A stretch of 64,000 nucleotides of DNA. It comes from Chloropicon primus (lineage: Eukaryota; Chlorophyta; Chloropicophyceae; Chloropicales; Chloropicaceae). Positions 1-64,000 of the stretch are shown one piece after another (within the stretch, counting starts at the first letter, position 1; each line of letters opens with the position of its first letter). Location: the NCBI GenBank assembly GCA_023205875.1, contig CP060773.1, forward strand, positions 186,001 to 250,000. The letters run 5' to 3'. Made by a program: the position numbers and the translations under genes. The notes beneath the pieces are model-generated. The model had not been told where the DNA came from, did not search any database, and saw only the letters and a program-made list of their open reading frames with translations.

Positions 1-211
1 GATGCGCCAGCCTCGTCGGAAGCTCCTCGTGCAGGAACTGGGCGCTCAGGAGCATCTGCCGGTTCACCGGGTTCTGCCCGAAGTCCATCATGTACTTCAA
101 ACTCACCCCCTTCTGCTTCTTCTTGCTCAGCTGCTTGATATCCTGCAACACGCTTTGTGGGATAACATCAGCAAGCCTCTTGACGGCTCCCCTCGCCGCT
201 GCTGCCGCCAT
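1..211 (-). CDS. Mitochondrial PDK/BCKDK-type protein kinase, N-terminus (partial)
   Basis: The gene starts at the complement of 209-211 and runs off the left edge after about 70 codons. The visible part has a short basic leader, then GVSLKYMMDFGQNP and LLSAQFLHEELPTRLA. These are the first helices of the N-terminal domain of pyruvate dehydrogenase kinase and branched-chain ketoacid dehydrogenase kinase. Such GHKL-fold kinases phosphorylate E1 of the mitochondrial complexes and switch them off. The motif is very characteristic, but the ATP-binding half lies outside the window, so PDK and BCKDK cannot be separated. The leader is short, and an upstream start was not seen. Repeat A lies 137 bp upstream. 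Confidence 0.85.
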   Translation of the reverse strand, partial: MAAAAARGAVKRLADVIPQSVLQDIKQLSKKKQKGVSLKYMMDFGQNPVNRQMLLSAQFLHEELPTRLAH

Positions 212-347
212 CACGACGGTCCTCGCCCTCTCCTCTGCCTCTCTCTCTCCGGAACACACAGAAACCTCCCTTCACCCAAACCTCTGACCTCCTCGCTTCT
301 ATCCTTCTCTGCCGTCCTTCCCTCTCTGTCTCTCGCCTCACGACGCC

Positions 348-608
348 AAACCAAGCTTGCGACCCACCAATCGAAAGAACGCGAGACAAAGCTTCGTCTA
401 GTACTCTCCTCTTCCCCTCTCGTTGCCGTTCCCGTCCTCACCGTCCTCGATAAGGTGGCTCAATAGGGTACTTCCTCCTTCACTTTCTGGAACAAAAGTC
501 GATGCCTCGACCAATCCGAGCACCAAATGGGTCAAGTGAGGGCTCGTTGGAAAGATCTCGAGAAGCTCTTTCGTCCAGTACCCTCCTCTTGTCCTTCAAT
601 CCTCGTCC
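348..608 (+). repeat. Dispersed repeat A, copy 1
   Basis: This 261-bp segment begins AAACCAAGCTTGCGACCCAC. It is matched over its full length, with scattered substitutions, by 55786-56046 in the same orientation; a shorter inverted relative lies near 4930-5010. It includes the dispersed core AGTGAGGGCTCGTTGGAAAG at 535-554. It lies between the PDK start and repeat B. No coding function is seen. It is probably a non-autonomous mobile repeat. Confidence 0.75.
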
Positions 609-720
609 ACGCCCCCTGCGTCCTCCCTTGTCCGCCGCCTTTCGTGGAGGATGCACAGCGTGATCCACAACGTGTTTTTGATTCTCTCGTGGCGCGCGAG
701 ACAAAAAGGAGGAAGATCCA

Positions 721-1077
721 CCGAGGAGGGGAAAGAACGAGATAGATGGCGAGAACGAGAGTGTGAGAGGGAAAGACGACAACGCATCGCGATAGAACAT
801 CTCTTTATCTTTCGAACGAGCCCTCACTCGACTCGTTTGACAACCGGAGTGGTCGCCAACTTTGGTCATCAAGGCATTGGGCAGAGCTTCAGGAGCAGGA
901 GTGGCGTGGCTTTGCGACGCAGTGGAGGGCGAGGGAGGTGGATCCGGAGGGCGAGGGCGTTACGGAGCGAAGCGTTGACTCGATATCTTTCGATTGGTGG
1001 GGCGCACGACCGGTTTCTCTCCCGGAACAAGGGTTTGCTTGAGTTGTGAAGGCACGAGAGAGGACACGGCAGAGGGA
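721..1077 (+). repeat. Dispersed repeat B, copy 1
   Basis: This segment of about 357 bp runs from CCGAGGAGGGGAAAGAACGA to GAGGACACGGCAGAGGG. It matches 33809-34171 in the same orientation and 29571-29831 inverted. The shared core occurs inverted at 809-828. Open frames across it are not conserved between copies and are not believed. Confidence 0.8.
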
Positions 1078-1153
1078 TGACGCTCGAGGTTCCGGCCAAG
1101 GCGGAGGAAGGTAGGACGAGGGGAGGGAGTGGAGGAACAGATGCGGTGGTTTC

Positions 1154-1344
1154 GTTTCATCACGATCAGACGGGCTTATCTTGGCCACCTTGACTGAGGA
1201 TGAGGATGCTGTGGAGATGCAAACCACACATCCACGGCTTTCGTCCCGAGGACCAGGAGGAGAGTGCAGCAGGCAGACACACGTTTGGTCCGTCCTCGGG
1301 ACGGAAGCCGTGGCGTTGCCTTGCACGTCTGATCGTGATGAAAC
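1154..1344. repeat. Nested imperfect inverted repeat (potential long hairpin)
   Basis: Two pairs of arms are nested. The outer arms are 1154-1172 (GTTTCATCACGATCAGACG) and its exact reverse complement at 1326-1344. The inner arms are 1232-1253 and 1292-1313, 22 bases with one mismatch, around a 38-base loop. The left arm carries about 60 extra bases between the pairs. Transcribed RNA could form a long hairpin. It could be a foldback element or a precursor of small RNA. It lies 165 bp upstream of the CMC1-like gene. Confidence 0.65.
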
Positions 1345-1508
1345 TGAACCTGCGAAGTGTCGTATTTGGTTCACCGTACGGTGCGGAGGGATCGCACACT
1401 CTCTGCTCAAACTGTTCAGAAGAAGACTGACGCGCGCGAGAACGCCGCCTTGGCTTCCTCGTTCCCTTTTGCTCTTTGCTCTTCGACCCGGAAGCCTTGC
1501 GGAGCAAG

Positions 1509-1943
1509 ATGAAGGAAATCGCTCGACAGAACTGTGACGGCGTCATTCGGGACTTCGTGGAGTGCTCCAAGGAGACGGGCATCGCAGTGATGTGGAGCTG
1601 CCGAGAGCACCTCAAGCTCATGAACGCTTGTGTCAGCAAGTAGTAAGTCCCTTGGAAGAAAGCGGGAGGGGAAGGAAGGGAGGGCGCCGTCCCCTCGCTG
1701 CCTCTCGTTCGCACGTTGCTCGTTTTTGCCCGTCATTCGAGCACGGGAGAACTCGTGTGCGTTCTCGTACTGACAACACAATTCCTTTCGCTCCTCGCGC
1801 GTTCGCCACGCGGGTTACGCACGTGTCCTTCCTCGTGCGTTCGCAGCACCACCGACGAGGTGCTTGAAGGCATAAAGAAGCAGTGGATCGATGCCGGGAG
1901 ACCGTCACGCATCGACTGGAGGCCAAACGTGCCCAAAATCTAG
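1509..1943 (+). CDS. CMC1: CMC1-like twin CX9C mitochondrial assembly protein
   Basis: The exons are 1509-1642 and 1847-1943, with a 204-bp GT-AG intron, giving 76 aa. The twin CX9C (CHCH) pattern is complete: C9/C19 and C31/C41, followed by a C-terminal tail with EGIKKQWIDAG. CMC1 proteins are small soluble intermembrane-space proteins oxidised by Mia40 that stabilise newly made COX1 during cytochrome oxidase assembly. The sequence IARQNCDGVIRDFVECSK and the CRE repeat fit CMC1 better than CMC2 or COX17. The ATG at 1509 is the first in frame after a stop at 1428. The family is usually about 105 aa, so a short upstream exon may be missing. Symbol confidence is moderate. Confidence 0.75.
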
Positions 1944-2640
1944 CACCCCTAACGACTCTGTAAAACATATCGACGACGTGATACAAATACGCCAAAACAA
2001 AAGCTCACAAGCGCACGACGACGTGTCAGGGCAGGGTCACAAGGGAGGATCGCGTCCTCCCACCCTCCCTCTCCTTCCCTCTCCCTCTCTCCCTCTCTCT
2101 CTCTCTCTCTGTGTGTGTGATTGTCTAATCAACTCCATCACCTCCATCACCTCCTCCTCCTCCTCCTCCTGCATCGATGGGACACCTCCAGGAGGTTCAG
2201 TCGACAAAGAGCAAGGAGGTTCAGTCGACATACTTGAACGCAAAACGATGGAGGAACGGCCGAAGCAATGATCCACCATCCCCTGACCCAATCCCCTTCA
2301 ACCTGTCCCCGCTTTTGTGGCGTCCTGTGTGCCATGGCCACCATGGACACAGTGAGGGGACATCCTTGGACTTGGTCTCCAACCTGTTGGAGCAGTTGAG
2401 GGGACTTGAAGGAAGAGAGTCGTATGTAGTCCCACAGGAGTAAAAGCAATGATGGTCCAGAACTTTGAGCATTCTGGTCGACCATCAAGGCAGCACCTTG
2501 CAGGAGTAGACCACCAAGCTTGGCACACACCACCACCACAAGCAACAAGCAGCAACTCAGCAGAGAGGGATAGAGTTAGAGTTATCCTAACTCCTCCGTT
2601 GGCTTGCAGTAGGAGGAAGGAAAGGCTTTGCTCTTCCAGG

Positions 2641-2678
<38 letters not shown>

Positions 2679-2728
2679 GCCTTGCATTGCCAAGTGGTGA
2701 GGCAAGAGGGAGACAGAGGGATTGAGAT
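1944..2728. other. Intergenic, microsatellite-rich
   Basis: No supported gene. It holds CT/GT tracts around 2085-2120, CTC repeats near 2140-2170 and an AC-then-AG tract at about 2640-2685, just before the RING-CH start. The open frames rich in Ser-Leu or Arg-Glu here are products of these dinucleotide repeats. Confidence 0.7.
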
Positions 2729-3882
2729 ATGGACAACGAGGTTGCTGTGTCCCAGGGGGTTGGAGCTGGTGCTCCCTGTGTTGATGTGGAGGAGGATCGG
2801 TGCTGGATCTGTCATGAAGTTGGAGTGGAAGGCAGAGAGCTTCATGTCCACTGCAAGTGTCATTCGCTGAAGGCACACGACGATTGCATTGCCCACTGGC
2901 AGCTCCGTAACGCCGGAACGGATGCCGAAATGAAGTACGTTTGATCATCTTTGTCGATCCTCGTCCATCGATGTGTGCTGACTGATGGGACCTCTCTCTC
3001 TCTCTGTGCAGGTGCAGGCTGTGCTCAATGAAGCTGCCGGACTGGAAGGACACGGCTTACCTGAACGGGACGAGATCCCTTGCCAAGGTGGTGACTTTGG
3101 CCGTCCAAGGTACGCTAGCTAGGTCCAGTCCCCTTCCCTCATGCTCATCATCGTCATCGTCGTCGTTCTGACTGACCAACCGCTTGTGTGTGTGTGCAGT
3201 GAACGGGGTGACCAAGTACATGAAAGTGAAGCTTGGCGGAGAGGAGAAGGCCGAAGAGTTCAAGCAAAAGTTGATCAGAGCTTTTAACTTGCCTTGTACG
3301 ACTCACTTGGACATCGACTTCAGCGTCTCGAACCCTTTCACTGCCGAAGACGTCTTGAAACTCAATGGCATCGGCTCGTACTCAGCTGCTATCCACTGCG
3401 GTGCCCTGATTGACCGAGAGGAGGACGAGGACGAGAAGGACGAGGATCCAGGCCAAGGCAACAGTTCCAAAGGTAACTCCAGCCGAAGGACGAGAACGAG
3501 AACGAGTCCCCTCCCCCTCCAAGGGGAGGAGGAGGACAGCGATACTGAATACAGCAGCAACACCGATACGGACCTGAACACCGACTCTGAAGCCGAGAGC
3601 GAGGAACCCAACTTGAGGGTCTCTTGCATCGACCGGTACGAGAGGTTGAGGCAGAGGAGACGGGAGAGGATCTTGCGAGAGCAACAGGAGCTTCGACAGG
3701 ACTCTCGAATCACGCAAGAGATTTTGAGCGAAGCCGAGGACAGTGACAGCGAAGGTCAAGTCGACTTGGAGCACATTCCAACATCTTCCAGCCAAGCTTT
3801 TCTGTCCTGCATGAACCTCCTGTGCCCCAAGCTTCGAAGGAAGAGAAGGAGAGTCGTCGGCATCGCCCCGCTCACCATCTAA
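2729..3882 (+). CDS. RING-CH (MARCH-type) zinc-finger protein
   Basis: The exons are 2729-2934, 3012-3109 and 3200-3882, giving 328 aa. The N-terminal RING-CH finger is complete: C25, C28, C42, C44, H50, C53, C70 and C73, with CWICH and CRLC signatures, split across exons 1 and 2. RING-CH domains recruit E2 enzymes for ubiquitin transfer. Unlike typical MARCH ligases, no transmembrane helix follows. The C-terminal half is acidic and serine-rich, then strongly basic with RQRRRERILREQQEL and a KLRRKRRRVV end, which could be a nuclear signal. All three exons join in frame at GT-AG boundaries. A cytosolic or nuclear ubiquitin ligase is inferred; the substrate is unknown. Confidence 0.8.
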
Positions 3883-5243
3883 ACCAACAACCTCTTCCAC
3901 CGTCGTCGTCGTCGTCGTGTTTGTTCATAAAAAATATCCTAAAAGACTTCGAGTCATTAAGTCACACGCAGTTTGTTATGTATTGTTTGCTCCACTTGAA
4001 TCACGCACGACCCACCCAGTGGAGCAAGTTACTGCCTGGAAGCTTCTGCCTCCTTCACCCTCTTCTTATAGTCCTTGTACTGGCACAACTCATAGACGTG
4101 CCTCTCGTGCTCGCACCTTCACCAACGAGAAGAATGGACAGAAAGCAAGGGAGAGAAAGAGTCAGTGACACGAGCGTTACCACCTCCGGGCGTTACGATC
4201 GCCAAACCTCCTGCACTTCACAAGAAGAAGAAGAAAGAAGAAGAAAGAAGAGACTTACTTCCATGGCAAGTAGTGCTCCTTCTTCCTGCATTCATTCAAT
4301 GGAATCAGCAAGTGAGCGCAAGTGTCTCGCCAAACTTGAGGAACCTGCGCGTCATCACATGCCTCCTTCGTCGTAGCGAAGCCAGACATCCCGCAAAACT
4401 TCTTTCTTTTTCTTCCGCTCCTCGTTTGCTCTTTCCATTGCCAAGGATTGAGAAACATGAAAACCAATCGATTCAGTTGAGAAGAACTTCGTCACAAGAG
4501 CGCCATCTTCTTCGTGCGACCACTCATTGGAAAGCTCGCGAGATGCTCTTTCCATCAATTCCTCCCTCGTCCTCTCCCTCTCTTGTTGCCGTCCTCGTTG
4601 TCGCGCTGAAGTTCACTCACTCACCTCGGTGCTCCTCCACCCGTCGCCTCGTGGAAAAGAAAGTGAGACCCCATCGGGCGGCGAGGAACACCGAGGTGAG
4701 TTCAGGGAGCCAGGGGACGACGAGGACGGGGGCCAGAGCGGACGAGGGAGGTATTGATGGAAAGAGCGTCTCGCGAGCTTTCCAATGATCCCTCGCTCGA
4801 CTCGTTTGGTGCTCGGATGGGTCGAGGGATTGACTGGGAGGACTGGATGTGAAGCAGAAACCACCCGAATGCCTAGTCTTATTGAGGACGGTGAAGAAAG
4901 TGACGGCCATGAGAGGGGAAGACGATCGCACGGAACGAAGAGTTGTCTCGCGATGTTCCGATTGGTGGGGCGCAAGCTTGGTTTGGCGTCTTGAGTCGAG
5001 AGGCAGAGAGGGAAAAGGAAGCGAGAAGCTACAGAACTTTTAGGCAGAGGCATTGGGCGTTCACTATAGTGGGTGGACTTGACGTCTGTGTACCTCAAAA
5101 GCTGACCATCTTTTGGTTCCATTAGGATTCACTGGTGTGCGGAGTGACGGAGGCGGTGGTATGACCGAGGACCGTCGGCGTTGAAGGTTGCCACCGGAGG
5201 GAGAAGGAGCGTCGAAAGGGGGGGGTTTCTTTGACGGAGGAGC
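3883..5243. other. Intergenic region with repeat fragments
   Basis: No supported gene. It contains foldback repeat C1 (4495-4788), a piece resembling inverted repeat A directly after it, and another near 4930-5010. GCGTTAC motifs occur at 4174-4180 and 4190-4197 without a nearby recognised start codon. Confidence 0.6.
4495..4788 (+). mobile_element. Foldback element C, copy 1 (right end replaced)
   Basis: It matches the complete copy at 52454-52774 from the left terminal GAGCGCCATCTTC to the right subterminal CTTTCCAATGA. The outer part of the right inverted repeat is missing. In its place is sequence like the reverse of repeat A (TTTGGTGCTCGG). It has no open frame of its own. It is a chimeric or truncated member of the family. 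Confidence 0.7.
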
Positions 5244-6434
5244 ATGAGTCGAGCTGTGAAGCAGCCCGTGGGGCAGAAGCGGCTGACAAACATCGCCATC
5301 GTAAGGTACAAGACGCACGGGATACGTTTCGAGATCGCTTGCTACAAGAACAAAGTGTTTGACTGGAGGAGCGGCAGCGAGCAGGACCTTGATGAAGTGC
5401 TCCAGACGGACCAGGTGTTCTCCAACGTGTCCAAGGGAATCATGGCAAAGGAGAAGGACCTGAAGAAGGCTTTTGGCAAAAAGAAATCCATGGAAGAGGT
5501 CTGCAAGGAGATCCTGGCCAAGGGGGAGCTCCAGGTGAGCGACAGGGAGAGAGCCCTCCAGTTGGACTCGAGGCTTCGAGATGTGGCCAGCATCATCGTC
5601 GAGAAGTGTGTGGACAGCATCACGAAGAAGCCATTCCCTCACGCTCTCGTCGAGAGGGCGTTGAAGGATCCAAAAATCAGATTCATACCGGATAACCGAA
5701 AGTCCGCGAAGCAGCAGATGCTTGAGATCGTGCCCAAGCTGCAGGAACACAAAGTGCTCAACATCGAAAGAGCGCGGATGAGAGTCCAGCTGACGGTCCA
5801 CAGCAAGGGCATGAAGCAAAAGGTCTTGGAGCAGCTTCAGGCGAAGCCTCTCGCGGACACGTGCCAAGTGGAAAGGGAGAAGGAGGAGGAGGGGGAGGAG
5901 GAGGGAGCAGGAGCATCGAGCTCCGACGACGGGGGTCTGTACACGTACTGCTGCGTGCTGAAGATCGAGCCGGGGTCCTTCAGAGCCATCGATTCGATCG
6001 TGAGGGGGAATACGGCCAAGGAAAACATGGGAAGGCTCGAGGTTCTTGATTTAGCCGTGCACAACGACTCTTCTGCTGCGAATGGAAATGGCAGGGAAGC
6101 TGGTGGTAGTGCTGGTGCCCCGGGAGGCACCACCAGCAGCCCCGCCTCGTTGAAGTCCTTAGGGAAAGGAATCCAATCGATGGGGCTGACCGGGGACCAA
6201 ACAATTGCAGTGGCCTCGGCCGCTACTGCCGTGGTCGGTCGGTTCAAGTGCAATACCTGCCAAGTGGGTTTCGACGACTCCAAGCAGCACCGGGAGCACT
6301 TCAAATCGGATTGGCACAGGATCAACCTGAAAAGAAAGTCCCAAAAGCTGCCCATCTTGTCTCAGGAAGAGTGCGAGGCGATCGCGCTGATGGAGTCATC
6401 CGCGGCGTCAGACCTGGACGATTTTGCGTTCTAA
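5244..6434 (+). CDS. SBDS: SBDS ribosome maturation factor with C-terminal U1-type zinc finger
   Basis: A single exon of 396 aa. Residues 1 to about 240 align with SBDS: the N-terminal FYSH domain (KTHGIRFEIACYKNKVFDWR), the helical domain (EEVCKEILAKGELQVSDRER) and the start of domain III (IERARMRVQLTV). Domain III is interrupted by an acidic insert at about 210-230. A linker leads to a zinc finger at C336, C339, H352 and H358 (FKCNTCQVGFDD, SDWH). SBDS acts with the GTPase EFL1 to release eIF6 from 60S subunits. Human SBDS is about 250 aa; extended versions with such a finger are known in plants and some protists. The finger resembles those of REI1/ZNF622, another 60S maturation factor. Confidence 0.93.
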   Translation: MSRAVKQPVGQKRLTNIAIVRYKTHGIRFEIACYKNKVFDWRSGSEQDLDEVLQTDQVFSNVSKGIMAKEKDLKKAFGKKKSMEEVCKEILAKGELQVSDRERALQLDSRLRDVASIIVEKCVDSITKKPFPHALVERALKDPKIRFIPDNRKSAKQQMLEIVPKLQEHKVLNIERARMRVQLTVHSKGMKQKVLEQLQAKPLADTCQVEREKEEEGEEEGAGASSSDDGGLYTYCCVLKIEPGSFRAIDSIVRGNTAKENMGRLEVLDLAVHNDSSAANGNGREAGGSAGAPGGTTSSPASLKSLGKGIQSMGLTGDQTIAVASAATAVVGRFKCNTCQVGFDDSKQHREHFKSDWHRINLKRKSQKLPILSQEECEAIALMESSAASDLDDFAF

Positions 6435-6489
6435 AGGCTTGTTTCACACTAAAAACTTCATTCATTTAAACGATACTACTGCTCCATCC

Positions 6490-9486
6490 TCACTCCCTTG
6501 CACCAGCAGCACTGAGCTCAAAAGACTCCTCCGTGGCAGCAGCATTTTCGAAAACGAGCTTTGCGTCGGCAAAGGTGTTGCCATCGATGGCCTCCTCATC
6601 CAAGCTTCTGCTCTCGAGCTTGATGCTGATGTCGCTTCCCTCCTCGAAGGACCCCTTGAGCAGGAGCTTTGCCAGTGGGTTCTCGATCTCCTGCCTCATC
6701 ACCCTCTTCACGGGCCTCGCTCCAAAGACTGGATCGTAGCCCTTGCGCGCGAGATACTCCAGGGCCTCGGGGCTCAAGCTGATGCTGATCTTCCTGTCCT
6801 TCAGCCTGTCCTTCAGCCTCTCCAACTGAAGCAGAACGATGTTCTCAATCTGCTTTTCTGTGAGTGGCTCGAACACGATGAAATCGTCCACCCTGTTGAT
6901 GAACTCCGGCCTGAACTGCTGGTGGACGGATTGCATCATCTTCTCCTTCCTCTTTTCCCTTCTCTCTTGGCCGAGGCTGTCCATGTTCCCGTGCTCCTCA
7001 AAGTCCTCCAAGATGTGAGAGGAGCCCACGTTGGAAGTCATGATGATCACGCAGTTCTTGAAGTCGACGAGCCTGCCCTGCGAGTCTGTGATCCTCCCGT
7101 CGTCCAACACCTGGAGCAAGATGTTGAAGACCTCGCCGTGGGCTTTTTCCATCTCGTCGAAGAGGACGACGGAGTACGGCCGCCTCCGGATGGCCTCCGT
7201 GAGCTGCCCCCCCTCCTCGTGCCCAACGTAGCCAGGCGGGGCACCGATGAGTCTGCTCACCGTGTGCTTCTCCATGTACTCGCTCATGTCAATCCTGACC
7301 AGGGCGTCCTCGCTCTCGAACATCAAGCCAGCGAGGGCCTTGGCAAGCTCCGTTTTGCCCACGCCGGTGGGTCCCATGAAGAAGAAGGAAGCCGTGGGTC
7401 GCCTTGGGTCCGCGAGCCCCGCCCTGGACCTCTGAATGGCGTCCGCCACGGCCGTCACGGCCTCATCTTGGCCGATGACCCGCTCGTGGAGCTGATCCCC
7501 CAGAGTCAAGAGCTTCTCCCTCTCACTCTGCTGGAGCTTGTTGACGGGAATCCCGGTCCACTTGGAGATGACGTTGCAGATGTCGGCCGCATTCACCTCC
7601 TCCCGAAGCAAGTTGTGGCTCGACCCGGTGTCGTCCATGGCGCGCGCCTCGGCTTCGTCAAGGTCCTTCTGCAGGTTGAGCAGAGTGCCGTACTTGAGTT
7701 CCGCGGCCTTGTTCAGGTCGTAGTCCCTCTCCGCCTGGGTAATCTCGATCTGCACACGATCGATCTCCTCCTTCAGGCTCTGAACCTCCTCGATCAGCCC
7801 CTTCTCCTCCATCCACTGGGACTCGAGTTCAGACTCCTTGGTCTTGAGCCTCCGCAGGTCGTTCTCGATGGCGTCGAGCCGGTTGTTGGCCCGGCCGTTC
7901 TTCTTGGAGCCCCCTTGCCCCGAGTTCTCCCTCTCGAGGGACAGCCGCTCCATCTCGAGCTGCATGACTTTCCTCGTGATCCTATCCAGGGCTTGGGGCT
8001 TGGAGGTGATCTCCATCTTCAGCCCGGCGGCCGCCTCGTCCATCAGGTCGATAGCCTTGTCCGGCAGAAACCTGTCCGAGATGTACCGGTCGGACATCAC
8101 CGCGGCCTCCACCAGGGCCCCGTCCGAGATCCTCACCCCGTGGTGGAGCTCGTACCTCTCCCGGAGGCCCCTGAGGATGCTGATGGTGTCCTCCACGGTG
8201 GGGGCGTCCACGTAGACCTGCTGGAACCTCCTTTCCAGGGCGGCGTCCTTCTCGATGTACTTCCTGTACTCGTTCAGCGTCGTGGCGCCGATGCACCTCA
8301 GCTCCCCCCTCGCCAGCTGCGGCTTGAGGAGGTTCCCGGCGTCCATCGCCCCCTCCGAGGCCCCCGCCCCGACCAGCGTGTGCATCTCGTCGATGAAAAG
8401 GACCACCTTCCCGTCCGAGGCCTTGACCTCGTCGATGACCCCTTTGAGCCTGTCCTCGAACTCCCCCCTGAACTTGGCGCCGGCCAGCAGGCTTCCCATG
8501 TCCAGGGCGAAGATCTGCCTGTCCTGCAGGGACGCGGGGACGTCCCCCGCGACAACCCTCTGCGCCAGGGCCTCGATCACCGCGGTCTTCCCCACGCCCG
8601 GCTCCCCGATCAGGACCGGGTTGTTCTTGCTCCTCCGGGACAGGATGTGGACGCACCTCCTGATCTCCTCGTCCCTGCCGATGACCGGGTCGAGCTTCCC
8701 CTCCCTCGCCTCGTGGGTCAGGTCCCTCCCGTACTTGAGCAGAGACTCGTACGTGTCCTCCGCCTGCCTGGACTCCACCTTCTTGTGCGCCGGCCCCCTC
8801 ACGTTCCTCACGTGCTCCATCATCTTCTCCTTGCTGCTGCAGTCCTGCACCCCGCAGTTCCTCAGCCCCTGGTACCCGAACCTCTTCGTGTCCCTCGCCA
8901 GCGCAAGCACCAGGTGCTCCACCGACACGTACGAATCATCCATGTCCAACCGTATCTGTTCCGCCACCGCCATGCACCTCTCCAAGTTCTTCCCAAGCAC
9001 CTGACCCAACGAGGACTCGTCTTGGGTCTCCACCTTGGGCTGAGACATCAGAAACCTCTCCAAGTTCCCCTCCAGGGTCTCCACTTGGCCACCGCACTCC
9101 CTCACCACCCGCCGAGCGAGGCCCTTCCTGTCCTCAAGCAGTGCTTTCATCAAGTGCTCCGTCTCCACCACTTGGTGCTTGTACTCCTTGGCCACCTCTG
9201 GAGCACCCACCACCGCATCCCATGCCTTCTCCGTGAAGTTCTTCTGCTGGATCCTCCGCTTCGAAGAGGATGACGAAGAGGATGACCAAGACGATCCGTC
9301 GTCATCATTCGCACGCATCACCACAGTACGCCTCCTCCTCGACAAAACAGGACAAGACAACGTAGAGGAAGAATCACAAAACCTTCCTCGAGATACATAA
9401 GACCTCTTCACCGAAATCGGTGAAGAAATACGGACGTCATCCCGACCATGGACCTGGATCCCAGCACGTGCCCAACACGTTCTCAT
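6490..9486 (-). CDS. clpB: Organellar ClpB/HSP101 disaggregase
   Basis: A single exon of 998 aa from the ATG at the complement of 9484-9486. An Arg/Ser-rich leader ends near residue 60 with VVMRA, which resembles a plastid processing site. Clp N-repeats lie at about 85-230. The first AAA+ module has Walker A GEPGVGKT at 293-300 and Walker B VLFIDE near 362. The coiled-coil M domain spans about 495-620. The second module has GPTGVGKT at 704-711 and VVLFDEMEK near 773. ClpB hexamers thread aggregated proteins with HSP70 help. The length, M domain and lack of a ClpP loop indicate ClpB rather than ClpC. The leader lacks acidic residues early, so a mitochondrial location is also possible. The frame stays open further upstream through a CT repeat, but that part is low-complexity. 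GCGTTACG motifs lie 54 and 75 bp upstream. Confidence 0.95.
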   Translation of the reverse strand: MRTCWARAGIQVHGRDDVRISSPISVKRSYVSRGRFCDSSSTLSCPVLSRRRRTVVMRANDDDGSSWSSSSSSSSKRRIQQKNFTEKAWDAVVGAPEVAKEYKHQVVETEHLMKALLEDRKGLARRVVRECGGQVETLEGNLERFLMSQPKVETQDESSLGQVLGKNLERCMAVAEQIRLDMDDSYVSVEHLVLALARDTKRFGYQGLRNCGVQDCSSKEKMMEHVRNVRGPAHKKVESRQAEDTYESLLKYGRDLTHEAREGKLDPVIGRDEEIRRCVHILSRRSKNNPVLIGEPGVGKTAVIEALAQRVVAGDVPASLQDRQIFALDMGSLLAGAKFRGEFEDRLKGVIDEVKASDGKVVLFIDEMHTLVGAGASEGAMDAGNLLKPQLARGELRCIGATTLNEYRKYIEKDAALERRFQQVYVDAPTVEDTISILRGLRERYELHHGVRISDGALVEAAVMSDRYISDRFLPDKAIDLMDEAAAGLKMEITSKPQALDRITRKVMQLEMERLSLERENSGQGGSKKNGRANNRLDAIENDLRRLKTKESELESQWMEEKGLIEEVQSLKEEIDRVQIEITQAERDYDLNKAAELKYGTLLNLQKDLDEAEARAMDDTGSSHNLLREEVNAADICNVISKWTGIPVNKLQQSEREKLLTLGDQLHERVIGQDEAVTAVADAIQRSRAGLADPRRPTASFFFMGPTGVGKTELAKALAGLMFESEDALVRIDMSEYMEKHTVSRLIGAPPGYVGHEEGGQLTEAIRRRPYSVVLFDEMEKAHGEVFNILLQVLDDGRITDSQGRLVDFKNCVIIMTSNVGSSHILEDFEEHGNMDSLGQERREKRKEKMMQSVHQQFRPEFINRVDDFIVFEPLTEKQIENIVLLQLERLKDRLKDRKISISLSPEALEYLARKGYDPVFGARPVKRVMRQEIENPLAKLLLKGSFEEGSDISIKLESRSLDEEAIDGNTFADAKLVFENAAATEESFELSAAGARE

Positions 9487-9539
9487 GCTTCTCGTGACCC
9501 CGTGGCGTGACGTTTTCGAAGAATTGCGTACCCATGGGT

Positions 9540-9568
9540 GCGTTACGCGACCATTGAAAGGCGTTACG
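9540..9568. promoter_or_regulatory. Paired GCGTTACG motif upstream of clpB
   Basis: Two exact copies of GCGTTACG lie at 9540-9547 and 9561-9568, 54-82 bp upstream of the clpB ATG. This is one of several such pairs in the window. Function is inferred from recurrence near start codons. Confidence 0.45.
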
Positions 9569-10456
9569 ATCGAACGGGCACGCATCCTGGACCCCGGATC
9601 CGTCATGCTCGTCGTCGTCGTCGTCATGCTCGTCGTCGTCGTCGACCTTCTCTCTCTCTCTCTCTCTCGCTCTCTCGCCTCGTCTCGTCGCCTCGTGGAG
9701 ATTCGAACCCGGAACTGGAACCTCCTCGAAAATTCTAGCGCTTTCTTGAACGTCACCCACAGTAACGTAATACGTCTTTTTTGTTTTGTGTTCGTTTCAC
9801 GTCGTTACATTTGTACGTCTCCACACGCGTGACCCGGTCTCCGTCCCGAGGGATGAGTTGTGTCTCTCTCGACCCATCAATGTGGGATTTTCTACTTCGG
9901 AGCGTTTTTTTTTCATTTCCATTTTGCAGTTTATCAATAACTCTCTCACTGCATATTGTAACCACTCCTTCACCCAACAACATCACCCCTTTTTCGACGG
10001 AATTAAGAACGTATTGCACACCTTATTCTCTCTTTCTGGTGTGGTTTAAGTAACGACACTCTTTCGAATGTTTTCCCTTTCTTCGTTCTAGGACGTTATT
10101 GACCTGATTTACGAGATCTGGAAAGGATTTTATTTTTGTGGAGGAGAGAGCCCAAGAAGATTAATGCCCGAGCACGAGGAGGCGGAGGCGGAGAGCAGCG
10201 GAGGAGGAAGGCATTGACGAGGCCATTGACCGCGAGAGAGGGAAGAGAGGGAACACCCCCACTGGTTCCCTTAGGTCATCACGGAACACTCTCACCCTCC
10301 ACAAACAACAACCGCCTTCCTCCAGTGACGCCAACACGAAGAGAAGAGCTTCAGGAAAGGAAACCAAAAGTTGTCTTCTTTCCATTCATCTCTCTCTTCC
10401 ATTCATTGGATTGGAATTGGTTTGGCCTTCTCTTGAGCAACGCACGTGTTTTCATT
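9569..10456. other. Intergenic region between divergent clpB and SAT
   Basis: No supported gene. It contains a CGT run and a CT tract at about 9605-9680 and an AT-richer stretch at 9750-10140. Short frames on both strands have no recognisable content. Confidence 0.6.
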
Positions 10457-10476
10457 CGTAACGCCTGAACGTTACG
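10457..10476. promoter_or_regulatory. Inverted CGTAACGC / ACGTTACG pair before SAT
   Basis: CGTAACGC at 10457-10464 and ACGTTACG at 10469-10476 lie immediately before the ATG at 10479. If the motif marks the transcription start, the 5' leader is extremely short. Confidence 0.4.
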
Positions 10477-10478
10477 TG

Positions 10479-11309
10479 ATGAGCGCGCCTGTGGCGACGA
10501 GCGGTGGTGGGGTTGGGATGCCGGCGAGGCAGGAGGAAGTTTTGGCGACGGTTGCCTCGAGGGTGTGGACCACGATACGGGAAGAGGTGCAGAGGGATTA
10601 TCAGTCGGAACCACTTTTGTCTGGGTTCATGTTCTCGACGATCCTCGCTCATGACACCATGGAGGAATCCCTTGCGTTTATCTTGGCCAAGAAGCTGGAG
10701 AATGCGGTGCTCCCTGCGCCCAAGCTCTCGCAACTTTTCCAGGAAGTCTTGAGACTGGAGGAGGTGAGAAAGGATTACCTCGCGGACCTGATGGCGACGT
10801 ACGAGAGGGATCCCGCATGCAGGAGGTACAGCTCTTGCTTCTTGTACTACAAGGGGTTCCACGCGATCCAGACGCATAGGGTGGCGCACGCGCTGTACAA
10901 CCAGGGGAGGACTTCCCTGGCACTCTTCCTGCAGTCGAGGTCCTCGGAGGCGTTTCACGTGGACATCCACCCCGGGGCTCGGATAGGAAGGGGGATGATG
11001 CTCGATCACGCGACCGGGGTGGTCATGGGAGAGACTGCGGTTGTCGGGGACAACTGCTCGATGCTTCACTCGGTGACCCTCGGAGGGAGCGGGAAGGTCA
11101 CAGGCGACCGGCACCCGAAGATCGGGAAGGGGGTCTTCATCGGGGCGGGGGCAGTCATCCTGGGCAATGTCAAGGTTGGGGACGACAGCAAGATCGGGTC
11201 GTGTGCCGTGGTCACCAAGGAGGTGCCGGCCAAGCACGTGGCCGTGGGCATGCCGGCAAAGATGTTTCCGCTCAGGAGGCTGGAGAAGAGGATCAAGAGC
11301 AAGCTGTGA
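10479..11309 (+). CDS. Serine O-acetyltransferase (CysE family)
   Basis: A single exon of 276 aa from the first ATG in frame. It has an N-terminal SATase helical domain (EEVQRDYQSEPLLSGFMF) and a left-handed beta-helix with hexapeptide repeats. Catalytic landmarks are DIHPGARIG, DHATGVVMGET and GGSGKVTGDRHPKIG. The enzyme makes O-acetylserine from serine and acetyl-CoA, the committed step of cysteine synthesis. There is no clear targeting peptide, so a cytosolic location is likely. The C-terminus ends LRRLEKRIKSKL instead of the extended tail ending in isoleucine that docks into O-acetylserine thiol-lyase in bacteria and plants. Cysteine-synthase complex formation may therefore be absent. Confidence 0.93.
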   Translation: MSAPVATSGGGVGMPARQEEVLATVASRVWTTIREEVQRDYQSEPLLSGFMFSTILAHDTMEESLAFILAKKLENAVLPAPKLSQLFQEVLRLEEVRKDYLADLMATYERDPACRRYSSCFLYYKGFHAIQTHRVAHALYNQGRTSLALFLQSRSSEAFHVDIHPGARIGRGMMLDHATGVVMGETAVVGDNCSMLHSVTLGGSGKVTGDRHPKIGKGVFIGAGAVILGNVKVGDDSKIGSCAVVTKEVPAKHVAVGMPAKMFPLRRLEKRIKSKL

Positions 11310-11650
11310 GAGGCAGTTTGTTTGTTTGTTTGCGTGAGAGAATGCGCGCGTGTGTGTACGTGAAACACACGCACACAACACACACGTACTCGTGATACTC
11401 TCTCTCTCTCTCTCTCGTGATCGATCCAGGTGTAACAGGCAAGCGTCTGTCCGTCCGATTATTTTTCGATAAAGTAGATGTAAAATATAACGTCTCAAGG
11501 AACCCTCCTCCTCCTGCGCCTTCCCTGGCCAAGGAGGAGGAGAAGAAGCGTCCGAAAGGATCCCGTGGTGGTGGCATGCACCAACCCAAGGTTGCTGAGC
11601 CTCGTCTCGTCTCGTCTCTCCGGAGAGAAGCTCCTGGAACCGTCTGGCAT

Positions 11651-11708
11651 CTTCCAGAATGGTCCGCGAGCCTTCCAGAACTTGCAGCTCCGGGGAGGCA
11701 TATATATA
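11651..11708 (+). promoter_or_regulatory. Heat-shock elements and TATA box of HSP20
   Basis: Two CTTCCAGAA blocks (11651-11659 and 11672-11680) give the nTTCnnGAAn heat-shock-factor pattern. A further GGAAC half-site and GAAGCTCC lie just upstream. TATATATA follows at 11701-11708, about 150 bp before the ATG. This is a canonical heat-inducible promoter. The rest of 11310-11650 holds CA and CT tracts and no gene. Confidence 0.8.
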
Positions 11709-11857
11709 GGACGGATCATGATCCCGAGCACCATAATCATCGAGCACGCAGTCGAACAAGACCGAAGCAAGCAGACACACGAAGCAAACGCGAGCAAACA
11801 AACACAAAGCGAAACCTGATCCAAGGAGCACTTGAGCAAGCAAGCAAGGAATTCATC

Positions 11858-12304
11858 ATGGCACTCGTCTTTCCACACCAGAATATTTTGGAGCACGTCT
11901 TCGACGACTTGTTCTTCCCCCATCAGCAGGACCAGCCTTGCCACATGAGGGTGAGGAGAACCCAACAGCAGTGGCCGAGGCTCGACATCGTCGAGCACGA
12001 CAAGGAGTACAACGTCACCGTTGACGTCGCGGGCGTGCCAAAGCAGGAGCTCAAGGTCGAGGTGAACAAGGATGGCATCACCATCAGCTTCGACCACGAG
12101 GAGTCCAAGGAAGACACCGAGGCGAACGAGGGGAAGACCATCAGGAAGGAGAGAACCTACCGCTCCTTCAGGAGAACGATTGGCTTGCCCGCTGATGGCG
12201 CCGTCGACACCGAGAACGTCAAGGCAAACGTCAAGGATGGCGTCCTGTACCTCACCGTACCAAAGAGCCCAGAGAGAATTCCAAGAGCAGTCCCGATCGA
12301 GTAA
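11858..12304 (+). CDS. Small heat-shock protein (HSP20/alpha-crystallin)
   Basis: A single exon of 148 aa. The N-terminal arm is short (MALVFPHQNILEHVFDDLFF). It is followed by an alpha-crystallin domain from about residue 40 (WPRLDIVEHDKEYNVTVDVAGVPKQEL) with the conserved DGVLYLTVPK near residue 128, and a C-terminal extension containing the I-x-V-type motif RAVPIE. These ATP-independent chaperones form oligomers that hold unfolding proteins for HSP70 and ClpB. No targeting peptide is seen, so it is cytosolic class-like. The heat-shock elements and TATA box upstream indicate heat induction. A longer in-frame reading begins upstream in the promoter and is not credible. Confidence 0.95.
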   Translation: MALVFPHQNILEHVFDDLFFPHQQDQPCHMRVRRTQQQWPRLDIVEHDKEYNVTVDVAGVPKQELKVEVNKDGITISFDHEESKEDTEANEGKTIRKERTYRSFRRTIGLPADGAVDTENVKANVKDGVLYLTVPKSPERIPRAVPIE

Positions 12305-12402
12305 ACAGAAACAGATCGCCTGCACCACTTTTCTTTAATCCATCATTTCATTCATTCCAAAGTTCGTCCCACCGTGCGCGGTCGACACCCTCACTCTCAT
12401 CA

Positions 12403-12735
12403 CTCACCCTCATCATTACCCTCATCATCCTCTCTGCAGGGAACAAAAGTGAGCAAGTGAGGGCTCATTGGAAAGATGAAGAGACAATGCGTCCATCCCT
12501 CAATCCTTCTGTTGCCCTTTTCCGCTGTCCTCGTCTTGATCCCCTCCACCACCACCATCAACACCACTCACCCTCATCATTACCCTCATCATCCTCTCTG
12601 TAGGGAACAAAAGTGAGCAAGTGAGGGCTCATTGGAAAGAGAAAGAGATAATGCGTCCATCCCTCAATCCTTCTGTTGCCCTTTCCCCTTGCCCTCGTCT
12701 TGATCCCCTCCACCACCACCACCACTCCCCACCCT
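12403..12735 (+). repeat. Tandem repeat D, two ~164-bp units
   Basis: Two direct units share GGGAACAAAAGTGAGCAAG, then GTGAGGGCTCATTGGAAAGA and GCGTCCATCCCTCAATCC, with a period of 164 bp. The same unit type forms a second pair at 14940-15235. Both arrays lie just downstream of a stop codon (HSP20 and USP14). The remaining sequence up to the USP14 start at 13043 shows no gene. Confidence 0.85.
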
Positions 12736-13042
12736 CCTCCACCCAAGATCTGCAAAAGGGAGTTTAAAACAAATTTAGAATTTTCAAAAGCGATCCTCAG
12801 ACAGCAGCAGCAGAGAACACGAAGGAGGCGAAGGTGAGTGTTGTCGACGAGGAGGGGGACGACGACGGGAGGCGACAGGGACAGGGAAGGACCCTCGCGT
12901 CTTCCTCCTCTCGTCCTCTTTCGAATGACCCCCTGGTCGAAGTGATCGAGACACTGACACAGCGATCCCGTCTGCTTTTCCTTCCATCAGCGACAAGAAC
13001 AGAGAAGACAGAGACAGTGACAGTGACAGAGAGAGAGAGACT

Positions 13043-14886
13043 ATGAGCATCATCAAAGGTAAGCGAGCGTTACGCGGACTCCCTCGAGAGTTACGAGACA
13101 CGCCTCCTTCGCCACCAAAAAAAAGAAAGCAAACTCTGTTGACGCGATCGACTTGACTCTCTCCCTCTCTCTCTCTGATCATGATCCAACATGATATGAT
13201 CATGATGATGATCATGATGATGATGATGATCGTCGTCGTCGTCGTCGTCGTCGTCTTCGTCGTCGTGCTTGGTGATGACGGTTCAGTCCAAGTGAAGTGG
13301 AAGAAGGGAAAGTACGATGTGGAAGTGGACACGGCGCAGCCGCCGAGCTTGTTCAAGATGCAGCTGTTTAGCCTGACTGGCGTCCCGCCGGAAAGGCAGA
13401 AGATATTGGTCAAGGGAGGGACCTTGAAGGACGACGGTGACTGGACCAAGGTAAGGCAAGGGAAAGGAACTGCCCTGGAGGCCGGATCAGGGCCCTGGAT
13501 GGATGGACTGACTTGTGGAGGGATGCTGCGTTTGCTCAGGTCGGCGTGAAAGCGAACCAGACGTTGATGATGATGGGTAGCGCGGAGCCTACGGCTGCGG
13601 AGGGTGACGCGGGGGCTTCGAACGGAGACACTGCTATGGAAGATGCGAGCAAAGGCCAGGTCGAGGCCGAGAGTGGCGAGAAGGGCGCCTCTGACGACAA
13701 GGGATCAAAGCCTTTTCAGCCACCTTGCGGTCTCACAAACCTCGGCAACACTTGCTACATGAACGCTACCATGCAGTGCCTTTACTCGATCGAGGAGCTC
13801 AAGACAGCTCTTAAGACTTACAACACAACGAGCCAGCTGGATCCGACGGCGAGGTTGACGGCCTCTGCGAGAGATCTCTTTCGCAAGATGGAGCTGGAGA
13901 CGTCCGGACAGCCTTCCATCTCGAGCGCCGGGGCCGGCAACCCAAGCGCCCAGAAGTTTGATCTGGACAACGAGGAGAAGGAGGAGGACGGCATGTACGA
14001 GGAGAAGAGCGTCACTCCGTCAGAGTTCTTGGCGAGCTTGAGGCAATCCTTTCCACAGTTCGCCCAGCAAGGAGCCGGCGGTTTGTACATGCAGCAGGAT
14101 GCGGAAGAATGTTACAGTCAGGTGCTGAACGCCTTGAGGGAGAAGTTGGACACGAGCGGCGACAAGAAAGACGTCAAGGACTTGTTTGGGATCGACATGG
14201 AGACGAACTTGGTGTGCGAGGAGAGCAAGGAGGAGGTGAACGAGAAGTCTACTCTGTACACTTTCAAGTGCAACATCTCCCAAGAGGTGAACCATTTGCA
14301 CGACGGCTTCAGGCTCAGTCTCTGCGAGGACAGAGAGAAGCACTCCCAAGCGCTCGGCCGAATGGCGCTCTTCAAGGGAGTCAGCAAGATCAACACGCTG
14401 CCAAAGTATCTCTCGGTCCAGCTGGTCAGGTTCTTGTACAGGAGGGACACCCAATCCAAGGCCAAGATCCTCAGGAGGGTCGGCTTCCCCCTGCAGATGC
14501 TCGACGTCTTCGAGTTCTGCTCGGACGAGTTGAAGGGCACCTTGGAAACGGGTAGAAAGACGTGGCAAAAGATGGAGGACGAGAAGGCGGAGTTGGCCAA
14601 GAAGCGAAGGACTGGGGAGAGCGGAGAGAGCCAGGAATCCCAGACCAGCGTCGTTATCGGGGACTCGAACCACACCGGTTTCTACGACCTGCACGCCATC
14701 ATCACTCACAAGGGAAGGAACGCGGACAGCGGTCACTACGTGAGTTGGGTCAAGAGAGACGGACAGTGGGTCGAGTTCGATGACGATGACGTCTATCCTG
14801 TCACGGATGAAGACATTCAGAAGCTTGATGGTGGTGGGGACTGGCACATGGCTTACGTTTGCATCTACAAAGCTCGCTTGGTCTAA
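13043..14886 (+). CDS. USP14: Ubiquitin-specific protease USP14/UBP6
   Basis: The exons are 13043-13058, 13287-13450 and 13540-14886, giving 508 aa. The 5-codon first exon (MSIIK) joins in frame to a ubiquitin-like domain (VQVKWKKGKYDVEVDT, LVKGGTLKDDGDW, LMMMGSA) that binds the proteasome subunit RPN1. The USP domain has the Cys box GLTNLGNTCYMNATMQC with C132, the QQDAEECYSQVL block, and the His box NADSGHYVSWVKRDGQW. The enzyme trims ubiquitin chains on proteasome substrates. Intron 1 (228 bp) contains GCGTTACG at 13067-13074, directly after the donor, and an ATG/CGT microsatellite. The length matches animal USP14 (494 aa). Confidence 0.96.
13195..13268. repeat. Trinucleotide microsatellite in USP14 intron 1
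   Basis: Runs of ATG/ATC units change into CGT units that end just before the intron acceptor. Open frames here (Met/Ile then Val runs) are artefacts of the repeat. Confidence 0.85.
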
Positions 14887-14939
14887 TCATTCTTCAATCA
14901 CAAAAAAATCTTCACAAAAATCCATCGCCTGGAAGCCTC

Positions 14940-15235
14940 CTCCTCGCCAAGTGAGGGCTCATTGGAAAGAGGAAGAGACGATGCGTCCATCCCTCTGTCT
15001 CCCTCCTCCTCTCCCTCCCCTCACCTGCCACCATCACCCCCATCATCACCAGCACCAACACCAACACCCTCATTACCCTCATCATCCTCTCTCTCTGTAG
15101 GAAACAAAAGTGAGCAAGTGATGGCTCATTGGAAAGAGGAAGAGACGATGCGTCCATCCCTCTGTCTCCCTCCTCCTCTCCCTCCCCTCACCCGCCACCA
15201 TCACCCCCATCATCCCCAGCACCACCCCTTCGCGC
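14940..15235 (+). repeat. Tandem repeat D, second array
   Basis: Two units with a period of about 168 bp share GTGAGGGCTCATTGG (first unit) or GTGATGGCTCATTGG (second) and ACGATGCGTCCATCCCTCTG. They are homologous to 12403-12735. The array fills the whole space between the USP14 stop and the glycosyltransferase start. Confidence 0.85.
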
Positions 15236-15288
15236 TTCAGTTTTCATCTCCCAGAGAGAGAGGAGATCAAAGCGGGAGGTGAGGTGCC

Positions 15289-16689
15289 ATGACGACGCGG
15301 GACGGGATCCTGAAAGCCTCCCTTGTTGTCCTCGTCGCCTCCGTCGCCATCACCCTGCTCCCTCGCTCCCCGCACCTCGTCTCCCTCCAACGAGACCAAC
15401 AACAACTCGAGAAAGTGTTGAGGAGGATGGAGGAACTCGTTCCATCATCTTCATCTTCATCTTCATCTTCATCTTCATCACCATCATCTTCATCATCATC
15501 GTCGTCAAGCGCAAGGACCGTCGAGGAGGAAGGACGCATCGCATCGATGAAGAGGAACGACGACGAGGACGACGAGGAGGAGAGGATCCCGAAGCTGCTT
15601 CACTTCACGTGGAAGACGGATGACTTGTCTGCCATCCCAAAACACTTTCGAGATTTTCACTTGAGGTGGAAGGAGGTGAACCCAACCTGGGATGCGAAGA
15701 TTTGGACGGATGATGACATTCTTGTCCTTGTGGAGAGGTGAGATCCGAAATGGTGGACGCCAACATCGTGATTCCCCTTTGGTTTCTTTCATTCTGGTTT
15801 TGAGTTGGACACTGACACCTACGCCGACCGTGGACGCTAACCCACTCCCTCCCTTGCTCTCTCTCTCTCTCTCTCTCTCTTGCTCTCGTCAAGACACTAC
15901 CCCAAGTGGTTGAGGATCATGAAGAGGAAGCTGCTGGCACCTGTTGTCAAGGCAGACATCTTTCGGTACATGCTCATGGACCGCTTCGGTGGTGTGTACG
16001 CGGACATGGATATGGAGCCCATCAAGCCGATGGAAGAACTGATACGGTGAGTGTCGTTGCTCTCTTCGATCTGTGAGCGTTGCTCCACCAGACTGTGTTT
16101 GTTCTCTGACTCTCCTTGCATGTGCAACAGGACGCTTGGCTACCCCACTTGCATCTTGGGACAGGAGCCAAGAGAACATGCTTTGCTCTTGGAAGAGCAA
16201 GAAGTCCTGGTCTGCAACGCCGTGCTCGTCAGCGTGCCCGGCCACCCTCTGTGGCAGGAAGTGCTGGAGAGCATCTACCTCCGCATGACAACCGGATGGA
16301 TGAAGTATCATCCCAACCCAAATCCAGTGGAACTGACGGGCCCGAAGAAACTGACGCAAGTTTTGGAAGCGACTAATGAGAAACTTTCCGGTGCTTGCGA
16401 GTTGCTCGAGCCCGACGTGTTCTACCCCCTGGCGGATAACTCTGCTTCCTTGGACAAGCGATGTATTTCTCTTCTGAAGAGAATGGATCACCAAGGTCGT
16501 GGTGACAGTGAGAGGGCGAGAAACGTGGCGAACGCGTGCGGAAGGGTGCTGCGGGCTCTGGAAAAACAGATCCAGAGAGCCAAGGGACTGCAGGTAGAGC
16601 CAGAATACCCCGACGCCACCTATGCGGTCCACCACTGGACCCACACGTGGATTTCGAGGCACAAGAAAGAGCTTCAGAGTCATGTGTAG
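15289..16689 (+). CDS. DXD-motif glycosyltransferase (OCH1/IPC mannosyltransferase-like)
   Basis: The exons are 15289-15737, 15894-16046 and 16131-16689, giving 386 aa. Residues about 8-28 form an N-terminal transmembrane anchor, typical of type II Golgi enzymes. A serine run encoded by TCATCT repeats and an acidic linker follow. The Gly_transf_sug core contains IPKLLHFTWKTDD, VKADIFRYMLMDRFGGVYADMD with the metal-binding DMD, and a downstream VLVCNAVLVSVPGHPLW block. Relatives transfer hexoses to glycans or sphingolipids in the Golgi. The C-terminal HHWTHTW resembles the conserved H-x-x-x-x-W end of the family. The acceptor substrate cannot be predicted. Confidence 0.85.
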
Positions 16690-19600
16690 AAGTGTACAGT
16701 ATCTATGTGACAACATAATGTAACTCTCTGTTTTGTTTACAATTCTTGTGATACAGCCGAGGACTTGATGTACCTGCAAGTGTGGGAGGACGGCAGCAGC
16801 AAAAAAAAGTCAGTGTCCGGTCGCGCAAACAAGCAAGGTATCCATTTGCCAAACAAAGTTGTGGTGATGTTCATGAGTTGGTAAGGGGGTGTGAACACTG
16901 AGAAAGATCGCATCGCCCAGCTACTCATCAATAGTTTCCTTTGCCATCATTAAGGAAGCCTCGTTTTGCAATTTGAGTGTGCTAAGCAAGGGGCAATATG
17001 TGGCGCCGTCGTCGAAACCAAAAGAGTCTCTCCTTCACTCACCGTCTTGCCTACATCCTCCTCGGGGGGTTGTCTACACCCTCCGCGTGAGCGAGGCCCT
17101 GGCTTTCCCCCTTGAAACAAGAAGCAGTGGAGAGAATGTCAGCAATTGATAATTCAGCTTACTCATTTCAAGTCGTAAGCAAACTCAACATCATGCTAGA
17201 ACTTTAGACCCGTTGGGGAACTCATCACACACGGTTATAGTTGCGACGAGGGAAGAATTTAGGGTCAGAGATGCCTGCAGACTCGTCCTGGGCTTACCTG
17301 AAATTGCCTGGGCCCTTCCCATCCCAGGGCCTTGCCCCTTCCGCCGAAAAGCTGCGCCGGACTCAACGTAGCGCGTCGTCCCTGGAAAAAGAAAAAAAAC
17401 AGGATGAGTTCGAACGTTTAGTCCAGTGCCTGGCAGAAAGCATGTCTGCGGCCGTGCTCCCTCACACTCAAAAACCTTCATCTCCTTGGGTGGGTAAATC
17501 AGAGAAATGAATGGAATTGCCTCAAAGGGTCTTTAAACACCGCAACATAAAAACTCAATACGAGTCCTATGCTACCGCTTCAGACATCTAATTGTGTCAT
17601 CACTTTTACCCTGTATAGAGCTCCGCACCAACACTTCCTCGATCGTGAATACTGCATCGCGCGATACTTTTCAAGGCTTCAGCTCTGGTGCCAACCAAAG
17701 TTTATCTACAAATTGAATTCAGACGGTAATTCCAATGCGTTGTATCGTCATCAGCCCCACAGTGAAAGTATCGCAGCAGCAGTGGACCTTGGCGTGTGTC
17801 TTGTGTGTGCGGACCTCATCCCAGTTCGATAAAGGTAATGCACTCTTGTTCGTTCAGTACTTCTTAGAGGATAAATGCCATCATCAGACGCCTGCTAAAA
17901 CGTCTTAAGAGGATTGACAGTTAAAAGATGTCATCCCCACGAACGCAGATGCTTTTGTTTTTGAGTTCCTGTCTTCGGATCGACACGAAAGGCGCTCTCG
18001 GATGACCCAGTAATCATGTTGGAATGATCATACGGCACTTCCTATTTTTTTTAACGGTTGTGTTTTCGTCACAGAGCTCTCTCTCTCTCTCTCTTTCTCT
18101 CTCGTCTTCTTCTTCGACAGGCAGCGGAGAAGAAGGAGTCCCTTTTGCGTGCGGGCACTTACATCTCTACGCTGAATCTGATGGAGGTGGTGAAGGAAAA
18201 AGCAAAGAGTCAGCAAATGGCTTCTTTGCTTTCGAGATTTTTGCATCAGCAATGGCACCAATACCCAATCTAAACACTGGGACACTAGCTTCCTAAGATG
18301 AGTTGGTCGTTCGACTCAATGTAAGCCAGCCTTTAGCGATATGACATCAGAACTAAAATTCAGCACACCGTGGCAAGGAGGCTAAGGTCTTCTTCATCTC
18401 TTTCGAGCGGTTGGGTGAGCACGTCAGATCACCTCCTTACCTTGTTCGTGGCACGAAGGAAAAGCTCGTCGCCGCCTCTCGCGCGTGTGGAGCAACGAAC
18501 TGAACGAAAACCGTTTTGTCAGAATCACCCGCAAGTTTACGAGGACAAAGAATGTTGGGCATACATAGACACATGAAGACGTACGGGAGAATGTACAAAC
18601 GTCTTATGCAACACGATGCCAAAACCATAGGCACAGTATTTAGCACACCAAAGTGGGACCCTCGCTGGTGTGGAAAATAGAAACCTAGGAGAGTCCGGGG
18701 TATAAATGTGTGCATGTGTGATGGCGCAGGTCGCCCCCTCGCACGGTTGTCTTACCTTCCCTCTTCGTACCTTCGCAGCCACGGAACTCGAGAGAAAGCC
18801 GAGGCCGTTTGTTTTACCTGGAAGAATGAGAACGAAGAAGCCAAGAGCAAAAGAGTCAGCCACTGGTTCTCTGCAAAGCGTTTTCGCGAAAACATACGAA
18901 TATTCCAGTGAGACAGGTCGGCGCTGCAAGTGGAGAAAACAAGCAAGCGAACGCCGGTTTAAAACTGGATGAAAACGTTTTCATTGTATGCTCCCCAAGC
19001 TAACCTTGTTCACAACAACTCCCGTGAAGGAGTTTTAGAAACAACAACGCAGCGAGAATCCCATTTTGCCTCTTGGGACCTCCGTGAAGAGCAATAGGAC
19101 CGATCGGACGCGGTTTCGAGGACGGGAGGCACTTACATGAAGATGGTGAGCGGCTACCGGACCCACATCAACGCTGCTGGGACTCACGAGGACCTGAAGT
19201 GGTTTGAGGGGACCAGAGAGGCGCGGTGTGTTAGTCAAGCGAGGCAGGACGCAAGCAAATCGGCAGGAGGACTGTATCCTGGCTGTAGACCTTAGCACCA
19301 TGAACTGGTGGTCAGGAGGATTTTATCAGGAATATTTCCTTGTCGCCCAACTACACAAGTAAGCGTCCAGCTAGCATTCTAGTGGCATAGCCAGACGTGT
19401 TGGAAGGGACTCGACTCTCTCTCTCTCTCTCTCTCTCGTTCGTTCTCGGTGCCCTCGGGACCGCAAAGACCAGAGAGAGAGGTGGTGGTGAGCTTCCGAG
19501 GCAAAACCATTGAGCTGGTATCGGAGACAACATTCTTTTGAGGCCTTCCGGAGCCAAAAAAAAATCATCTCACGACCCAACCCAAAAACCTAAAACCAAG

Positions 19601-20680
19601 CAAAGCTTGGCAGCAGGGGGAAGTGAGACAAGCTTCGGGAATGAAAGCAGAGCTCCGTGTTGCTATGATAATAATTCGATTCCGTTGCTGCACGTCTATC
19701 ACCACATCGTATAGGTCTGCAGAGGGAGCGTGCGATTTCATCATAGCTCTTCTTTCTCTTCCGAATGCAGTGGACCACGGCATGGCATGCCCTCGGTCCT
19801 TCCCACCTCAAGGTTTTCCTCCACGAAGCTTACCGTCGCGTGTCACCACGGACGCCAAAATTTTCGTGCGAACACTCGTTGGAAAGATCGAAAGAAGGTC
19901 TTTCGAATAAAACTGACCTCCCAACCTTCCACTCTCGTAATCGAGCGCTCTCAGGCCGCGAAACACGCCGACGTACCTTTGGCTCCCCTGGCCGCCGCCA
20001 TCCGACTGCATTTCTCCATTTCTTCAAATTTGAAGTTCAGCAGAGGGAAATGGAAATTGAGTGTAAACCTAATTTCCCGTTGGAAAAAAATTTTCGGAGT
20101 CAGAGCCAAAGGTGAAGTGCCAGGGGGAGGAGGTGAACACGAAAGGTGAGTTTCAGGACGGAAGTTGAGGAGGACGGAGGTAAACACTTCGCAAGAGAGT
20201 TACATCATTGGAACAAGCGTCTCGTCTTCTTTCCAATGATGTGCTTCATGCGTGGTTTGGTGAAGTTTGGATACTAACTTTGTCCGCATGAAGTGTCTCG
20301 CTTGGGACCCAGAAGTGAAACACAGAAGGTGAGTTTCAGGAAGGATGTTGAGGGTGACGGAGGGGAACACTTCCCGTAAAGGTGGCATCATCGGACGCAC
20401 CTTGCTCTCCTCTTTCGATTGGTGTACCGCATGCCACGAGTTCTGAAGTTTCGGACCCACCTTTGGTGCTGACAAGACAGTCTCCTGCCTCCTCTTGCAG
20501 AGAGACAGACCCAACAGGGGGACAGGTGCTGGCCACAGGAGGAGAGAGGGTGAAGCAGGAGGCGATGCCGTGGACCTTCTGAAGGGGAAGTCAATTCTAG
20601 AGAGCGGAGCCTGGCCATTGAAGACGAACGGAGAGAGACAGAGAGAGAGACAGAGAGAGAGGGGAAGGTGACCACCAAAG
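16690..20680. other. 4-kb stretch without a supported gene
   Basis: No open frame above about 140 codons or with a recognisable domain occurs on either strand. The central part (about 16.9-19.4 kb) is visibly more AT-rich and freer of the CT microsatellites that mark other spacers. No tRNA, rRNA, LTR or transposase was recognised. The right end carries repeat-like segments with the core motif (19860-20430). It could hold non-coding RNA, unrecognised short exons or decayed sequence. Confidence 0.5.
20140..20430 (+). repeat. Diverged direct repeat H
   Basis: Two segments, about 20140-20240 and 20325-20430, each begin with AGGTGAGTTTCAGGA followed by a GAGG-GACGGAGG-AACACTTC block. They then carry a GGAAAGA/TCTTTCC core. 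They are related to the other dispersed repeats of the window. Confidence 0.55.
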
Positions 20681-21367
20681 ATGAACAACCAGTTCATGGG
20701 TCAAGGAGGCTTCAGGCCAGATATGCAAGCACAAGCAGGACCGAGCTTCCAGCAAGGGATGGGCCCAATGTCGATGAGTCCACAACAGATGCAGCAGATG
20801 GACCCTAGTGGCATGGGTATGGGCATGATGGGACCGCCTATGACGAGTCCTGGAGGAGGAGGAGGAGGCACGACGTACACTGGTCCTTACCCATGGAAGC
20901 AAGGAGTGTGCGAGTGCACACAGAGCGGAGACATTTGCATGGAGGGTTTCTTCTGCCTCCCTTGCCTTTACGGCTCGACGGTGTCCAAAGTTCAAGGAAC
21001 ACCGTGCCTGCAACCGACGGTCGCCTTTGCTTTCAGCATGCTCTTCTGCGCGTGTTCCTTCGTAGGAGCAAAGTCAAGGAAGGACATTAGAGTCAAGTTC
21101 AACCTCGTATCAGAACCATTCAGTGACTGGCTCACTTACTTTTTGTATCCTTTCTGCACAGTGTGTCAGGAAGCGTACGAGCTGAGAGCAAGAGGTTTCG
21201 GTTCACAGTTTGGTCCTCCTATGGGTGGCATGATGGGTGGTAGCATGATGGGTGGACACCCTATGATGTCTCCGCCTGGACAGGTCATGATGCCTCCACC
21301 TCCTGGACAGATGGGTATGCCCACTCCAGGAAGCATGTACCAACAACAACAACCTGGCCGGTTCTAG
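20681..21367 (+). CDS. PLAC8/cornifelin-family cysteine-rich membrane protein
   Basis: A single exon of 228 aa. The N-terminal 70 residues are Gln/Met/Gly/Pro-rich and disordered. The PLAC8 domain follows: a cysteine cluster (GVCECTQSGDICMEGFFCLPCLYG), a hydrophobic segment near 113-130 (AFAFSMLFCACSFVGA) and a second hydrophobic cysteine segment (LTYFLYPFCTVCQEAYEL). Members include plant FW2.2/MCR proteins, which act at membranes in cell-size control or calcium and metal transport. The C-terminal tail is rich in MMGG and PPG. The exact role is unknown. Confidence 0.85.
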   Translation: MNNQFMGQGGFRPDMQAQAGPSFQQGMGPMSMSPQQMQQMDPSGMGMGMMGPPMTSPGGGGGGTTYTGPYPWKQGVCECTQSGDICMEGFFCLPCLYGSTVSKVQGTPCLQPTVAFAFSMLFCACSFVGAKSRKDIRVKFNLVSEPFSDWLTYFLYPFCTVCQEAYELRARGFGSQFGPPMGGMMGGSMMGGHPMMSPPGQVMMPPPPGQMGMPTPGSMYQQQQPGRF

Positions 21368-21865
21368 GACCCACGATAACCGACGACGATAACCGACGAC
21401 GACGAGGAGGACGACGACGACGACGGTCCAACACAACACAGCACACAAAAGTAAAAAGTTATAATGCACCTAACCTAAAAGCAAGGAAGAAGAGGACGGT
21501 GAATGGTGGTGAGTGAGCGAGACGCAGGGCACACAGGAGTAGTAGGATGGATGGATGGATGGATGCATTGTCTCTTCCTCTTTCCAAACAACCAAGCCAC
21601 TCCTCCACTTGCATCCATGCATTCCCTAGAGACAGAGACAGAGACAGAGGACAGAGACAGAAGCTGTTAATGATGGATGGATGGTGATGGTGGTGGTGGT
21701 GGTGGTGGTGATTGCCCATGCCAGGCTTCCATCTTTCCTTTCCTCTCCTCTTGTCTCTCCCGCCTGCTTCCGCTTCCTTCCAAGAGAGACAGAGGAGCCC
21801 ATCGGTGAGAGAGCAGACAGAAGCAAGAGGAGCACCACCGAGCCATCCATCCACCTCCTGCTGCC

Positions 21866-21900
<35 letters not shown>

Positions 21901-22020
21901 TGAAAGGATGAAGAGACACGTGGAGGAGGAAGAGGCTTCGTAATTGACTTTTTTGGTTCACCTCCTCTTCATCTTCTCATCTTCTCAGCTTCATCTTCAG
22001 CTTCCGTTTGACTGTGTGGC
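21368..22020. other. Intergenic, microsatellite-rich
   Basis: No supported gene. It contains GAC-type repeats at 21380-21425, a GGT run at about 21680-21710 and a CT tract at about 21865-21900. Confidence 0.7.
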
Positions 22021-22467
22021 ATGATGAAGTCTGGTGGTGATGGGAACGTGAAGCGAGGGTTCTCGAGCCGCTTGAGTTCGATGAAGTTCATGCAACGTGG
22101 CAGAGGGAGTGACAAGTCGAAGAAGGATGCCAGTGACGTGAAGAGGGGCAAGGAATGCAGCAGTACCGTGATGGACAAGGGCAAGGAGAAGGAGAAGCTG
22201 AGGGTTGTGGTGGAATCGGATCCTTTGCCACGAGGGAGGACAACCGGTCGGTTAAGTTTTGGTAGCAAGAAGAAGACCAAGGAGATGGATGATGGCTCCC
22301 CTGATGCTAATGTTAAGGAACCTCTTGGTGCTGAGGTCAAGAACCCAACGTATGATGAAGGGGAGCAAGACAGGAGCAAGGGCAAGAGGAAAGCAGAGAG
22401 GAGTTTCATGAAACCTGCAGGAGCAGGAGACGTGAAAAAGTTCACGAAACGTTCTAAGAAAGTTTAG
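22021..22467 (+). CDS. MPHOSPH6: MPP6-like nuclear exosome cofactor
   Basis: A single exon of 148 aa, basic. The N-terminal SSRLSSMKFMQRG matches the start of M-phase phosphoprotein 6 (LSKNLLRMKFMQRG in human). A central GRLSFG corresponds to its GRMSF box, and RSFMKPAG matches the late KMFLKP segment. MPP6 tethers the RNA helicase MTR4 and RRP6 to the nuclear exosome and helps 5.8S rRNA 3' processing. The family is short and otherwise poorly conserved. These three blocks in the right order make the call fairly safe, though not proven. Confidence 0.72.
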   Translation: MMKSGGDGNVKRGFSSRLSSMKFMQRGRGSDKSKKDASDVKRGKECSSTVMDKGKEKEKLRVVVESDPLPRGRTTGRLSFGSKKKTKEMDDGSPDANVKEPLGAEVKNPTYDEGEQDRSKGKRKAERSFMKPAGAGDVKKFTKRSKKV

Positions 22468-22591
22468 ATCCATCGTGCCAGGGAAACAAAAACACTTCTC
22501 TAACAGTGCAATTGCAAATTCTTTTTAAAGCGGTGGGCTGCTGGCCTTGGCTGCTGTTCACTTTCACTGGTTCACTGGTTCCTATGGCGCT

Positions 22592-23712
22592 TCACTTGCC
22601 ATAAGGCAGCGTGTCCATGGAAGAATCAAAGGGGACGCTGGAGTTGGGAGAACCCACGAACGGATCTGCTGGAGGGCTAGGAGCGCTCAGCAGGGGTGAG
22701 GTCGTGGGAGCTTGCGTGCTCGGGGGTGGTATCTCGTCCTCCAACTGGATGAGAGGTGGAGGTTCGAGAGCCTCGATGCTATCGAGGTGGTCACCTCCCT
22801 CAGTGGGAGGGGCTCCATCGTTCGGCTGGGGAGCACTCGACTGAGGCTGGCTGCCACCTTCCGAAGCTTTCTTGTACTCGCCCAAGCACGAGTCGAGCAT
22901 ATCCTTTGCTTCCAAGGCGTCTGCGAGGGCGGACTCGGACGCGGCTTGATCTCCGCCGATGCCTTCGATCTGGTTGCGAATGGACCCCCTGAGCTGGCTG
23001 TTGAGCATCTCAGCCTTCTGGACAAGGTCTTGCATCTGGGCGGCCATCGCAGGGTCCTGCGAACAGGGGAAGCGGAAGGAGGTGCACGAGCAGCGGAGCC
23101 CTCCGGCGTCAGCAAGCGAGAAGCCAGTCAGTCCCTCTCTTCGTCTTCGACTTTACCTTGTCACCGCAGCCCGACTGGAAAGCGATGGTCTCCCACAGAA
23201 GCTCCGCAGCCTCCCTCGCCAGCAGCGTCGTCTGCACCATCATCTCAGCCTGGCCGACGACGACAAGCAGAGGAAGAAACTCTTCACGTCAGTTCAAGCG
23301 GTGACACAACAAACAAAGGGAAGGGAAGGGAAGGGAAGGAGACCACCAAAAAGTGTTTCTCTCTTACCTCAGAAGGAACTTCCGCCATCCCAGGCACCAC
23401 TCCACTCGTCCTGGGAACCGGAGCGACATAGTTCGCGGAACGGTGGGAACTCGAGTCCTGTCCAATCGTCGTCCCATCACCCTCTTCGGAAAGCAAAGAC
23501 TCGTTCAAGTTGTTGTACGCTCCAGCGTGAGACATGTCTCCCCTCCCTTGACCGGTCAACACCCTCTTCGCTTTCTCTCCGAAAGCGCTCAACCTCTCGG
23601 ACAACTTGCTCATCTCTTGCGCTGCTCTCGTTCTGATCCTCGTCGCTGCGCTCTCTCTCTCACGGAAACCTAACTCCGCCGACCTCATGTGGTAGTCATC
23701 CGCCGCCATCAT
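22592..23712 (-). CDS. Unknown helical protein with GAT-like region
   Basis: The exons, on the complement, are 23368-23712, 23157-23249 and 22592-23056, giving 300 aa. All joins are phase 0 with GT-AG introns of 118 and 100 bp. The N-terminal helix is basic (RIRTRAAQEMSKLSERLSAF). A three-helix region spans about 115-205 (AREAAELLWETIAF, MQDLVQKAEMLNSQLR, SESALADALEAKDMLDSC). This resembles the GAT domain of TOM1/GGA adaptors. The tail is proline-rich with acidic patches. No VHS domain is present. Membrane-traffic adaptor is a guess; the family is not recognised. Confidence 0.6.
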
Positions 23713-24444
23713 CGCTTACGCTTACTCCTCTCCTCTCCTCTCCTCTGCTCTTCTCGTTCGCCACGGCCAACACTCTCACTGCTGCATCAAGAAGACACGA
23801 AAGGCTTCCTCGTCAGTCCTTCGCTCCTCCCTTACGCCATTCCCGTCCATTCGCGACGTGGATGGTATCATTCGAAAGAGAAAGAAGAGACGCTTCCGTC
23901 GATCTCACCCTCGCTTGGTATTTCCCCCTCTTTTGTCTCACCTAACCTCGTTTGTTTGCGTCCTGTCGCCCCCTCGCGCGGCCCTTTGGTCTCGTAACGG
24001 AAGACCAGCCCCCTTCCCTGGAGAGGAACTTCATACGACACTTGAAGATGAGAAGATGCATGAGGAGGAGGAGGAAGTGGATGGTAATGGAGGAGAGGGA
24101 GAGGATGATCGGGGGGTGGTAGGCAGTTTCACGATCTTGTTGATTCCTCTTCTTTGCTCTCTTCATTCTCTTTCCAACGAACCATCACTTGCTGGGGACA
24201 CCTGAGGAGAGGAGAGGAAAGGATGCATGAGGAGGATTATGGAATGGATGGATGGAGAGGGACTGAGTTGATCCTCGCCTGGTGACGGGTGGGATGCCAC
24301 ACTCCTCGCTCACCTGATCCTTGCTCCTTGAGAAGCTCTAAAATAATAATAATAAAACGGAAACCTTCTTCTTCTTATAATGAGTCGTCGTCGGTCGGTC
24401 GTCTTCATCATCGTCGCCTTCCACGAGGAGGCCTCGTTCCAGCC
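23713..24444. other. Intergenic region
   Basis: No supported gene. It contains degenerate core-repeat sequence (ATTCGAAAGAGAAAGAAGAG near 23870) and GAGGA-type runs near 24060-24110. Confidence 0.6.
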
Positions 24445-25511
24445 TTACCCCTGGAGCCTTATGGTCTTGGGCTGCTTCTTCGGTGGAGCCGCCTTGGCCT
24501 TAGCCAACACGTCGAGCCAGTCGTCCGCCTTGGTTCTCATCCTGCTCTGGATGTGGCCCTTGGACGCCTTGATGTGGTAACTAATGAACGAGTAAAAGGT
24601 GCACATCTTCCAGGCCACCGAGTCCACCTTGTCCGCGGTGTTCACGTGGCGGCTGAAGAGAGAGAAAGACATGTAACCGCCATTCGCCTTGTCGTCGCCC
24701 GAGAGCGCAGTGGAGTCGCTGCGCATGCCCTCTTGGACCTCCAACGGAGGGTTGAGGTGGTACGCGCAAGAGGGAGAGTTGGCCAGGTTCTGCTGGGTTC
24801 TCTTCGTCTCCGCAAAGTGCTGCAAAAAGTTGACGGCGAGCGTGGCGTCGTTCTCGTCCTCAAAGTGGACCGGAAACACGACGACGACGGAATCCACAAG
24901 TGGCTTGACGTACATGGCGCGCTTCCTCTTGTACCTGATGCAAGTGGCTTGCTTCTCCGTGGACTTCCCTTGGTTCAAGTCCGTCAAGATCTTTCGGAGC
25001 GGGATGCATTGCACGAGCGACCTCAGCATCGATATCTTGCTACAGAAGAGCGCCCCTTGCTCCTCGGATTGAATCTTGCTCAAGTCACACTCCACCGTCA
25101 AGTCGTACCCCCTCTCGCTCGGGGACCTCACGCCAACACAGTCGGCCGCAAGGGCATCGTACGACTGCTTCACCACCTGGGCGGCGCCCTGCAACAGACG
25201 AGGAGGAAAGGAAGACGAAGCCAATGTCAGGCAAAGCAATCACAAGGAGAGGAGGAAGCACACAAGTCCCGTCGTTGTTCGTTGTTGGGACTTACCGTGG
25301 GCAGTGGAATGCCTTTTGGCAGCGCGAGGGAGAGCGTCACCTTGTGTGGAACATTCTTCTCGGCCTTAATGTTGTAGTATACCTCATCAAACTCAGGTAT
25401 CTTGACATCAAACACTTCACCCTTGGTAGCTTTGCCCAAAACAGCTTTCACTCTCCTCGCCACAGTATCCCTCACCACAGCGTTCTCCTGGGAAACTTGC
25501 AGGTGACTCAT
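24445..25511 (-). CDS. ARPC2: Arp2/3 complex subunit 2 (p34-Arc)
   Basis: The exons, on the complement, are 25296-25511 and 24445-25188, joined in phase 0 across a 107-bp intron, giving 319 aa. It matches ARPC2 throughout: FDEVYYNIKAEKNVPHKVTLSLALPKG in the first alpha/beta domain, then YDLTVECDL, and the long C-terminal region with FPVHFEDENDATLAVNFLQHF and FYSFISYHIKASKGHIQSRMR, the helix that lies along ARPC4. ARPC2 and ARPC4 form the core that holds Arp2 and Arp3 for branched actin nucleation. The length fits the family (about 300 aa). A CGTAACG/CGTTACG pair lies 53-76 bp upstream. Confidence 0.95.
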
Positions 25512-25563
25512 GACGCCCTCTTCTATCGACTCAATCGAGGATCAAAAACAAACCACCAAGTTT

Positions 25564-25587
25564 CGTAACGACGACTCGACCGTTACG
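25564..25587. promoter_or_regulatory. Inverted CGTAACG / CGTTACG pair upstream of ARPC2
   Basis: CGTAACG at 25564-25570 and CGTTACG at 25581-25587 lie 53-76 bp upstream of the ARPC2 start. They belong to the recurrent motif family. Confidence 0.4.
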
Positions 25588-25673
25588 CTCCCTCTCCTCT
25601 CTCTCTCTGTCTCTCTCTCTCTCTGTCTCTCCCTCTGGTGTGGGGCACCCCTGGACAGCCAAGCAAAAACGAT

Positions 25674-26250
25674 GCAAACAAAACCCTTCGATTCAGTTTC
25701 AATCCCTCGTCAGGGCGCCATCTCCTTCGTGCGGATGCTCAAACGAAAGAGCGCGAGATGATCTTTCCATCGATGCCTTCCTCGTCTGCTCTGGCCCTCG
25801 TTCTCGCCTCCGGTGTCGTCCACATGAACTCACCTGCCTGGCCAAGAAAAAGGGAAACTTTCTCGCGTCAATCGAGTAAAACTTTCTCACTAGAGCGCCA
25901 TCTTTTTCGTGCGGATGCTCATTGGAAAGATCGCGAGACGCTCTTTCCATCTATACCTCCCTCGTCCGCTCTGGCCCCCGTCCTCGTCGTCCCCTGGCTC
26001 CCTGAACTCACCTCGGTGTTCCTCGCCGCCCGATGGGGTCTCACTTTCTTTTCCACGAGGCGACGGGTGGAGGAGCACCGAGGTGAGTGAGTGAACTTCA
26101 GCGCGACAACGAGGACGGCAACAAGAGAGGGAGAGGACGAGGGAGGAATTGATGGAAAGAGCATCTCGCGAGCTTTCCAATGAGTGGTCGCACGAAGAAG
26201 ATGGCGCTCTGACGAGGGATTGAAACTGAATCGAAGGGTTTTGTTTGCAT
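25674..26250 (-). mobile_element. Foldback element C, copy 2, inside an outer inverted pair
   Basis: The inner element 25890-26211 (322 bp) is the inverted copy of 52454-52774, with terminal inverted repeats of about 75 bp beginning AGAGCGCCATCTT. Outside it, 25674-25712 (ACCCTTCGATTCAGTTTCAA) is repeated inverted at 26210-26250, so the whole 577-bp block folds back on itself. The block matches 52454-52990 in reverse order. No transposase is encoded. It resembles a MITE or foldback DNA element. It sits between the ARPC2 and LSM3 starts. Confidence 0.8.
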
Positions 26251-26307
26251 TGTTTTTTGTTTTTGCCATGCCATGGCTGCCTGGAACACAGAGAGACAGA
26301 GGAGAGG

Positions 26308-26804
26308 ATGGCCGAGGTCGCAGCGCAGAAGCATCATGGCGAAGTGGAGGAGGATGTTGCGGTGAAAGAGCCACTCGATTTGATCAGACTTTCTTTAGAC
26401 GAAACGGTGTATGTCAAGCTCAAGGGAGACAGAGAGATCAAAGGACGGTTGCACGTAAGTTGTTGAAGCCCGAAACATCCTAACCCGAGACATGGTGATC
26501 CCCTCCTCCTCATTCTTGTCCCTTGTTTTCTTTTTCTTCTTCTTCTCATTCTCATTCCCTTTGCTCCGCTTGGACTAACGGAGGTGACTCTCTGCTTTGG
26601 TGTTGCATAACGACGACGGCGTTCGTTCAGGCCTATGACCAGCACTTGAACATGGTGCTCGGGGAAGCGGAGGAGACGGTGAACTACTATGAGATCGATG
26701 ACGAGACGTACGAGGAGAATCTCAAGAGTGAGAAGAGGTTTAAGCCTTTCTTGTTCGTCAGAGGTGATGTCGTTATATTGATATCCCCATCACTCAGACA
26801 GTAA
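26308..26804 (+). CDS. LSM3: U6 snRNA-associated Sm-like protein LSm3
   Basis: The exons are 26308-26454 and 26631-26804, giving 106 aa, with a 176-bp GT-AG intron between codons. Sm motif 1 ([43 protein letters not shown]) and Sm motif 2 ([13 protein letters not shown]) match LSm3 closely, including [11 protein letters not shown] between them. LSm3 is part of the LSm1-7 ring (mRNA decapping, cytoplasm) and the LSm2-8 ring (U6 snRNA, nucleus). The short acidic N-terminal extension is normal. Confidence 0.96.
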
Positions 26805-26871
26805 CAGACCACCGGCGCTCAATACCATACCATAGGAGAGGAAACTGTATTAATACCAAAACTTTTCTTCA

Positions 26872-26906
<35 letters not shown>

Positions 26907-27158
26907 TTGTGTTAGTCGCCAGCGCAAGGCAAAAGCAAAGGAAAGAGGAGCGAGTGAGTCTTCCTTATTGAGGTGAACCTGCAGCATCATCTCCAATGAA
27001 TCCAACACACACATAGAGAAAAAGAGAGAGCGAGAAAAAAAGTAAAGGACAATGCCTCTCTCCCTCTCCCTCTCCATTCCATCCACCATCCATCCATCAT
27101 TCTCTCTCTTCCTCCTCTCCTCTCCTCTTCTCTCCCAAGCTCTCACTTCTCAGAAGAA

Positions 27159-27195
<37 letters not shown>

Positions 27196-27416
27196 GTGGT
27201 TTGTCATGAGGTCGAGCGTTGTGGGAAGGTCGTGCGTTACGTCTTCATCGACGACTGTAACGCTCGGATGCTCCCATCCATCCTCATACCGCAACCCTCT
27301 CCCTTCACTCCTTGCGAGGTGTCCCCATCAGCTTCGCCATCAGGATAAGGTAAGGAAGGATGAATGATGATGATGTTGAGGAACGCAACGAGTGACATGA
27401 TGGCGAGGTCCTCGCA
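26805..27416. other. Intergenic, microsatellites and GCGTTACG pair
   Basis: It contains a CA tract at about 26873-26902, CTC repeats at 27060-27130 and a run of CTG triplets at about 27160-27190. GCGTTACG at 27234-27241 and GTAACGC at 27257-27263 lie 150-180 bp before the assigned SRPBCC start. A leucine-run frame across the CTG repeat is not believed. Confidence 0.6.
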
Positions 27417-28255
27417 TTGCCTTCTCCCTTGAGGAGGGAAGGAATCAAACTCACGCCATCCTCTTCGCCTCTTTGCTGCTTGCTGCTTGCTGTTGATGAT
27501 ATGATGGATATGATTGATGGCGTGATGTTGTTGTTGATGTTGTTGATGATGGGGAAGGTGTTGGCCCCGGTGAGAGTCTGGAAGAAGAACAGTGCCGAGG
27601 TGAAGGTTCCCGTGCCAGTGGATGTGTGCTGGGACTTGTGGGATGACAGGTGAGTCAAGCTTGCTAGAGAAAGGAAGGAAGGGAGGAGACACTGACGACC
27701 TGGTGTGTTTGGGGTTCTGAAACCCAAAAGGCCACGCATACCCGAGTGGATGGGTTGGATTAGCTCTGTAACTGTGCAGGAAGATGATGACAGGTTGAGC
27801 TTGTGGTCCCTCGAGACGGAGCAGTTTGGGCAGACCTTCAAGTTCTCTTGGTTCTCCAAGAACTTGACGCCGATAAGGCACAGGCTGATACACTGGGTGA
27901 GCGTGGACGATGGAAACAGAGGAGGAGGTAAGGGAACTTAATTCCTGCTTGGGGCAACTTGTCTCTCTCTCTCTCTCTCTGGTGCTGATAACCCATGCTC
28001 TTCTTCTTCTTAGGGTTGCTTCGGGGTTTCGTGAGCGTGAAGAACAAGGGAGAGATACAGTTTCGGACGCTGAGCGAAGAGGAGTGTGTGATCAGGCTGG
28101 TCATCAGTTACGAGCTTCCCACTGTGCTCATGCCTTTGGCGGACTTGCTCAAGCCAACCGTGGACGGAATCCTTCTCGAGTACATGAACAAGTTCGAAAC
28201 GGTTGCCAAGAACGAGCACTCGAAACTGAAACTGCTTGCGGAAGAAGACAGTTGA
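27417..28255 (+). CDS. SRPBCC (START/COQ10-like) domain protein, start uncertain
   Basis: The exons are 27417-27649, 27731-27927 and 28014-28255, giving 223 aa as assigned. The fold signature runs across all three exons: VPVPVDVCWDLWDDRP, IPEWMGWISSV, FKFSWFSKNLTPIRHRLIHWVSVDG and VIRLVISYELP, ending in a long helix. This is the ligand-binding SRPBCC fold. The closest remembered relatives are cyanobacterial and plastid proteins of the polyketide cyclase/COQ10 class, so a plastid location is plausible. The first 45 residues are low-complexity (Met/Leu repeats) and the true start may be in an unrecognised upstream exon. The exon 2 acceptor is AAAAG rather than CAG. Confidence 0.7.
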
Positions 28256-28364
28256 GTGAGGCGGCGGCGGCCAAGGCGAGAACCACGTGAATAACAAAAG
28301 AAAAGCGATTTTGAGAATGATAGTTTTGAACCACCGATCAAGCCGTCTGCCCACCAAAGTCAAG

Positions 28365-29531
28365 TCAATCGATGAGGTGGCTCACGTCCGCCGTCCCAAG
28401 CTTGCCGCTGTAACTCCCGTTCCACACCTGCTTGGCGAACGTCTCGTTGGGAAGAATGATGCTGAGCATGTAGAGCTTCTCGGCAGCGTCAGGATTGACG
28501 ATGGAATGAACGTTCTTCGGCTTCACGAGAAGCGTGTCGCCCTCCGCACCCGTGACTGGCTCGTCGCTCTGATTCAGGTACAGATCCGCCCTTCCCGAAA
28601 GCACGATGAACAGCTCGTAGGCCTCGTCATGCAGGTGCCTTGGTATCACGCCCTGTGGATCCAAGATCTCGATGCTGCACGTGAAAGGGGTGCAATCCCG
28701 GAAAGGGTCGAAGACCGGAGCTATCCTGTTGTTCATGCTCGGCAATTGAAACGTCAGCAGCTCGGCCGTCCTCCGCAACCTGGAGCTCAGCAGGCAGCTT
28801 TCCGTTTCCTGCTGCTTGAGCTTGATTTGCGCCGGAACGTCCATGGAGTTCCTCCTGTCCACCGGAGAAGAAGATCGCCTGTGATCCATCGACCAGGTCT
28901 TGCTTCCCCCTCCGGCCCCTTGGGCGGCAATCACACCCTTGTGCGCCGCAAGTGAGACCGGGACGGATATGCTCAACATGACCATCCCTTCCTTCCCCCC
29001 GCCCCCCCGCGATTCTCCCCCCCTCGTCTCTATAGCGTAAGGCACCCTCGGAGCTATCGCAAAGATGTCCCCGGACTCGAGCTCCACCACGTCGCTGACT
29101 TTTGTCGACTCCGTCCCGAAGGACAAGTGGCCCAGCCGCCCGCTGCCGGAGAGGATGTAATACACGTGGTAGCAGTCCACTTCCACCCTCACCCTCGACC
29201 TCTCGGAGCTGGCGGACGCCTCCGACCCTCCCAAGCCAGCTTCATCTGCAACGAGCTCGAGCTCCACGCCAAAGGGGCTGCCTTCCCCGTCCCGACTCCG
29301 CTTCAACACGGTGTCGACGAGCCTTCCTCTGTCATCCTTCAACCACTTGTGGTCCTTACTCGAGAGCAACCGAGCCAAACTTCGCTCCGGCCTTTCGCAC
29401 ATCCTCTCCCTTCGGTCATTCCCCCCCGACCTCGCCCTCTGCGACTCTCTCCCCCGCCGCCTCACCGGCCTCGCACCACCGGGGACACCTAGGCTCCCCG
29501 TCGTCGTCGCCCTGCCACCCCTGTTGATCAT
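28365..29531 (-). CDS. Bicupin protein
   Basis: A single exon of 388 aa from the ATG at the complement of 29529-29531. The N-terminal region is Arg/Gly-rich. Cupin 1 (about 145-205) has YHVYYILSGSGRLGHLSF and ESGDIFAIAPRVPYAIE. Cupin 2 (about 295-370) has RHLHDEAYELFIVLSGRADLYL with the HxH...E metal ligands and PKNVHSIVNP. Only the second cupin keeps the usual metal-binding histidines, so it is likely the active half. Bicupins include oxalate decarboxylases, dioxygenases and storage globulins; the substrate is not predictable. The frame stays open upstream to 29588, but that part lies in repeat B, so the later ATG is preferred. Confidence 0.75.
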   Translation of the reverse strand: MINRGGRATTTGSLGVPGGARPVRRRGRESQRARSGGNDRRERMCERPERSLARLLSSKDHKWLKDDRGRLVDTVLKRSRDGEGSPFGVELELVADEAGLGGSEASASSERSRVRVEVDCYHVYYILSGSGRLGHLSFGTESTKVSDVVELESGDIFAIAPRVPYAIETRGGESRGGGGKEGMVMLSISVPVSLAAHKGVIAAQGAGGGSKTWSMDHRRSSSPVDRRNSMDVPAQIKLKQQETESCLLSSRLRRTAELLTFQLPSMNNRIAPVFDPFRDCTPFTCSIEILDPQGVIPRHLHDEAYELFIVLSGRADLYLNQSDEPVTGAEGDTLLVKPKNVHSIVNPDAAEKLYMLSIILPNETFAKQVWNGSYSGKLGTADVSHLID

Positions 29532-29570
29532 CCTCAATGAATCAAGCACAAAACCAAAAAAGGGAGATAA

Positions 29571-29831
29571 ACCGGTCGTGCTCCCCACTAATCGAAAGAT
29601 ATCGAGTCAATTCTTCGCTCCGTAACGCCCTCGCCCTCCGGATCCACCTCCCTCGCCCTCCACTGCGTCACAAAGTCACGCCACTCCTGCTCCTGAAGCT
29701 CTGCCCAATGCCTTGATGACCAAAGTTGGCGACCACTCCGGTTGCCAAACGAGTCGAGTGAGGGCTCGTTCGAAAGAGAAAGAGATGTTCTACCGCGATG
29801 CGTTGTCGTCTTTCCCTCTCACGCTCTCGTT
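29571..29831 (-). repeat. Dispersed repeat B, copy 3 (inverted, shortened)
   Basis: It is inverted relative to 721-1077 and 33809-34171. Homology runs from ACCGGTCGTG to CTCTCGTT and then stops, lacking about 90 bp of the other copies. The core AGTGAGGGCTCGTTCGAAAG is at 29757-29776. The unrelated sequence that follows leads into the Fanzor locus, so 29831 is a candidate insertion edge. Confidence 0.8.
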
Positions 29832-29989
29832 ACCGTCAATAATCGACGACGGGAAATATCTTTCTCTTCTGCAATATCTTTCTCTTCTACAACGGTAGGG
29901 AAATCACAGTCAATACTGGAAGCACAAAGGCAAGTTCTCCTTTCCACTGAAAGAGAGAAACACGGAGAGAAACACGGAGAGAAACAGCC

Positions 29990-30171
29990 CCTTTCTTGAC
30001 GGCCCGGCCACAACTTACCTGTTAGTTTTCTGCAAAGGTCGTTTCACCGAGTTTGTAAGTTTCTCGGCAGGGTAATTCGGCCCTACCACGACCATTCCAC
30101 CGTACATGAACGAATACTTCCGCCCACGCACGGCAGCCCGTACTAACAAACGTATGTGCAACCCTGAGGAG
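29990..30171 (-). ncRNA. Putative Fanzor guide RNA (fRNA) scaffold region
   Basis: This is the first 180 bp after the Fanzor stop codon, on the same strand. TnpB and Fanzor loci are known to specify their guide RNA at the 3' end of the nuclease gene and the adjoining untranslated region. Here two adjacent hairpins are visible on the minus strand. One pairs CCGAG/CTCGG around an 11-nt loop (30047-30067). The next pairs GTAGGG/CCCTGC with one G-U around an 8-nt loop (30067-30086). This tight folding is unlike the microsatellite-rich spacers elsewhere. The 3' end, and hence the guide, cannot be placed from one copy. Confidence 0.45.
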
Positions 30172-32268
30172 TTACACACTTTTTGGTTGACGCAAGTGCT
30201 TCAGGAGGACGTTGCGTGCCCCGTTCACATCCCGACCGCACTTGAAGCCACACTTCTGGCACTTGTACACCTCTGCTCCACCCAGGTTGTCCTTGATGTG
30301 TCCGCACCTGCCACAGGTCTTGGAGGTGTACTCCTCCGTCACGATCGCCAGCTCACTGCCGTGCAAGAGCACCTTGGAAGCCAAGAACGTTCTGAACGCA
30401 TAGTGCCTCAACGTCAAGAGCGTGCGAGCCGTCTTCTTCCTGATCACTCGGCGTCTCCCGTTGTTGTTCTTCTTCACCATGTCTTGGGACTTGAACTCCG
30501 GGAGGAGGATTGTGTCGAACCTCCTGCATAGATCGTTGGCTACCTTTTTGTGAAGCTCGTTCGTCAGACCTCGAAGTTTCTCCATGCAGGCGTATTGCTG
30601 TCTCTTCAAGTCGCGGCGGTCGAGGTAAGGGAGCTTCACCTTTGGGTCTTTGCGCTCGGAAATGATCCCATCAATCCTCCAGCAGAGGTTGAACAGCCTC
30701 GCGAAGCCTCGCTCGCCCGTGGCATACTCCCCGACGCCTTCTTGCGGCGAGTACGACGTCTGAAAGGTCCTGACTCCCGGATCCAGGGCGACAACCTTCC
30801 GCTTGTTCTCAGGCTTCAGGGGTGGCAGGCGATCCCATGGCGTCGCGATGGGAATGTGCATGTGGAACTGCCCAAGGCGATTTCTTGTGATCTTCACGGC
30901 ACCCTCGATCTTGCCCCCGGGGATCTCCTCCGTCAAGTACAGGGGCCCGCCGGCCATCTTCTTCTTGAACACCTCCAGCTTGGTCCACTTGCGTCGTTTC
31001 TTGTGCTTCGTATCATCCTTGTGTCTCGTGTTTGGCCTTTCGATCGTCTCCACGTTCTTTAACTCTCTTGCATCAATTTCAATGGTCCAAGAACTCGGTT
31101 GCTGACGTTGACGATACTTGAGAACGAAGCGGTGCCCCTTCTCCTCGCCGCGCTCCTTCATCGCTTCCTGCTTCGCGGTGTTCGAATCCCATGCCTTGAT
31201 GAGACTTCGCACGGCAGCTTGTCTGATGGCACAGGGGGTATCCTTCAGCCAAGGATGCTTCTGATTTACAAAGGCCCCGCTAACGTAGTCCCGGTCCTTG
31301 CCCACTTGGATGCGAAAAGCTCTGCCTCCAATTTGGCTCTCGAGTCTGTTCTCTCTGGCCGCGAAAAGCTCTGCCTCCTGTTTTGTCCATGGCCGTGGAG
31401 AGCATTGGATTTCTTTCAGCTCTTTCTTCAGGCCCTGAAAGACCTCAGGGCCTCGAGGTTTGGCCGTCACAAATCTGTCCAGCAGGACGGTCCAAACCAG
31501 CGGAAAACGCTCCTTCTTGACCGCCTCCAAACACTTGTTGTATGTGAAACGCGCAGCTCCCATCCAGTTGCAAAGGCACTTCGCCTGCTCAGGGTTCAAG
31601 CGCATCCTCAGCTTCCTCGTCCGTATCACCGTTCGCTCCGACAATAGCTTGGAGGTCTTCAGTTTCTGCCCCCTCTTCCTTTTGGCGGGCGGCTGCAATG
31701 TCTCGACGGATACCACAGAATCTTCTGGAAGGTTCAAGCACGACCTCCATCCCGTCTTCGGACACTTTACCTCTTCAAGTTCTCTCTTCATCGATGAGAA
31801 CCAGGTCTTCTTCACGCTGTCGTCCGCCAAGCCACCCGGCTGCTTCCCTGCTTTCTTCCCCCTCTTGTTCTTCTTCTTCTTACCCTTCTTCTTGTTCTTC
31901 TTCTTGCCCTTCTTGCGAGGCTTCTTGCGAGGCTTGCCTGACGAGCTCGAACTCTCACCCGCAGAGGAAGCCGCCTCCGGCGGCTTCCCCTTCTCCTTCC
32001 GCTTCCCCCCCCGCTTCTTGCGAGGCGTGCTCGAACCCTCACCCGCAGAGGCGGGGTCGTCCGCGATAGGAAGCAGGCACAACGAGTAGAGCAACTGCAA
32101 GCCCTGATTCCAGAACCGACGTAACGGCCGCTCCGTCGTCGGAGACTCCTGCCCCGACTTCGAAGCGCCCTGAGCATGACTCTCGCCAGAGTGCGACCTC
32201 CTTGTGGAACTCGTCGAGCCACTCCCCTGCTTCTCCTTTTTCTTACGGCGCTTCCCTGATCGCGCCAT
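30172..32268 (-). CDS. Fanzor: eukaryotic TnpB-like RNA-guided endonuclease
   Basis: A single uninterrupted exon of 698 aa. The N-terminal 210 residues are very basic (long Lys/Arg tracts at about 80-145), which could bind RNA and act as nuclear signals. The OrfB/TnpB core begins near 218 (LRMRLNPEQAKCLCNWMGAARFTYN). The RuvC nuclease motifs are intact: VVALDPGVRTF with D496; LLPEFKSQDMV with E591; TEEYTSKTCGRCG with E645/E646 and zinc ligands C652 and C655; C670 and C673; and CGRDVNGARN with D680. The glutamate next to YTSKTC is the rearranged active-site position reported for Fanzors and a subset of TnpBs; E591 marks the canonical one. Fanzors are nuclear, transposon-derived nucleases guided by an RNA encoded at their 3' end. 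No transposase or terminal repeat was found beside it. Base composition is like the neighbours. Confidence 0.93.
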   Translation of the reverse strand: MARSGKRRKKKEKQGSGSTSSTRRSHSGESHAQGASKSGQESPTTERPLRRFWNQGLQLLYSLCLLPIADDPASAGEGSSTPRKKRGGKRKEKGKPPEAASSAGESSSSSGKPRKKPRKKGKKKNKKKGKKKKNKRGKKAGKQPGGLADDSVKKTWFSSMKRELEEVKCPKTGWRSCLNLPEDSVVSVETLQPPAKRKRGQKLKTSKLLSERTVIRTRKLRMRLNPEQAKCLCNWMGAARFTYNKCLEAVKKERFPLVWTVLLDRFVTAKPRGPEVFQGLKKELKEIQCSPRPWTKQEAELFAARENRLESQIGGRAFRIQVGKDRDYVSGAFVNQKHPWLKDTPCAIRQAAVRSLIKAWDSNTAKQEAMKERGEEKGHRFVLKYRQRQQPSSWTIEIDARELKNVETIERPNTRHKDDTKHKKRRKWTKLEVFKKKMAGGPLYLTEEIPGGKIEGAVKITRNRLGQFHMHIPIATPWDRLPPLKPENKRKVVALDPGVRTFQTSYSPQEGVGEYATGERGFARLFNLCWRIDGIISERKDPKVKLPYLDRRDLKRQQYACMEKLRGLTNELHKKVANDLCRRFDTILLPEFKSQDMVKKNNNGRRRVIRKKTARTLLTLRHYAFRTFLASKVLLHGSELAIVTEEYTSKTCGRCGHIKDNLGGAEVYKCQKCGFKCGRDVNGARNVLLKHLRQPKSV

Positions 32269-32716
32269 GACTGCTAGGGTTTCACTCGCCGTCCTCGTCC
32301 CTCGTCCCTCGCGACAAACTCAACCGATCGATCGATCGTCTGCCAACTCGAACTGACGCTGCTCTCTCTCTCTCTCGAGGCGCGAAAATGTTTTCAAATC
32401 CCCCCCAAAAGAAGCGAAATCACTTGTAAATTTATTACACTCGTTTCGATACACAGGGCGAGGTTTGTTTTTCAGGGGAGGGGGTCGAACTCTTCGTTCT
32501 GGTGGATTTCTCCCTTCCGCTGAACCATCATAACGGCCGAGCACGAGGGCGAACCAGGAGGAGGGAGAGAGAGAGAAGGGGGACGGGAGAGCGCGGAGGA
32601 GGAAGAGGGAGGCGGAGGACCGGACAGAAGGAAGCGTCGTCTCGTGCTCTTTCGAAAGAGCCCTCGCTCGAAGAGAACGACCCGGTGGTGAGGATCTGAG
32701 GAGCACGGGCGTGAAG
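32269..32716. other. Spacer between Fanzor and ankyrin gene, with repeat E copy 1
   Basis: It begins with a CCCTCGTCCCTCG direct repeat and GATC units. A short AT-rich stretch (32400-32450) follows. From about 32505 it enters repeat E (GCACGAGGGCGAACCAGGAGG), shared with 40052-40210 and, inverted, with 58328-58510. The core CTTTCGAAAGAGCCCTCGCT lies near 32650. No gene is supported. Confidence 0.6.
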
Positions 32717-32937
32717 ATGGCGGTGACAGGGGGAGCGAGCAAGAGGCAGAGGACGGAGGGATGCGCTGGAGGTGCTTCCCGAGTGGGCGTGGTTCCTGGT
32801 CTTGAAGCAGCTGGACGATTACGACCACCTTGCTTTTGGGGTTGACCTGCAGGACGTTCCTCGAGGCGGTGACGAAGGCGACGAGCCCCGAGGAGAAGAA
32901 GAAGGCTCGCCTGAGGACGGACCTGTCGCAAGAGAAG
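32531..32937 (+). repeat. 407-bp segmental duplication, copy 1
   Basis: It starts TAACGGCCGAGCACGAGGGC and ends TGTCGCAAGAGAAG. It matches 40052-40458 at constant offset (7521 bp) with only a few substitutions and no indel. It covers the promoter-proximal repeat E and the F-box part of the ankyrin gene. Confidence 0.9.
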
Positions 32938-33709
32938 TTGTTCGATCAGGTGCCTTCCTTCACTTTGGGTTGGTACCAGCGGATGTTCCAATCGTTCAAA
33001 AGGAAGAAGTCTCGGAGATTTGAAAGAAAGAAGGGAGCACGGTTCAATTTTGTACCTCTGTATGGACACTCCAACTACTTGTACCTCTCCGACTACACGT
33101 ACGACGTCGAGCTGATGTACCTCGCCGCTTTCCAGGGCAGCAAGAAGGTGATGAAGTGGCTGGTGAGCCAAGGGATCCCTTTGGGTATCATTCTTCGCGG
33201 TTTACCTCATGAGGAGCGGTAGCAGTTGAAAGAGCTGCTGAAGGAGGTCACATTGATGTTCTGGAATGGTTGAGGAGCGAGGGGTGCGGGTTTGGTGAGG
33301 AGGCTTGTGCGGGTGCAGCTCGAGGAGGCCACCTTGACGCTCTGCAGTGGCTTCGAAGCCTGGAACCGCCTTGCCGTTGGAGCGGGTGGACTTCTTTTAG
33401 TGCAGCTCAAGGAGGCCACCTTCATATTCTCAAGTGGCTTCGAAGCCTGGATCCGCCTTGCCCTTGGGACGTGGAGACTTGTGAATATGCAGCTAGAGGA
33501 GGTCACCTTGATGTTCTCAAGTGGGCTCGTAGCCAGCGTCCGCCTTGCCCTTGGAACAAGAATACTTGTTGGCAGGCAGCTGAAAGAGGTCACTTTCATG
33601 TTCTCAAGTGGCTTCGAAGCCAGCATCCGCCTTGCCCTTGGAAACCAAAGAAATGCAAAATCGTAACCCGAAACCCGAAAGTCGTCAAGTGGATCCAGGA
33701 GAACTCTTA
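32717..33709 (+). pseudogene. F-box/ankyrin-repeat protein gene, frame-disrupted
   Basis: The ATG at 32717 opens MAVTGGASKRQRTEG. The reading then has to shift to reach LEVLPEWAWFLVLKQLDDYDHLAFG, an F-box-like helix, and again to reach LTCRTFLEAVTKAT. Both shifts fall in G runs (near 32762 and 32840). A third change separates MKWLVSQGIPLG (33180) from the ankyrin part at 33230-33709. That part has units of about 33 residues of the type GGHLDVLKWARSQRPPCPW. Such ankyrin families with W-x-PPCPW spacers are common in algae and large DNA viruses and mediate protein contacts. Two or three frame breaks suggest a pseudogene. Sequence errors in G runs, or a tiny intron at the third break, remain possible. 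Confidence 0.65.
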
Positions 33710-33808
33710 ACCAAGACAATGTCTCACCAACCTGTCATCGACTTTCCTTTCCTGGTTTCTCCTCCTTTCTCCTTTCTCCTCTCTGATCGATGCTGGGCAG
33801 CAGGTCGA

Positions 33809-34171
33809 CCGAGGAGGGGAAAGAACGAGAACGAGATAGATGGCGAGAACGAGAGTGTGAGAAGGAAAGACGACAACGCATCGCGGTAGAACATCTCTTT
33901 ATCTTTCGAACGAGCCCTCACTCGACTCGTTTGGCAACCGGAGTGGTCGCCAACTTTGGTCATCAAGGCATTGGGCAGAGCTTCAGGAGCAGGAGTGGCG
34001 TGACTTTGCGACGCAGTGGAGGGCGAGGGAGGTGAATCCGGAGGGCGAGGGCGCTACAGAGCGAAGCGTTGACTCGATATCTTTCGATTGGTGGGGCGCA
34101 CGACCGGTTTCTCTCCCGGAACAAGGGTTTGCTTGAGTTGTGAAGGCACGAGAGAGGACACGGCAAAGGGA
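33809..34171 (+). repeat. Dispersed repeat B, copy 2
   Basis: A 363-bp direct copy of 721-1077 with a 6-bp insertion (ACGAGA) near the start and scattered substitutions. It ends about 50 bp before the start of the FAD oxidoreductase. Confidence 0.85.
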
Positions 34172-34219
34172 CGTGGAGGAGCCAGGAGGGCAGAGAGCCA
34201 AGAGGTTTTGGGCGTGGTG

Positions 34220-35500
34220 ATGAGGAACACCGGGGCTGCAGGGCGAATCAGCCGAAGGATGGGGCACGTGAGACGCGGCATGAGACTCTCCTGCTCTCTG
34301 TCCTCGTCCCCAGAAGCCAAGGACACCGTAGCAGTCCTCGGCGGAGGCATCTCTGGCTTGGTGTGTGCCTTGGACGTGAAGCGCGCGAGGGAGGACACCA
34401 AGGTAGTCCTGTTCGAGCAATCGAGGAGAGCGGGAGGGAGGGCGTCGAGCCGAGTGGTGTGGCGCGACGGGCCGACGAAGGACTTTGCTTGGGACCACGG
34501 GTGCCAGTTCCTCACGCCCAAGTCAGCGGTCGTGAAGGAGATGTGCGGGAGCTTGGTCGAGAGGGGAGTCCTCGCGGAGTGGACGGGAACCTTCGGGCTC
34601 CTGGACGCGAGGGCCGGCACGTTTTCGGAGGACAAGAGGGAAAGGTGGAGGCTCGTGGGCAAGCCGATGATGGGCGCTCTGGCGGAGCACCTGGCGAGGG
34701 AAGCCCAAGACCTCGCGGGGGTGGACGTTCGCTTCGACGCTCGGGTGACCGGGATACGGAGGCGACGGGGCTCGCTGGGCACTGGGCGCTGGGTCATCAC
34801 CTCAAAGGGGAGGGGGGGTGACCCCGTGGAGACCTTGGCCGACGTGGTCGTCGCGAGCGACTGCCTCCAAGCGAACCTGGTGAAGGACCTCGGAGGGGCG
34901 AGCAAGGTCTTCGAGGCCATGAACGCCGCGGGAAGGAGGAGCTCCGTGGGGGGCTCCCCCCCGAGCTTCGCGGCGATGGTCGCGGTGAGGGGGCCCACGG
35001 GCCTCCCGGAGGGCGTAGCGGTCACGGGAAGCGACCGAGTGAGCTGGATGGCCAAGGACAGCAGCAAGCCGGGGAGGTCCTCCTGCGCGCCGGACGGCGT
35101 CGAGCTGTGGACCCTCCAGGCCTCCCCGTCCTACGCCTCGAGGATCGTCGAGGAGAGGGGTTTCACGCGGAGAGGGACCCCGGAGCACGAGGCCCTGCTC
35201 CAAGAGGTGGCGCGGGACCTCACGTCCGGGGCGAGGGAGGCCTTCGCGAGCATCGGGCAGGACTTTCCGGGCGATCGCCTCCTCGTGGGCGCGCCGACGA
35301 GCCACCGGTGGGGCTCGGCCTTCCCGCCGCCCTGCGCGTCCGGGGAGGTCGGCGCGGCCCGCCTCGCGGCGTCGGAGGACGGCACGCTCCTGGCGTGTGG
35401 GGACTGGGCGGCGCCCGAGGGGGAGGAGGGCAGGGTGGAGGCGGCGATCCTGTCCGGGAAAGCGGCGGCGAGGAGGACAGGCACCCTACTACTTAGATGA
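34220..35500 (+). CDS. Renalase-like FAD/NAD(P)-binding oxidoreductase
   Basis: A single exon of 426 aa from the ATG at 34220. The Rossmann motif VAVLGGGISGLVCALD is at about 37-52, the acidic end of strand beta-2 at E66 (VVLFEQSRRAGGRASSR) with GGR at 72-74, then WDHGCQFLTPKS. This order is typical of the renalase/amine-oxidase superfamily with a C-terminal DWAAP...VEAAILSGKAAA block that closes over FAD. The first 35 residues are Arg/Ser-rich and could be a plastid or mitochondrial leader. The frame continues upstream to 34088, but inside repeat B, so that start is not used. Plant and cyanobacterial relatives are uncharacterised oxidoreductases; the substrate is unknown. The gene is the most GC-rich of the window. 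Confidence 0.85.
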   Translation: MRNTGAAGRISRRMGHVRRGMRLSCSLSSSPEAKDTVAVLGGGISGLVCALDVKRAREDTKVVLFEQSRRAGGRASSRVVWRDGPTKDFAWDHGCQFLTPKSAVVKEMCGSLVERGVLAEWTGTFGLLDARAGTFSEDKRERWRLVGKPMMGALAEHLAREAQDLAGVDVRFDARVTGIRRRRGSLGTGRWVITSKGRGGDPVETLADVVVASDCLQANLVKDLGGASKVFEAMNAAGRRSSVGGSPPSFAAMVAVRGPTGLPEGVAVTGSDRVSWMAKDSSKPGRSSCAPDGVELWTLQASPSYASRIVEERGFTRRGTPEHEALLQEVARDLTSGAREAFASIGQDFPGDRLLVGAPTSHRWGSAFPPPCASGEVGAARLAASEDGTLLACGDWAAPEGEEGRVEAAILSGKAAARRTGTLLLR

Positions 35501-35621
35501 TACTAATCCCAGGAGAAGGGGGAGGGGAGGAGGGGGAAGGGAACGCGGTGGGCGGGCGGCGTGCGTCCCTCTCAGTCTCTGTCTCTCTTGGATCGCATCT
35601 TTGATTCGAAAAACTTTGGTC

Positions 35622-36053
35622 TTAGGGGCGGTGAAGCCCGAGGTACCTCCACCTTGGTCGGAGGGTCCAGCCCCTCGAGAAGGCCGAGGCGCTGCTGGTG
35701 GCCGAGGCGTCCGCCCCGCCGTTGAACCCGGGGTTCGTGCCACTCGACAGCCCGAGGGCGCTGCTGGAGCTTCTTCCCCTGGACTTGGCCGTCCCGTAAT
35801 CGTGGTCATCCGGGAACGGGGTGTCGATGACCTCCCCCACCGCGGAGGCCCCGCCCTGGCTCACCCCCACCGCAAAGTTGCTGAAGTCCCTGCCCACCAG
35901 CCCCGCGTCCATCAGCTTGTACGCCAGCGTCTTGGTGTTGGTGTCCGGGAACGGGCTCTTGAGCGACCCCGATGCCGACGCCGAGGACACTAGGAGGCCA
36001 AGCAGGCCAAGGACAACCACGCCTGGGACCGACAAGGTTGCCATCATCATCAC
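35622..36053 (-). CDS. Small secreted low-complexity protein
   Basis: A single exon of 143 aa. MMMMATLSVPGVVVLGLLGLLVSSASASG is a typical signal peptide with a cleavage site after ASA. The mature part is Ser/Gly/Ala/Asp-rich (GGASAVGEVIDTPFPDDHD; GGADASATSSASAF) and ends in an aromatic-basic tail. There is no known domain. It lies in a cluster of four such secreted proteins (35.6-42.2 kb). An extracellular coat or wall role is only a guess. Confidence 0.6.
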   Translation of the reverse strand: MMMMATLSVPGVVVLGLLGLLVSSASASGSLKSPFPDTNTKTLAYKLMDAGLVGRDFSNFAVGVSQGGASAVGEVIDTPFPDDHDYGTAKSRGRSSSSALGLSSGTNPGFNGGADASATSSASAFSRGWTLRPRWRYLGLHRP

Positions 36054-36483
36054 CCACGCAGATCAGATGCGTGCTTTGTGCTTTGGGGGAGGATGCCACG
36101 CCAGGAAGCAAGGAAGCAAGGAAAACGCAAAAGCAAAAGCTGTCACCTTTCTGTCGTTCCGTCCGCCCGTCCGTCGTCCGTCGTCGTCGGCGACACCAGC
36201 AAAGTGACAAATGGGCTCTGGCTCCTCATCTCCTGATCAAATTTTTTTTTCCAAAATGCGTCACGTCACCACATTCACAGCAGACAGCACAGATTGCATT
36301 TTCCGGGTGATCAAGGTCAGGATGATCATGGCGGTTACACCGGAGCACTCGTGTTCGTAACGGCAGCGCGCATTGGGTACGGGCGGCATTGGAGAGGTGA
36401 TCCATCTCAAGAGAACTTTGTTTTCTCTCTCTTTCTCTTTCTCTTTCTCTTGGTTTCCAGACTTTGCGACGACGACGACGACG
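36054..36483. other. Shared upstream region of two divergent secreted genes
   Basis: The 430 bp lies between the starts of the 35.6-kb and 36.5-kb secreted genes. It includes CGTAACGGC near 36357, a CT tract at about 36424-36450 and CGAC repeats right before the second start. No gene is seen. Confidence 0.6.
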
Positions 36484-37428
36484 ATGATGAGAACCGGCAG
36501 GAGGTGTTCCCTCGCTGCTGCCATGGTGGTGGTGATCCTGGTGGTGGTCGCCTCCTCGACGGTGGAGGCGTCCCAGGGACGGTTCGGGGACAGGTGGCTG
36601 TGCGGGATCTTCTCCGACGCGAGGCACTGCGGCCGGCCTGGTTCGTCCCCTGCGGCGATGGATTCGACCTCCTCCTCCGACTCCGGGTGCGAGGCCAGGC
36701 ACATCGAGTGGGAGAACTTCGCGTCCCGGGCCAGGTTCGTGAGCGCGTCCTCGAGGGAGGAGTTCAAGAAGCGGAGGCTGGGGGACTGCTACGATTGGAA
36801 GCCGGAGCCCGAGGAGCCCCGGGCCTGCTGCAGGGCCCTGAACCTGTTTTGCTTGAGCCAGTGCGCGGGCTTGAGCGAGGAGGAGTTCTGCGAGGCCAAC
36901 CCCGGGCACCAGGTGTGCCCCGCCCCCAACAGGATGTGCTGCGAGGCCCTGAACGCCGAGTGCAACGCTTGCAGGGAGGGGCAGACGGTTAAGGCGTACT
37001 GCCAGTACAACCCTTCCGTGAGCGGGTGCGGCGAGGACGAGCCCGCCGCGAGGCCACCGAGGCCCGCGCCAAAGTGCTGCAAGGCGGTGACCGCCAGCTG
37101 CATGTCGTGCGCCCTCGGAATCACGGAGCGGGAGTACTGCAGGGACAACCCGACCACCTCGGGGTGCCCGGAGCCGCCCAAGAAGGAGGAGCCCCGAGTG
37201 TGCTGCATGGCGATGACCGCGAGCTGCCTGTCGTGCTCCGAGGGGATCTCCAAGAGGGAGTTCTGCTCCAGGTACAGGAACAAGCGGGTGCAGGGGTGCA
37301 GCTCGTTGAGGGCCGAGAGGCCTGAGAGGCCTGAGAGGCCCCAGAGGTCGAGGAGCGGCATCGGCTCCAGCCTCCTGGAGAACCTGAGCTTCCTGGGCTC
37401 CCCGCGCGCGGTGGGACGAAAGGATTGA
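36484..37428 (+). CDS. Secreted protein with four six-cysteine repeats
   Basis: A single exon of 314 aa. The signal peptide has a basic start (MMRTGRRCS), a hydrophobic core (AAAMVVVILVVVASS) and cleavage near VEA. After an N-terminal cysteine-containing region come four repeats of about 31 residues separated by proline-acidic linkers, with consensus CC-x-A-x-x-x-x-C-x-x-C, then G, then YC-x-x-NP and a closing GC. Units begin at CCRAL, CCEAL, CCKAV and CCMAM. Six conserved cysteines per unit suggest three disulfides each. Similar cysteine repeats occur in other algae and some algal viruses, function unknown. The tail holds ERPERPERPQ repeats. In-frame ATGs further upstream lie in a CT tract, so the signal-peptide ATG is chosen. 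Confidence 0.75.
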   Translation: MMRTGRRCSLAAAMVVVILVVVASSTVEASQGRFGDRWLCGIFSDARHCGRPGSSPAAMDSTSSSDSGCEARHIEWENFASRARFVSASSREEFKKRRLGDCYDWKPEPEEPRACCRALNLFCLSQCAGLSEEEFCEANPGHQVCPAPNRMCCEALNAECNACREGQTVKAYCQYNPSVSGCGEDEPAARPPRPAPKCCKAVTASCMSCALGITEREYCRDNPTTSGCPEPPKKEEPRVCCMAMTASCLSCSEGISKREFCSRYRNKRVQGCSSLRAERPERPERPQRSRSGIGSSLLENLSFLGSPRAVGRKD

Positions 37429-37684
37429 TTGGGTTGACTGAGAGACAGAAATAGGGGGGAGGAGGGTAGAGGCAGTTACTAACGAACCACTAAAGAGACG
37501 TGTAATGCGCAAACGAAACCAAGCCCTCGCTTGCTTGTGGACCAAAGTCACTTGCACTCGATTCATTCTTTTCTTCTCGCTCCCTGCCTCTGGCTTTCGT
37601 GGTTTGGTTTTTGGACTGAACGACGGTTACGTTGATTGATTACATGGTATGTTGTTGCTGCTGCGTTTGCGCACACGTTGGTCC

Positions 37685-38116
37685 TCACCCGGTCCAGACC
37701 CAGGCGGGCAGGGCGCGGGAAGTCGTGTCCGTGTACGAGGTGACGTACTCCTTGGCTCCGCTCGACGCCCCGGAGTGGAAGCGCCCTCCCATGTACCCGT
37801 TCTCGCCACCGCTCCCGCCGAGGGCCGTGCCGGTGCTACCGGAGCTGCCCACGGACTCAGACTTGGTGTTGACCGCCCAGGGCGTGATCTCCCTCACAGT
37901 CGCGCTCCTCCCCGCCGCGTCCGACCCGGACGCCGCGAACACGTTCGGGCTCACCAGCGTCGGGTTCGTGTTCATCCTCAGCTGGAACAGGTTCGAGGGC
38001 TGCTTGAACCTCGCGCTCCTCGCCCTGTGGCTCCTCGCGGAGGCCGGAGCCAGGCCCACCACCAGACCGAGAACGGCCAGCAGGGGGATCACCACCCTCA
38101 TCCTCATCCTCATCAT
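37685..38116 (-). CDS. Small secreted Ser/Gly-rich protein
   Basis: A single exon of 143 aa. MMRMRMRVVIPLLAVLGLVVGLAPASA is a signal peptide with basic start and AxA cleavage. The mature part carries NTNPTLVSPNVFAASGSDAAG and a Ser/Gly/Thr-rich stretch (SVGSSGSTGTALGGSGG). There is no recognised domain. Its length and composition resemble the 35.6-kb protein, but no clear alignment is seen. A GCGTTACG copy lies 22 bp upstream of the start. Confidence 0.6.
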   Translation of the reverse strand: MMRMRMRVVIPLLAVLGLVVGLAPASARSHRARSARFKQPSNLFQLRMNTNPTLVSPNVFAASGSDAAGRSATVREITPWAVNTKSESVGSSGSTGTALGGSGGENGYMGGRFHSGASSGAKEYVTSYTDTTSRALPAWVWTG

Positions 38117-38137
38117 CCTGTGTGTGCCTGCCTGAAA

Positions 38138-38145
38138 GCGTTACG
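38138..38145. promoter_or_regulatory. GCGTTACG motif upstream of a secreted-protein gene
   Basis: An exact GCGTTACG lies 22 bp upstream of the minus-strand start at 38116. It is a member of the recurrent motif set. The rest of 38117-38717 holds a G run near 38605, degenerate copies CATTACG (38617) and CCTTACGC (38636), and CGT and TTC runs; no gene is seen. Confidence 0.4.
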
Positions 38146-38717
38146 ATGTGCGCCGCGGAGGGGGTTGATGTGGGAAGAGTCCGCGGATCTAGAGTTCAAA
38201 CCACTCAAGCGTTCCAAAGTTCCTTGCTTTCTCGACCGCCACCGGCCTCGCTGTTTTTGTCTGAATCTCCAGACCAGTGATGATGCGACCCCCATCGCTA
38301 TGGTGAACCACAGGGCTGTGGCCCCCTGCACAGCACCACGAAGCATGTCTTCGACGAGTGAAGTTCTTGACGACGAAAAGAGAAAACGGCCGAGCAGAGA
38401 GAGAGGAACGAGAACGAACGAGAACGACGACGGGCCTGAGACAAGCTAAGCTTGTGTTGCTTGCTTGGATCCTAGTCCTCATCCTCTCTCCGCGAGGACG
38501 AAGCGGACGCCTTTGCTCCGACACCACCACCAGCAGGAAAGGACGCGACCCTTTCTCTTACTCTTACTCTTTCTCTTTTTCGCGCGAAAACAGGGAGAGA
38601 GAGGGGGGGGGGAGGCATTACGTTCCGTCTCAAGCCTTACGCTTGGGTTGGCGTCGTCGTCGTCGTCGTCGAGCGTTTTCTTTACTTCTTCTGCTTCTGC
38701 TTCTTTTGCTTGGTGTC

Positions 38718-39818
38718 ATGTCGCAGTACATGAACGAGTCTCAGCTGGAGGTGGCGAGCGTGGTGGAGGAAGCGAGGAGGGAGGCGAGGGCGAGGGCGAT
38801 GACGCGGTGCGAGTACGAGTCCGTACGCCCGTACGCAGTACAGTGGGCTGGGACGACGGAGATTAAGGACCACCAGAAGTCGAGCACGTGGTGGCTGTAC
38901 CGGCCGTCGATGAAGTCGATCGTGGATTACTCTTGCGCGCCGGAGACGGAGGGGGAGATGACGTTCGAGGAGGAAAGGAGGCTACTGATCAACCTGGAGA
39001 TGCTCCCCGACGAGAGGATGCGTAAGGTGTGGCACATCATCCAGGAGTCCCCGGGCGTCACCAGGGAGGCCGAGGAGTCCATGAGGAGTCAGAACAGGCT
39101 GGCGAACTTCGACGCTCTGGACGCCGCGACCCTGTGGAGGCTGCACCGGTACGTCAACTCGTGCTACAAGGAGGAGGCCCTGAGGGAGCTGCGGAAGACC
39201 ATGGGCCTGGGCTGCGCGTTCTGCGGGTACAAGACCCAGGGGTGCTCCTACTGCAACCCCAACAAGGAGAGGAGGATCAAGGCCAAGGTGGCGTGCCTGG
39301 CCCACAGGATCGGGGCCGTCACCGACCAGCTCCACTGGCTGAGGGCGGCGTACGAGAAGCAGATGATGACCCACGGCACTGTCGTCGCCCAGACCGGAAG
39401 GAACACGGCGTTGATGCAGGACCTGGAAGACCAGGCCGTCAGGACCGTCAAGACGCTGGACAAGCTCCGCGAGGCGGAGCGCTCCTACTGCAGGAAGGTC
39501 GTCTCGGACAAGCTCTCCATCCTCCCTCATGAGAAGATCCTGGAGTGCCACGACATGATCCGCAAGGGGACCAGCAGGGACGCCCTCTACGAGTGCGGCG
39601 GCCAGCGCAATGGCCGAGGCAGTAGCAGCAGGAGGGACGACAAGGTCGGGGTCAACTTTGCCATGCTCGACGAGCAGACCATGCGCGAGGTGAACAAGTT
39701 CGTGAACAAGGCGCTCGGCGAGTGCGGAATAGAGTGCTTTTCCGACGCGGTGACGTTCTGGGAGAAGATGGAGGAGGACAGAGAGGGGCTCATGGCAGCG
39801 ATGGGGGGACTGATGTGA
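38718..39818 (+). CDS. Protein with two NET (BET extra-terminal) domains
   Basis: A single exon of 366 aa. NET 1 (about 81-140) reads TFEEERRLLINLEMLPDERM, then VWHIIQE, NFDALDAATLWRLHRYV. It matches the BET pattern of a basic first helix, a linker, and an F-x-x-L-x-x-x-T-L-x-x-L-x-x-Y-V end. NET 2 (about 256-316) is a diverged repeat (KLSILPHEKILECHDMIRKG, then VNFAMLDEQTMREVNKFV). Between them lie a C156/C159/C166/C169 cysteine cluster (CAFCGYKTQGCSYC) and a coiled coil. NET domains in BRD2-4 and plant GTE proteins recruit chromatin factors. No bromodomain is present here, so this may be an adaptor or competitor. Nuclear function is inferred. Confidence 0.75.
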   Translation: MSQYMNESQLEVASVVEEARREARARAMTRCEYESVRPYAVQWAGTTEIKDHQKSSTWWLYRPSMKSIVDYSCAPETEGEMTFEEERRLLINLEMLPDERMRKVWHIIQESPGVTREAEESMRSQNRLANFDALDAATLWRLHRYVNSCYKEEALRELRKTMGLGCAFCGYKTQGCSYCNPNKERRIKAKVACLAHRIGAVTDQLHWLRAAYEKQMMTHGTVVAQTGRNTALMQDLEDQAVRTVKTLDKLREAERSYCRKVVSDKLSILPHEKILECHDMIRKGTSRDALYECGGQRNGRGSSSRRDDKVGVNFAMLDEQTMREVNKFVNKALGECGIECFSDAVTFWEKMEEDREGLMAAMGGLM

Positions 39819-40051
39819 TTAGCGGGCAGTCGGAGTGGAGGCTTGAGCTTGCTTCGAAATCATTTGGAAAGAAAGTAAAAATAGTGATAGTAACAGGATA
39901 GATCGATTCGATAGAAAACGCGGGCTCGCTTGTGGGAAGCACTAGCACGTCACCTCGATTGGACGGAGACTGATCCTTCACCAAGAAGACAACGTTGTCT
40001 CACGAGCTAGACCTTTGCTTTCCCCGTCTCCTCATGCGTCATCATGAATGA
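39819..40051. other. Short spacer
   Basis: AT-richer 3' flank of the NET gene up to the edge of the duplicated segment. Nothing is recognised. Confidence 0.5.
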
Positions 40052-40458
40052 TAACGGCCGAGCACGAGGGCGAACCAGGAGGAGGGAGAGAGAGAGAAGG
40101 GGGACGGGAGAGCGCGGAGGAGGAAGAGGGAAGCGGAGGACCGGTCAGAAGGAAGCGTCGTCTCGTGCTCTTTCGAAAGAGCCCTCGCTCGAAGAGAACG
40201 ACCCGGTGGTGAGGATCTGAGGAGCACGGGCGTGAAGATGGCGGTGACAGGGGGAGCGAGCAAGAGGCAGAGGACGGAGGGATGCGCTGGAGGTGCTTCC
40301 CGAGTGGGCGTGGTTCCTGGTCTTGAAGCAGCTGGACGATTACGACCACCTTGCTTTTGGGGTTGACCTGCAGGACGTTCCTCGAGGCGGTGACGAAGGC
40401 GACGAGCCCCGAGGAGAAGAAGAAGGCTCGCCTGAGGACGGACCTGTCGCAAGAGAAG
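40052..40458 (+). repeat. 407-bp segmental duplication, copy 2
   Basis: It matches 32531-32937 at constant spacing. The left boundary at TAACGG follows unrelated sequence. The right boundary at AGAGAAG jumps directly to the last ankyrin units. Confidence 0.9.
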
Positions 40459-40630
40459 CCGCCTTGCCCTTGGGACCGGTGGACTTGTACGTACGCAGCT
40501 TCAGGGGGTCACCTTGACATTCTGCAGTAGGCTCGAAGCCAGAATCCGCCTTGCCCTTGGAACCCAGTGGAATGCAGATCCGCAGCGAATCGTCACCCGA
40601 AAGTCCTCAAGTGGATCCAGGAGAACTCTT
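40238..40630 (+). pseudogene. Truncated copy of the F-box/ankyrin gene
   Basis: It carries the same ATG (40238-40240) and the same two G-run frame shifts as the 32.7-kb copy. After residue-equivalent QEK the central 600-plus bases (most ankyrin units) are deleted. The sequence resumes with ankyrin-like CCGCCTTGCCCTTGG units and the terminal K-W-I-Q-E-N-S, whose stop codon is lost. It is a dead copy. The shared shifts show that they predate the duplication, or reflect a shared decoding or sequencing feature. Confidence 0.8.
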
Positions 40631-41133
40631 CACAACACAAACGAATCGCTTGTCACGTTGCATTGCGCCCTCCCCCCCCCTCCTCCATGATCCTCCTCTT
40701 TTTTGCCGCCATGTGCATCTAATTTCCCTTCCCCATGTTTTTAGTCTCCCCAAACCACACCACAGCATTTCGAGAAAAAAGATTGCAGATATTCTTCCAA
40801 CCACGGTGGTTCGGCATCATTCATCGCTTGACCCCGGCGCCCGTTGCGGAACTGAAGGTGAGTGACGACGACGATGACGATGACGATGACGAGAAGCGCG
40901 ATGCACACCTCCTCCGCATCCCTCCCTCCATCGCTTCCGCTTCCCTCCATCCATCCATCCATGCTTTCCTCCTCACCAACGCTTGCGAAGATGTGTGTGA
41001 TGCAACATGCATGCACCCTCGACGACCTCCACGACACCGTGACTAACTCCTTCCATGCTCCTGCTCCTTCTCTGTCTCTCTTTGCTTCTGCTGCTGCTGC
41101 TGCTTTCTGCCGAATACCCGCACTGCTCTGCAC

Positions 41134-41155
41134 GTAACGCACGCCCGTGCGTTAC
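41134..41155. promoter_or_regulatory. Perfect GTAACGCACG / CGTGCGTTAC palindrome
   Basis: Two perfectly complementary 10-bp arms separated by CC lie 31 bp upstream of the ATG at 41186. They consist of two inverted copies of the GCGTTAC motif. It is the most ordered example in the window and a candidate dimer-binding site. The rest of 40631-41133 shows GAC and CTG microsatellites and no gene. Confidence 0.55.
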
Positions 41156-41185
41156 AAAGAAGAAACCAGAAACCACAAAGGCATC

Positions 41186-42175
41186 ATGATGAGAGCCCCC
41201 ACGCTCCTCCTCGCCGCGGCGATGGCACTTGCCTTGAGCCTCGTCGCTGCTCCCGCGTTTGTCGCCGCGGACGACGATTGGATCAACTACGCTTCTGCGA
41301 GTTCCTCGGCGTCGTCGACGTCCTCGAGCATCGGCGCGTTCACCGTGTCCGACTCCACCACCGAGGCCAAGGGAGAGAACGCACACGCTGATGCCACCGC
41401 CGATGCCGAGGCCACCTCCACGTTCGAGGCGTACGATTACGATTTCGGTTACTTGCACGACGAGTACGCGATGGCCACGTCCGGCTCGGATGCGTCTTCC
41501 CACATAGACGACGGCTTCATCGCCCAGAACGCGGACACGACCACGCACGCCGAGACGTACGGGGACTACGTGATCGCGAACGCCCAGGGCGACGCGGTTG
41601 CGGACAGCAAGGTGAAGAACGACCACCCTTACGAGGATGAGGAGGATGAGTGGAAGTCGGAGGCCCACGCCGACGCCAAGGGCATTGCCGGGGCGGGAAA
41701 CAACGCGATCCACATGTACGGGGGCAACCCGAACGGGCACGAGTTGGGAACCTTCACGTACACGGACGCCAACGCCATGTCCAAGGGCATGAACATCGAA
41801 AACACGGCCGACGCCAAGTCCAACGCGGACGCCGCTGTTCCGATCTACTACCCTGTGTGGAAGGAGGACGAGCACGGCTGGTGGGGTTACGACCTCGAGT
41901 ACGTCGGGGATGACACCGCCTCCTCCGACTCGACCTCCTACGCCTTTGCCAACATCAACGAGATGGCGGTCGCCACTGCCGACTCCCAAGGCACCGTCAT
42001 GACCTCCACGAGCGGCGGCCCCATCGGTGCGGGTGGCTCCGCCACCGCAGACGCCGAGGCGAAGGCCAAGCTGTGGAAGAAGAACGGATGGGTCGACCCC
42101 GCTCCAAAGTGGGAGAGTCACCCCTACTGGAAGCCAAGGAGAGGCTGGATCGTCAGGGAGGCCGAAGGCAAGTAA
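41186..42175 (+). CDS. Secreted acidic Ala/Ser/Asp-rich repeat protein
   Basis: A single exon of 329 aa. MMRAPTLLLAAAMALALSLVAAPAFVAADD is a signal peptide. The mature protein alternates aromatic/acidic segments (WINYASASSS, FEAYDYDFGYLHDEYAMATS, YYPVWKEDEHGWWGYDLEYV) with Ala-Asp-rich blocks (ENAHADATADAEATST; NTADAKSNADAA; GSATADAEAKAK). Each resembles a degenerate repeat of a sticky segment plus an ADA spacer. The tail is basic. There is no known family. The composition recalls extracellular structural proteins. It closes the cluster of secreted proteins. Confidence 0.7.
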   Translation: MMRAPTLLLAAAMALALSLVAAPAFVAADDDWINYASASSSASSTSSSIGAFTVSDSTTEAKGENAHADATADAEATSTFEAYDYDFGYLHDEYAMATSGSDASSHIDDGFIAQNADTTTHAETYGDYVIANAQGDAVADSKVKNDHPYEDEEDEWKSEAHADAKGIAGAGNNAIHMYGGNPNGHELGTFTYTDANAMSKGMNIENTADAKSNADAAVPIYYPVWKEDEHGWWGYDLEYVGDDTASSDSTSYAFANINEMAVATADSQGTVMTSTSGGPIGAGGSATADAEAKAKLWKKNGWVDPAPKWESHPYWKPRRGWIVREAEGK

Positions 42176-42521
42176 CTGCGGAGGATCACCAAGGAACGAC
42201 GGCGAGAGAGTCCTGTACGTCCGTCCGTCATCATGACAAGAGTGTCACCAAGAGAAATAAAGCAAGCCGATGCATGTCATTCACATTCAAGAACTGGGAC
42301 TTCCATCCTCCTCCTCCTCAGCAGCAGCAGCATCCTCTCTCCTCCTCTCCCTAGTGTAAAAAGATCATGCACAAGAAGCAAACCAGAGTGAAGTGACACA
42401 CAGAGAGAGAGAGAGAGAGTAAGAAAGAGACAGCGACAAAGAAAGAGGAAGAGAAGTCCACATTCATCCTCCATCTCCTCACTCCTCTCTTCTTCTTCTT
42501 CTTCTCTACATTTCCCAAGAT

Positions 42522-42547
42522 GGCGGGAAATTTCAGTTCGCGCCAAA
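42522..42547. promoter_or_regulatory. Two E2F-type sites
   Basis: GGCGGGAAA at 42522-42530 and TTCGCGCCAAA at 42537-42547 both fit the E2F/DP consensus (TTTSSCGC in either direction). They are spaced 6 bp apart, about 310 bp before the start of the nuclear protein gene at 42860. E2F sites drive S-phase genes in plants and algae. The rest of 42176-42859 holds GA tracts and CAAACA repeats only. Confidence 0.6.
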
Positions 42548-42859
42548 AAAACGAAAATTTTTTCTTCCCTTCGCAAAAGGGACGGCGACGGGACGAAGGA
42601 ACGAAGGACGAGGCGAAGCCCAAAACCTCCTCCCCTTCCAAGGAACAACCACCGAGGAGCAAACACAAACACAAACACAAACACACAAGAGAGACAGAAC
42701 CAAACACTTCCACCATTCCAATCATCCATCCGATCATTTCCAGTCGCTTCCAATCTCGAAGCGGCTTCAGTGTTGATCCCCATCTCCACCTCCTAGGAGG
42801 AAGTTTTCAATCCTTGTTTGATTGATTGATTGAACTCTTCGCCTCTTGTTGTTGTTGAG

Positions 42860-44848
42860 ATGAGGAAGAGGTTGCGTGCATCACCGCACGCGGTTGACCT
42901 CGTCGATGGTGTTGATGATGGTGTTGATGATGGAGAGAGGTACAGCAGGAGGAGGCGGACGCCCGCTCAAGCTTGGTGGATCGCTTCCTCGGAGAAAGAA
43001 AAGAAAACTCACACCAGAACCAACGCAAACGCAAACGCAAACGCAAACGCCGTGAAGAAGAACTCATCCTCATCCTCCTCTTCTGTTCATCAGAATCAGC
43101 AGCCTCAGCTGAAGCAGCTGAAGTTGGAGGGGACGAGGACGGCGAAGAGGACGACGGCCAAGGCGACCAAGAACAAGAAGAAGTTGTTCCCAACTTCCTC
43201 CCCTTGTCCTCCGGCTGTCAAACCTGTGGTGACTGCTGAGGTGGTGGTGGTGAATGACGAGATGCAGCAGCAGGAGCAGAACCCGTCTCCCTCGTCCAAG
43301 CAGCAGCAGCAGCAGGATCAGCAGCGGGATCAGCAGCGTCCTCGTCGTCCGAACGAGAGGACCAGGAAGCGAATTCAAGCGATGCTGGACAGCGAGAGCG
43401 AGTCGTCCTACGAGGAGGAGAGCGAGGAGGAGAGTTACAGCGGAGGCGAGGTGGTGGAGGACGAGTTCGACGACTTGGGGCTGACCCCTCGGGAGAAATC
43501 AAAATCAAAACCGTCGCCCCCGTCCCCGCTCGATGACGACTTGGGTGGGCTGACCCCTCGGGAGCAATCAAAGTCAAAGTCGTCGTCTCCCTCCTCGCCG
43601 CAGACTCCGTCCCCCTCGGTGCAGTCGAAGGCGGCCAGGCAGCGCGACGACGAGGACGACGAGGAGAAGAGCATCTTGTACTGCGGGAGGGTTCTGAGCC
43701 CCGCGGCGAGCTCCTCGGGGGAGGGGAAGGTGACCCTGGTGAGGTACGACCCGGCGAGCAGGTCGTGGACCGTGAAGGTCGAGAAGGCGGGCCAGTCAGC
43801 CTCCAAGACGATGGACTGGTTTGACATCTTGAAGCTGGTGACGTCCGAGGACGAGGAGAACCTTCCGAGCCAGACGGGGATGCTTGGAAGTCCGGGGAAA
43901 GTCTTCAAGGCAAACAACTTTGTGAGCGAGATGGTCGACCTGTGGTCGAACAACCCGAACGGGAACAAGGAGCAGCAATCGTGCTCCCCGAAGGAATCGA
44001 ATCAGGGGAGCCAGGAGCTCGCCGCGAACTTTGGGGGCGGGCCCTTCTCGTCCCCCATCCAGCAGCAGGCGACGACGAGCAGCAGCGACCAGAGGTTCGT
44101 AATGAACCTCCTCTCGACTCCGGGGAGCACCGAGGTGACCCCCGAGAGCAAGCCTGCCGAGCAGCAGGCGAGTGGGACCCCCACCGCCGACCATCGCTCC
44201 GGCAGCCCCTACAAGTCCATCGTGATCCCCCGGCAGATTCTGAGCAGCCCGATGAGGAGGGCGAGGAGGGCCGCCTCGGCGGTCTCCCTGGACTCGCCGC
44301 TGTCCGCCCAGAAGGACAAGGGTCTGGGCATCGCGGTCGCCAAGGGCGTCGGGCTCTCCAACAACAGCGGGAGCAGCCCCTCCTCCTCTTTCGGCTTGAG
44401 TGCAGCAAAATCCAGCAGCGCGAGGAAGAAGCTGAAGCTGACTTGCGACAAGGAGCTCCTGGAGAACGAGCTGTGCAACTTGCTCATCAACAAGAAGATC
44501 ATCAAGCACTGGAGGGAGGGGAACGAGTGGGCCTGCAAGGACGTGAACGGCAAGGCGTTGGACGCCTACAGGATCGCGGAGCTCGAGGAGAGGCTCATCT
44601 CGACGGCGAGGGAGGCAAGGCACAACTTCACGGGGCTCGAGATCGATCAAATCTCCAGAAGGGCCCACGCGGAGTGGAGGCAGCTCAAGGAGAAGCAGCA
44701 GTTCGATCAGAACGTGAGCCCCCAGCGGCCCCTCAAGGGCATACTCAAGCACTATCAGGTGGCAAGACCCACGCCAAGCGCGAACAAGAAGGTCACCTTC
44801 TTGGCCGAACTCGTGGAGTTCGGATCGCCGATGAAGCCCATGCACTAA
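42860..44848 (+). CDS. Large Ser-rich nuclear protein with CENP-C-like motif, function unknown
   Basis: A single exon of 662 aa, probably nuclear (many Lys/Arg clusters). Near the N-terminus ERYSRRRRTPAQAWW resembles the R-x-S-x-R...P...W CENP-C motif that binds CENP-A nucleosomes, but spacing differs by one residue. Disordered Gln/Ser/Lys stretches follow, with a duplicated LGLTPREKSKSK / GGLTPREQSKSK unit. A folded island near 270-345 (ILYCGRVLSP, VTLVRYDPASRSWTVKVEK, DWFDILKLV) looks like a Tudor- or BAH-like beta barrel. A helical C-terminus begins near 530 (LLENELCNLLINKKIIKHWREG). E2F-type sites upstream fit a cell-cycle role. Family not identified. Confidence 0.6.
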   Translation: MRKRLRASPHAVDLVDGVDDGVDDGERYSRRRRTPAQAWWIASSEKEKKTHTRTNANANANANAVKKNSSSSSSSVHQNQQPQLKQLKLEGTRTAKRTTAKATKNKKKLFPTSSPCPPAVKPVVTAEVVVVNDEMQQQEQNPSPSSKQQQQQDQQRDQQRPRRPNERTRKRIQAMLDSESESSYEEESEEESYSGGEVVEDEFDDLGLTPREKSKSKPSPPSPLDDDLGGLTPREQSKSKSSSPSSPQTPSPSVQSKAARQRDDEDDEEKSILYCGRVLSPAASSSGEGKVTLVRYDPASRSWTVKVEKAGQSASKTMDWFDILKLVTSEDEENLPSQTGMLGSPGKVFKANNFVSEMVDLWSNNPNGNKEQQSCSPKESNQGSQELAANFGGGPFSSPIQQQATTSSSDQRFVMNLLSTPGSTEVTPESKPAEQQASGTPTADHRSGSPYKSIVIPRQILSSPMRRARRAASAVSLDSPLSAQKDKGLGIAVAKGVGLSNNSGSSPSSSFGLSAAKSSSARKKLKLTCDKELLENELCNLLINKKIIKHWREGNEWACKDVNGKALDAYRIAELEERLISTAREARHNFTGLEIDQISRRAHAEWRQLKEKQQFDQNVSPQRPLKGILKHYQVARPTPSANKKVTFLAELVEFGSPMKPMH

Positions 44849-44976
44849 ATCTCTAATATAGTCACATGGCTCTTGTGTAGCAGTAGGTTATCCTCAACTT
44901 TTTGTACATAACGCCGACCGACGCCGTCCACACGCACACACACACACGCACGCAGGCACCGCTTTCATTCCTATTC

Positions 44977-45312
44977 CTATTCACCGTTGTTGTTGTTCAA
45001 TCCGCCGCCGCGTGCAAACCTGGCGGTCATCTCCCTCAGCTTCTGGCGGAACAGAGGGTCGTCAGGCGAAGCGCTCCGGAAGAAAGCCTCCACCTCTGCC
45101 TTGTACTCCTTCCAATCTCTTTCCATCTCAGGGTCATTCTCAAACCCAGTGGCCTCAATCTGTTCAAAGCCTTTCTGCAATATCTGCTCGCAGATGTTCG
45201 CCCGGACTCTCTCCATGCCCTGCTCGTCCTCTGCCAGTGCCCTCATCGCTTCAGGGGTCAGCCCTTGGCTTGGCCTGCTCACTTCCTTCCCCTCCTCCCT
45301 CTCCTCGGTCAT
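44977..45312 (-). CDS. Small acidic helical protein, unknown
   Basis: 111 aa from the ATG at the complement of 45310-45312. The sequence is helical and acidic: MTEEREEGKEVSRPSQGLTP, then RVRANICEQILQKGFEQIEAT, DWKEYKAEVEAFFRSASPDD and FRQKLREMTARFARGGG. The composition and heptad-like spacing look coding, with no low complexity except the final Asn run. A preceding exon cannot be excluded because the frame stays open 6 codons upstream and an AG acceptor is nearby. No family is recognised. Confidence 0.45.
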   Translation of the reverse strand: MTEEREEGKEVSRPSQGLTPEAMRALAEDEQGMERVRANICEQILQKGFEQIEATGFENDPEMERDWKEYKAEVEAFFRSASPDDPLFRQKLREMTARFARGGGLNNNNGE

Positions 45313-45846
45313 CTTTGGGGGGTCCTCCACTTGTCAGGAGCAACAAAAGGTAAAAACCTAACCAGCAGTCTCACAAAAGGCGATCCCCTTTCGAGAAGAG
45401 GAATGAAAGACACGAAGGGTTCCTCTGGCTTGTCCTCCTCCCCTCCTTCTCTGTCCTCCTCTTCCTCTGCTCTCCAACCCTGCCCTGCCAAGAGTTTGAT
45501 CGTGTCCTTGGGATGAATGCACCACCAAAGGGGTAGGAAGAGAGAGGGAGGCTTCCGAAGGCCTTTGGATGGACTTGATCGTGAACTGTGAGAGTGATTG
45601 TGCGTAATTGTCCAACAGAGGCCTGATCACTCCCAAGGCTTCCTCCAATCAACCAACAACGCACGTCCAGCATATAGATCGAACAGGAAGGGAAAGGGAA
45701 AGCGACTCCAACGACGTGGAAACTTCCGATTTTACAATTGAGATAGGATACTTCTTCGCCTTCTACTACTGATCACTCTTCGCTTTCTAGTTTATTTCAA
45801 AGGTTGATTCCCTTGGTCGGTCGACGTCGGGCGCCCGTGCGATCAC
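45313..45846. other. Intergenic region
   Basis: No supported gene. GTCCTTGGGATGAATGC near 45510 is also found near 61528, suggesting another dispersed repeat. Frames on the minus strand lack ATG starts and recognisable content. Confidence 0.5.
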
Positions 45847-46764
45847 TTACGACGTGTCCATGGCGTTGTTCTTCTTCCTGCCCCTCTTTGGGAAAGCTTT
45901 GGGAGTCGTGGCGCCGGACTTTCCCAGTCTAGTGAGGACCTGGCTTTGAGGCGGCTGGACTTCCAAAGCTGCACCGTCGAGCAGGTTGCAGCAACGAGAA
46001 AGGCGACGAGGGAGATGTTTCGGTTTCGTTCAGTTCACCCCGAGTCCTGTTTCCCAGCTGCGGTGGCTGTTCTTACCTTGAATCTGCATGACCCTTCCGT
46101 CAAGCGTCCTCCCGTTGTATTGCTTCACGGCCTTGAGGGCGTCCGCCCTGTGCCTGAAGATGACGTCAGCAGTGCCCTGAGACTTGCCTCCCTCTCTGAA
46201 GTGGATGTTGTGAGCCTTCAGTGGTCCGCACTCCCCGAATAGCTCCCTCAAATCCTTGTTCGTGACTCCAAAGTCCAAGTTCGAGATGAAGAGCTTCATT
46301 CCGTAGTCCGGCTTTTTCGCCTTTCCTTGGACGTTCTTCGACACGATCTTGGCCTTGGTGGAAACGATCTTGCCGCTCTTGTTCTTCGTCACCTTCTTCT
46401 TGATGGTCACCGTCTTCACACCGCCCACGGGCGTTCCGGCCTTCTTCGCGCCTCCGGCCTTCTTCTTGCCTCCTGCGCAGAGACAACACAACGACAACAC
46501 GACAACAACCAAGAAAAAAAAAAAACAAAAAAAAAACAGAGCAACAGCAGAGAAGCTCCCGCCTTCAGTACTCAAGCGCTTTCACGGGATGCGCTGCGTG
46601 TGGTCCTCCACCTGTCTCGTCACCGCCGTCGTACCTTTAGAGCCCGGCGTCGTCTTGGCCTTGGTCTTGCCACCTGCTGGCTTTGGCGACTTCTTCTTGT
46701 TCACCTTCTTGCTCTTCTTAATCATGTCGTCCAGGGACATGCCCAAGTTCGCTTCCGTGTTCAT
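45847..46764 (-). CDS. ALYREF: ALYREF/THO4 mRNA export adaptor
   Basis: The exons, on the complement, are 46635-46764, 46077-46472 and 45847-45968, giving 215 aa. The N-terminal [15 protein letters not shown] is the UAP56-binding motif. A basic Lys/Gly-rich arm follows, then a single RRM with RNP2 [11 protein letters not shown] and RNP1-like [24 protein letters not shown], and a basic C-terminal tail ([12 protein letters not shown]). ALYREF couples splicing and the TREX complex to the export receptor NXF1/TAP. All three joins are GT-AG and in frame. The C-terminal helix found in animals is weak. Motif copies CGTTACG and GCGTTAC lie 158-200 bp upstream. Confidence 0.93.
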
Positions 46765-46921
46765 CTTGACGGACCGGGATATGGATGTTCTTGGCTCTTC
46801 TCTTCTCCAGCAAAAGCTTGACTCAGATCACAACACAGATGATCGATCGGATCTCTCGTCGTCGTGTTCTCCGTTTGAACTCCGCACGAAAAAAAAAAAC
46901 GAAAAGAGCGAGGACGTCGGC

Positions 46922-46963
46922 CGTTACGACAACTGCTGCTGGTCCACGGGAGCGAGGCGTTAC
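46922..46963. promoter_or_regulatory. CGTTACG / GCGTTAC pair upstream of ALYREF
   Basis: CGTTACG at 46922-46928 and GCGTTAC at 46957-46963 lie 158-200 bp upstream of the start codon. They are part of the recurrent motif. Confidence 0.35.
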
Positions 46964-47882
46964 ACCGCGACGCGTTCGAGCAAACTACAGAACACGAGTG
47001 ATGATCCCAAGACAAAAACAAACAAGCAAAACTTCCCTTTCAGTTCCCTCATTCCAAGAACCTCTCGTCATTCGCTTCGAGTAACACGTCGTTCGAAAGG
47101 TCGCGAGACAATGCATCCATCGGTGACCCCCTCCGCTTCCCCGTCTCTCCCCCCTCTCCCCCCTCCTCGCCTCAAACTCACCTGGATCAGGCGAAAACCA
47201 AAGGAGGAAAAAAAAAACAACGTCTCAGCCTCTCAATTCCTCAATTCCTCACGAAACCTTTCGAGCGACACGTCGTTCGAAAGTTCGAGACGTAACGCAT
47301 CCGATGATGATTCGTAACGCCTCTATTGCTCTCGTCCGTCGCCGCCCTTGTCGTCCGAAAAGGGCCTACTCACCTCTCCGGTTTTTCGACTTCGGTTTTG
47401 ATATTTTTTCTCTCTCTCTCCTTCCCAAAATCGTAAAGGTGAACGAAGGAGAGGAGAGGAGAGGAGAGGACGAAGTTTGGCGGTCACCAAGGCAAGGGGA
47501 GGGTGGATACTTGCCAAGATAAACCAACTCATCGAAACTAGAGCTCACTATCTTTCGAAAGAGCCCTCACTCGACTCGGTTTACCCCCTGGTTGATCGAG
47601 AAAGGTGGTGCAGAAAGCCTCTGTGAGTGTCAGTGTCCGTGAGTGTTGGAAAGGAGTCCACAAAGTTGTGGACGGTCAAGGAAAGAGCGAGCGTTGAGAG
47701 GGTCGTGAGCCAACCAACCAAAACGTGCGTCCCAAGATCTTTCCATCCACTGCTGGACTCGCTTGCTTTGTGCTCCGAAGCGAGTGGGCAACCCTTCCTA
47801 ACACGATACTGCAGCAGCAGCAGCAAAGTGTCCTCCTCCTGGCGAAGAGTTTGAGCCTTCTGTTCCTCAAGCAGCAGCCGCA
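46964..47882. other. Intergenic region with a repeated ACGTCGTTCGAAAG unit
   Basis: Two units, near 47086 and 47269, share ACACGTCGTTCGAAAG followed by GCATCC about 20 bp later. They are relatives of the dispersed core. CGTAACGC occurs at 47291-47298 and 47313-47320. The core CTTTCGAAAGAGCCCTCACT lies near 47552. No supported gene. Confidence 0.6.
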
Positions 47883-48644
47883 ATGAATGGCCAAGGGGCC
47901 ACGACGACGGGTGGAACGGCTTTGGGGATCCCAGCCCTGTTCGGTGCTCGAAGCAACTTCCGGCTCTCTACGACCGAACAAGTGGACAGGGTCCTTGCCC
48001 AGGACCCCCAGAGTCACAGCCAGAGCAACGTGCAGTGGGTCCTTGTGTCGCACTTCAAAACCGGAGGGTGCTACAAGGGAAAGAGGCACGCATTTCCGGA
48101 TCAGATGCCGCCAGAGCTCACGCACTTGGTCACCCACCACGAGTGGATGAACCAGGTCTATCCAGAAGTATCAGAGTGCCTCGAGCGTTTCACGGACCCC
48201 TTAAAGTACAACTACATCCACACCTTCCTCACAGTGCTGCTGGTCCTTCAGCTCGGCCTCTTCTTCATCGGCGAGGCTGCAGGGCGGGCAGCCAACTCGG
48301 GCGGAGGCATGACAATCGCGATGGGCTTTCCCATCGGCTTTCTTGTGTACTTCTCGGTTCTGGATGCCAAAGCAGGTAAGTGTGGGCTTCTTTTGCATTC
48401 CCTTTTCATGTTCTTGACTGACTTTTTTCGCTTGAAAGGACAACTGCTGCAGTTGAAGTTGAACAGCCTCAACACTTACTTTAGCTCGAGAGGGATTAGT
48501 TTCTACATGCTGAGACACGGCAAGGGAGGCCTTTCGAACTTCAGCATCCACTGCAGGATTGTCAGTGCCGCTGCCCAGCAGCATGCTTCATACGCAGGAC
48601 CGCCTCAGCAGCCGCCGGCTCCGATAACGCACTACGTGGTGTGA
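47883..48644 (+). CDS. Unknown membrane protein with two transmembrane helices
   Basis: The exons are 47883-48375 and 48439-48644, giving 232 aa. The 63-bp intron (GTAAGT...AAAG) is a multiple of three and has no stop, so an unspliced form would also be open (253 aa). The N-terminal half is soluble with DQMPPELTHLVTHHEWMN. Helices lie at about 111-130 (YIHTFLTVLLVLQLGLFFIG) and 141-160 (MTIAMGFPIGFLVYFSVL). The C-terminal part (QLLQLKLNSLNTYFSSRGISFYML) is amphipathic, then Gln/Pro-rich. No family is recognised. Confidence 0.65.
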   Translation: MNGQGATTTGGTALGIPALFGARSNFRLSTTEQVDRVLAQDPQSHSQSNVQWVLVSHFKTGGCYKGKRHAFPDQMPPELTHLVTHHEWMNQVYPEVSECLERFTDPLKYNYIHTFLTVLLVLQLGLFFIGEAAGRAANSGGGMTIAMGFPIGFLVYFSVLDAKAGKCGLLLHSLFMFLTDFFRLKGQLLQLKLNSLNTYFSSRGISFYMLRHGKGGLSNFSIHCRIVSAAAQQHASYAGPPQQPPAPITHYVV

Positions 48645-48734
48645 TCCGGGAGCGATTGATGGTTGTACACTACACAGAATTCGTAAAACTCGTTCAATTG
48701 TGGATTTGTTTAGAACTAAGTTTTGCCCTAAAAC

Positions 48735-50559
48735 CTACTGCCCTCCGTGAAAGTGGGATCTCACTGCCTCCATGATGGATTGTGCCAGCTGGTCAGCCCC
48801 TTGCTGGGTCTCAGCTTCCGCGTAAATTCGAACGATGTCTTCGGTTCCCGATGGGCGCACAAACGCACGGCCGAGGCTTGCCTTTGAAACGAGTTCATCG
48901 ACCTTCACTTGAAGCTCTTGGGGCTGCAGTATCTGCTGCTCTGCGTTCGTTGTCTTGATCTGAGACCTGTCCGGCACGACGCATTTTAGCATTCGGCTGG
49001 GAACGTCTCTGTACAGGTCGCACCATTCCCGGTGAGTCCACTTCTTGTGCGTTAGGATCACGTACACCAACAGAGCCATCGACAGGGCGTCGCCCACGGA
49101 AGGGTTTACGATGTCAGACAGCTCCAGCAGATGCATCGCACCTCCGTTCCCTTGCGGGACTTTCCTCAACCTCTCGAGAAAGCTCTCGGAAAACAAGACC
49201 GTCCCGTGGCCATTGGCTTCAAAGTAGACCGAGACATCAAAAGCGAGAGCCGAGTGGTGGAGGTGCTTCACCCCAGTCTTTGTTTTGACCACGCTCAGAC
49301 CGAGATTCTCTTCAAGGTATCTCGTGGAGCTTCCGTTCGCGTAGGCGGTCTGGATCACCCCGATGCTTGGCTTCGGCCCTGTCATCGCCCCGTCGAGCTT
49401 GGAGAGGCAAGACTTGAGGTGGGCCGCGATCAGACAAAGGATTTTGTCGCCATCGAGGAGGTCTACGGACCCCGGTGCCCCCTGACCCGACTGCCCAGCT
49501 CCGGGCAAGAAGAAGACAACTCGGTCGGCATCGCCATCGAGGCTCAAGCAGAGGGAATCACCAGGCAAGTCCACAAACGTTTCGGGAAGAACTTTCTCCT
49601 TCTGGACGTAATCTGCTCCGCATAGGTGGTTCACGACCCCTCCTCCGGTGTTCTTCAACGTCACCACGGTCCCTGCGTTCGATATGGCTGACACAACGCT
49701 CGGCGCTTTGAGTGCACCAACGCCGTTGGCGCAATCGATGATCAGATGACCCACCGGTTTGCTGCCCTGACCCGATAGCAGCCTGGAGCACCCTTCCCTC
49801 AATTTGTCAAAATAATCGCTCTCTTCCGACGGCTTCCCGCAATTCTTCATCAGGACCTGCCAGTGCAGCTGCGGCGTCGTTCTCAGCGTGTCCGTCGACC
49901 CCAGTGCCTCGCAACCCGCGGCCTTCACCCCCGCGATTGCGGCCGCGATCAAAGCCTCGCCCGTGGGACGAGTATCTCTCGCCAGGAGGACAACACCACC
50001 GGAAGCGGCGACGCACGTATTCTCGGGGCGCAGCACCTTCAAGACAGGGCATCATGGGAAACAAAAGCCGAACAGATCGAGTCGAGCGAGTTAGTACTGG
50101 CTTCCCTTCCTCCGCACAGAAAGACTGAGAGAGGGGTGCAACAGTGGTCTGCTTTGCGCGGCGCGGACACCACACACTTACAATCTTCTCCACAACCTGT
50201 TGGAGTTCCTGGCTCGATTGAGCGGCCACAACCTCTTCGGCATACTTCTCCCAAGACATGTGAAGCATCCCTCCGTCACCATCCACGAGCTTGATCCCAT
50301 TGTCCTCCACTGGGTTATGGGAAGCCGTGACAACCAAACCAGTGGCTTTCCCATCCAATGCTCTCGACCTCAAGCCAGCGAGCAAGCCGCAACGAAATGC
50401 CACGCCTCTCAGCGTCTCCCCCTTCCTCCTGAACCCCGCAGTCCCGTAACTGATCTTCACTCGACTCCTCCTCTCCTCCTCTCCATCAATCGTCTTCCAA
50501 AGCTCTCGGAAGAACTTGTCATCCTCTTCACGAACTTGAAGGTGATCCTGATGCCTCAT
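48735..50559 (-). CDS. PGM3: Phosphoacetylglucosamine mutase
   Basis: The exons, on the complement, are 50182-50559 and 48735-50036, giving 559 aa. It belongs to the alpha-D-phosphohexomutase family. The active-site phosphoserine is in VVTASHNP (S80). The metal loop is SLDGDADRVVFF, the sugar-binding loop FEANGHGTVLF, and the phosphate-binding loop RPSGTEDIVRIYAE. The early SYGTAGFR and the family-specific insertions match PGM3/AGM1 rather than PGM1. It interconverts GlcNAc-6-P and GlcNAc-1-P for UDP-GlcNAc synthesis (N-glycans, GPI anchors). The acceptor of the 145-bp intron is TTGAAG. Confidence 0.95.
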
Positions 50560-50586
50560 TCCTCTTCCTCGTGAAACAAACGACCC

Positions 50587-50815
50587 GTCAAACGAAAGAG
50601 CAAGAGACGAAGCTTCTCTCTCTGCAACTGTCCTCCCTTCCTCTCCCTTCCCCTCGCTCTCGTTCCCTCTGGACGGACAACTTCTCTCTCTCTCTCTCTC
50701 TGCCGTGTTCGATCGAAAGAGAAAGGAGATCAAATCCTATTCACTGGGTCAAAATCCTCGAGGCTGCACTCATTCGAAAGAGAAAGAGACGAAGCTTCTT
50801 CCTATGCACTTCTCC
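50587..50815 (+). repeat. Dispersed repeat G, copy 1
   Basis: It is homologous in reverse to 56190-56458. Shared blocks are AGAGCAAGAGACGAAGCTTC, CCTCTGGACGGACAACTTCT and CAAAATCCTCGAGGCTGCAC. It contains two GAAAGAGAAAG cores and a CT tract. The remainder of 50816-51329 has another CT tract, a GTGATG run near 50940-50980, and no gene. Confidence 0.75.
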
Positions 50816-51329
50816 TCCCTCTCTGTCTCCTGCCCTCGCTCTCGTTCCCTCTGGACGGAACAACTTCTCTCTCTCTCTCTCTCTCTCTCTGCCGTGTGTT
50901 CTGATCGAAAGGGAAAGGACAAAGCATAACGGGCGAGCAGGATGGTGATGGTGATGGTGATGGGTGATGGTGATGGTGGGATTGGAAGGGGGGACTAGGG
51001 GGAAGAGGAAGGGCAGTGATGCAGGCGGAAGCATCGGGTCACGATCTTTCCATAGAGCATTCAATTGTTGAGAATGAAGCTCTGGTGGGGAAGTTTTGAT
51101 GTGGTGAGGTGGCGTGCACGGCGTACCCGCTTGCGAGAGGATTACTACCAAACAACAAACAAAACTATTCATCAAAATGATCAAAAGCCCCTCTCCCCTC
51201 TTTGGCAAGGGCGAGAGCAATCAGCTTTGACTCTTTACACACAAAAAAAAAACCTCTACACTCTCGAGTCGTAGATCCTCACCCGAGGATAGGATGAAAC
51301 CGTCGCCTGTCGTCGTCGTTGCGTCGTCC

Positions 51330-52198
51330 TCAAGCCTGCTGCTGGAGGGAAGACGACTCACTCGAGGAACAGGTCAAGCTGGCGCTAAAGTACTCGTCCA
51401 CGTCCACTTGGTGCAGACCACCGTAAAAGTCCAGCAGGTTGAGCGAATCGATCTTCAGTTCGTAAGGCTTGAAGCCGTGGTTGGGAGGCCAAGACTTGAT
51501 CGCAGGATGCCTTGATGCAAGCATCTCGATCGCGTAGTCGGCCTCGTCGTCCGAAACCGGCGCGAGGTCGCCCACGACCGTCATCTGCGAAGCGAGCCAG
51601 TCGAAAGCATCGTTAGAGAGAGAGAGAGAGAGAATAACCACGGAGGACAAAAGCATTCCCGAAATTAGGCGACACACAAGGTCGATCGGCTCACCTTGGC
51701 ACAAGTCGGGTCTTCCGCGTCCGTCCCTCCACAACCCAAGCTGGCCTCGGCCACGGTGAAAGAGACTTTGGGGTTCTCCGCGGCATCCCGTGCCGTCTCA
51801 TCCATCGTCGTCAGGTAGTAAAACAACCGGCCAGTCGAGTTGCACACCGGGCCGTCTGACAAGTCCACCACCTGCAGGCAGAAGAGGCCACCGCGTCAGG
51901 AGTTGAGCAAAGAAACCAATGGATGGTGAATCCAAACACTTACATTGGTCCAAGGCAATCCAGTGGCGATGCTTGTGGTCCCCATGACCCCCCACAAGCT
52001 CATGTGAGTCAAGTACCTGGCCATCTTCGCATAGTCTGTATAGGGTGGCCTTGGGATCGATGCCACCATCCCTGTCACCTCTTTGGTGCCATCATGATCC
52101 ACGTGTTGATCAAAAGATCGAGCTCCGTGAACACCACATGCTTGAATGAGGCAAACACAAACAAAAAACAAAGAAACAAATGGAAGATTCTCTCTCAT
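51330..52198 (-). CDS. CREG1: CREG-family secreted glycoprotein
   Basis: The exons, on the complement, are 51944-52198, 51695-51871 and 51330-51584, all phase 0, giving 228 aa. Residues 1-26 are a signal peptide (MRENLPFVSLFFVCVCLIQA). The FMN-binding-like split barrel matches CREG: YAKMARYLTHMSLWGVMGTTS, VVDLSDGP, RLFYYLTTMDETARDAAENPKVSF, then VVGDLAP, RHPAIKSWPPNHGF, LLDFYGG and VDEYFSA. Human CREG1 is a lysosomal/secreted protein that lost flavin binding; its biochemical role is debated. Cysteines in CGGTDAEDPTC correspond to the conserved disulfide region. Introns are 72 and 110 bp. Confidence 0.9.
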
Positions 52199-52304
52199 CT
52201 TCTTCTTCTTCGTCATCATCAACATCAACAATCTGTCATGAAAAAAACAAAAACAAAACAAAAACTTCATCAGCTTCTCTCTTCCAGCCTCAACACGACG
52301 GCGT

Positions 52305-52346
52305 GCGTTACGAGTGACCACTCGTTGGAAAGAGGAGGACGTAACG
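52305..52346. promoter_or_regulatory. GCGTTACG / CGTAACG inverted pair upstream of CREG
   Basis: GCGTTACG at 52305-52312 and CGTAACG at 52340-52346 flank a short core repeat (CACTCGTTGGAAAGAGG). They lie 107-148 bp upstream of the CREG start. Confidence 0.4.
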
Positions 52347-52453
52347 GCAGCGGTGGCGTGAACCAAACCAGTCGTGACACTTTATATTTGCATCCTCTCG
52401 TCCACAACGCGTCACTGGCTCCAAACACCTCCATCCCTTTCTAAAATCCTCAT

Positions 52454-52990
52454 CAGAGCGCCATCTTCTTCGTGCGACCACTCATTGGAAAGATCGCGAG
52501 ACACTCTTTCCATCAATTCCTCCCTCGTCCTCTCCCTCTCTTGTTGCCGTCCTCGTTGTCGCGCTGAAGTTCACTCACTCACCTCGGTGCTCCTCCACCC
52601 GTCGCCTCGTGGAAAAGAAAGTGAGACCCCATCGGGCGGCGAGGAACACCGAGGTGAGTTCAGGGAGCCAGGGGACGACGAGGACGGGGGCCAGAGCGGA
52701 CGAGGGAGGTATTGATGGAAAGAGCGGCTCGCGAGCTTTCCAATGAGCATCCGCACGAAAAAGATGGCGCTCTGACGAAGATTTGGGACGACTGAACGTG
52801 TTGTTTTCCGCCGTTTTGGGTTCCATGGGTGCCGCCTTTGCAGGTGAGTGAGCGAGGACACGGGGGCCAGAGCGGATGAGGAAGGCATCGATGGAAAGAT
52901 CATCTCGCTCTCTTTCGTTTGAGCATCCGCAGGAAGGAGATGGCGCCCTGACGAGGGATTGAAACTGAATTGAAGGGTTTTGTTTGCATC
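52454..52990 (+). mobile_element. Foldback element C, copy 3, with outer arm
   Basis: The inner element is 52454-52774 (321 bp). Its ends are inverted repeats of about 75 bp, starting CAGAGCGCCATCTTCTTCGT on the left and ending AAGATGGCGCTCTG on the right, with matching ATTGGAAAG and GCTCTTTCCAT blocks. The centre contains inner inverted CACCTCGGTG and CCGAGGTGAG. 52850-52990 is the related outer arm ending in TTGAAACTGAATTGAAGGGT. The whole is the inverted equivalent of 25674-26211. No coding capacity. Confidence 0.8.
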
Positions 52991-53108
52991 GTTTTTTTCT
53001 CTTTCCTCTTGATCATGAACAAGGCAGTGAGGCACTTGGAGCTTGCCTCGGCGCGTGTTCGGATTCATTGTCAATCCAGGAAAGGCGAATCGTTTGTGTC
53101 CGAGTCGA

Positions 53109-53137
53109 GCGTTACTCTTCTTCCTTTGAGCGTTACG
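53109..53137. promoter_or_regulatory. Direct GCGTTAC pair upstream of the DUF2045 gene
   Basis: GAGCGTTAC occurs twice (motif at 53109-53115 and 53130-53137), 58-86 bp before the ATG at 53195. Confidence 0.4.
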
Positions 53138-53194
53138 AGAATCGCGCTGGATGCCAAGGAGTTAGTGAGTTCGTTGCTGAGCTTGGTCATCCCT

Positions 53195-54637
53195 ATGGCT
53201 GTTGAGGAAGGAGGGAGTGGAGGCGGGGCCGTCGCCGTGCCGCTGGAGGAGTCTGAGGTCGATCCCCTCTCGAGGCAGGGCGACAAGGTGGGTCCCGAGG
53301 GGGGTGGAAGCAAGGGGCAAGACAAGGAGGAGGAAGGGGTGAGCGCTTACGAGGCTATTATGGGAACCGTGAGGAGCTACGCCGTCCGAACCCTCGGTGC
53401 GGCCGCGACGCCGGAGGCGAGCTCGGCGGGAGGCAAGGGGGAGAAGGGCGGCAAGGCAGACTCGGAGTGGGGGGGTGCTGAGTATTGGCAGGATGAGCAC
53501 TGGCGGACAGCGCTGGAGGAGCTCTTTTACAACAATCGCGAGAAGCGGAAAGAGAAGCAGGACGACATGGTGTTCTACGTCTACGACCAAGTCTTGAACG
53601 AGAGGTGGAAGTCCAAGAAGAAGGACAAAGGGGGAGCGAGCAAGAGCGGCAAGCTGGATGTCACGGTGCGGCGGTTCGGCTCCGGGGTTTTGAAGGATGA
53701 GGATTTTGGAGGCATCCAATGGATGGAGAGCGTGTACTTGAATCTCTTGCTGCACACGACCTACACCTGCACCGTTGCCATCTGCAGCAAGACGGCCTTG
53801 GAGAGGCACAAGAGCGGCCAGGCCGAGCCGGCTTTGCCCGTCTTCAAGACGTCGCGGCAGGTGTACGCGTCCCACACCCACATCTCCATCAACCTCAAGA
53901 CGAACTCCGGCTCCGGCAAGTTCGACAAGAAGGACAACTTTGATTTCAAGAACGCGGTGGAGCTGGCGTACCCTCAAGTGTACTTCTCCATCGACGATTT
54001 CGAGGACGCCTTCGAGGACTTGATTGTGGAGGACGAGGACCACTGCCTCTGCGTGCTGCTTTACGCCAGGGATGGACCGACGTTCAAGTGGAAGGGGTCC
54101 GCCGCGGCGACGGCCCAAGGGGACCAGGGAAAGAAGAGCAATAACCTGGGGCAGAACAAGAAGGTGTCCCTCTTCTCTGGCTACGTGCCGTACTCCCACC
54201 TTTGGAAGGCCGTGAGCAAGCAAGCGAGGGGCACGTCGGTCGGGGGGTTTCTAGGAATCTCGAGCGGGTCCGCGACGAGCAACGAGCAGCCAGAAAAGTT
54301 GGTCATGAGGGGCCCCGGAGGCAAGGGCCACGCGGAGGTCGCCGTCACGCTCCTCAACAGGAAGACCGTCCACACGACAGACCCTCTTCCTGATCCGTCG
54401 GAAGGGGGAGAGGGGGCTGAGCAAGTCCGCAACGCGGACGAGGGGAAGAGGGGGCTGAGAGGGTTATTCGCAGCGATGCAGAGCAACATCTCTCTGCCCA
54501 TCATCGGAAGCAGAAGCCCGAGCAGTGCCACGACGAGATCAAAAACGACGCAGCACATACGGTGTTGCCTGATGAACGTCAGCCTGCCTTGGCAGTCCCT
54601 CTGCCACGACATCCTAAAGTCGAGCAGAATGATGTGA
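53195..54637 (+). CDS. KIAA0930 homologue (DUF2045)
   Basis: A single exon of 480 aa from the ATG at 53195. After a Gly/acidic N-terminus it follows human KIAA0930 block by block: QDDMVFYVYDQVL, WMESVYLNLLLHTTYTCTVAI, SRQVYASHTHI, ELAYPQVYFSIDDFEDAFEDL, LFSGYVPYSHLWKAV, KLVMRGPGGKGHAEVAV and the C-terminal LMNVSLPWQSLCHDILK. The function of the family is unknown. Species-specific Gly/Lys inserts separate the blocks. The frame is open upstream to an ATG at 53015, but paired GCGTTAC motifs lie between the two ATGs, so the later start is preferred. Confidence 0.85.
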   Translation: MAVEEGGSGGGAVAVPLEESEVDPLSRQGDKVGPEGGGSKGQDKEEEGVSAYEAIMGTVRSYAVRTLGAAATPEASSAGGKGEKGGKADSEWGGAEYWQDEHWRTALEELFYNNREKRKEKQDDMVFYVYDQVLNERWKSKKKDKGGASKSGKLDVTVRRFGSGVLKDEDFGGIQWMESVYLNLLLHTTYTCTVAICSKTALERHKSGQAEPALPVFKTSRQVYASHTHISINLKTNSGSGKFDKKDNFDFKNAVELAYPQVYFSIDDFEDAFEDLIVEDEDHCLCVLLYARDGPTFKWKGSAAATAQGDQGKKSNNLGQNKKVSLFSGYVPYSHLWKAVSKQARGTSVGGFLGISSGSATSNEQPEKLVMRGPGGKGHAEVAVTLLNRKTVHTTDPLPDPSEGGEGAEQVRNADEGKRGLRGLFAAMQSNISLPIIGSRSPSSATTRSKTTQHIRCCLMNVSLPWQSLCHDILKSSRMM

Positions 54638-54736
54638 GCGCTAGTGGTATCGTGATGATGTGTATATAAGATTCATTCTTCAAAAACAAGGCCTGAAAAG
54701 CTGTTGTTGTTGTTGTTGTTGTTCCAGAGTCCTGCC

Positions 54737-55545
54737 TCAGTGAGGCTTCGGAACGAAGCCGTCGACCGCCATGTTTCTGGTCGCGCTCGGGATTCTCACC
54801 CTGAGGCCCTCGAGCTCGTGGCAGCAAATGATTTGGCACCCCAACCTGCTGGTCTCCGTCAGGCCAAAGGCAAGGTCGAGCATGTCGTTCTCATCGTCCG
54901 TGGGCTCCTGGCCAATCTCGTCCAGCAGATCGAACTGCTCCTCGTCCTCCACGATCACGTGGCAAGTGGAGCAAGCCAGAGACCCTGCAAGAAGGTGAGA
55001 GGAGAAGGAAATGAAAAACGACAGTCAGACTCCGTCTCTTGCCCCTCGTGTCTGCTCACCGCCTTACCTTCGCAAGCACCCTCGAGCTCGATATCGTTCA
55101 TGTGAGCAATCTCGAGGAGGCTCTTGCCCACTGGCGCCTCTATGACTTCCTCCCCCCCATCCTTGTCTATGAACGTCACCGTTATGGTTTCCGCGTTGAA
55201 GTCTGCACCAAGCAGAGACTCCCCCCTGTGCCCCCTCACCTGCGTAGTCAGGCAACTCGCGGCGCCACCAAGTGGCTCAACAACTCCTTTTGCTGACCGC
55301 GCTGATTCCGCAAACTTGAGTGCCCTGCCGCTCGTCGGAGCCGCCACCGAAGAAAGAGTACGGTGAGCCAAGGAGGCACCCCAACGGAGTTCCAGCCTCA
55401 ACGGCGGCGCGGGCATACCATAGCAGCCGCCAAGCGCCTGTGATGCTGGGACTAGAGAGGGACTATGCTGTGCGTTCGGTTTCAGAGCATCACGAAACCC
55501 TCTGCTCAAGCACTCCACCACACGGTCCACAACCTTTCGTCGCAT
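54737..55545 (-). CDS. Mitochondrial [2Fe-2S] ferredoxin (adrenodoxin/Yah1 type)
   Basis: The exons, on the complement, are 55068-55545 and 54737-54984, giving 241 aa with an 83-bp intron that splits the cluster-binding loop. A long N-terminal extension rich in Arg, Ser and Ala without acidic bias fits a mitochondrial presequence. The core starts [20 protein letters not shown]. Iron ligands are C158, C164, C167 ([14 protein letters not shown]) and C209 (RLGCQIIC). [19 protein letters not shown] is diagnostic of the adrenodoxin/Yah1 class rather than plant-type photosynthetic ferredoxin. It supplies electrons for mitochondrial Fe-S cluster and heme A synthesis. Confidence 0.94.
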
Positions 55546-55659
55546 ACTGCCTTGAGCTGCCTCAGCCTACCAACCTAACTCGCTAACTGGTTGTGAGAGA
55601 CCAAAGGACAAGAGTTACAGATGGTGAGGAAGGTGATAAGGAAGACGATGAAGATGAGG

Positions 55660-55699
55660 AATCGCGTCAGTTACGTGAGCGAACGTCCACTCGTAACGC
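55660..55699. promoter_or_regulatory. GTTACG / CGTAACGC pair upstream of ferredoxin
   Basis: GTTACG at 55660-55665 and CGTAACGC at 55692-55699 lie 115-155 bp upstream of the ferredoxin start. Confidence 0.35.
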
Positions 55700-55785
55700 T
55701 CAACCAGCCGCCTTACCCTCAAATTTCTAGACGCGTCTAGAATGAATGTGACCCCAGCTCCAACGAACAAAACCAAACGAAACCC

Positions 55786-56046
55786 AAACCAAGCTTGCGA
55801 CCCACCAATCGAAAGAGCGCGAGCCAAAGCTTCGTCTAGTACCCTCCTCTTCCCCTCTCAATGCCGTTCCCGTCGTCACCGTCCTCTATAAGGTGGCTCA
55901 ATCGGGTACTTCCTCCTTCACTTTCTGGAACAAAAGTCCATGCCTCGACCAATCCGAGCACCAAATGGGTCAAGTGAGGGCTCGTTGGAAAGACCTCGAG
56001 GAGATCTTTCGTCCAGTACCCTCGTCTTGTCCTTAAATCCTCGTAC
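55786..56046 (+). repeat. Dispersed repeat A, copy 2
   Basis: A full-length 261-bp direct copy of 348-608. The core is AGTGAGGGCTCGTTGGAAAG near 55973. Confidence 0.85.
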
Positions 56047-56189
56047 CCGCCTCCTAAGACCTCCGCTTTCTCTTCGGTCTCGTCTCGTCTCCTTCTTCGT
56101 GGAGGATGCCACAAAACACTTGTGGCTGCGGAGAGCCCAGCGACCAGCAGGTGAGTGAAGCTCGAGACTTCGCGATGAATCTGAGGGCG

Positions 56190-56458
56190 AGGGACGAGAG
56201 AGGAAGGAAGGAGAGGTGTATAGAAAGAAGCATCGTCTCTTTCTCTTTCGAATGAGTGCAGCCTCGAGGATTTTGACCCAGTGAATAGGATTTGATCTCC
56301 TTTCTCTTTCGATCGAACACGGCAGAGAGAGAGAGAGAGAAGTTGTCCGTCCAGAGGGAACGAGAGCGAGGGGAAGGGAGAGGAAGGGAGGACAGTTGCA
56401 GAGAGAGAAGCTTTGTCTCTTGCTCTTTTGAATGAGTGCAGCCTCGAGGATTTTGACC
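56190..56458 (-). repeat. Dispersed repeat G, copy 2
   Basis: Inverted relative to 50587-50815. GAGTGCAGCCTCGAGGATTT occurs twice here, near 56253 and 56435, flanking the CTCGTTCCC/TGGACGG block. It lies just upstream of the DUF6816-like gene. Confidence 0.75.
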
Positions 56459-56564
56459 AAGTTTTGACCAAGTTTCGTGACAACTGAGAAGGATTGTTTG
56501 CCCAAAAGTCTGCAGGATTGCATCGGGTGTGGACGTGATGAGAGGAGGGGGTGGGAGGGGTGGG

Positions 56565-57584
56565 ATGGCGGTGGCCTCGCCCTCCTCTTGCTTGAGAGGA
56601 TCGTGGTCAACGCTTCGTGGTGCTTCGTGCCGAATGTCTTGCAAGAGGAGGCTGGAAGGAGGTGGACTGAGGGGGCTGAAGGGGCATCTCCATCCCCGAG
56701 TGAGCGTCCGGGAGTGTCGTGGTGGTGAAGCAGAAGAGCCTGGTGGTCATGCTGCTGGACCGAGGGGGCTGAAGAGGCGCACCCGCTCGGCGATGAGGGA
56801 GGAGTCGCGAGAGGTTGGAAACGGGTTGGTGTTGGGAAGGAGGCTGGCAGGTGGACTTTTGACGTCGACACTGCCTTTGGCATGTGGAGCAAGGAGGGCC
56901 ATGGCTGCTCCTGAGCTCATTAGCGATGCGTGGGAGAAGCTTGGTGGGGGCCAAGCGGACATCTTTTATCCTGATTTGTTCGAGGGCTGTTGGCAAGTGG
57001 CTTCGACGCTCGTCGATGTTCAGCAAAAGGGTGAATACGATGCGGACCAAGTCCAGCAAGCGATCGAGAACGAGTTGAACAAGACCTTGAGGTATGAGCA
57101 GTGCTTTGTGAGGAACGGGAGGGGGCTTGTGGTCGCTGATCGGGGGCTGAATACGAAAAAGATCACCGAAGCGATACTCGGGGCGAGGGATGACATCAGG
57201 TACAACTGGAACGTGGACGATCCGAACGTCCTGAGGATTGACCTCAAGGGCTTGAAGATCTTCACGCGCGTCACGAGGAGGTTCAGTTCAGCGGGATCGG
57301 ACGTTGCCTCGCCGAGCTTGAGGACTCTGGAGACTTCCGAGCTCTTTGAGCAAGTCTTCGACAACGGCCTGGGGAATCCAAGGGTGAAGGCGTCTCGCCT
57401 CATTACTAAGTGGAAGTGGAGGACGCTCGACGAAACCCCAGAGGGGCAGCCCCGAATCCTTGCGAACCAGGTGCTCAGCAACTATGCGACTCCCTTGGAC
57501 TCGAACACCGCAGACCTGAGTTTCACCAATCTGTCGGAGCCTGCAAGCATCTACAAGTACAAAATGGCTTTCTTTAGTGTGTAA
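56565..57584 (+). CDS. Thylakoid-lumen-type protein (DUF6816-like)
   Basis: A single exon of 339 aa from the ATG at 56565. The first part (MAVASPSSCLRGSWSTLRGA) is Ser/Arg-rich like a plastid transit peptide. A second leader near 103-125 has GRRLAGGLLTSTLPLACGA then RAMA, a twin-arginine type lumen signal with an A-x-A site. The mature part starts APELISDAWEKLGGG and contains YPDLFEGCWQVASTLVDVQ, VVADRGLNTKKITEAILG and PASIYKYKMAFF. From memory these match a cyanobacterial/plastid family (DUF6816) of unknown function. Several in-frame ATGs lie upstream or downstream, so the start is uncertain. Confidence 0.7.
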   Translation: MAVASPSSCLRGSWSTLRGASCRMSCKRRLEGGGLRGLKGHLHPRVSVRECRGGEAEEPGGHAAGPRGLKRRTRSAMREESREVGNGLVLGRRLAGGLLTSTLPLACGARRAMAAPELISDAWEKLGGGQADIFYPDLFEGCWQVASTLVDVQQKGEYDADQVQQAIENELNKTLRYEQCFVRNGRGLVVADRGLNTKKITEAILGARDDIRYNWNVDDPNVLRIDLKGLKIFTRVTRRFSSAGSDVASPSLRTLETSELFEQVFDNGLGNPRVKASRLITKWKWRTLDETPEGQPRILANQVLSNYATPLDSNTADLSFTNLSEPASIYKYKMAFFSV

Positions 57585-57716
57585 CAAAATGTATCCTCCA
57601 CCTCCGCAGAGAGGCAGACACGGAGTCCGCTTTGTTTTGGGACAATCAAGGACGACTCCATCGGCAATGGCATATGTTCCAAAGTGTTACGTAACGCTTG
57701 CAATGTGATAGATGCA

Positions 57717-58319
57717 TCACTCGCCTTGCCTCTGAGAAGCGCCGAGAGCGAGGCCAAAGGCCGCGGACGCGAAGCTGAGGCCGAGGCCCAGCGGAAGAGC
57801 GCGAGGAACGGACAATGCAAGGACACCAAGTGCCCACACGTAGGGAACATTCTGCTTTGCTTTGGCGTCGAGTGTTCTCAAGCCTCCCTCCACTTCCCTC
57901 GACCGTCTGGTCTTCACATCGTCCAAGTCCTTGAAAGTTTGCTCCTTTTTCGTGGCCGCTTGGTAGAACAATCCCGACGAAGCAAGGACGCCGGCAGGAC
58001 CGAGTGGGCCCCAGGGAAGGCACTCCCCAGTAACCGCGCTCCATGTGGTGAATGGAAAGGTTCTCGTGTCAGCCGGGCACGGAGCGGTTTCTGGGCACGA
58101 GCATGGTGAGGAGGAGACGCTCTCCGCTGCTCTGGCTTCGTCACTAGTCACCACACCTTGAAGCACCACGAGCGTCGTCGCCACCGCGTCCCGCCTCCTG
58201 TAAAGCATCCGCCTCCTGGACAAGGAATTCTGGCGATGAGCGTCTTGGACGAAGGCAGTGTCCTCCACCGTGGTGGTTGCCTTCCTCTGCCCTCCACCGT
58301 GCCGAGTCACTCCACCCAT
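57717..58319 (-). CDS. Plastid membrane protein, unknown
   Basis: A single exon of 200 aa from the ATG at the complement of 58317-58319. The N-terminus is Arg/Thr/Gln-rich. It then has LSRRRMLYRRRDAVATTLVVLQG ending in EARAAE, a twin-arginine thylakoid-type signal with a possible A-x-A site. A cysteine stretch (CSCPETAPCPADTR), an amphipathic segment and a C-terminal hydrophobic hairpin (VPYVWALGVLALSVPRALPLGLGLSFASAAFGLALG) follow. There is no recognised family. It is convergent with the lumen protein at 57584, 132 bp away. The frame continues upstream into repeat E, which is discounted. Confidence 0.6.
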   Translation of the reverse strand: MGGVTRHGGGQRKATTTVEDTAFVQDAHRQNSLSRRRMLYRRRDAVATTLVVLQGVVTSDEARAAESVSSSPCSCPETAPCPADTRTFPFTTWSAVTGECLPWGPLGPAGVLASSGLFYQAATKKEQTFKDLDDVKTRRSREVEGGLRTLDAKAKQNVPYVWALGVLALSVPRALPLGLGLSFASAAFGLALGASQRQGE

Positions 58320-58327
58320 GGCGTCAC

Positions 58328-58510
58328 GCGACGGCTCGTTCGAAAGAGCAAGAGATGACGCTTCCTTCTCTCCGGTTCTCCGTTGACCTGCTACCCCGCC
58401 GCGCGCGCTCCGTTCCTCCTTCTTTCTCTCTCTCTCCCTCCTCCTGGTTCGCCCTCGTGCTCGGCCGTTATGATGGTTCAGCGGAAGGGAGAAATCCACC
58501 AGAAGAGAAA
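58328..58510 (-). repeat. Dispersed repeat E, copy 3 (inverted)
   Basis: It is the reverse complement of the promoter-proximal part of the duplicated segment (32505-32665 and 40052-40210). Shared blocks include CCTCCTGGTTCGCCCTCGTG and CTCGTTCGAAAGAGCAAGAG. It lies immediately upstream of the 57.7-kb gene. The remaining 58511-58822 has GAGGA runs and a CT tract at about 58585-58612, no gene. Confidence 0.75.
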
Positions 58511-58580
58511 AGAACAGAGAGGGGAGGAGGGAGGAAGGGAGAGAGGAGGAGGAAGAGGAGAGAGGAGGAGCTTACCATTA

Positions 58581-58615
<35 letters not shown>

Positions 58616-58822
58616 TTGTGTGTGCCCGGCATTGTTTGCAGGGTGAAGGATCATCAAGCAGAGACAGAGACACGCACAGAGACAGAGAGTTCTCGCTTGC
58701 TTGGCATCTTGGGACAACGAAGGTCATCTTTTTCTCGATGAATGTCAAAGTACAGGTTGTTGTTGTTGGTATTTATGGTGTTTAGAGCATCATTCATATT
58801 TACATTGTGCTCCATTGGGTGA

Positions 58823-61093
58823 TCACGCGTGTGCGTGCCGATGGTTCGAATGGTTGTGGTGAGGCTCTGAGGCACCCTCCTTCTCTTGCTCCTTGTGGTG
58901 GTGGCCTTTCGTGTGGTGCCCCTTCACGTTGAGCCTGTTCAGTGCGGTCAAGGCGTCCTCAAAGTGCTTGAAGAGCACGGCGACGTCCTGCGGGTCCATC
59001 TCCTCCGGCACGGAACCGATCTGGTCGATGTTGATGGGGTGCTTGAGAGAGCTCAAGACGTTCTCGTTCAGAACGTTCAGCTGCTCGGGGGCGTTGGCCT
59101 TCATCTTCTTCAGCATGTTCAGTATGCCCTGGTAAATGATGCGGAGCTCCTTCTTCACCTTGTACAGGCTCTTCGCCTTGGTCTCAAGCCCCGCGAGGTC
59201 GTTGTCCAGCTGAGCCTGAAGGGTGATGTGCCTCACTTCCTCATTCCTTTCCATGAAGATGCCCTTGCCGGTGAGATGAAGGAGCTCCAAATCCTCGTGA
59301 AGGGCCAGCTTGTCGGCCTTCATGTCGGCAAGCATCCTCTCGCGGCTCTCCTTCTCGTTGCGCAGGTTGATGAGACCCTCGACCGTTTTATTCCAGACAC
59401 TGACCACCTCGTCCGCGTTCGTCGTGTCGGTGACCTTGTACAACTTATGTAGCTTCACCATCGTGCTCGTCGTCTTGTCGACTTCGGTGGAGTCCTCGAC
59501 CTTGTCCATGTTGGCGTTCTGCACCGTGGTGATCAGCCCCAAGAAGTTCGTGTTGATGATCTGGCTCTCGGTGACGAGTCCCATCTTCTTCGATTGCTTC
59601 TTCAGCTTTGCGAGCTCATTCCTCTTGAAGGCAAGCATCTTTTGTTTCCTCTTCCTCTCCTCCTCGTGACGCTGGAGCCACTTGAATTTCTGAATCTTGG
59701 CCGCATTCACAGACGTTTTGATCTTCACCTGTTCCTTCTTCGCCAGCTTGGTATCCCCGACCTCCTCCTCCACCTCCTTCTGCTTCTCTTGCACCTTCTT
59801 GTACGTCTCGACGTGAAGCTTAGCGACCCGCTGCAAGATGTGCTTGAAGATCATCCTTCGGGCGATGATGACGAACCGGTCCTCCTCCCTCTCCGCGATC
59901 ATTTCCTTAATCTCCGCCTCCCGCTTCAAGAGCTTCTGCCGATGCTTCAGCTCCTTCTTGTGAGTCTTGTTCTTCAGCTTGATCGTCGCCCTCTGCGTCT
60001 TGATCAGCTCCTCCCCCTCGAGCGCCCGGAACTGAAGCCTGTCGTACTCCACCGCCAAGTTCCTGATCTTGTAACGCAGCTCGTCCTCGAAATCAGCGAT
60101 GAGGGCCTCGTTCTCCCTCTTCGCCTCGTTCTCCATCCAAGGGTCAAGCGAAGACTGCGTCGGGGTAGTCGCCTTGAGCTTCAAGAGGCTCTTGCCCTCC
60201 GGCGTGCTCTGGGCCGAGTCCACGCTCCACACCCCCGAGTCCTGCTTCGAGATCACGCCGGACATCGGGTTCGTATTCGGAGTGATTCTGTTGTTGGCGA
60301 CAAACTTTCTGCTCATGCTCCCCCTTCTCGATTGCATCGGGGTGCCCGACGCACTATTCTGCTGGCTCAGGCCCAGCCCTTCCCTATCCAGTGGCTGGCC
60401 CTCCGACAGAGACTCGAGCGCGAGTCCCAAGCCCACCGACGAGGTGAAGGTGTCCTCGAGGGATGCCACCACGCCGCCGTCGACGCTTCCCTTGCTCGCA
60501 TCCAAGTCCGATTCGCCCTTGGCCAGCCCCGAGATCTTGGGCAGACTCGTGTGACTCGACGAGAGCGAGCCGGGGGTGCCTGGCCCCGGGCTCGCCTTCT
60601 CCATCATTAGTTTCCGTTTCCTCGCGCTTTCTTTCCTCAGGCTCTGACTGTATTGCTGACTCCTCTCCCTCGAGTTCCGCAGTGCCTTCTCCTCCGGCGT
60701 CTCCTTCGTTCTCCTGGGCCTCCTCTTCCTCAGGACTGTGACCCTCTGACTCGGCGAGTCCCCGTCCGAGTCCGAACAAGACTTGGTGCTCGCTCCGGTG
60801 TTGCTGACTTGAAACGACAGCCGTGTCAGAGAAAAGTGCAACGAGGAGCTGTCCAAGTTCGGGTCATGCTCCTTGGAGAACGGTGACCCGAATGCTTCCC
60901 CTCCAGATGCACTCCCACCACCGTCCAGCAACAAGTCAGAAGACTCATCGTCCTCTCCGAACGTGCTGTACTTGAGCAGAGACTCAAAGGCTGGGCTCGT
61001 CTTTCCTGCGTTCTCCGCGAACCAGTCCGCGATATCATCGGGGCGAAGGCTCCCCGCACCAAACCTCATTGGTGAGGAGGTCCCTACGTCCAT
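58823..61093 (-). CDS. Coiled-coil protein, outer-dynein-arm docking-complex-like
   Basis: A single exon of 756 aa. The N-terminal 320 residues are disordered and Ser-rich with a basic patch (VTVLRKRRPRRTKE). From about 325 to 690 there is an almost continuous coiled coil: DELRYKIRNLAVEYDRLQFR, THKKELKHRQKLLKREAEIK, EEERKRKQKMLAFKRNELAK. A segment LHKLYKVTDTTNADEVVSVW resembles the F-x-x-I-x-x-x-T-G-V-x-D-x-x-E-V-V motif of ODAD1/ODAD3 docking proteins. The C-terminus is His-rich (GHHTKGHHHKE, HHNHSNHRHAHA), which could bind metal. Docking complexes anchor outer dynein arms on axonemal doublets. The assignment rests on architecture and one motif. Confidence 0.55.
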   Translation of the reverse strand: MDVGTSSPMRFGAGSLRPDDIADWFAENAGKTSPAFESLLKYSTFGEDDESSDLLLDGGGSASGGEAFGSPFSKEHDPNLDSSSLHFSLTRLSFQVSNTGASTKSCSDSDGDSPSQRVTVLRKRRPRRTKETPEEKALRNSRERSQQYSQSLRKESARKRKLMMEKASPGPGTPGSLSSSHTSLPKISGLAKGESDLDASKGSVDGGVVASLEDTFTSSVGLGLALESLSEGQPLDREGLGLSQQNSASGTPMQSRRGSMSRKFVANNRITPNTNPMSGVISKQDSGVWSVDSAQSTPEGKSLLKLKATTPTQSSLDPWMENEAKRENEALIADFEDELRYKIRNLAVEYDRLQFRALEGEELIKTQRATIKLKNKTHKKELKHRQKLLKREAEIKEMIAEREEDRFVIIARRMIFKHILQRVAKLHVETYKKVQEKQKEVEEEVGDTKLAKKEQVKIKTSVNAAKIQKFKWLQRHEEERKRKQKMLAFKRNELAKLKKQSKKMGLVTESQIINTNFLGLITTVQNANMDKVEDSTEVDKTTSTMVKLHKLYKVTDTTNADEVVSVWNKTVEGLINLRNEKESRERMLADMKADKLALHEDLELLHLTGKGIFMERNEEVRHITLQAQLDNDLAGLETKAKSLYKVKKELRIIYQGILNMLKKMKANAPEQLNVLNENVLSSLKHPINIDQIGSVPEEMDPQDVAVLFKHFEDALTALNRLNVKGHHTKGHHHKEQEKEGASEPHHNHSNHRHAHA

Positions 61094-62055
61094 CTTCCCC
61101 CTCCTTCACACCTCGTGCCTCCTCTTACTGCAGTGCTTGCCTGTGGCACCAGGGCACCTCTTCGCTAAAGCTTGTGAACCGGTGACTCCTTCACCAGGAC
61201 GCCGTTCGCTTCGAGTGAAGGCTTGAAAGAAAGAGAAAGAGGCAAGAAAGACGAATCTGACTCCTCCTCTCTCCCCTCCCCTCGTCCTCGTCGCTTCTTT
61301 GTCCCTGGTACACTTTATCTCCCTCAGACCCCTTCAAGAAGGGGAAAGAACTTCGTGTCAGGTCAAACTTTCTCACCAGAGCGCCGTTTCCTTCAAGCGA
61401 CGGCTTATTCGAAAGATCAAGAGACGATCGTTTGGATCACGTCCTCACCTTTCGCCTCCCTTGCCGTCCCCGGCTTGGAATCGTCGACAAAGTCCTCCCC
61501 TTTCCCTGGTCCCAGAGTCAACGCCCTTGTCCTTGGGATGAATGCCCCGGGAAAATGAAAAAAATTTACTCTTGAAATTGGAATAAATTGGGTGGCGGAG
61601 AAGCGCAGAGAGCAGAAGAGGGTCGACGGTTTGTTGGAGGAAACGAGGGTCGACGGAGCGACAAGAGGACGAGGGAGAGAAAAAAGTACGAAACTAGATC
61701 TCAAAATCTTTCGAACGACCCCTTGCTTGACGAATTTGACAACCGGAGTCACCAGCATCATCGCGTCATCGGGGTCCTTTGTCCTTTGTGTCCTTTGTGA
61801 CCACTAGTTTGTCTGAACTCGTGAGAGACTTGTGGCGGTCGTGAAAGAGGCGAGGCGTTACGATACGCGGTAACGCTTGTCGAGATCTTTCGAACGACCC
61901 CTTGCTTAACGAATTTGACTACGGGATACATCCTTGGCGTCCGTTACAAGGTTCTGGTCCTGGGATTAAGGATCGACGACGAGAGGGGAGAGGAGCGAGG
62001 AAGTGAGAGGATCCAGGAGGAGCATTAGCATCACCATCACATCCGTGGAGCAACG
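61094..62055. other. Intergenic region with half-element C and paired motif
   Basis: CAGAGCGCCGTTTCCTTC near 61378 followed by TTATTCGAAAGATCAAGAGA resembles one terminal arm of foldback element C, without a partner. TCTTTCGAACGACCCCTTGC occurs near 61709 and 61884. GTCCTTGGGATGAATGC near 61528 matches 45510. No gene is seen. Confidence 0.6.
61855..61876. promoter_or_regulatory. GCGTTACG / GTAACGC inverted pair upstream of SufE-NadA
   Basis: GCGTTACG at 61855-61862 and GTAACGC at 61870-61876 lie 180-200 bp before the ATG at 62056. Confidence 0.4.
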
Positions 62056-64000
62056 ATGAGGACGGCAAAGCACGCTTGGGTCTGGAACAAGAAATTCGGA
62101 GTCCAAAGGACCGAACTGGTGCGTCAGCAGCAAACACCAGCCACTTGTCAACTTGGGATGAGTCAGCGGTTGGGTCCTCTGTCAAGGAGTTCTGGGTCAT
62201 GTGGCAGGAGGAAGAGGAGGACGGGGTTCGTCAGTGCGGTTTACAAGGCAGAAGCTCCCGTGGAGGAAGCGGGAGGAACTGGTTTTGTCGAGAATCTCGA
62301 CGTCGAGTTGATCGCGGACCTCGGTGTCAAGGACGACTCGGACACGGGAGCGTTGCTGAAGAGGCTGATCGAGCTGGGCAGCTCCTCGCCCGAGTTCGTC
62401 CTCCCCCAGCACGAGCTCACCGAGGAGAAGAGGGTGCCTGGCTGCGCTTCGAGGGTTTGGATCGACTGCGAGGTCCGCGAGGAGGATTCGCTCGTGCACT
62501 TTCGAGGGTACAGCGACAGCGCCATCTCCAAGGGCATGTGCAACTTGCTGTGCAGAAACTTTTCTGGAAAGTTGACGCCGGAGTCCTTCCTCTCGATCGA
62601 CGAGTCCTTCTTGAAGGAGGTGACGAGGGGCTTGGGCCCCGTGCTGAGCAGCAGCCACCGCAGGCATGGCCTCTTCTCCATATTCGATTCCATGAGGAAG
62701 AGGGTTCACCAGCTGGTTTCCGGTGGAATCGACGAGCCCTTTCCGTCGCTGGTGATCACGAAGGAGGACCTGATCCCGCAGGGAAAGTACGCCGAGTCGC
62801 AGGCGACTTACCTCAAGCCCGACCAGTCCAAGGTGGACGACCTCGTCCGCTCGCTGAAGGAGACCAAGTGCGGAGTCGTTGCTCACTTTTACATGGACCC
62901 CGAAGTTCAGGGCGTCTTGGCGGCAGCCCAAAAGGATTGGCCGCACATTCATATCAGTGACTCCCTCGTGATGGCAGACAGAGCCGTGGACATGGCGGCC
63001 GAGGGAGGCTGTGAGAACATTTGCGTTCTTGGAGTGGACTTCATGTCCGAGAACGTCAGAGCAACGCTGGACCACCAAGGGTACAACGACGTCAACGTCT
63101 ACAGAATGGACGTGGACCTCATCGGCTGCACTCTTGCGGAAGCAGCCGAGTCCGAGAGGTACGAGAGGTACCTGGAGGAAGCTGCCCGCGCCACGGAGAA
63201 CGCCTTGCATGTCGTCTACATCAACACGAGCCTGAAGACCAAAGCGGTGGCGCAGTCAAAAGTTCCGACGATCACTTGCACGTCCTCCAACGTCGTTCAA
63301 ACGATCTTGCAGTCTTCGAGCCAGCTCGACGGGGACCTGAGCGTCTTCTATGGGCCCGATGCTTACATGGGCGCGAACATCAAGGAGATGCTGGAGCAGT
63401 TGTGCGGAACGAGTGACGAGGAGGTGAGAAAAATTCACAAGGACCACGACATCTCGTCCATCAAGAACCTCCTGAGCAGGTTCAGGTACTACCAGGACGG
63501 CATCTGCCTCGTCCACGACATGTTTGGATCGGAGGTGGCGCAGACCATAAGAGAGAGCTACGCGGACGCGTTCTGCACCGCTCACTTTGAGGTCCCGGGC
63601 GAGATGTTCAAGCTCGCCTTGCACGCGAGCCACAACGGCGACAGGGGCGTGATCGGTTCCACCAAGAACATTCTTGATTTCATTCTGGGCAAGGTGGCCG
63701 AGGCGAACGAGCACAACCTCGAGAGCGAGAGGCTGCAATTCATCCTCGGAACGGAATCTGGCATGATCACCAGTGTCGTGAACGCGGTGCAGGAGTCTCT
63801 GAGAGAGGCAGGCAGCAACGTCGAGGTAGAAATCGTTTTCCCGGTGAACTCCAGTGCGATCACTTCCGCGTCCCAGGCGAATGCGCCGGCCATGCCCTTT
63901 GGTTTGGACATTGTCCCTGGCCCTGCGGGGGGCGAAGGGTGCAGCATGGAAGGCGGCTGCGCCAGCTGCCCTTACATGAAGATCAACTCCCTGGACGCCC
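62056..64000 (+). CDS. nadA: Quinolinate synthase, SufE-NadA fusion (3' end outside window)
   Basis: A single open exon from the ATG at 62056 to the right edge (648 codons visible). An Arg/Ser-rich leader of about 60 residues (SCGRRKRRTGFVSAVYKA) fits a plastid transit peptide. The SufE domain, about 80-235, carries the sulfur-accepting cysteine C130 in VPGCASRVWIDC. The NadA domain starts near 260 with VVAHFYMDPEVQ, then HISDSLVMAD, VYINTSLKTKAV, ITCTSSNVVQTI and FYGPDAYMG. The C-terminal Fe-S region reads EGCSMEGGCASCPYMKIN. The fused enzyme condenses iminoaspartate with DHAP to quinolinate for NAD synthesis in plastids; SufE repairs or activates its [4Fe-4S] cluster. The fusion is characteristic of plants and green algae. 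Only the final residues are missing. Confidence 0.95.
   Translation, partial: MRTAKHAWVWNKKFGVQRTELVRQQQTPATCQLGMSQRLGPLSRSSGSCGRRKRRTGFVSAVYKAEAPVEEAGGTGFVENLDVELIADLGVKDDSDTGALLKRLIELGSSSPEFVLPQHELTEEKRVPGCASRVWIDCEVREEDSLVHFRGYSDSAISKGMCNLLCRNFSGKLTPESFLSIDESFLKEVTRGLGPVLSSSHRRHGLFSIFDSMRKRVHQLVSGGIDEPFPSLVITKEDLIPQGKYAESQATYLKPDQSKVDDLVRSLKETKCGVVAHFYMDPEVQGVLAAAQKDWPHIHISDSLVMADRAVDMAAEGGCENICVLGVDFMSENVRATLDHQGYNDVNVYRMDVDLIGCTLAEAAESERYERYLEEAARATENALHVVYINTSLKTKAVAQSKVPTITCTSSNVVQTILQSSSQLDGDLSVFYGPDAYMGANIKEMLEQLCGTSDEEVRKIHKDHDISSIKNLLSRFRYYQDGICLVHDMFGSEVAQTIRESYADAFCTAHFEVPGEMFKLALHASHNGDRGVIGSTKNILDFILGKVAEANEHNLESERLQFILGTESGMITSVVNAVQESLREAGSNVEVEIVFPVNSSAITSASQANAPAMPFGLDIVPGPAGGEGCSMEGGCASCPYMKINSLDA

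Follow-up and report, generated by a model that had tools for sequence, protein, structure and literature searches.

Chloropicon primus carries a transposon-borne Fanzor2 nuclease whose copies bear private sequence junctions a short, constant distance behind the reRNA scaffold. This arrangement suggests, with a probability of roughly 0.5, that the element itself supplies the guide sequence and that the nuclease cuts its own locus and its sister copies, the junctions being the resulting repair scars. The wider picture, in which a natural self-targeting nuclease writes scars and drives the concerted evolution of its family while stand-alone scaffolds supply further guides in trans, is advanced more tentatively, at somewhat less than even odds. 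In the following, the window denotes the entire stretch of 64,000 nucleotides analysed here.

The Fanzor2 frame and its carrier transposon

On the minus strand of the window an ATG-to-stop frame of 698 codons extends over positions 30172-32268, an interval which contains several stops when read on the plus strand. The uninterrupted frame described in the initial annotation, where no strand was given, is therefore real. Residues 1-209 constitute the long Lys/Arg-rich N-terminal extension noticed there and are predicted to be disordered (pLDDT below 50), the remainder of the AlphaFold model (mean pLDDT 62.1) being folded. The core following residue 209 comprises HTH_OrfB, the RuvC-I motif LDPG with D496, the glutamate E645, a zinc finger formed by C652, C655, C670 and C673, and D680. 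Two Pfam families, Cas12f1-like_TNB (E 8.1e-18) and HTH_OrfB_IS605 (E 1.9e-6), each pass their cut-off, and the NCBIfam profile guided_TnpB is matched with E 1.7e-25, yet with 90 bits remains below its cut-off of 100.

The AlphaFold model was calculated from an alignment of the window protein with 35 relatives picked by length from 86 fetched sequences, 33 of them cyanobacterial and two from viral contigs. D496, E645, D680 and the four cysteines are identical in all 35 relatives and E646 in 34, which bears out most of the landmark residues named at the outset. E591 is the exception: its position is occupied by threonine in 30 of the 35 relatives and by glutamate in none, and the claim that both candidate catalytic glutamates are present fails as stated. 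A DPG in RuvC-I and an alternative glutamate, the features by which Fanzor2 is delimited in the text of Yoon 2023, are present here as LDPG at residues 495-498 and as E645.

In a Foldseek comparison of the model with the PDB the mimivirus Fanzor2 complex (9b0l, E 1.9e-15) ranks first, followed by TnpB (8h1j) and then Cas12f, with SpuFz1 at rank 38. A profile search likewise places Fanzor2 first (E 1.7e-56), ahead of an AI-designed nuclease (E 2.8e-25) and of natural TnpB chains, which start at E 6.8e-19. By phmmer, too, mimivirus Fanzor2 (L79; PDB 9b0l) is the best solved relative (E 2.7e-19); it is shorter (520 aa), and the likeness is one of the protein alone. A whole-protein scan of viral sequences returned no relatives. 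With the RuvC and zinc-finger (TNB) module recognised by Pfam and a TnpB-like fold recognised by Foldseek, the window protein is, as judged from similarity ranks of sequence and predicted structure, a Fanzor2-type RuvC nuclease. The profile and Foldseek ranks place it inside the TnpB/Fanzor clade and assign it a RuvC fold, and the initial proposal that an algal nuclear genome encodes a Fanzor-type nuclease in an uninterrupted frame is borne out by Pfam, alignment and structure matches alike.

The search for further copies covered the 17,584,162 bases of the genome (20 contigs, the longest of 1,855,637 and the shortest of 417,210 bases) and yielded 30 near-full copies, namely the window copy and the loci L009-L037. 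The frame is at least 690 aa long and starts with MARSG in 20 copies and is broken in the other ten. Because there are 30 near-full copies, the idea of a single gene captured by the host has to be given up in favour of a transposon family. The reference copy L013 measures 2,654 bp and starts with TGTTGGAGG; the commonest right end is ...CACCATAACA. Both ends were detected in 21 loci, 19 of which are flanked by a 5-bp target duplication, perfect in 17 and with a single mismatch in the others; one of these 19 loci is Fanzor-free. The carrier is a 2.65-kb non-autonomous cut-and-paste transposon with 5-bp target duplications, the ends of which (TGTTGG... and ...AACA) have just a short inverted match in common. 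The absence of a neighbouring transposase, noted initially, is correct locally, but the frame nevertheless belongs to a mobile family. No transposase-bearing element with these ends was found as autonomous partner in sequence and pattern searches of the genome. For an LTR or Ginger-type integrase as the mover, prompted by TG...CA and the 5-bp duplications, no rve match was obtained, the control being positive in 7 of 14 genomes.

CAG occurs in 16 and CTG in one of the 19 insertion sites (8 bp, that is three flanking bases plus the duplication), compared with a background of 10.6% for CAG (binomial p 1.7e-13). The same CAG is present at the Fanzor-free copy L038 and may simply reflect a transposase preference. 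Further Fanzor-free relatives are L039, L040 and a stretch inside L028, and L041 consists of the right end alone. Cargo divergence between copies of different junction class averages 1.7%, and by its sequences the family is young. Among 27 copies piN/piS amounts to 0.89 across the frame and to 0.66 from codon 201, which suggests weak selective constraint on the protein. Since the family is young and the constraint weak, the intact frame is not attributable to long retention by the host.

Protein and element are already known: according to the text of Yoon 2023 (PMC10711439), the Fanzor2s of C. primus are Fanzor2*, residing in a transposon of the cut-and-paste type that is flanked by target duplications and has degenerate terminal repeats. 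That is the same species and the same kind of element (non-IS607) as described here, and target duplication and terminal repeats are found in the present family, the window copy being devoid of both ends. For strain CCMP1205, 25 IS605-like proteins are given in Lemieux 2019.

The window copy comprises element positions 128-2599 only. Both transposon ends and the target duplication are lost, and this copy should therefore be immobile; its frame, scaffold and the following 15 nt are all intact. On the minus strand, the reRNA scaffold, delimited by alignment with the stand-alone scaffolds described below, runs from the stop codon to ...AAACTAACAG (30019-30173) and is followed by the constant 15 nt GTAAGTTGTGGCCGG (30004-30018), which begin like a 5' splice site and are the proposed guide start. 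The private junction filler of 17 nt, a proposed repair scar, occupies 29987-30003, and the rest of the right arm (29892-29986) ends at element position 2599, the final 55 bp and the terminal repeat being gone. At the other side, also on the minus strand, a remainder of the 5' leader is left (32269-32314), the normal left end (element 1-127) is missing, and a block is fused upstream (32315-33457) which, taken together with the start of the element, is 99.45% identical to L028. Parts of this block belong to a dispersed family. The 277-nt inverted repeats at 29562-29838 and 33841-34117, 95% identical to each other, were considered as transposon ends and discarded: they are repeats of the host region that are found at further places without a Fanzor, chiefly on this contig, and the true ends lie elsewhere.

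Private junctions and uncorrelated arms

Behind CTAACAG all 30 copies continue with GTAAGT(T)NGKGGCCGG, 15 nt long in 28 copies and 16 nt in two. From -59 to +15 around CAG, the 30 copies are identical at 73 of 75 positions (one base having been removed from the two 16-nt forms), and the other two, +7 and +9, are shared polymorphisms occurring in 11 copies each. Variation sets in sharply at +16, from where 6 to 20 of the 30 copies deviate per position. Among the 30 copies the 30-bp segment at the junction occurs in 28 haplotypes, of which 26 are found only once, compared with a median of 3 for the element and with 14 haplotypes of 29 in the next most variable segment outside the junction; with L013 as reference, 64 distinct indel events were counted, and 21 of these fall in element 2500-2524. 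The filler measures 6 nt in 12 copies, 5 nt in ten and 4 nt in three (thus 5-6 nt in 22 of 30), and lengths of 0, 1, 3, 7 and 17 nt occur once each, the last in the window copy. Just two pairs of copies have a junction in common, and of the 14 pairs that are closest in cargo, 13 differ in their junctions. The junctions of L031 and L035 are unrelated, their 2,320 bp of cargo differing by a single substitution. Scaffold and constant segment are retained in 30 of 30 copies despite the ten broken frames.

Such a pattern might arise without any nuclease, if the fusion between cargo and CT-rich arm lay inside an intron and were merely prone to slippage and small indels under neutrality. The right arm does contain a CT-rich 12-nt repeat in one to three or more copies; however, a plain suffix, loss or slippage of this repeat accounts for a single junction (L010) out of 30, and of the 27 fillers that measure 4 nt or more, seven are also present in the arm and 20 are not. 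The intron-like GTAAGT...TTTCAG frame, which Fanzor-free L038 and L039 likewise possess, agrees with this explanation, yet GGCCGG as intron interior would need no conservation, and the onset of variation at +16 is nevertheless sharp. Furthermore, a repeat tract of Lys codons in the same copies is stable, with 7 haplotypes and 21 copies identical, and the Fanzor-free stretches with the arm tract, though only three, are identical from GATCC onward. A neutral origin of the junctions is regarded as unlikely.

The sequence GTAAGT directly behind the scaffold and the downstream TTTCAG (GTAAGT...TTTCTCTCTTTCAG) resemble the borders of an intron, the candidate measuring 47 nt. At the later site in the right arm, TTTCAG|TGGAAAGG, at most one of 30 copies deviates per position over the last 28 positions. 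If this intron-like segment were spliced, the proposed guide would be removed. Splicing to the AG of the target duplication was considered as well, because AG/CAG is common at that junction; L038 has the same CAG.

Cargo and transposon arms are, by their sequence distances, not co-inherited. Distances between cargos show no correlation with those of either arm (rho -0.02 to 0.07, Mantel p 0.25-0.53, 27 copies), whereas the two cargo halves correlate with each other (0.42, p 0.001, 27 copies). Left and right arms show no correlation with each other either, and the shuffling may hence be general. The near-identical cargos of L031 and L035 reside in elements of different 5' leader type and different right-arm haplotype. 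Cargo diversity decreases from about 2.2% in element 601-1600 to about 0.6% in element 1601-2500 near the junction (means of 100-bp windows), and diversity at synonymous sites is also low in element 1673-2272. With the reservation that the arms are short, we read the cargo/arm pattern as the possible outcome of repair and conversion between copies. The idea that the cargo was inserted independently at its two sides is unsupported, the 5' joint being of only three types, two common ones and one found in rearranged copies.

The loose association of cargo and arms, exemplified by L031 and L035, would also be compatible with homing, whereby Fanzor-free transposon copies with a guide match are cut and the cargo is copied in repeatedly with an imprecise right joint, so that the scars mark acquisition and not self-cutting. 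The Fanzor-free copies found are indeed without guide-matching sequence. On the other hand, the three 5' joint types show that insertion was not independent on the 5' side, and no empty target is left: the constant 15 nt are matched exactly at 29 places, 28 of them Fanzor copies and one an ordinary-looking locus. Nor would copying repair obviously give a left edge fixed at +15, and homing appears improbable.

Proposed self-targeting and known systems

In the preferred reading, self-cutting by the nuclease, the scaffold end CTAACAG lies inside the element, so the guide that follows would be element sequence itself; guide and adjacent site would be identical because of the element's layout. CAG at the scaffold end would be the candidate TAM. 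Each ribonucleoprotein would then cleave its own locus as well as the sister copies, the non-target strand about 15 nt and the target strand about 20-21 nt downstream, and cutting could recur since guide and target are the same DNA. End joining would leave one private scar per copy, eroding the TAM-distal side but sparing the TAM-proximal one, and repair from sister copies would homogenise the adjacent cargo and shuffle cargo between transposon arms.

Private junctions starting at +16, with edges at +15 and about +20/21, are observed, and cleavage is their suggested origin. Given a guide start after CTAACAG and CAG as TAM, these edges, the right one of which is taken from the common filler length, would fit a staggered cut of the TnpB kind: they equal the cuts of ISDra2 TnpB, which lie 15 bp from the TAM on the non-target strand and 20-21 bp from it on the target strand (Karvelis 2021), and come near those of SpuFz1 at 16-17 and 20-21 (Saito 2023). 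The two measured Fanzor2s count against self-cutting in this respect, as NlovFz2 cuts at 19/19 and MmeFz2 at 17-18 and 9-14, with the TAMs CCG and TAG (Saito 2023). The absence of TAM-proximal loss from all 30 copies counts against it as well, because ordinary end joining should sometimes give rise to such losses. So do the weak constraint on the protein and the prospect that CAG at the insertion sites reflects the transposase alone. The IS607 TnpB of ISXfa1 has the TAM GGG; if this held for the C. primus enzyme too, CAG would not license self-cutting.

Self-targeting (homing) guide RNAs are employed in lineage recording, where the guide matches its own DNA and accumulates indels. Those recorders are engineered and based on Cas9, whereas C. 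primus would offer a naturally occurring counterpart of the TnpB/Fanzor type. Provided that the scars are self-inflicted, RNA-guided cutting by a eukaryotic Fanzor in vivo is already documented, cut positions included, in a public genome. Such cutting would represent a self-targeting state normally avoided by TnpB elements, explain how a uniform scaffold persists amid shuffled surroundings in a transposon family, and provide a compact natural lineage recorder analogous to homing guide RNA barcodes. Even if the scars arose in a different way, the loci with a scaffold alone and the redefined end of the scaffold would still be useful for programming the enzyme.

Private junctions, stand-alone scaffolds and cargo/arm shuffling do not occur in the passages of Yoon 2023 to which the comparison refers. 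Among the matches listed in literature searches on Fanzors, Chloropicon transposases, TnpB self-targeting and reRNA in trans there was no report of private junctions or of a natural self-targeting guide. What appears to be new are the scars, the scaffolds that stand alone and the shifted position of the scaffold end. The self-scarring claim is directly testable with existing data of strain CCMP1205, which is 99.91% identical and for which an assembly (CP031034-CP031053), DNA reads and RNA-seq (SRR8992761) are deposited.

The end of the reRNA scaffold

The scaffold is represented by five haplotypes in the 30 copies, with one sequence common to 12 of them. In addition, at least ten stand-alone scaffold loci without nuclease body exist (L042-L050 and L056), a number which is a lower bound, 40 of 43 candidates having been scored in the DNA-query search. 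Nine of these, L042-L050, first seen as short C-terminal protein matches, consist of the last 143-287 nt of the frame and the 3' sequence: homology begins in element 2058-2202 and stops at AAACTARCRG, after which unrelated sequence follows. The tenth, L056, obtained with the DNA query, contains the scaffold alone and terminates with CTAAGGG. From the CTARCRG termini of the nine loci the scaffold end is therefore defined, by sequence comparison, as CTAACAG in the transposon copies and CTARCRG in the nine stand-alone loci. In the reference copy L013 it precedes the right transposon end by 157 bp, and it lies by this distance before the end predicted in the text of Yoon 2023, where terminal repeat and duplication are included. 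Searches with the guides of stand-alone loci produced nothing informative in the sequence covered, a small part of the genome.

A shared scaffold structure was derived from 13 sequences, namely eight of the ten stand-alone loci and one representative for each of the five haplotypes. In this alignment 97.4% of the cells are paired, compared with 33.7-47.5% when the structure is slid. The covariation score exceeds 500 of 500 shuffles; the count of further pair types is below all shuffles. The predicted closing stem UGUUAGU/ACUAACR terminates exactly at the scaffold end. L042 is devoid of the 5' strand of this stem across the region of six of the seven pairs, and in the minimum-energy folds of L043 and L049 the stem is absent. 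The folding energy of the transposon scaffold is strong (z -4.0), that of five stand-alone scaffolds is weak (z -0.6 to -2.3).

The boundary recurs in the cyanobacterial IS607 TnpB ("pro-Fanzor"), the C-terminal 49 aa of which are, in the loci listed, 53-63% identical to those of the C. primus protein; all of the best 80 of 146 stretches matching these 49 aa are cyanobacterial. Copies in the Arthrospira and Microcoleus relatives are alike as far as ...TATCAG or ...TATCTG (TATTAG in one case) and differ from the following base onward, a boundary that is by sequence homologous to the CTAACAG scaffold end. These proteins share LDPG, E645 and the scaffold end (TATCAG/TATCTG in most copies examined) with C. 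primus, but the post-scaffold sequence is host flank and site-specific in cyanobacteria, in contrast to fixed element sequence followed by private scars in C. primus. It is very improbable that the family is an ordinary Fanzor2* in which, as predicted in the text of Yoon 2023, the reRNA extends across the terminal repeat on the right and the target duplication to a host-flank guide and recuts empty donor sites, the internal variation being irrelevant, since the at least ten stand-alone scaffolds end within one base of CTAACAG, the cyanobacterial relatives terminate at the homologous place, the closing stem stops exactly there, and the intervening 157 bp are unusually variable for a scaffold.

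The frame part of eight stand-alone loci differs from the element by 10.5, 7.2 and 9.0% at codon positions 1, 2 and 3, respectively, and with such similar values there is no sign of protein constraint at these loci. L043 and L044 belong to one segmental duplication, being 100% identical across 1,450 bp.

Stand-alone guide-RNA scaffolds

The guide-RNA scaffold, which in the transposon copies runs from the nuclease stop codon to CTAACAG, also occurs without a nuclease body at at least ten loci of C. primus (L042-L050 and L056, on contigs C13, C16 (two loci), C15, C19, C1 (two), C2 (two) and C18), each with a flank of its own after the scaffold. These loci are possibly trans-acting guides, or else relics of an older IS607-type family. 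In the cyanobacterial IS607 pro-Fanzor copies of Arthrospira sp. PCC 9108 (L074, L082, L084, L085, L088, L110, L114 and L138) the right ends are precise, while the left homology that they share begins at varying points in several copies, a raggedness reminiscent of the algal stand-alone scaffolds.

Remnants and Fanzor-free elements

A second, decayed Fanzor containing stop codons (L051, C14:513401-515600) shows about 57% identity across residues 275-479. In a deletion remnant (L052, C9:68201-69400) a piece of the N-terminal cargo is joined directly to the scaffold-end/junction region, element positions 568-776 being followed by 2489-2509. The short elements L038, L039 and L040 have the same ends as the Fanzor transposon and lack the Fanzor; L039 contains a 103-bp repeat, and a small frame, ATGGGCAAG..., precedes GTAAGT in L038 and L039.

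Surroundings of the window Fanzor

A dispersed repeat of roughly 270 bp, located mostly on contig C20, flanks the window Fanzor as an inverted pair (window 29562-29838 and 33841-34117) and is also found at window 754-1023, C20:265831 and C10:170546. The tandem repeat at window 33299-33641 (87-nt unit, 29 aa) resembles ankyrin repeats by eye; no Pfam match was obtained near it for the one neighbouring frame tested. Six further genes of the window are ordinary nuclear genes, encoding a ClpB-type AAA chaperone (6490-9756, minus strand), a ubiquitin hydrolase (13513-14886, plus), a cupin (28365-29588, minus), an amine oxidase (34088-35500, plus), a BET-domain protein (38358-39818, plus) and a DUF2045 protein (52970-54637, plus).
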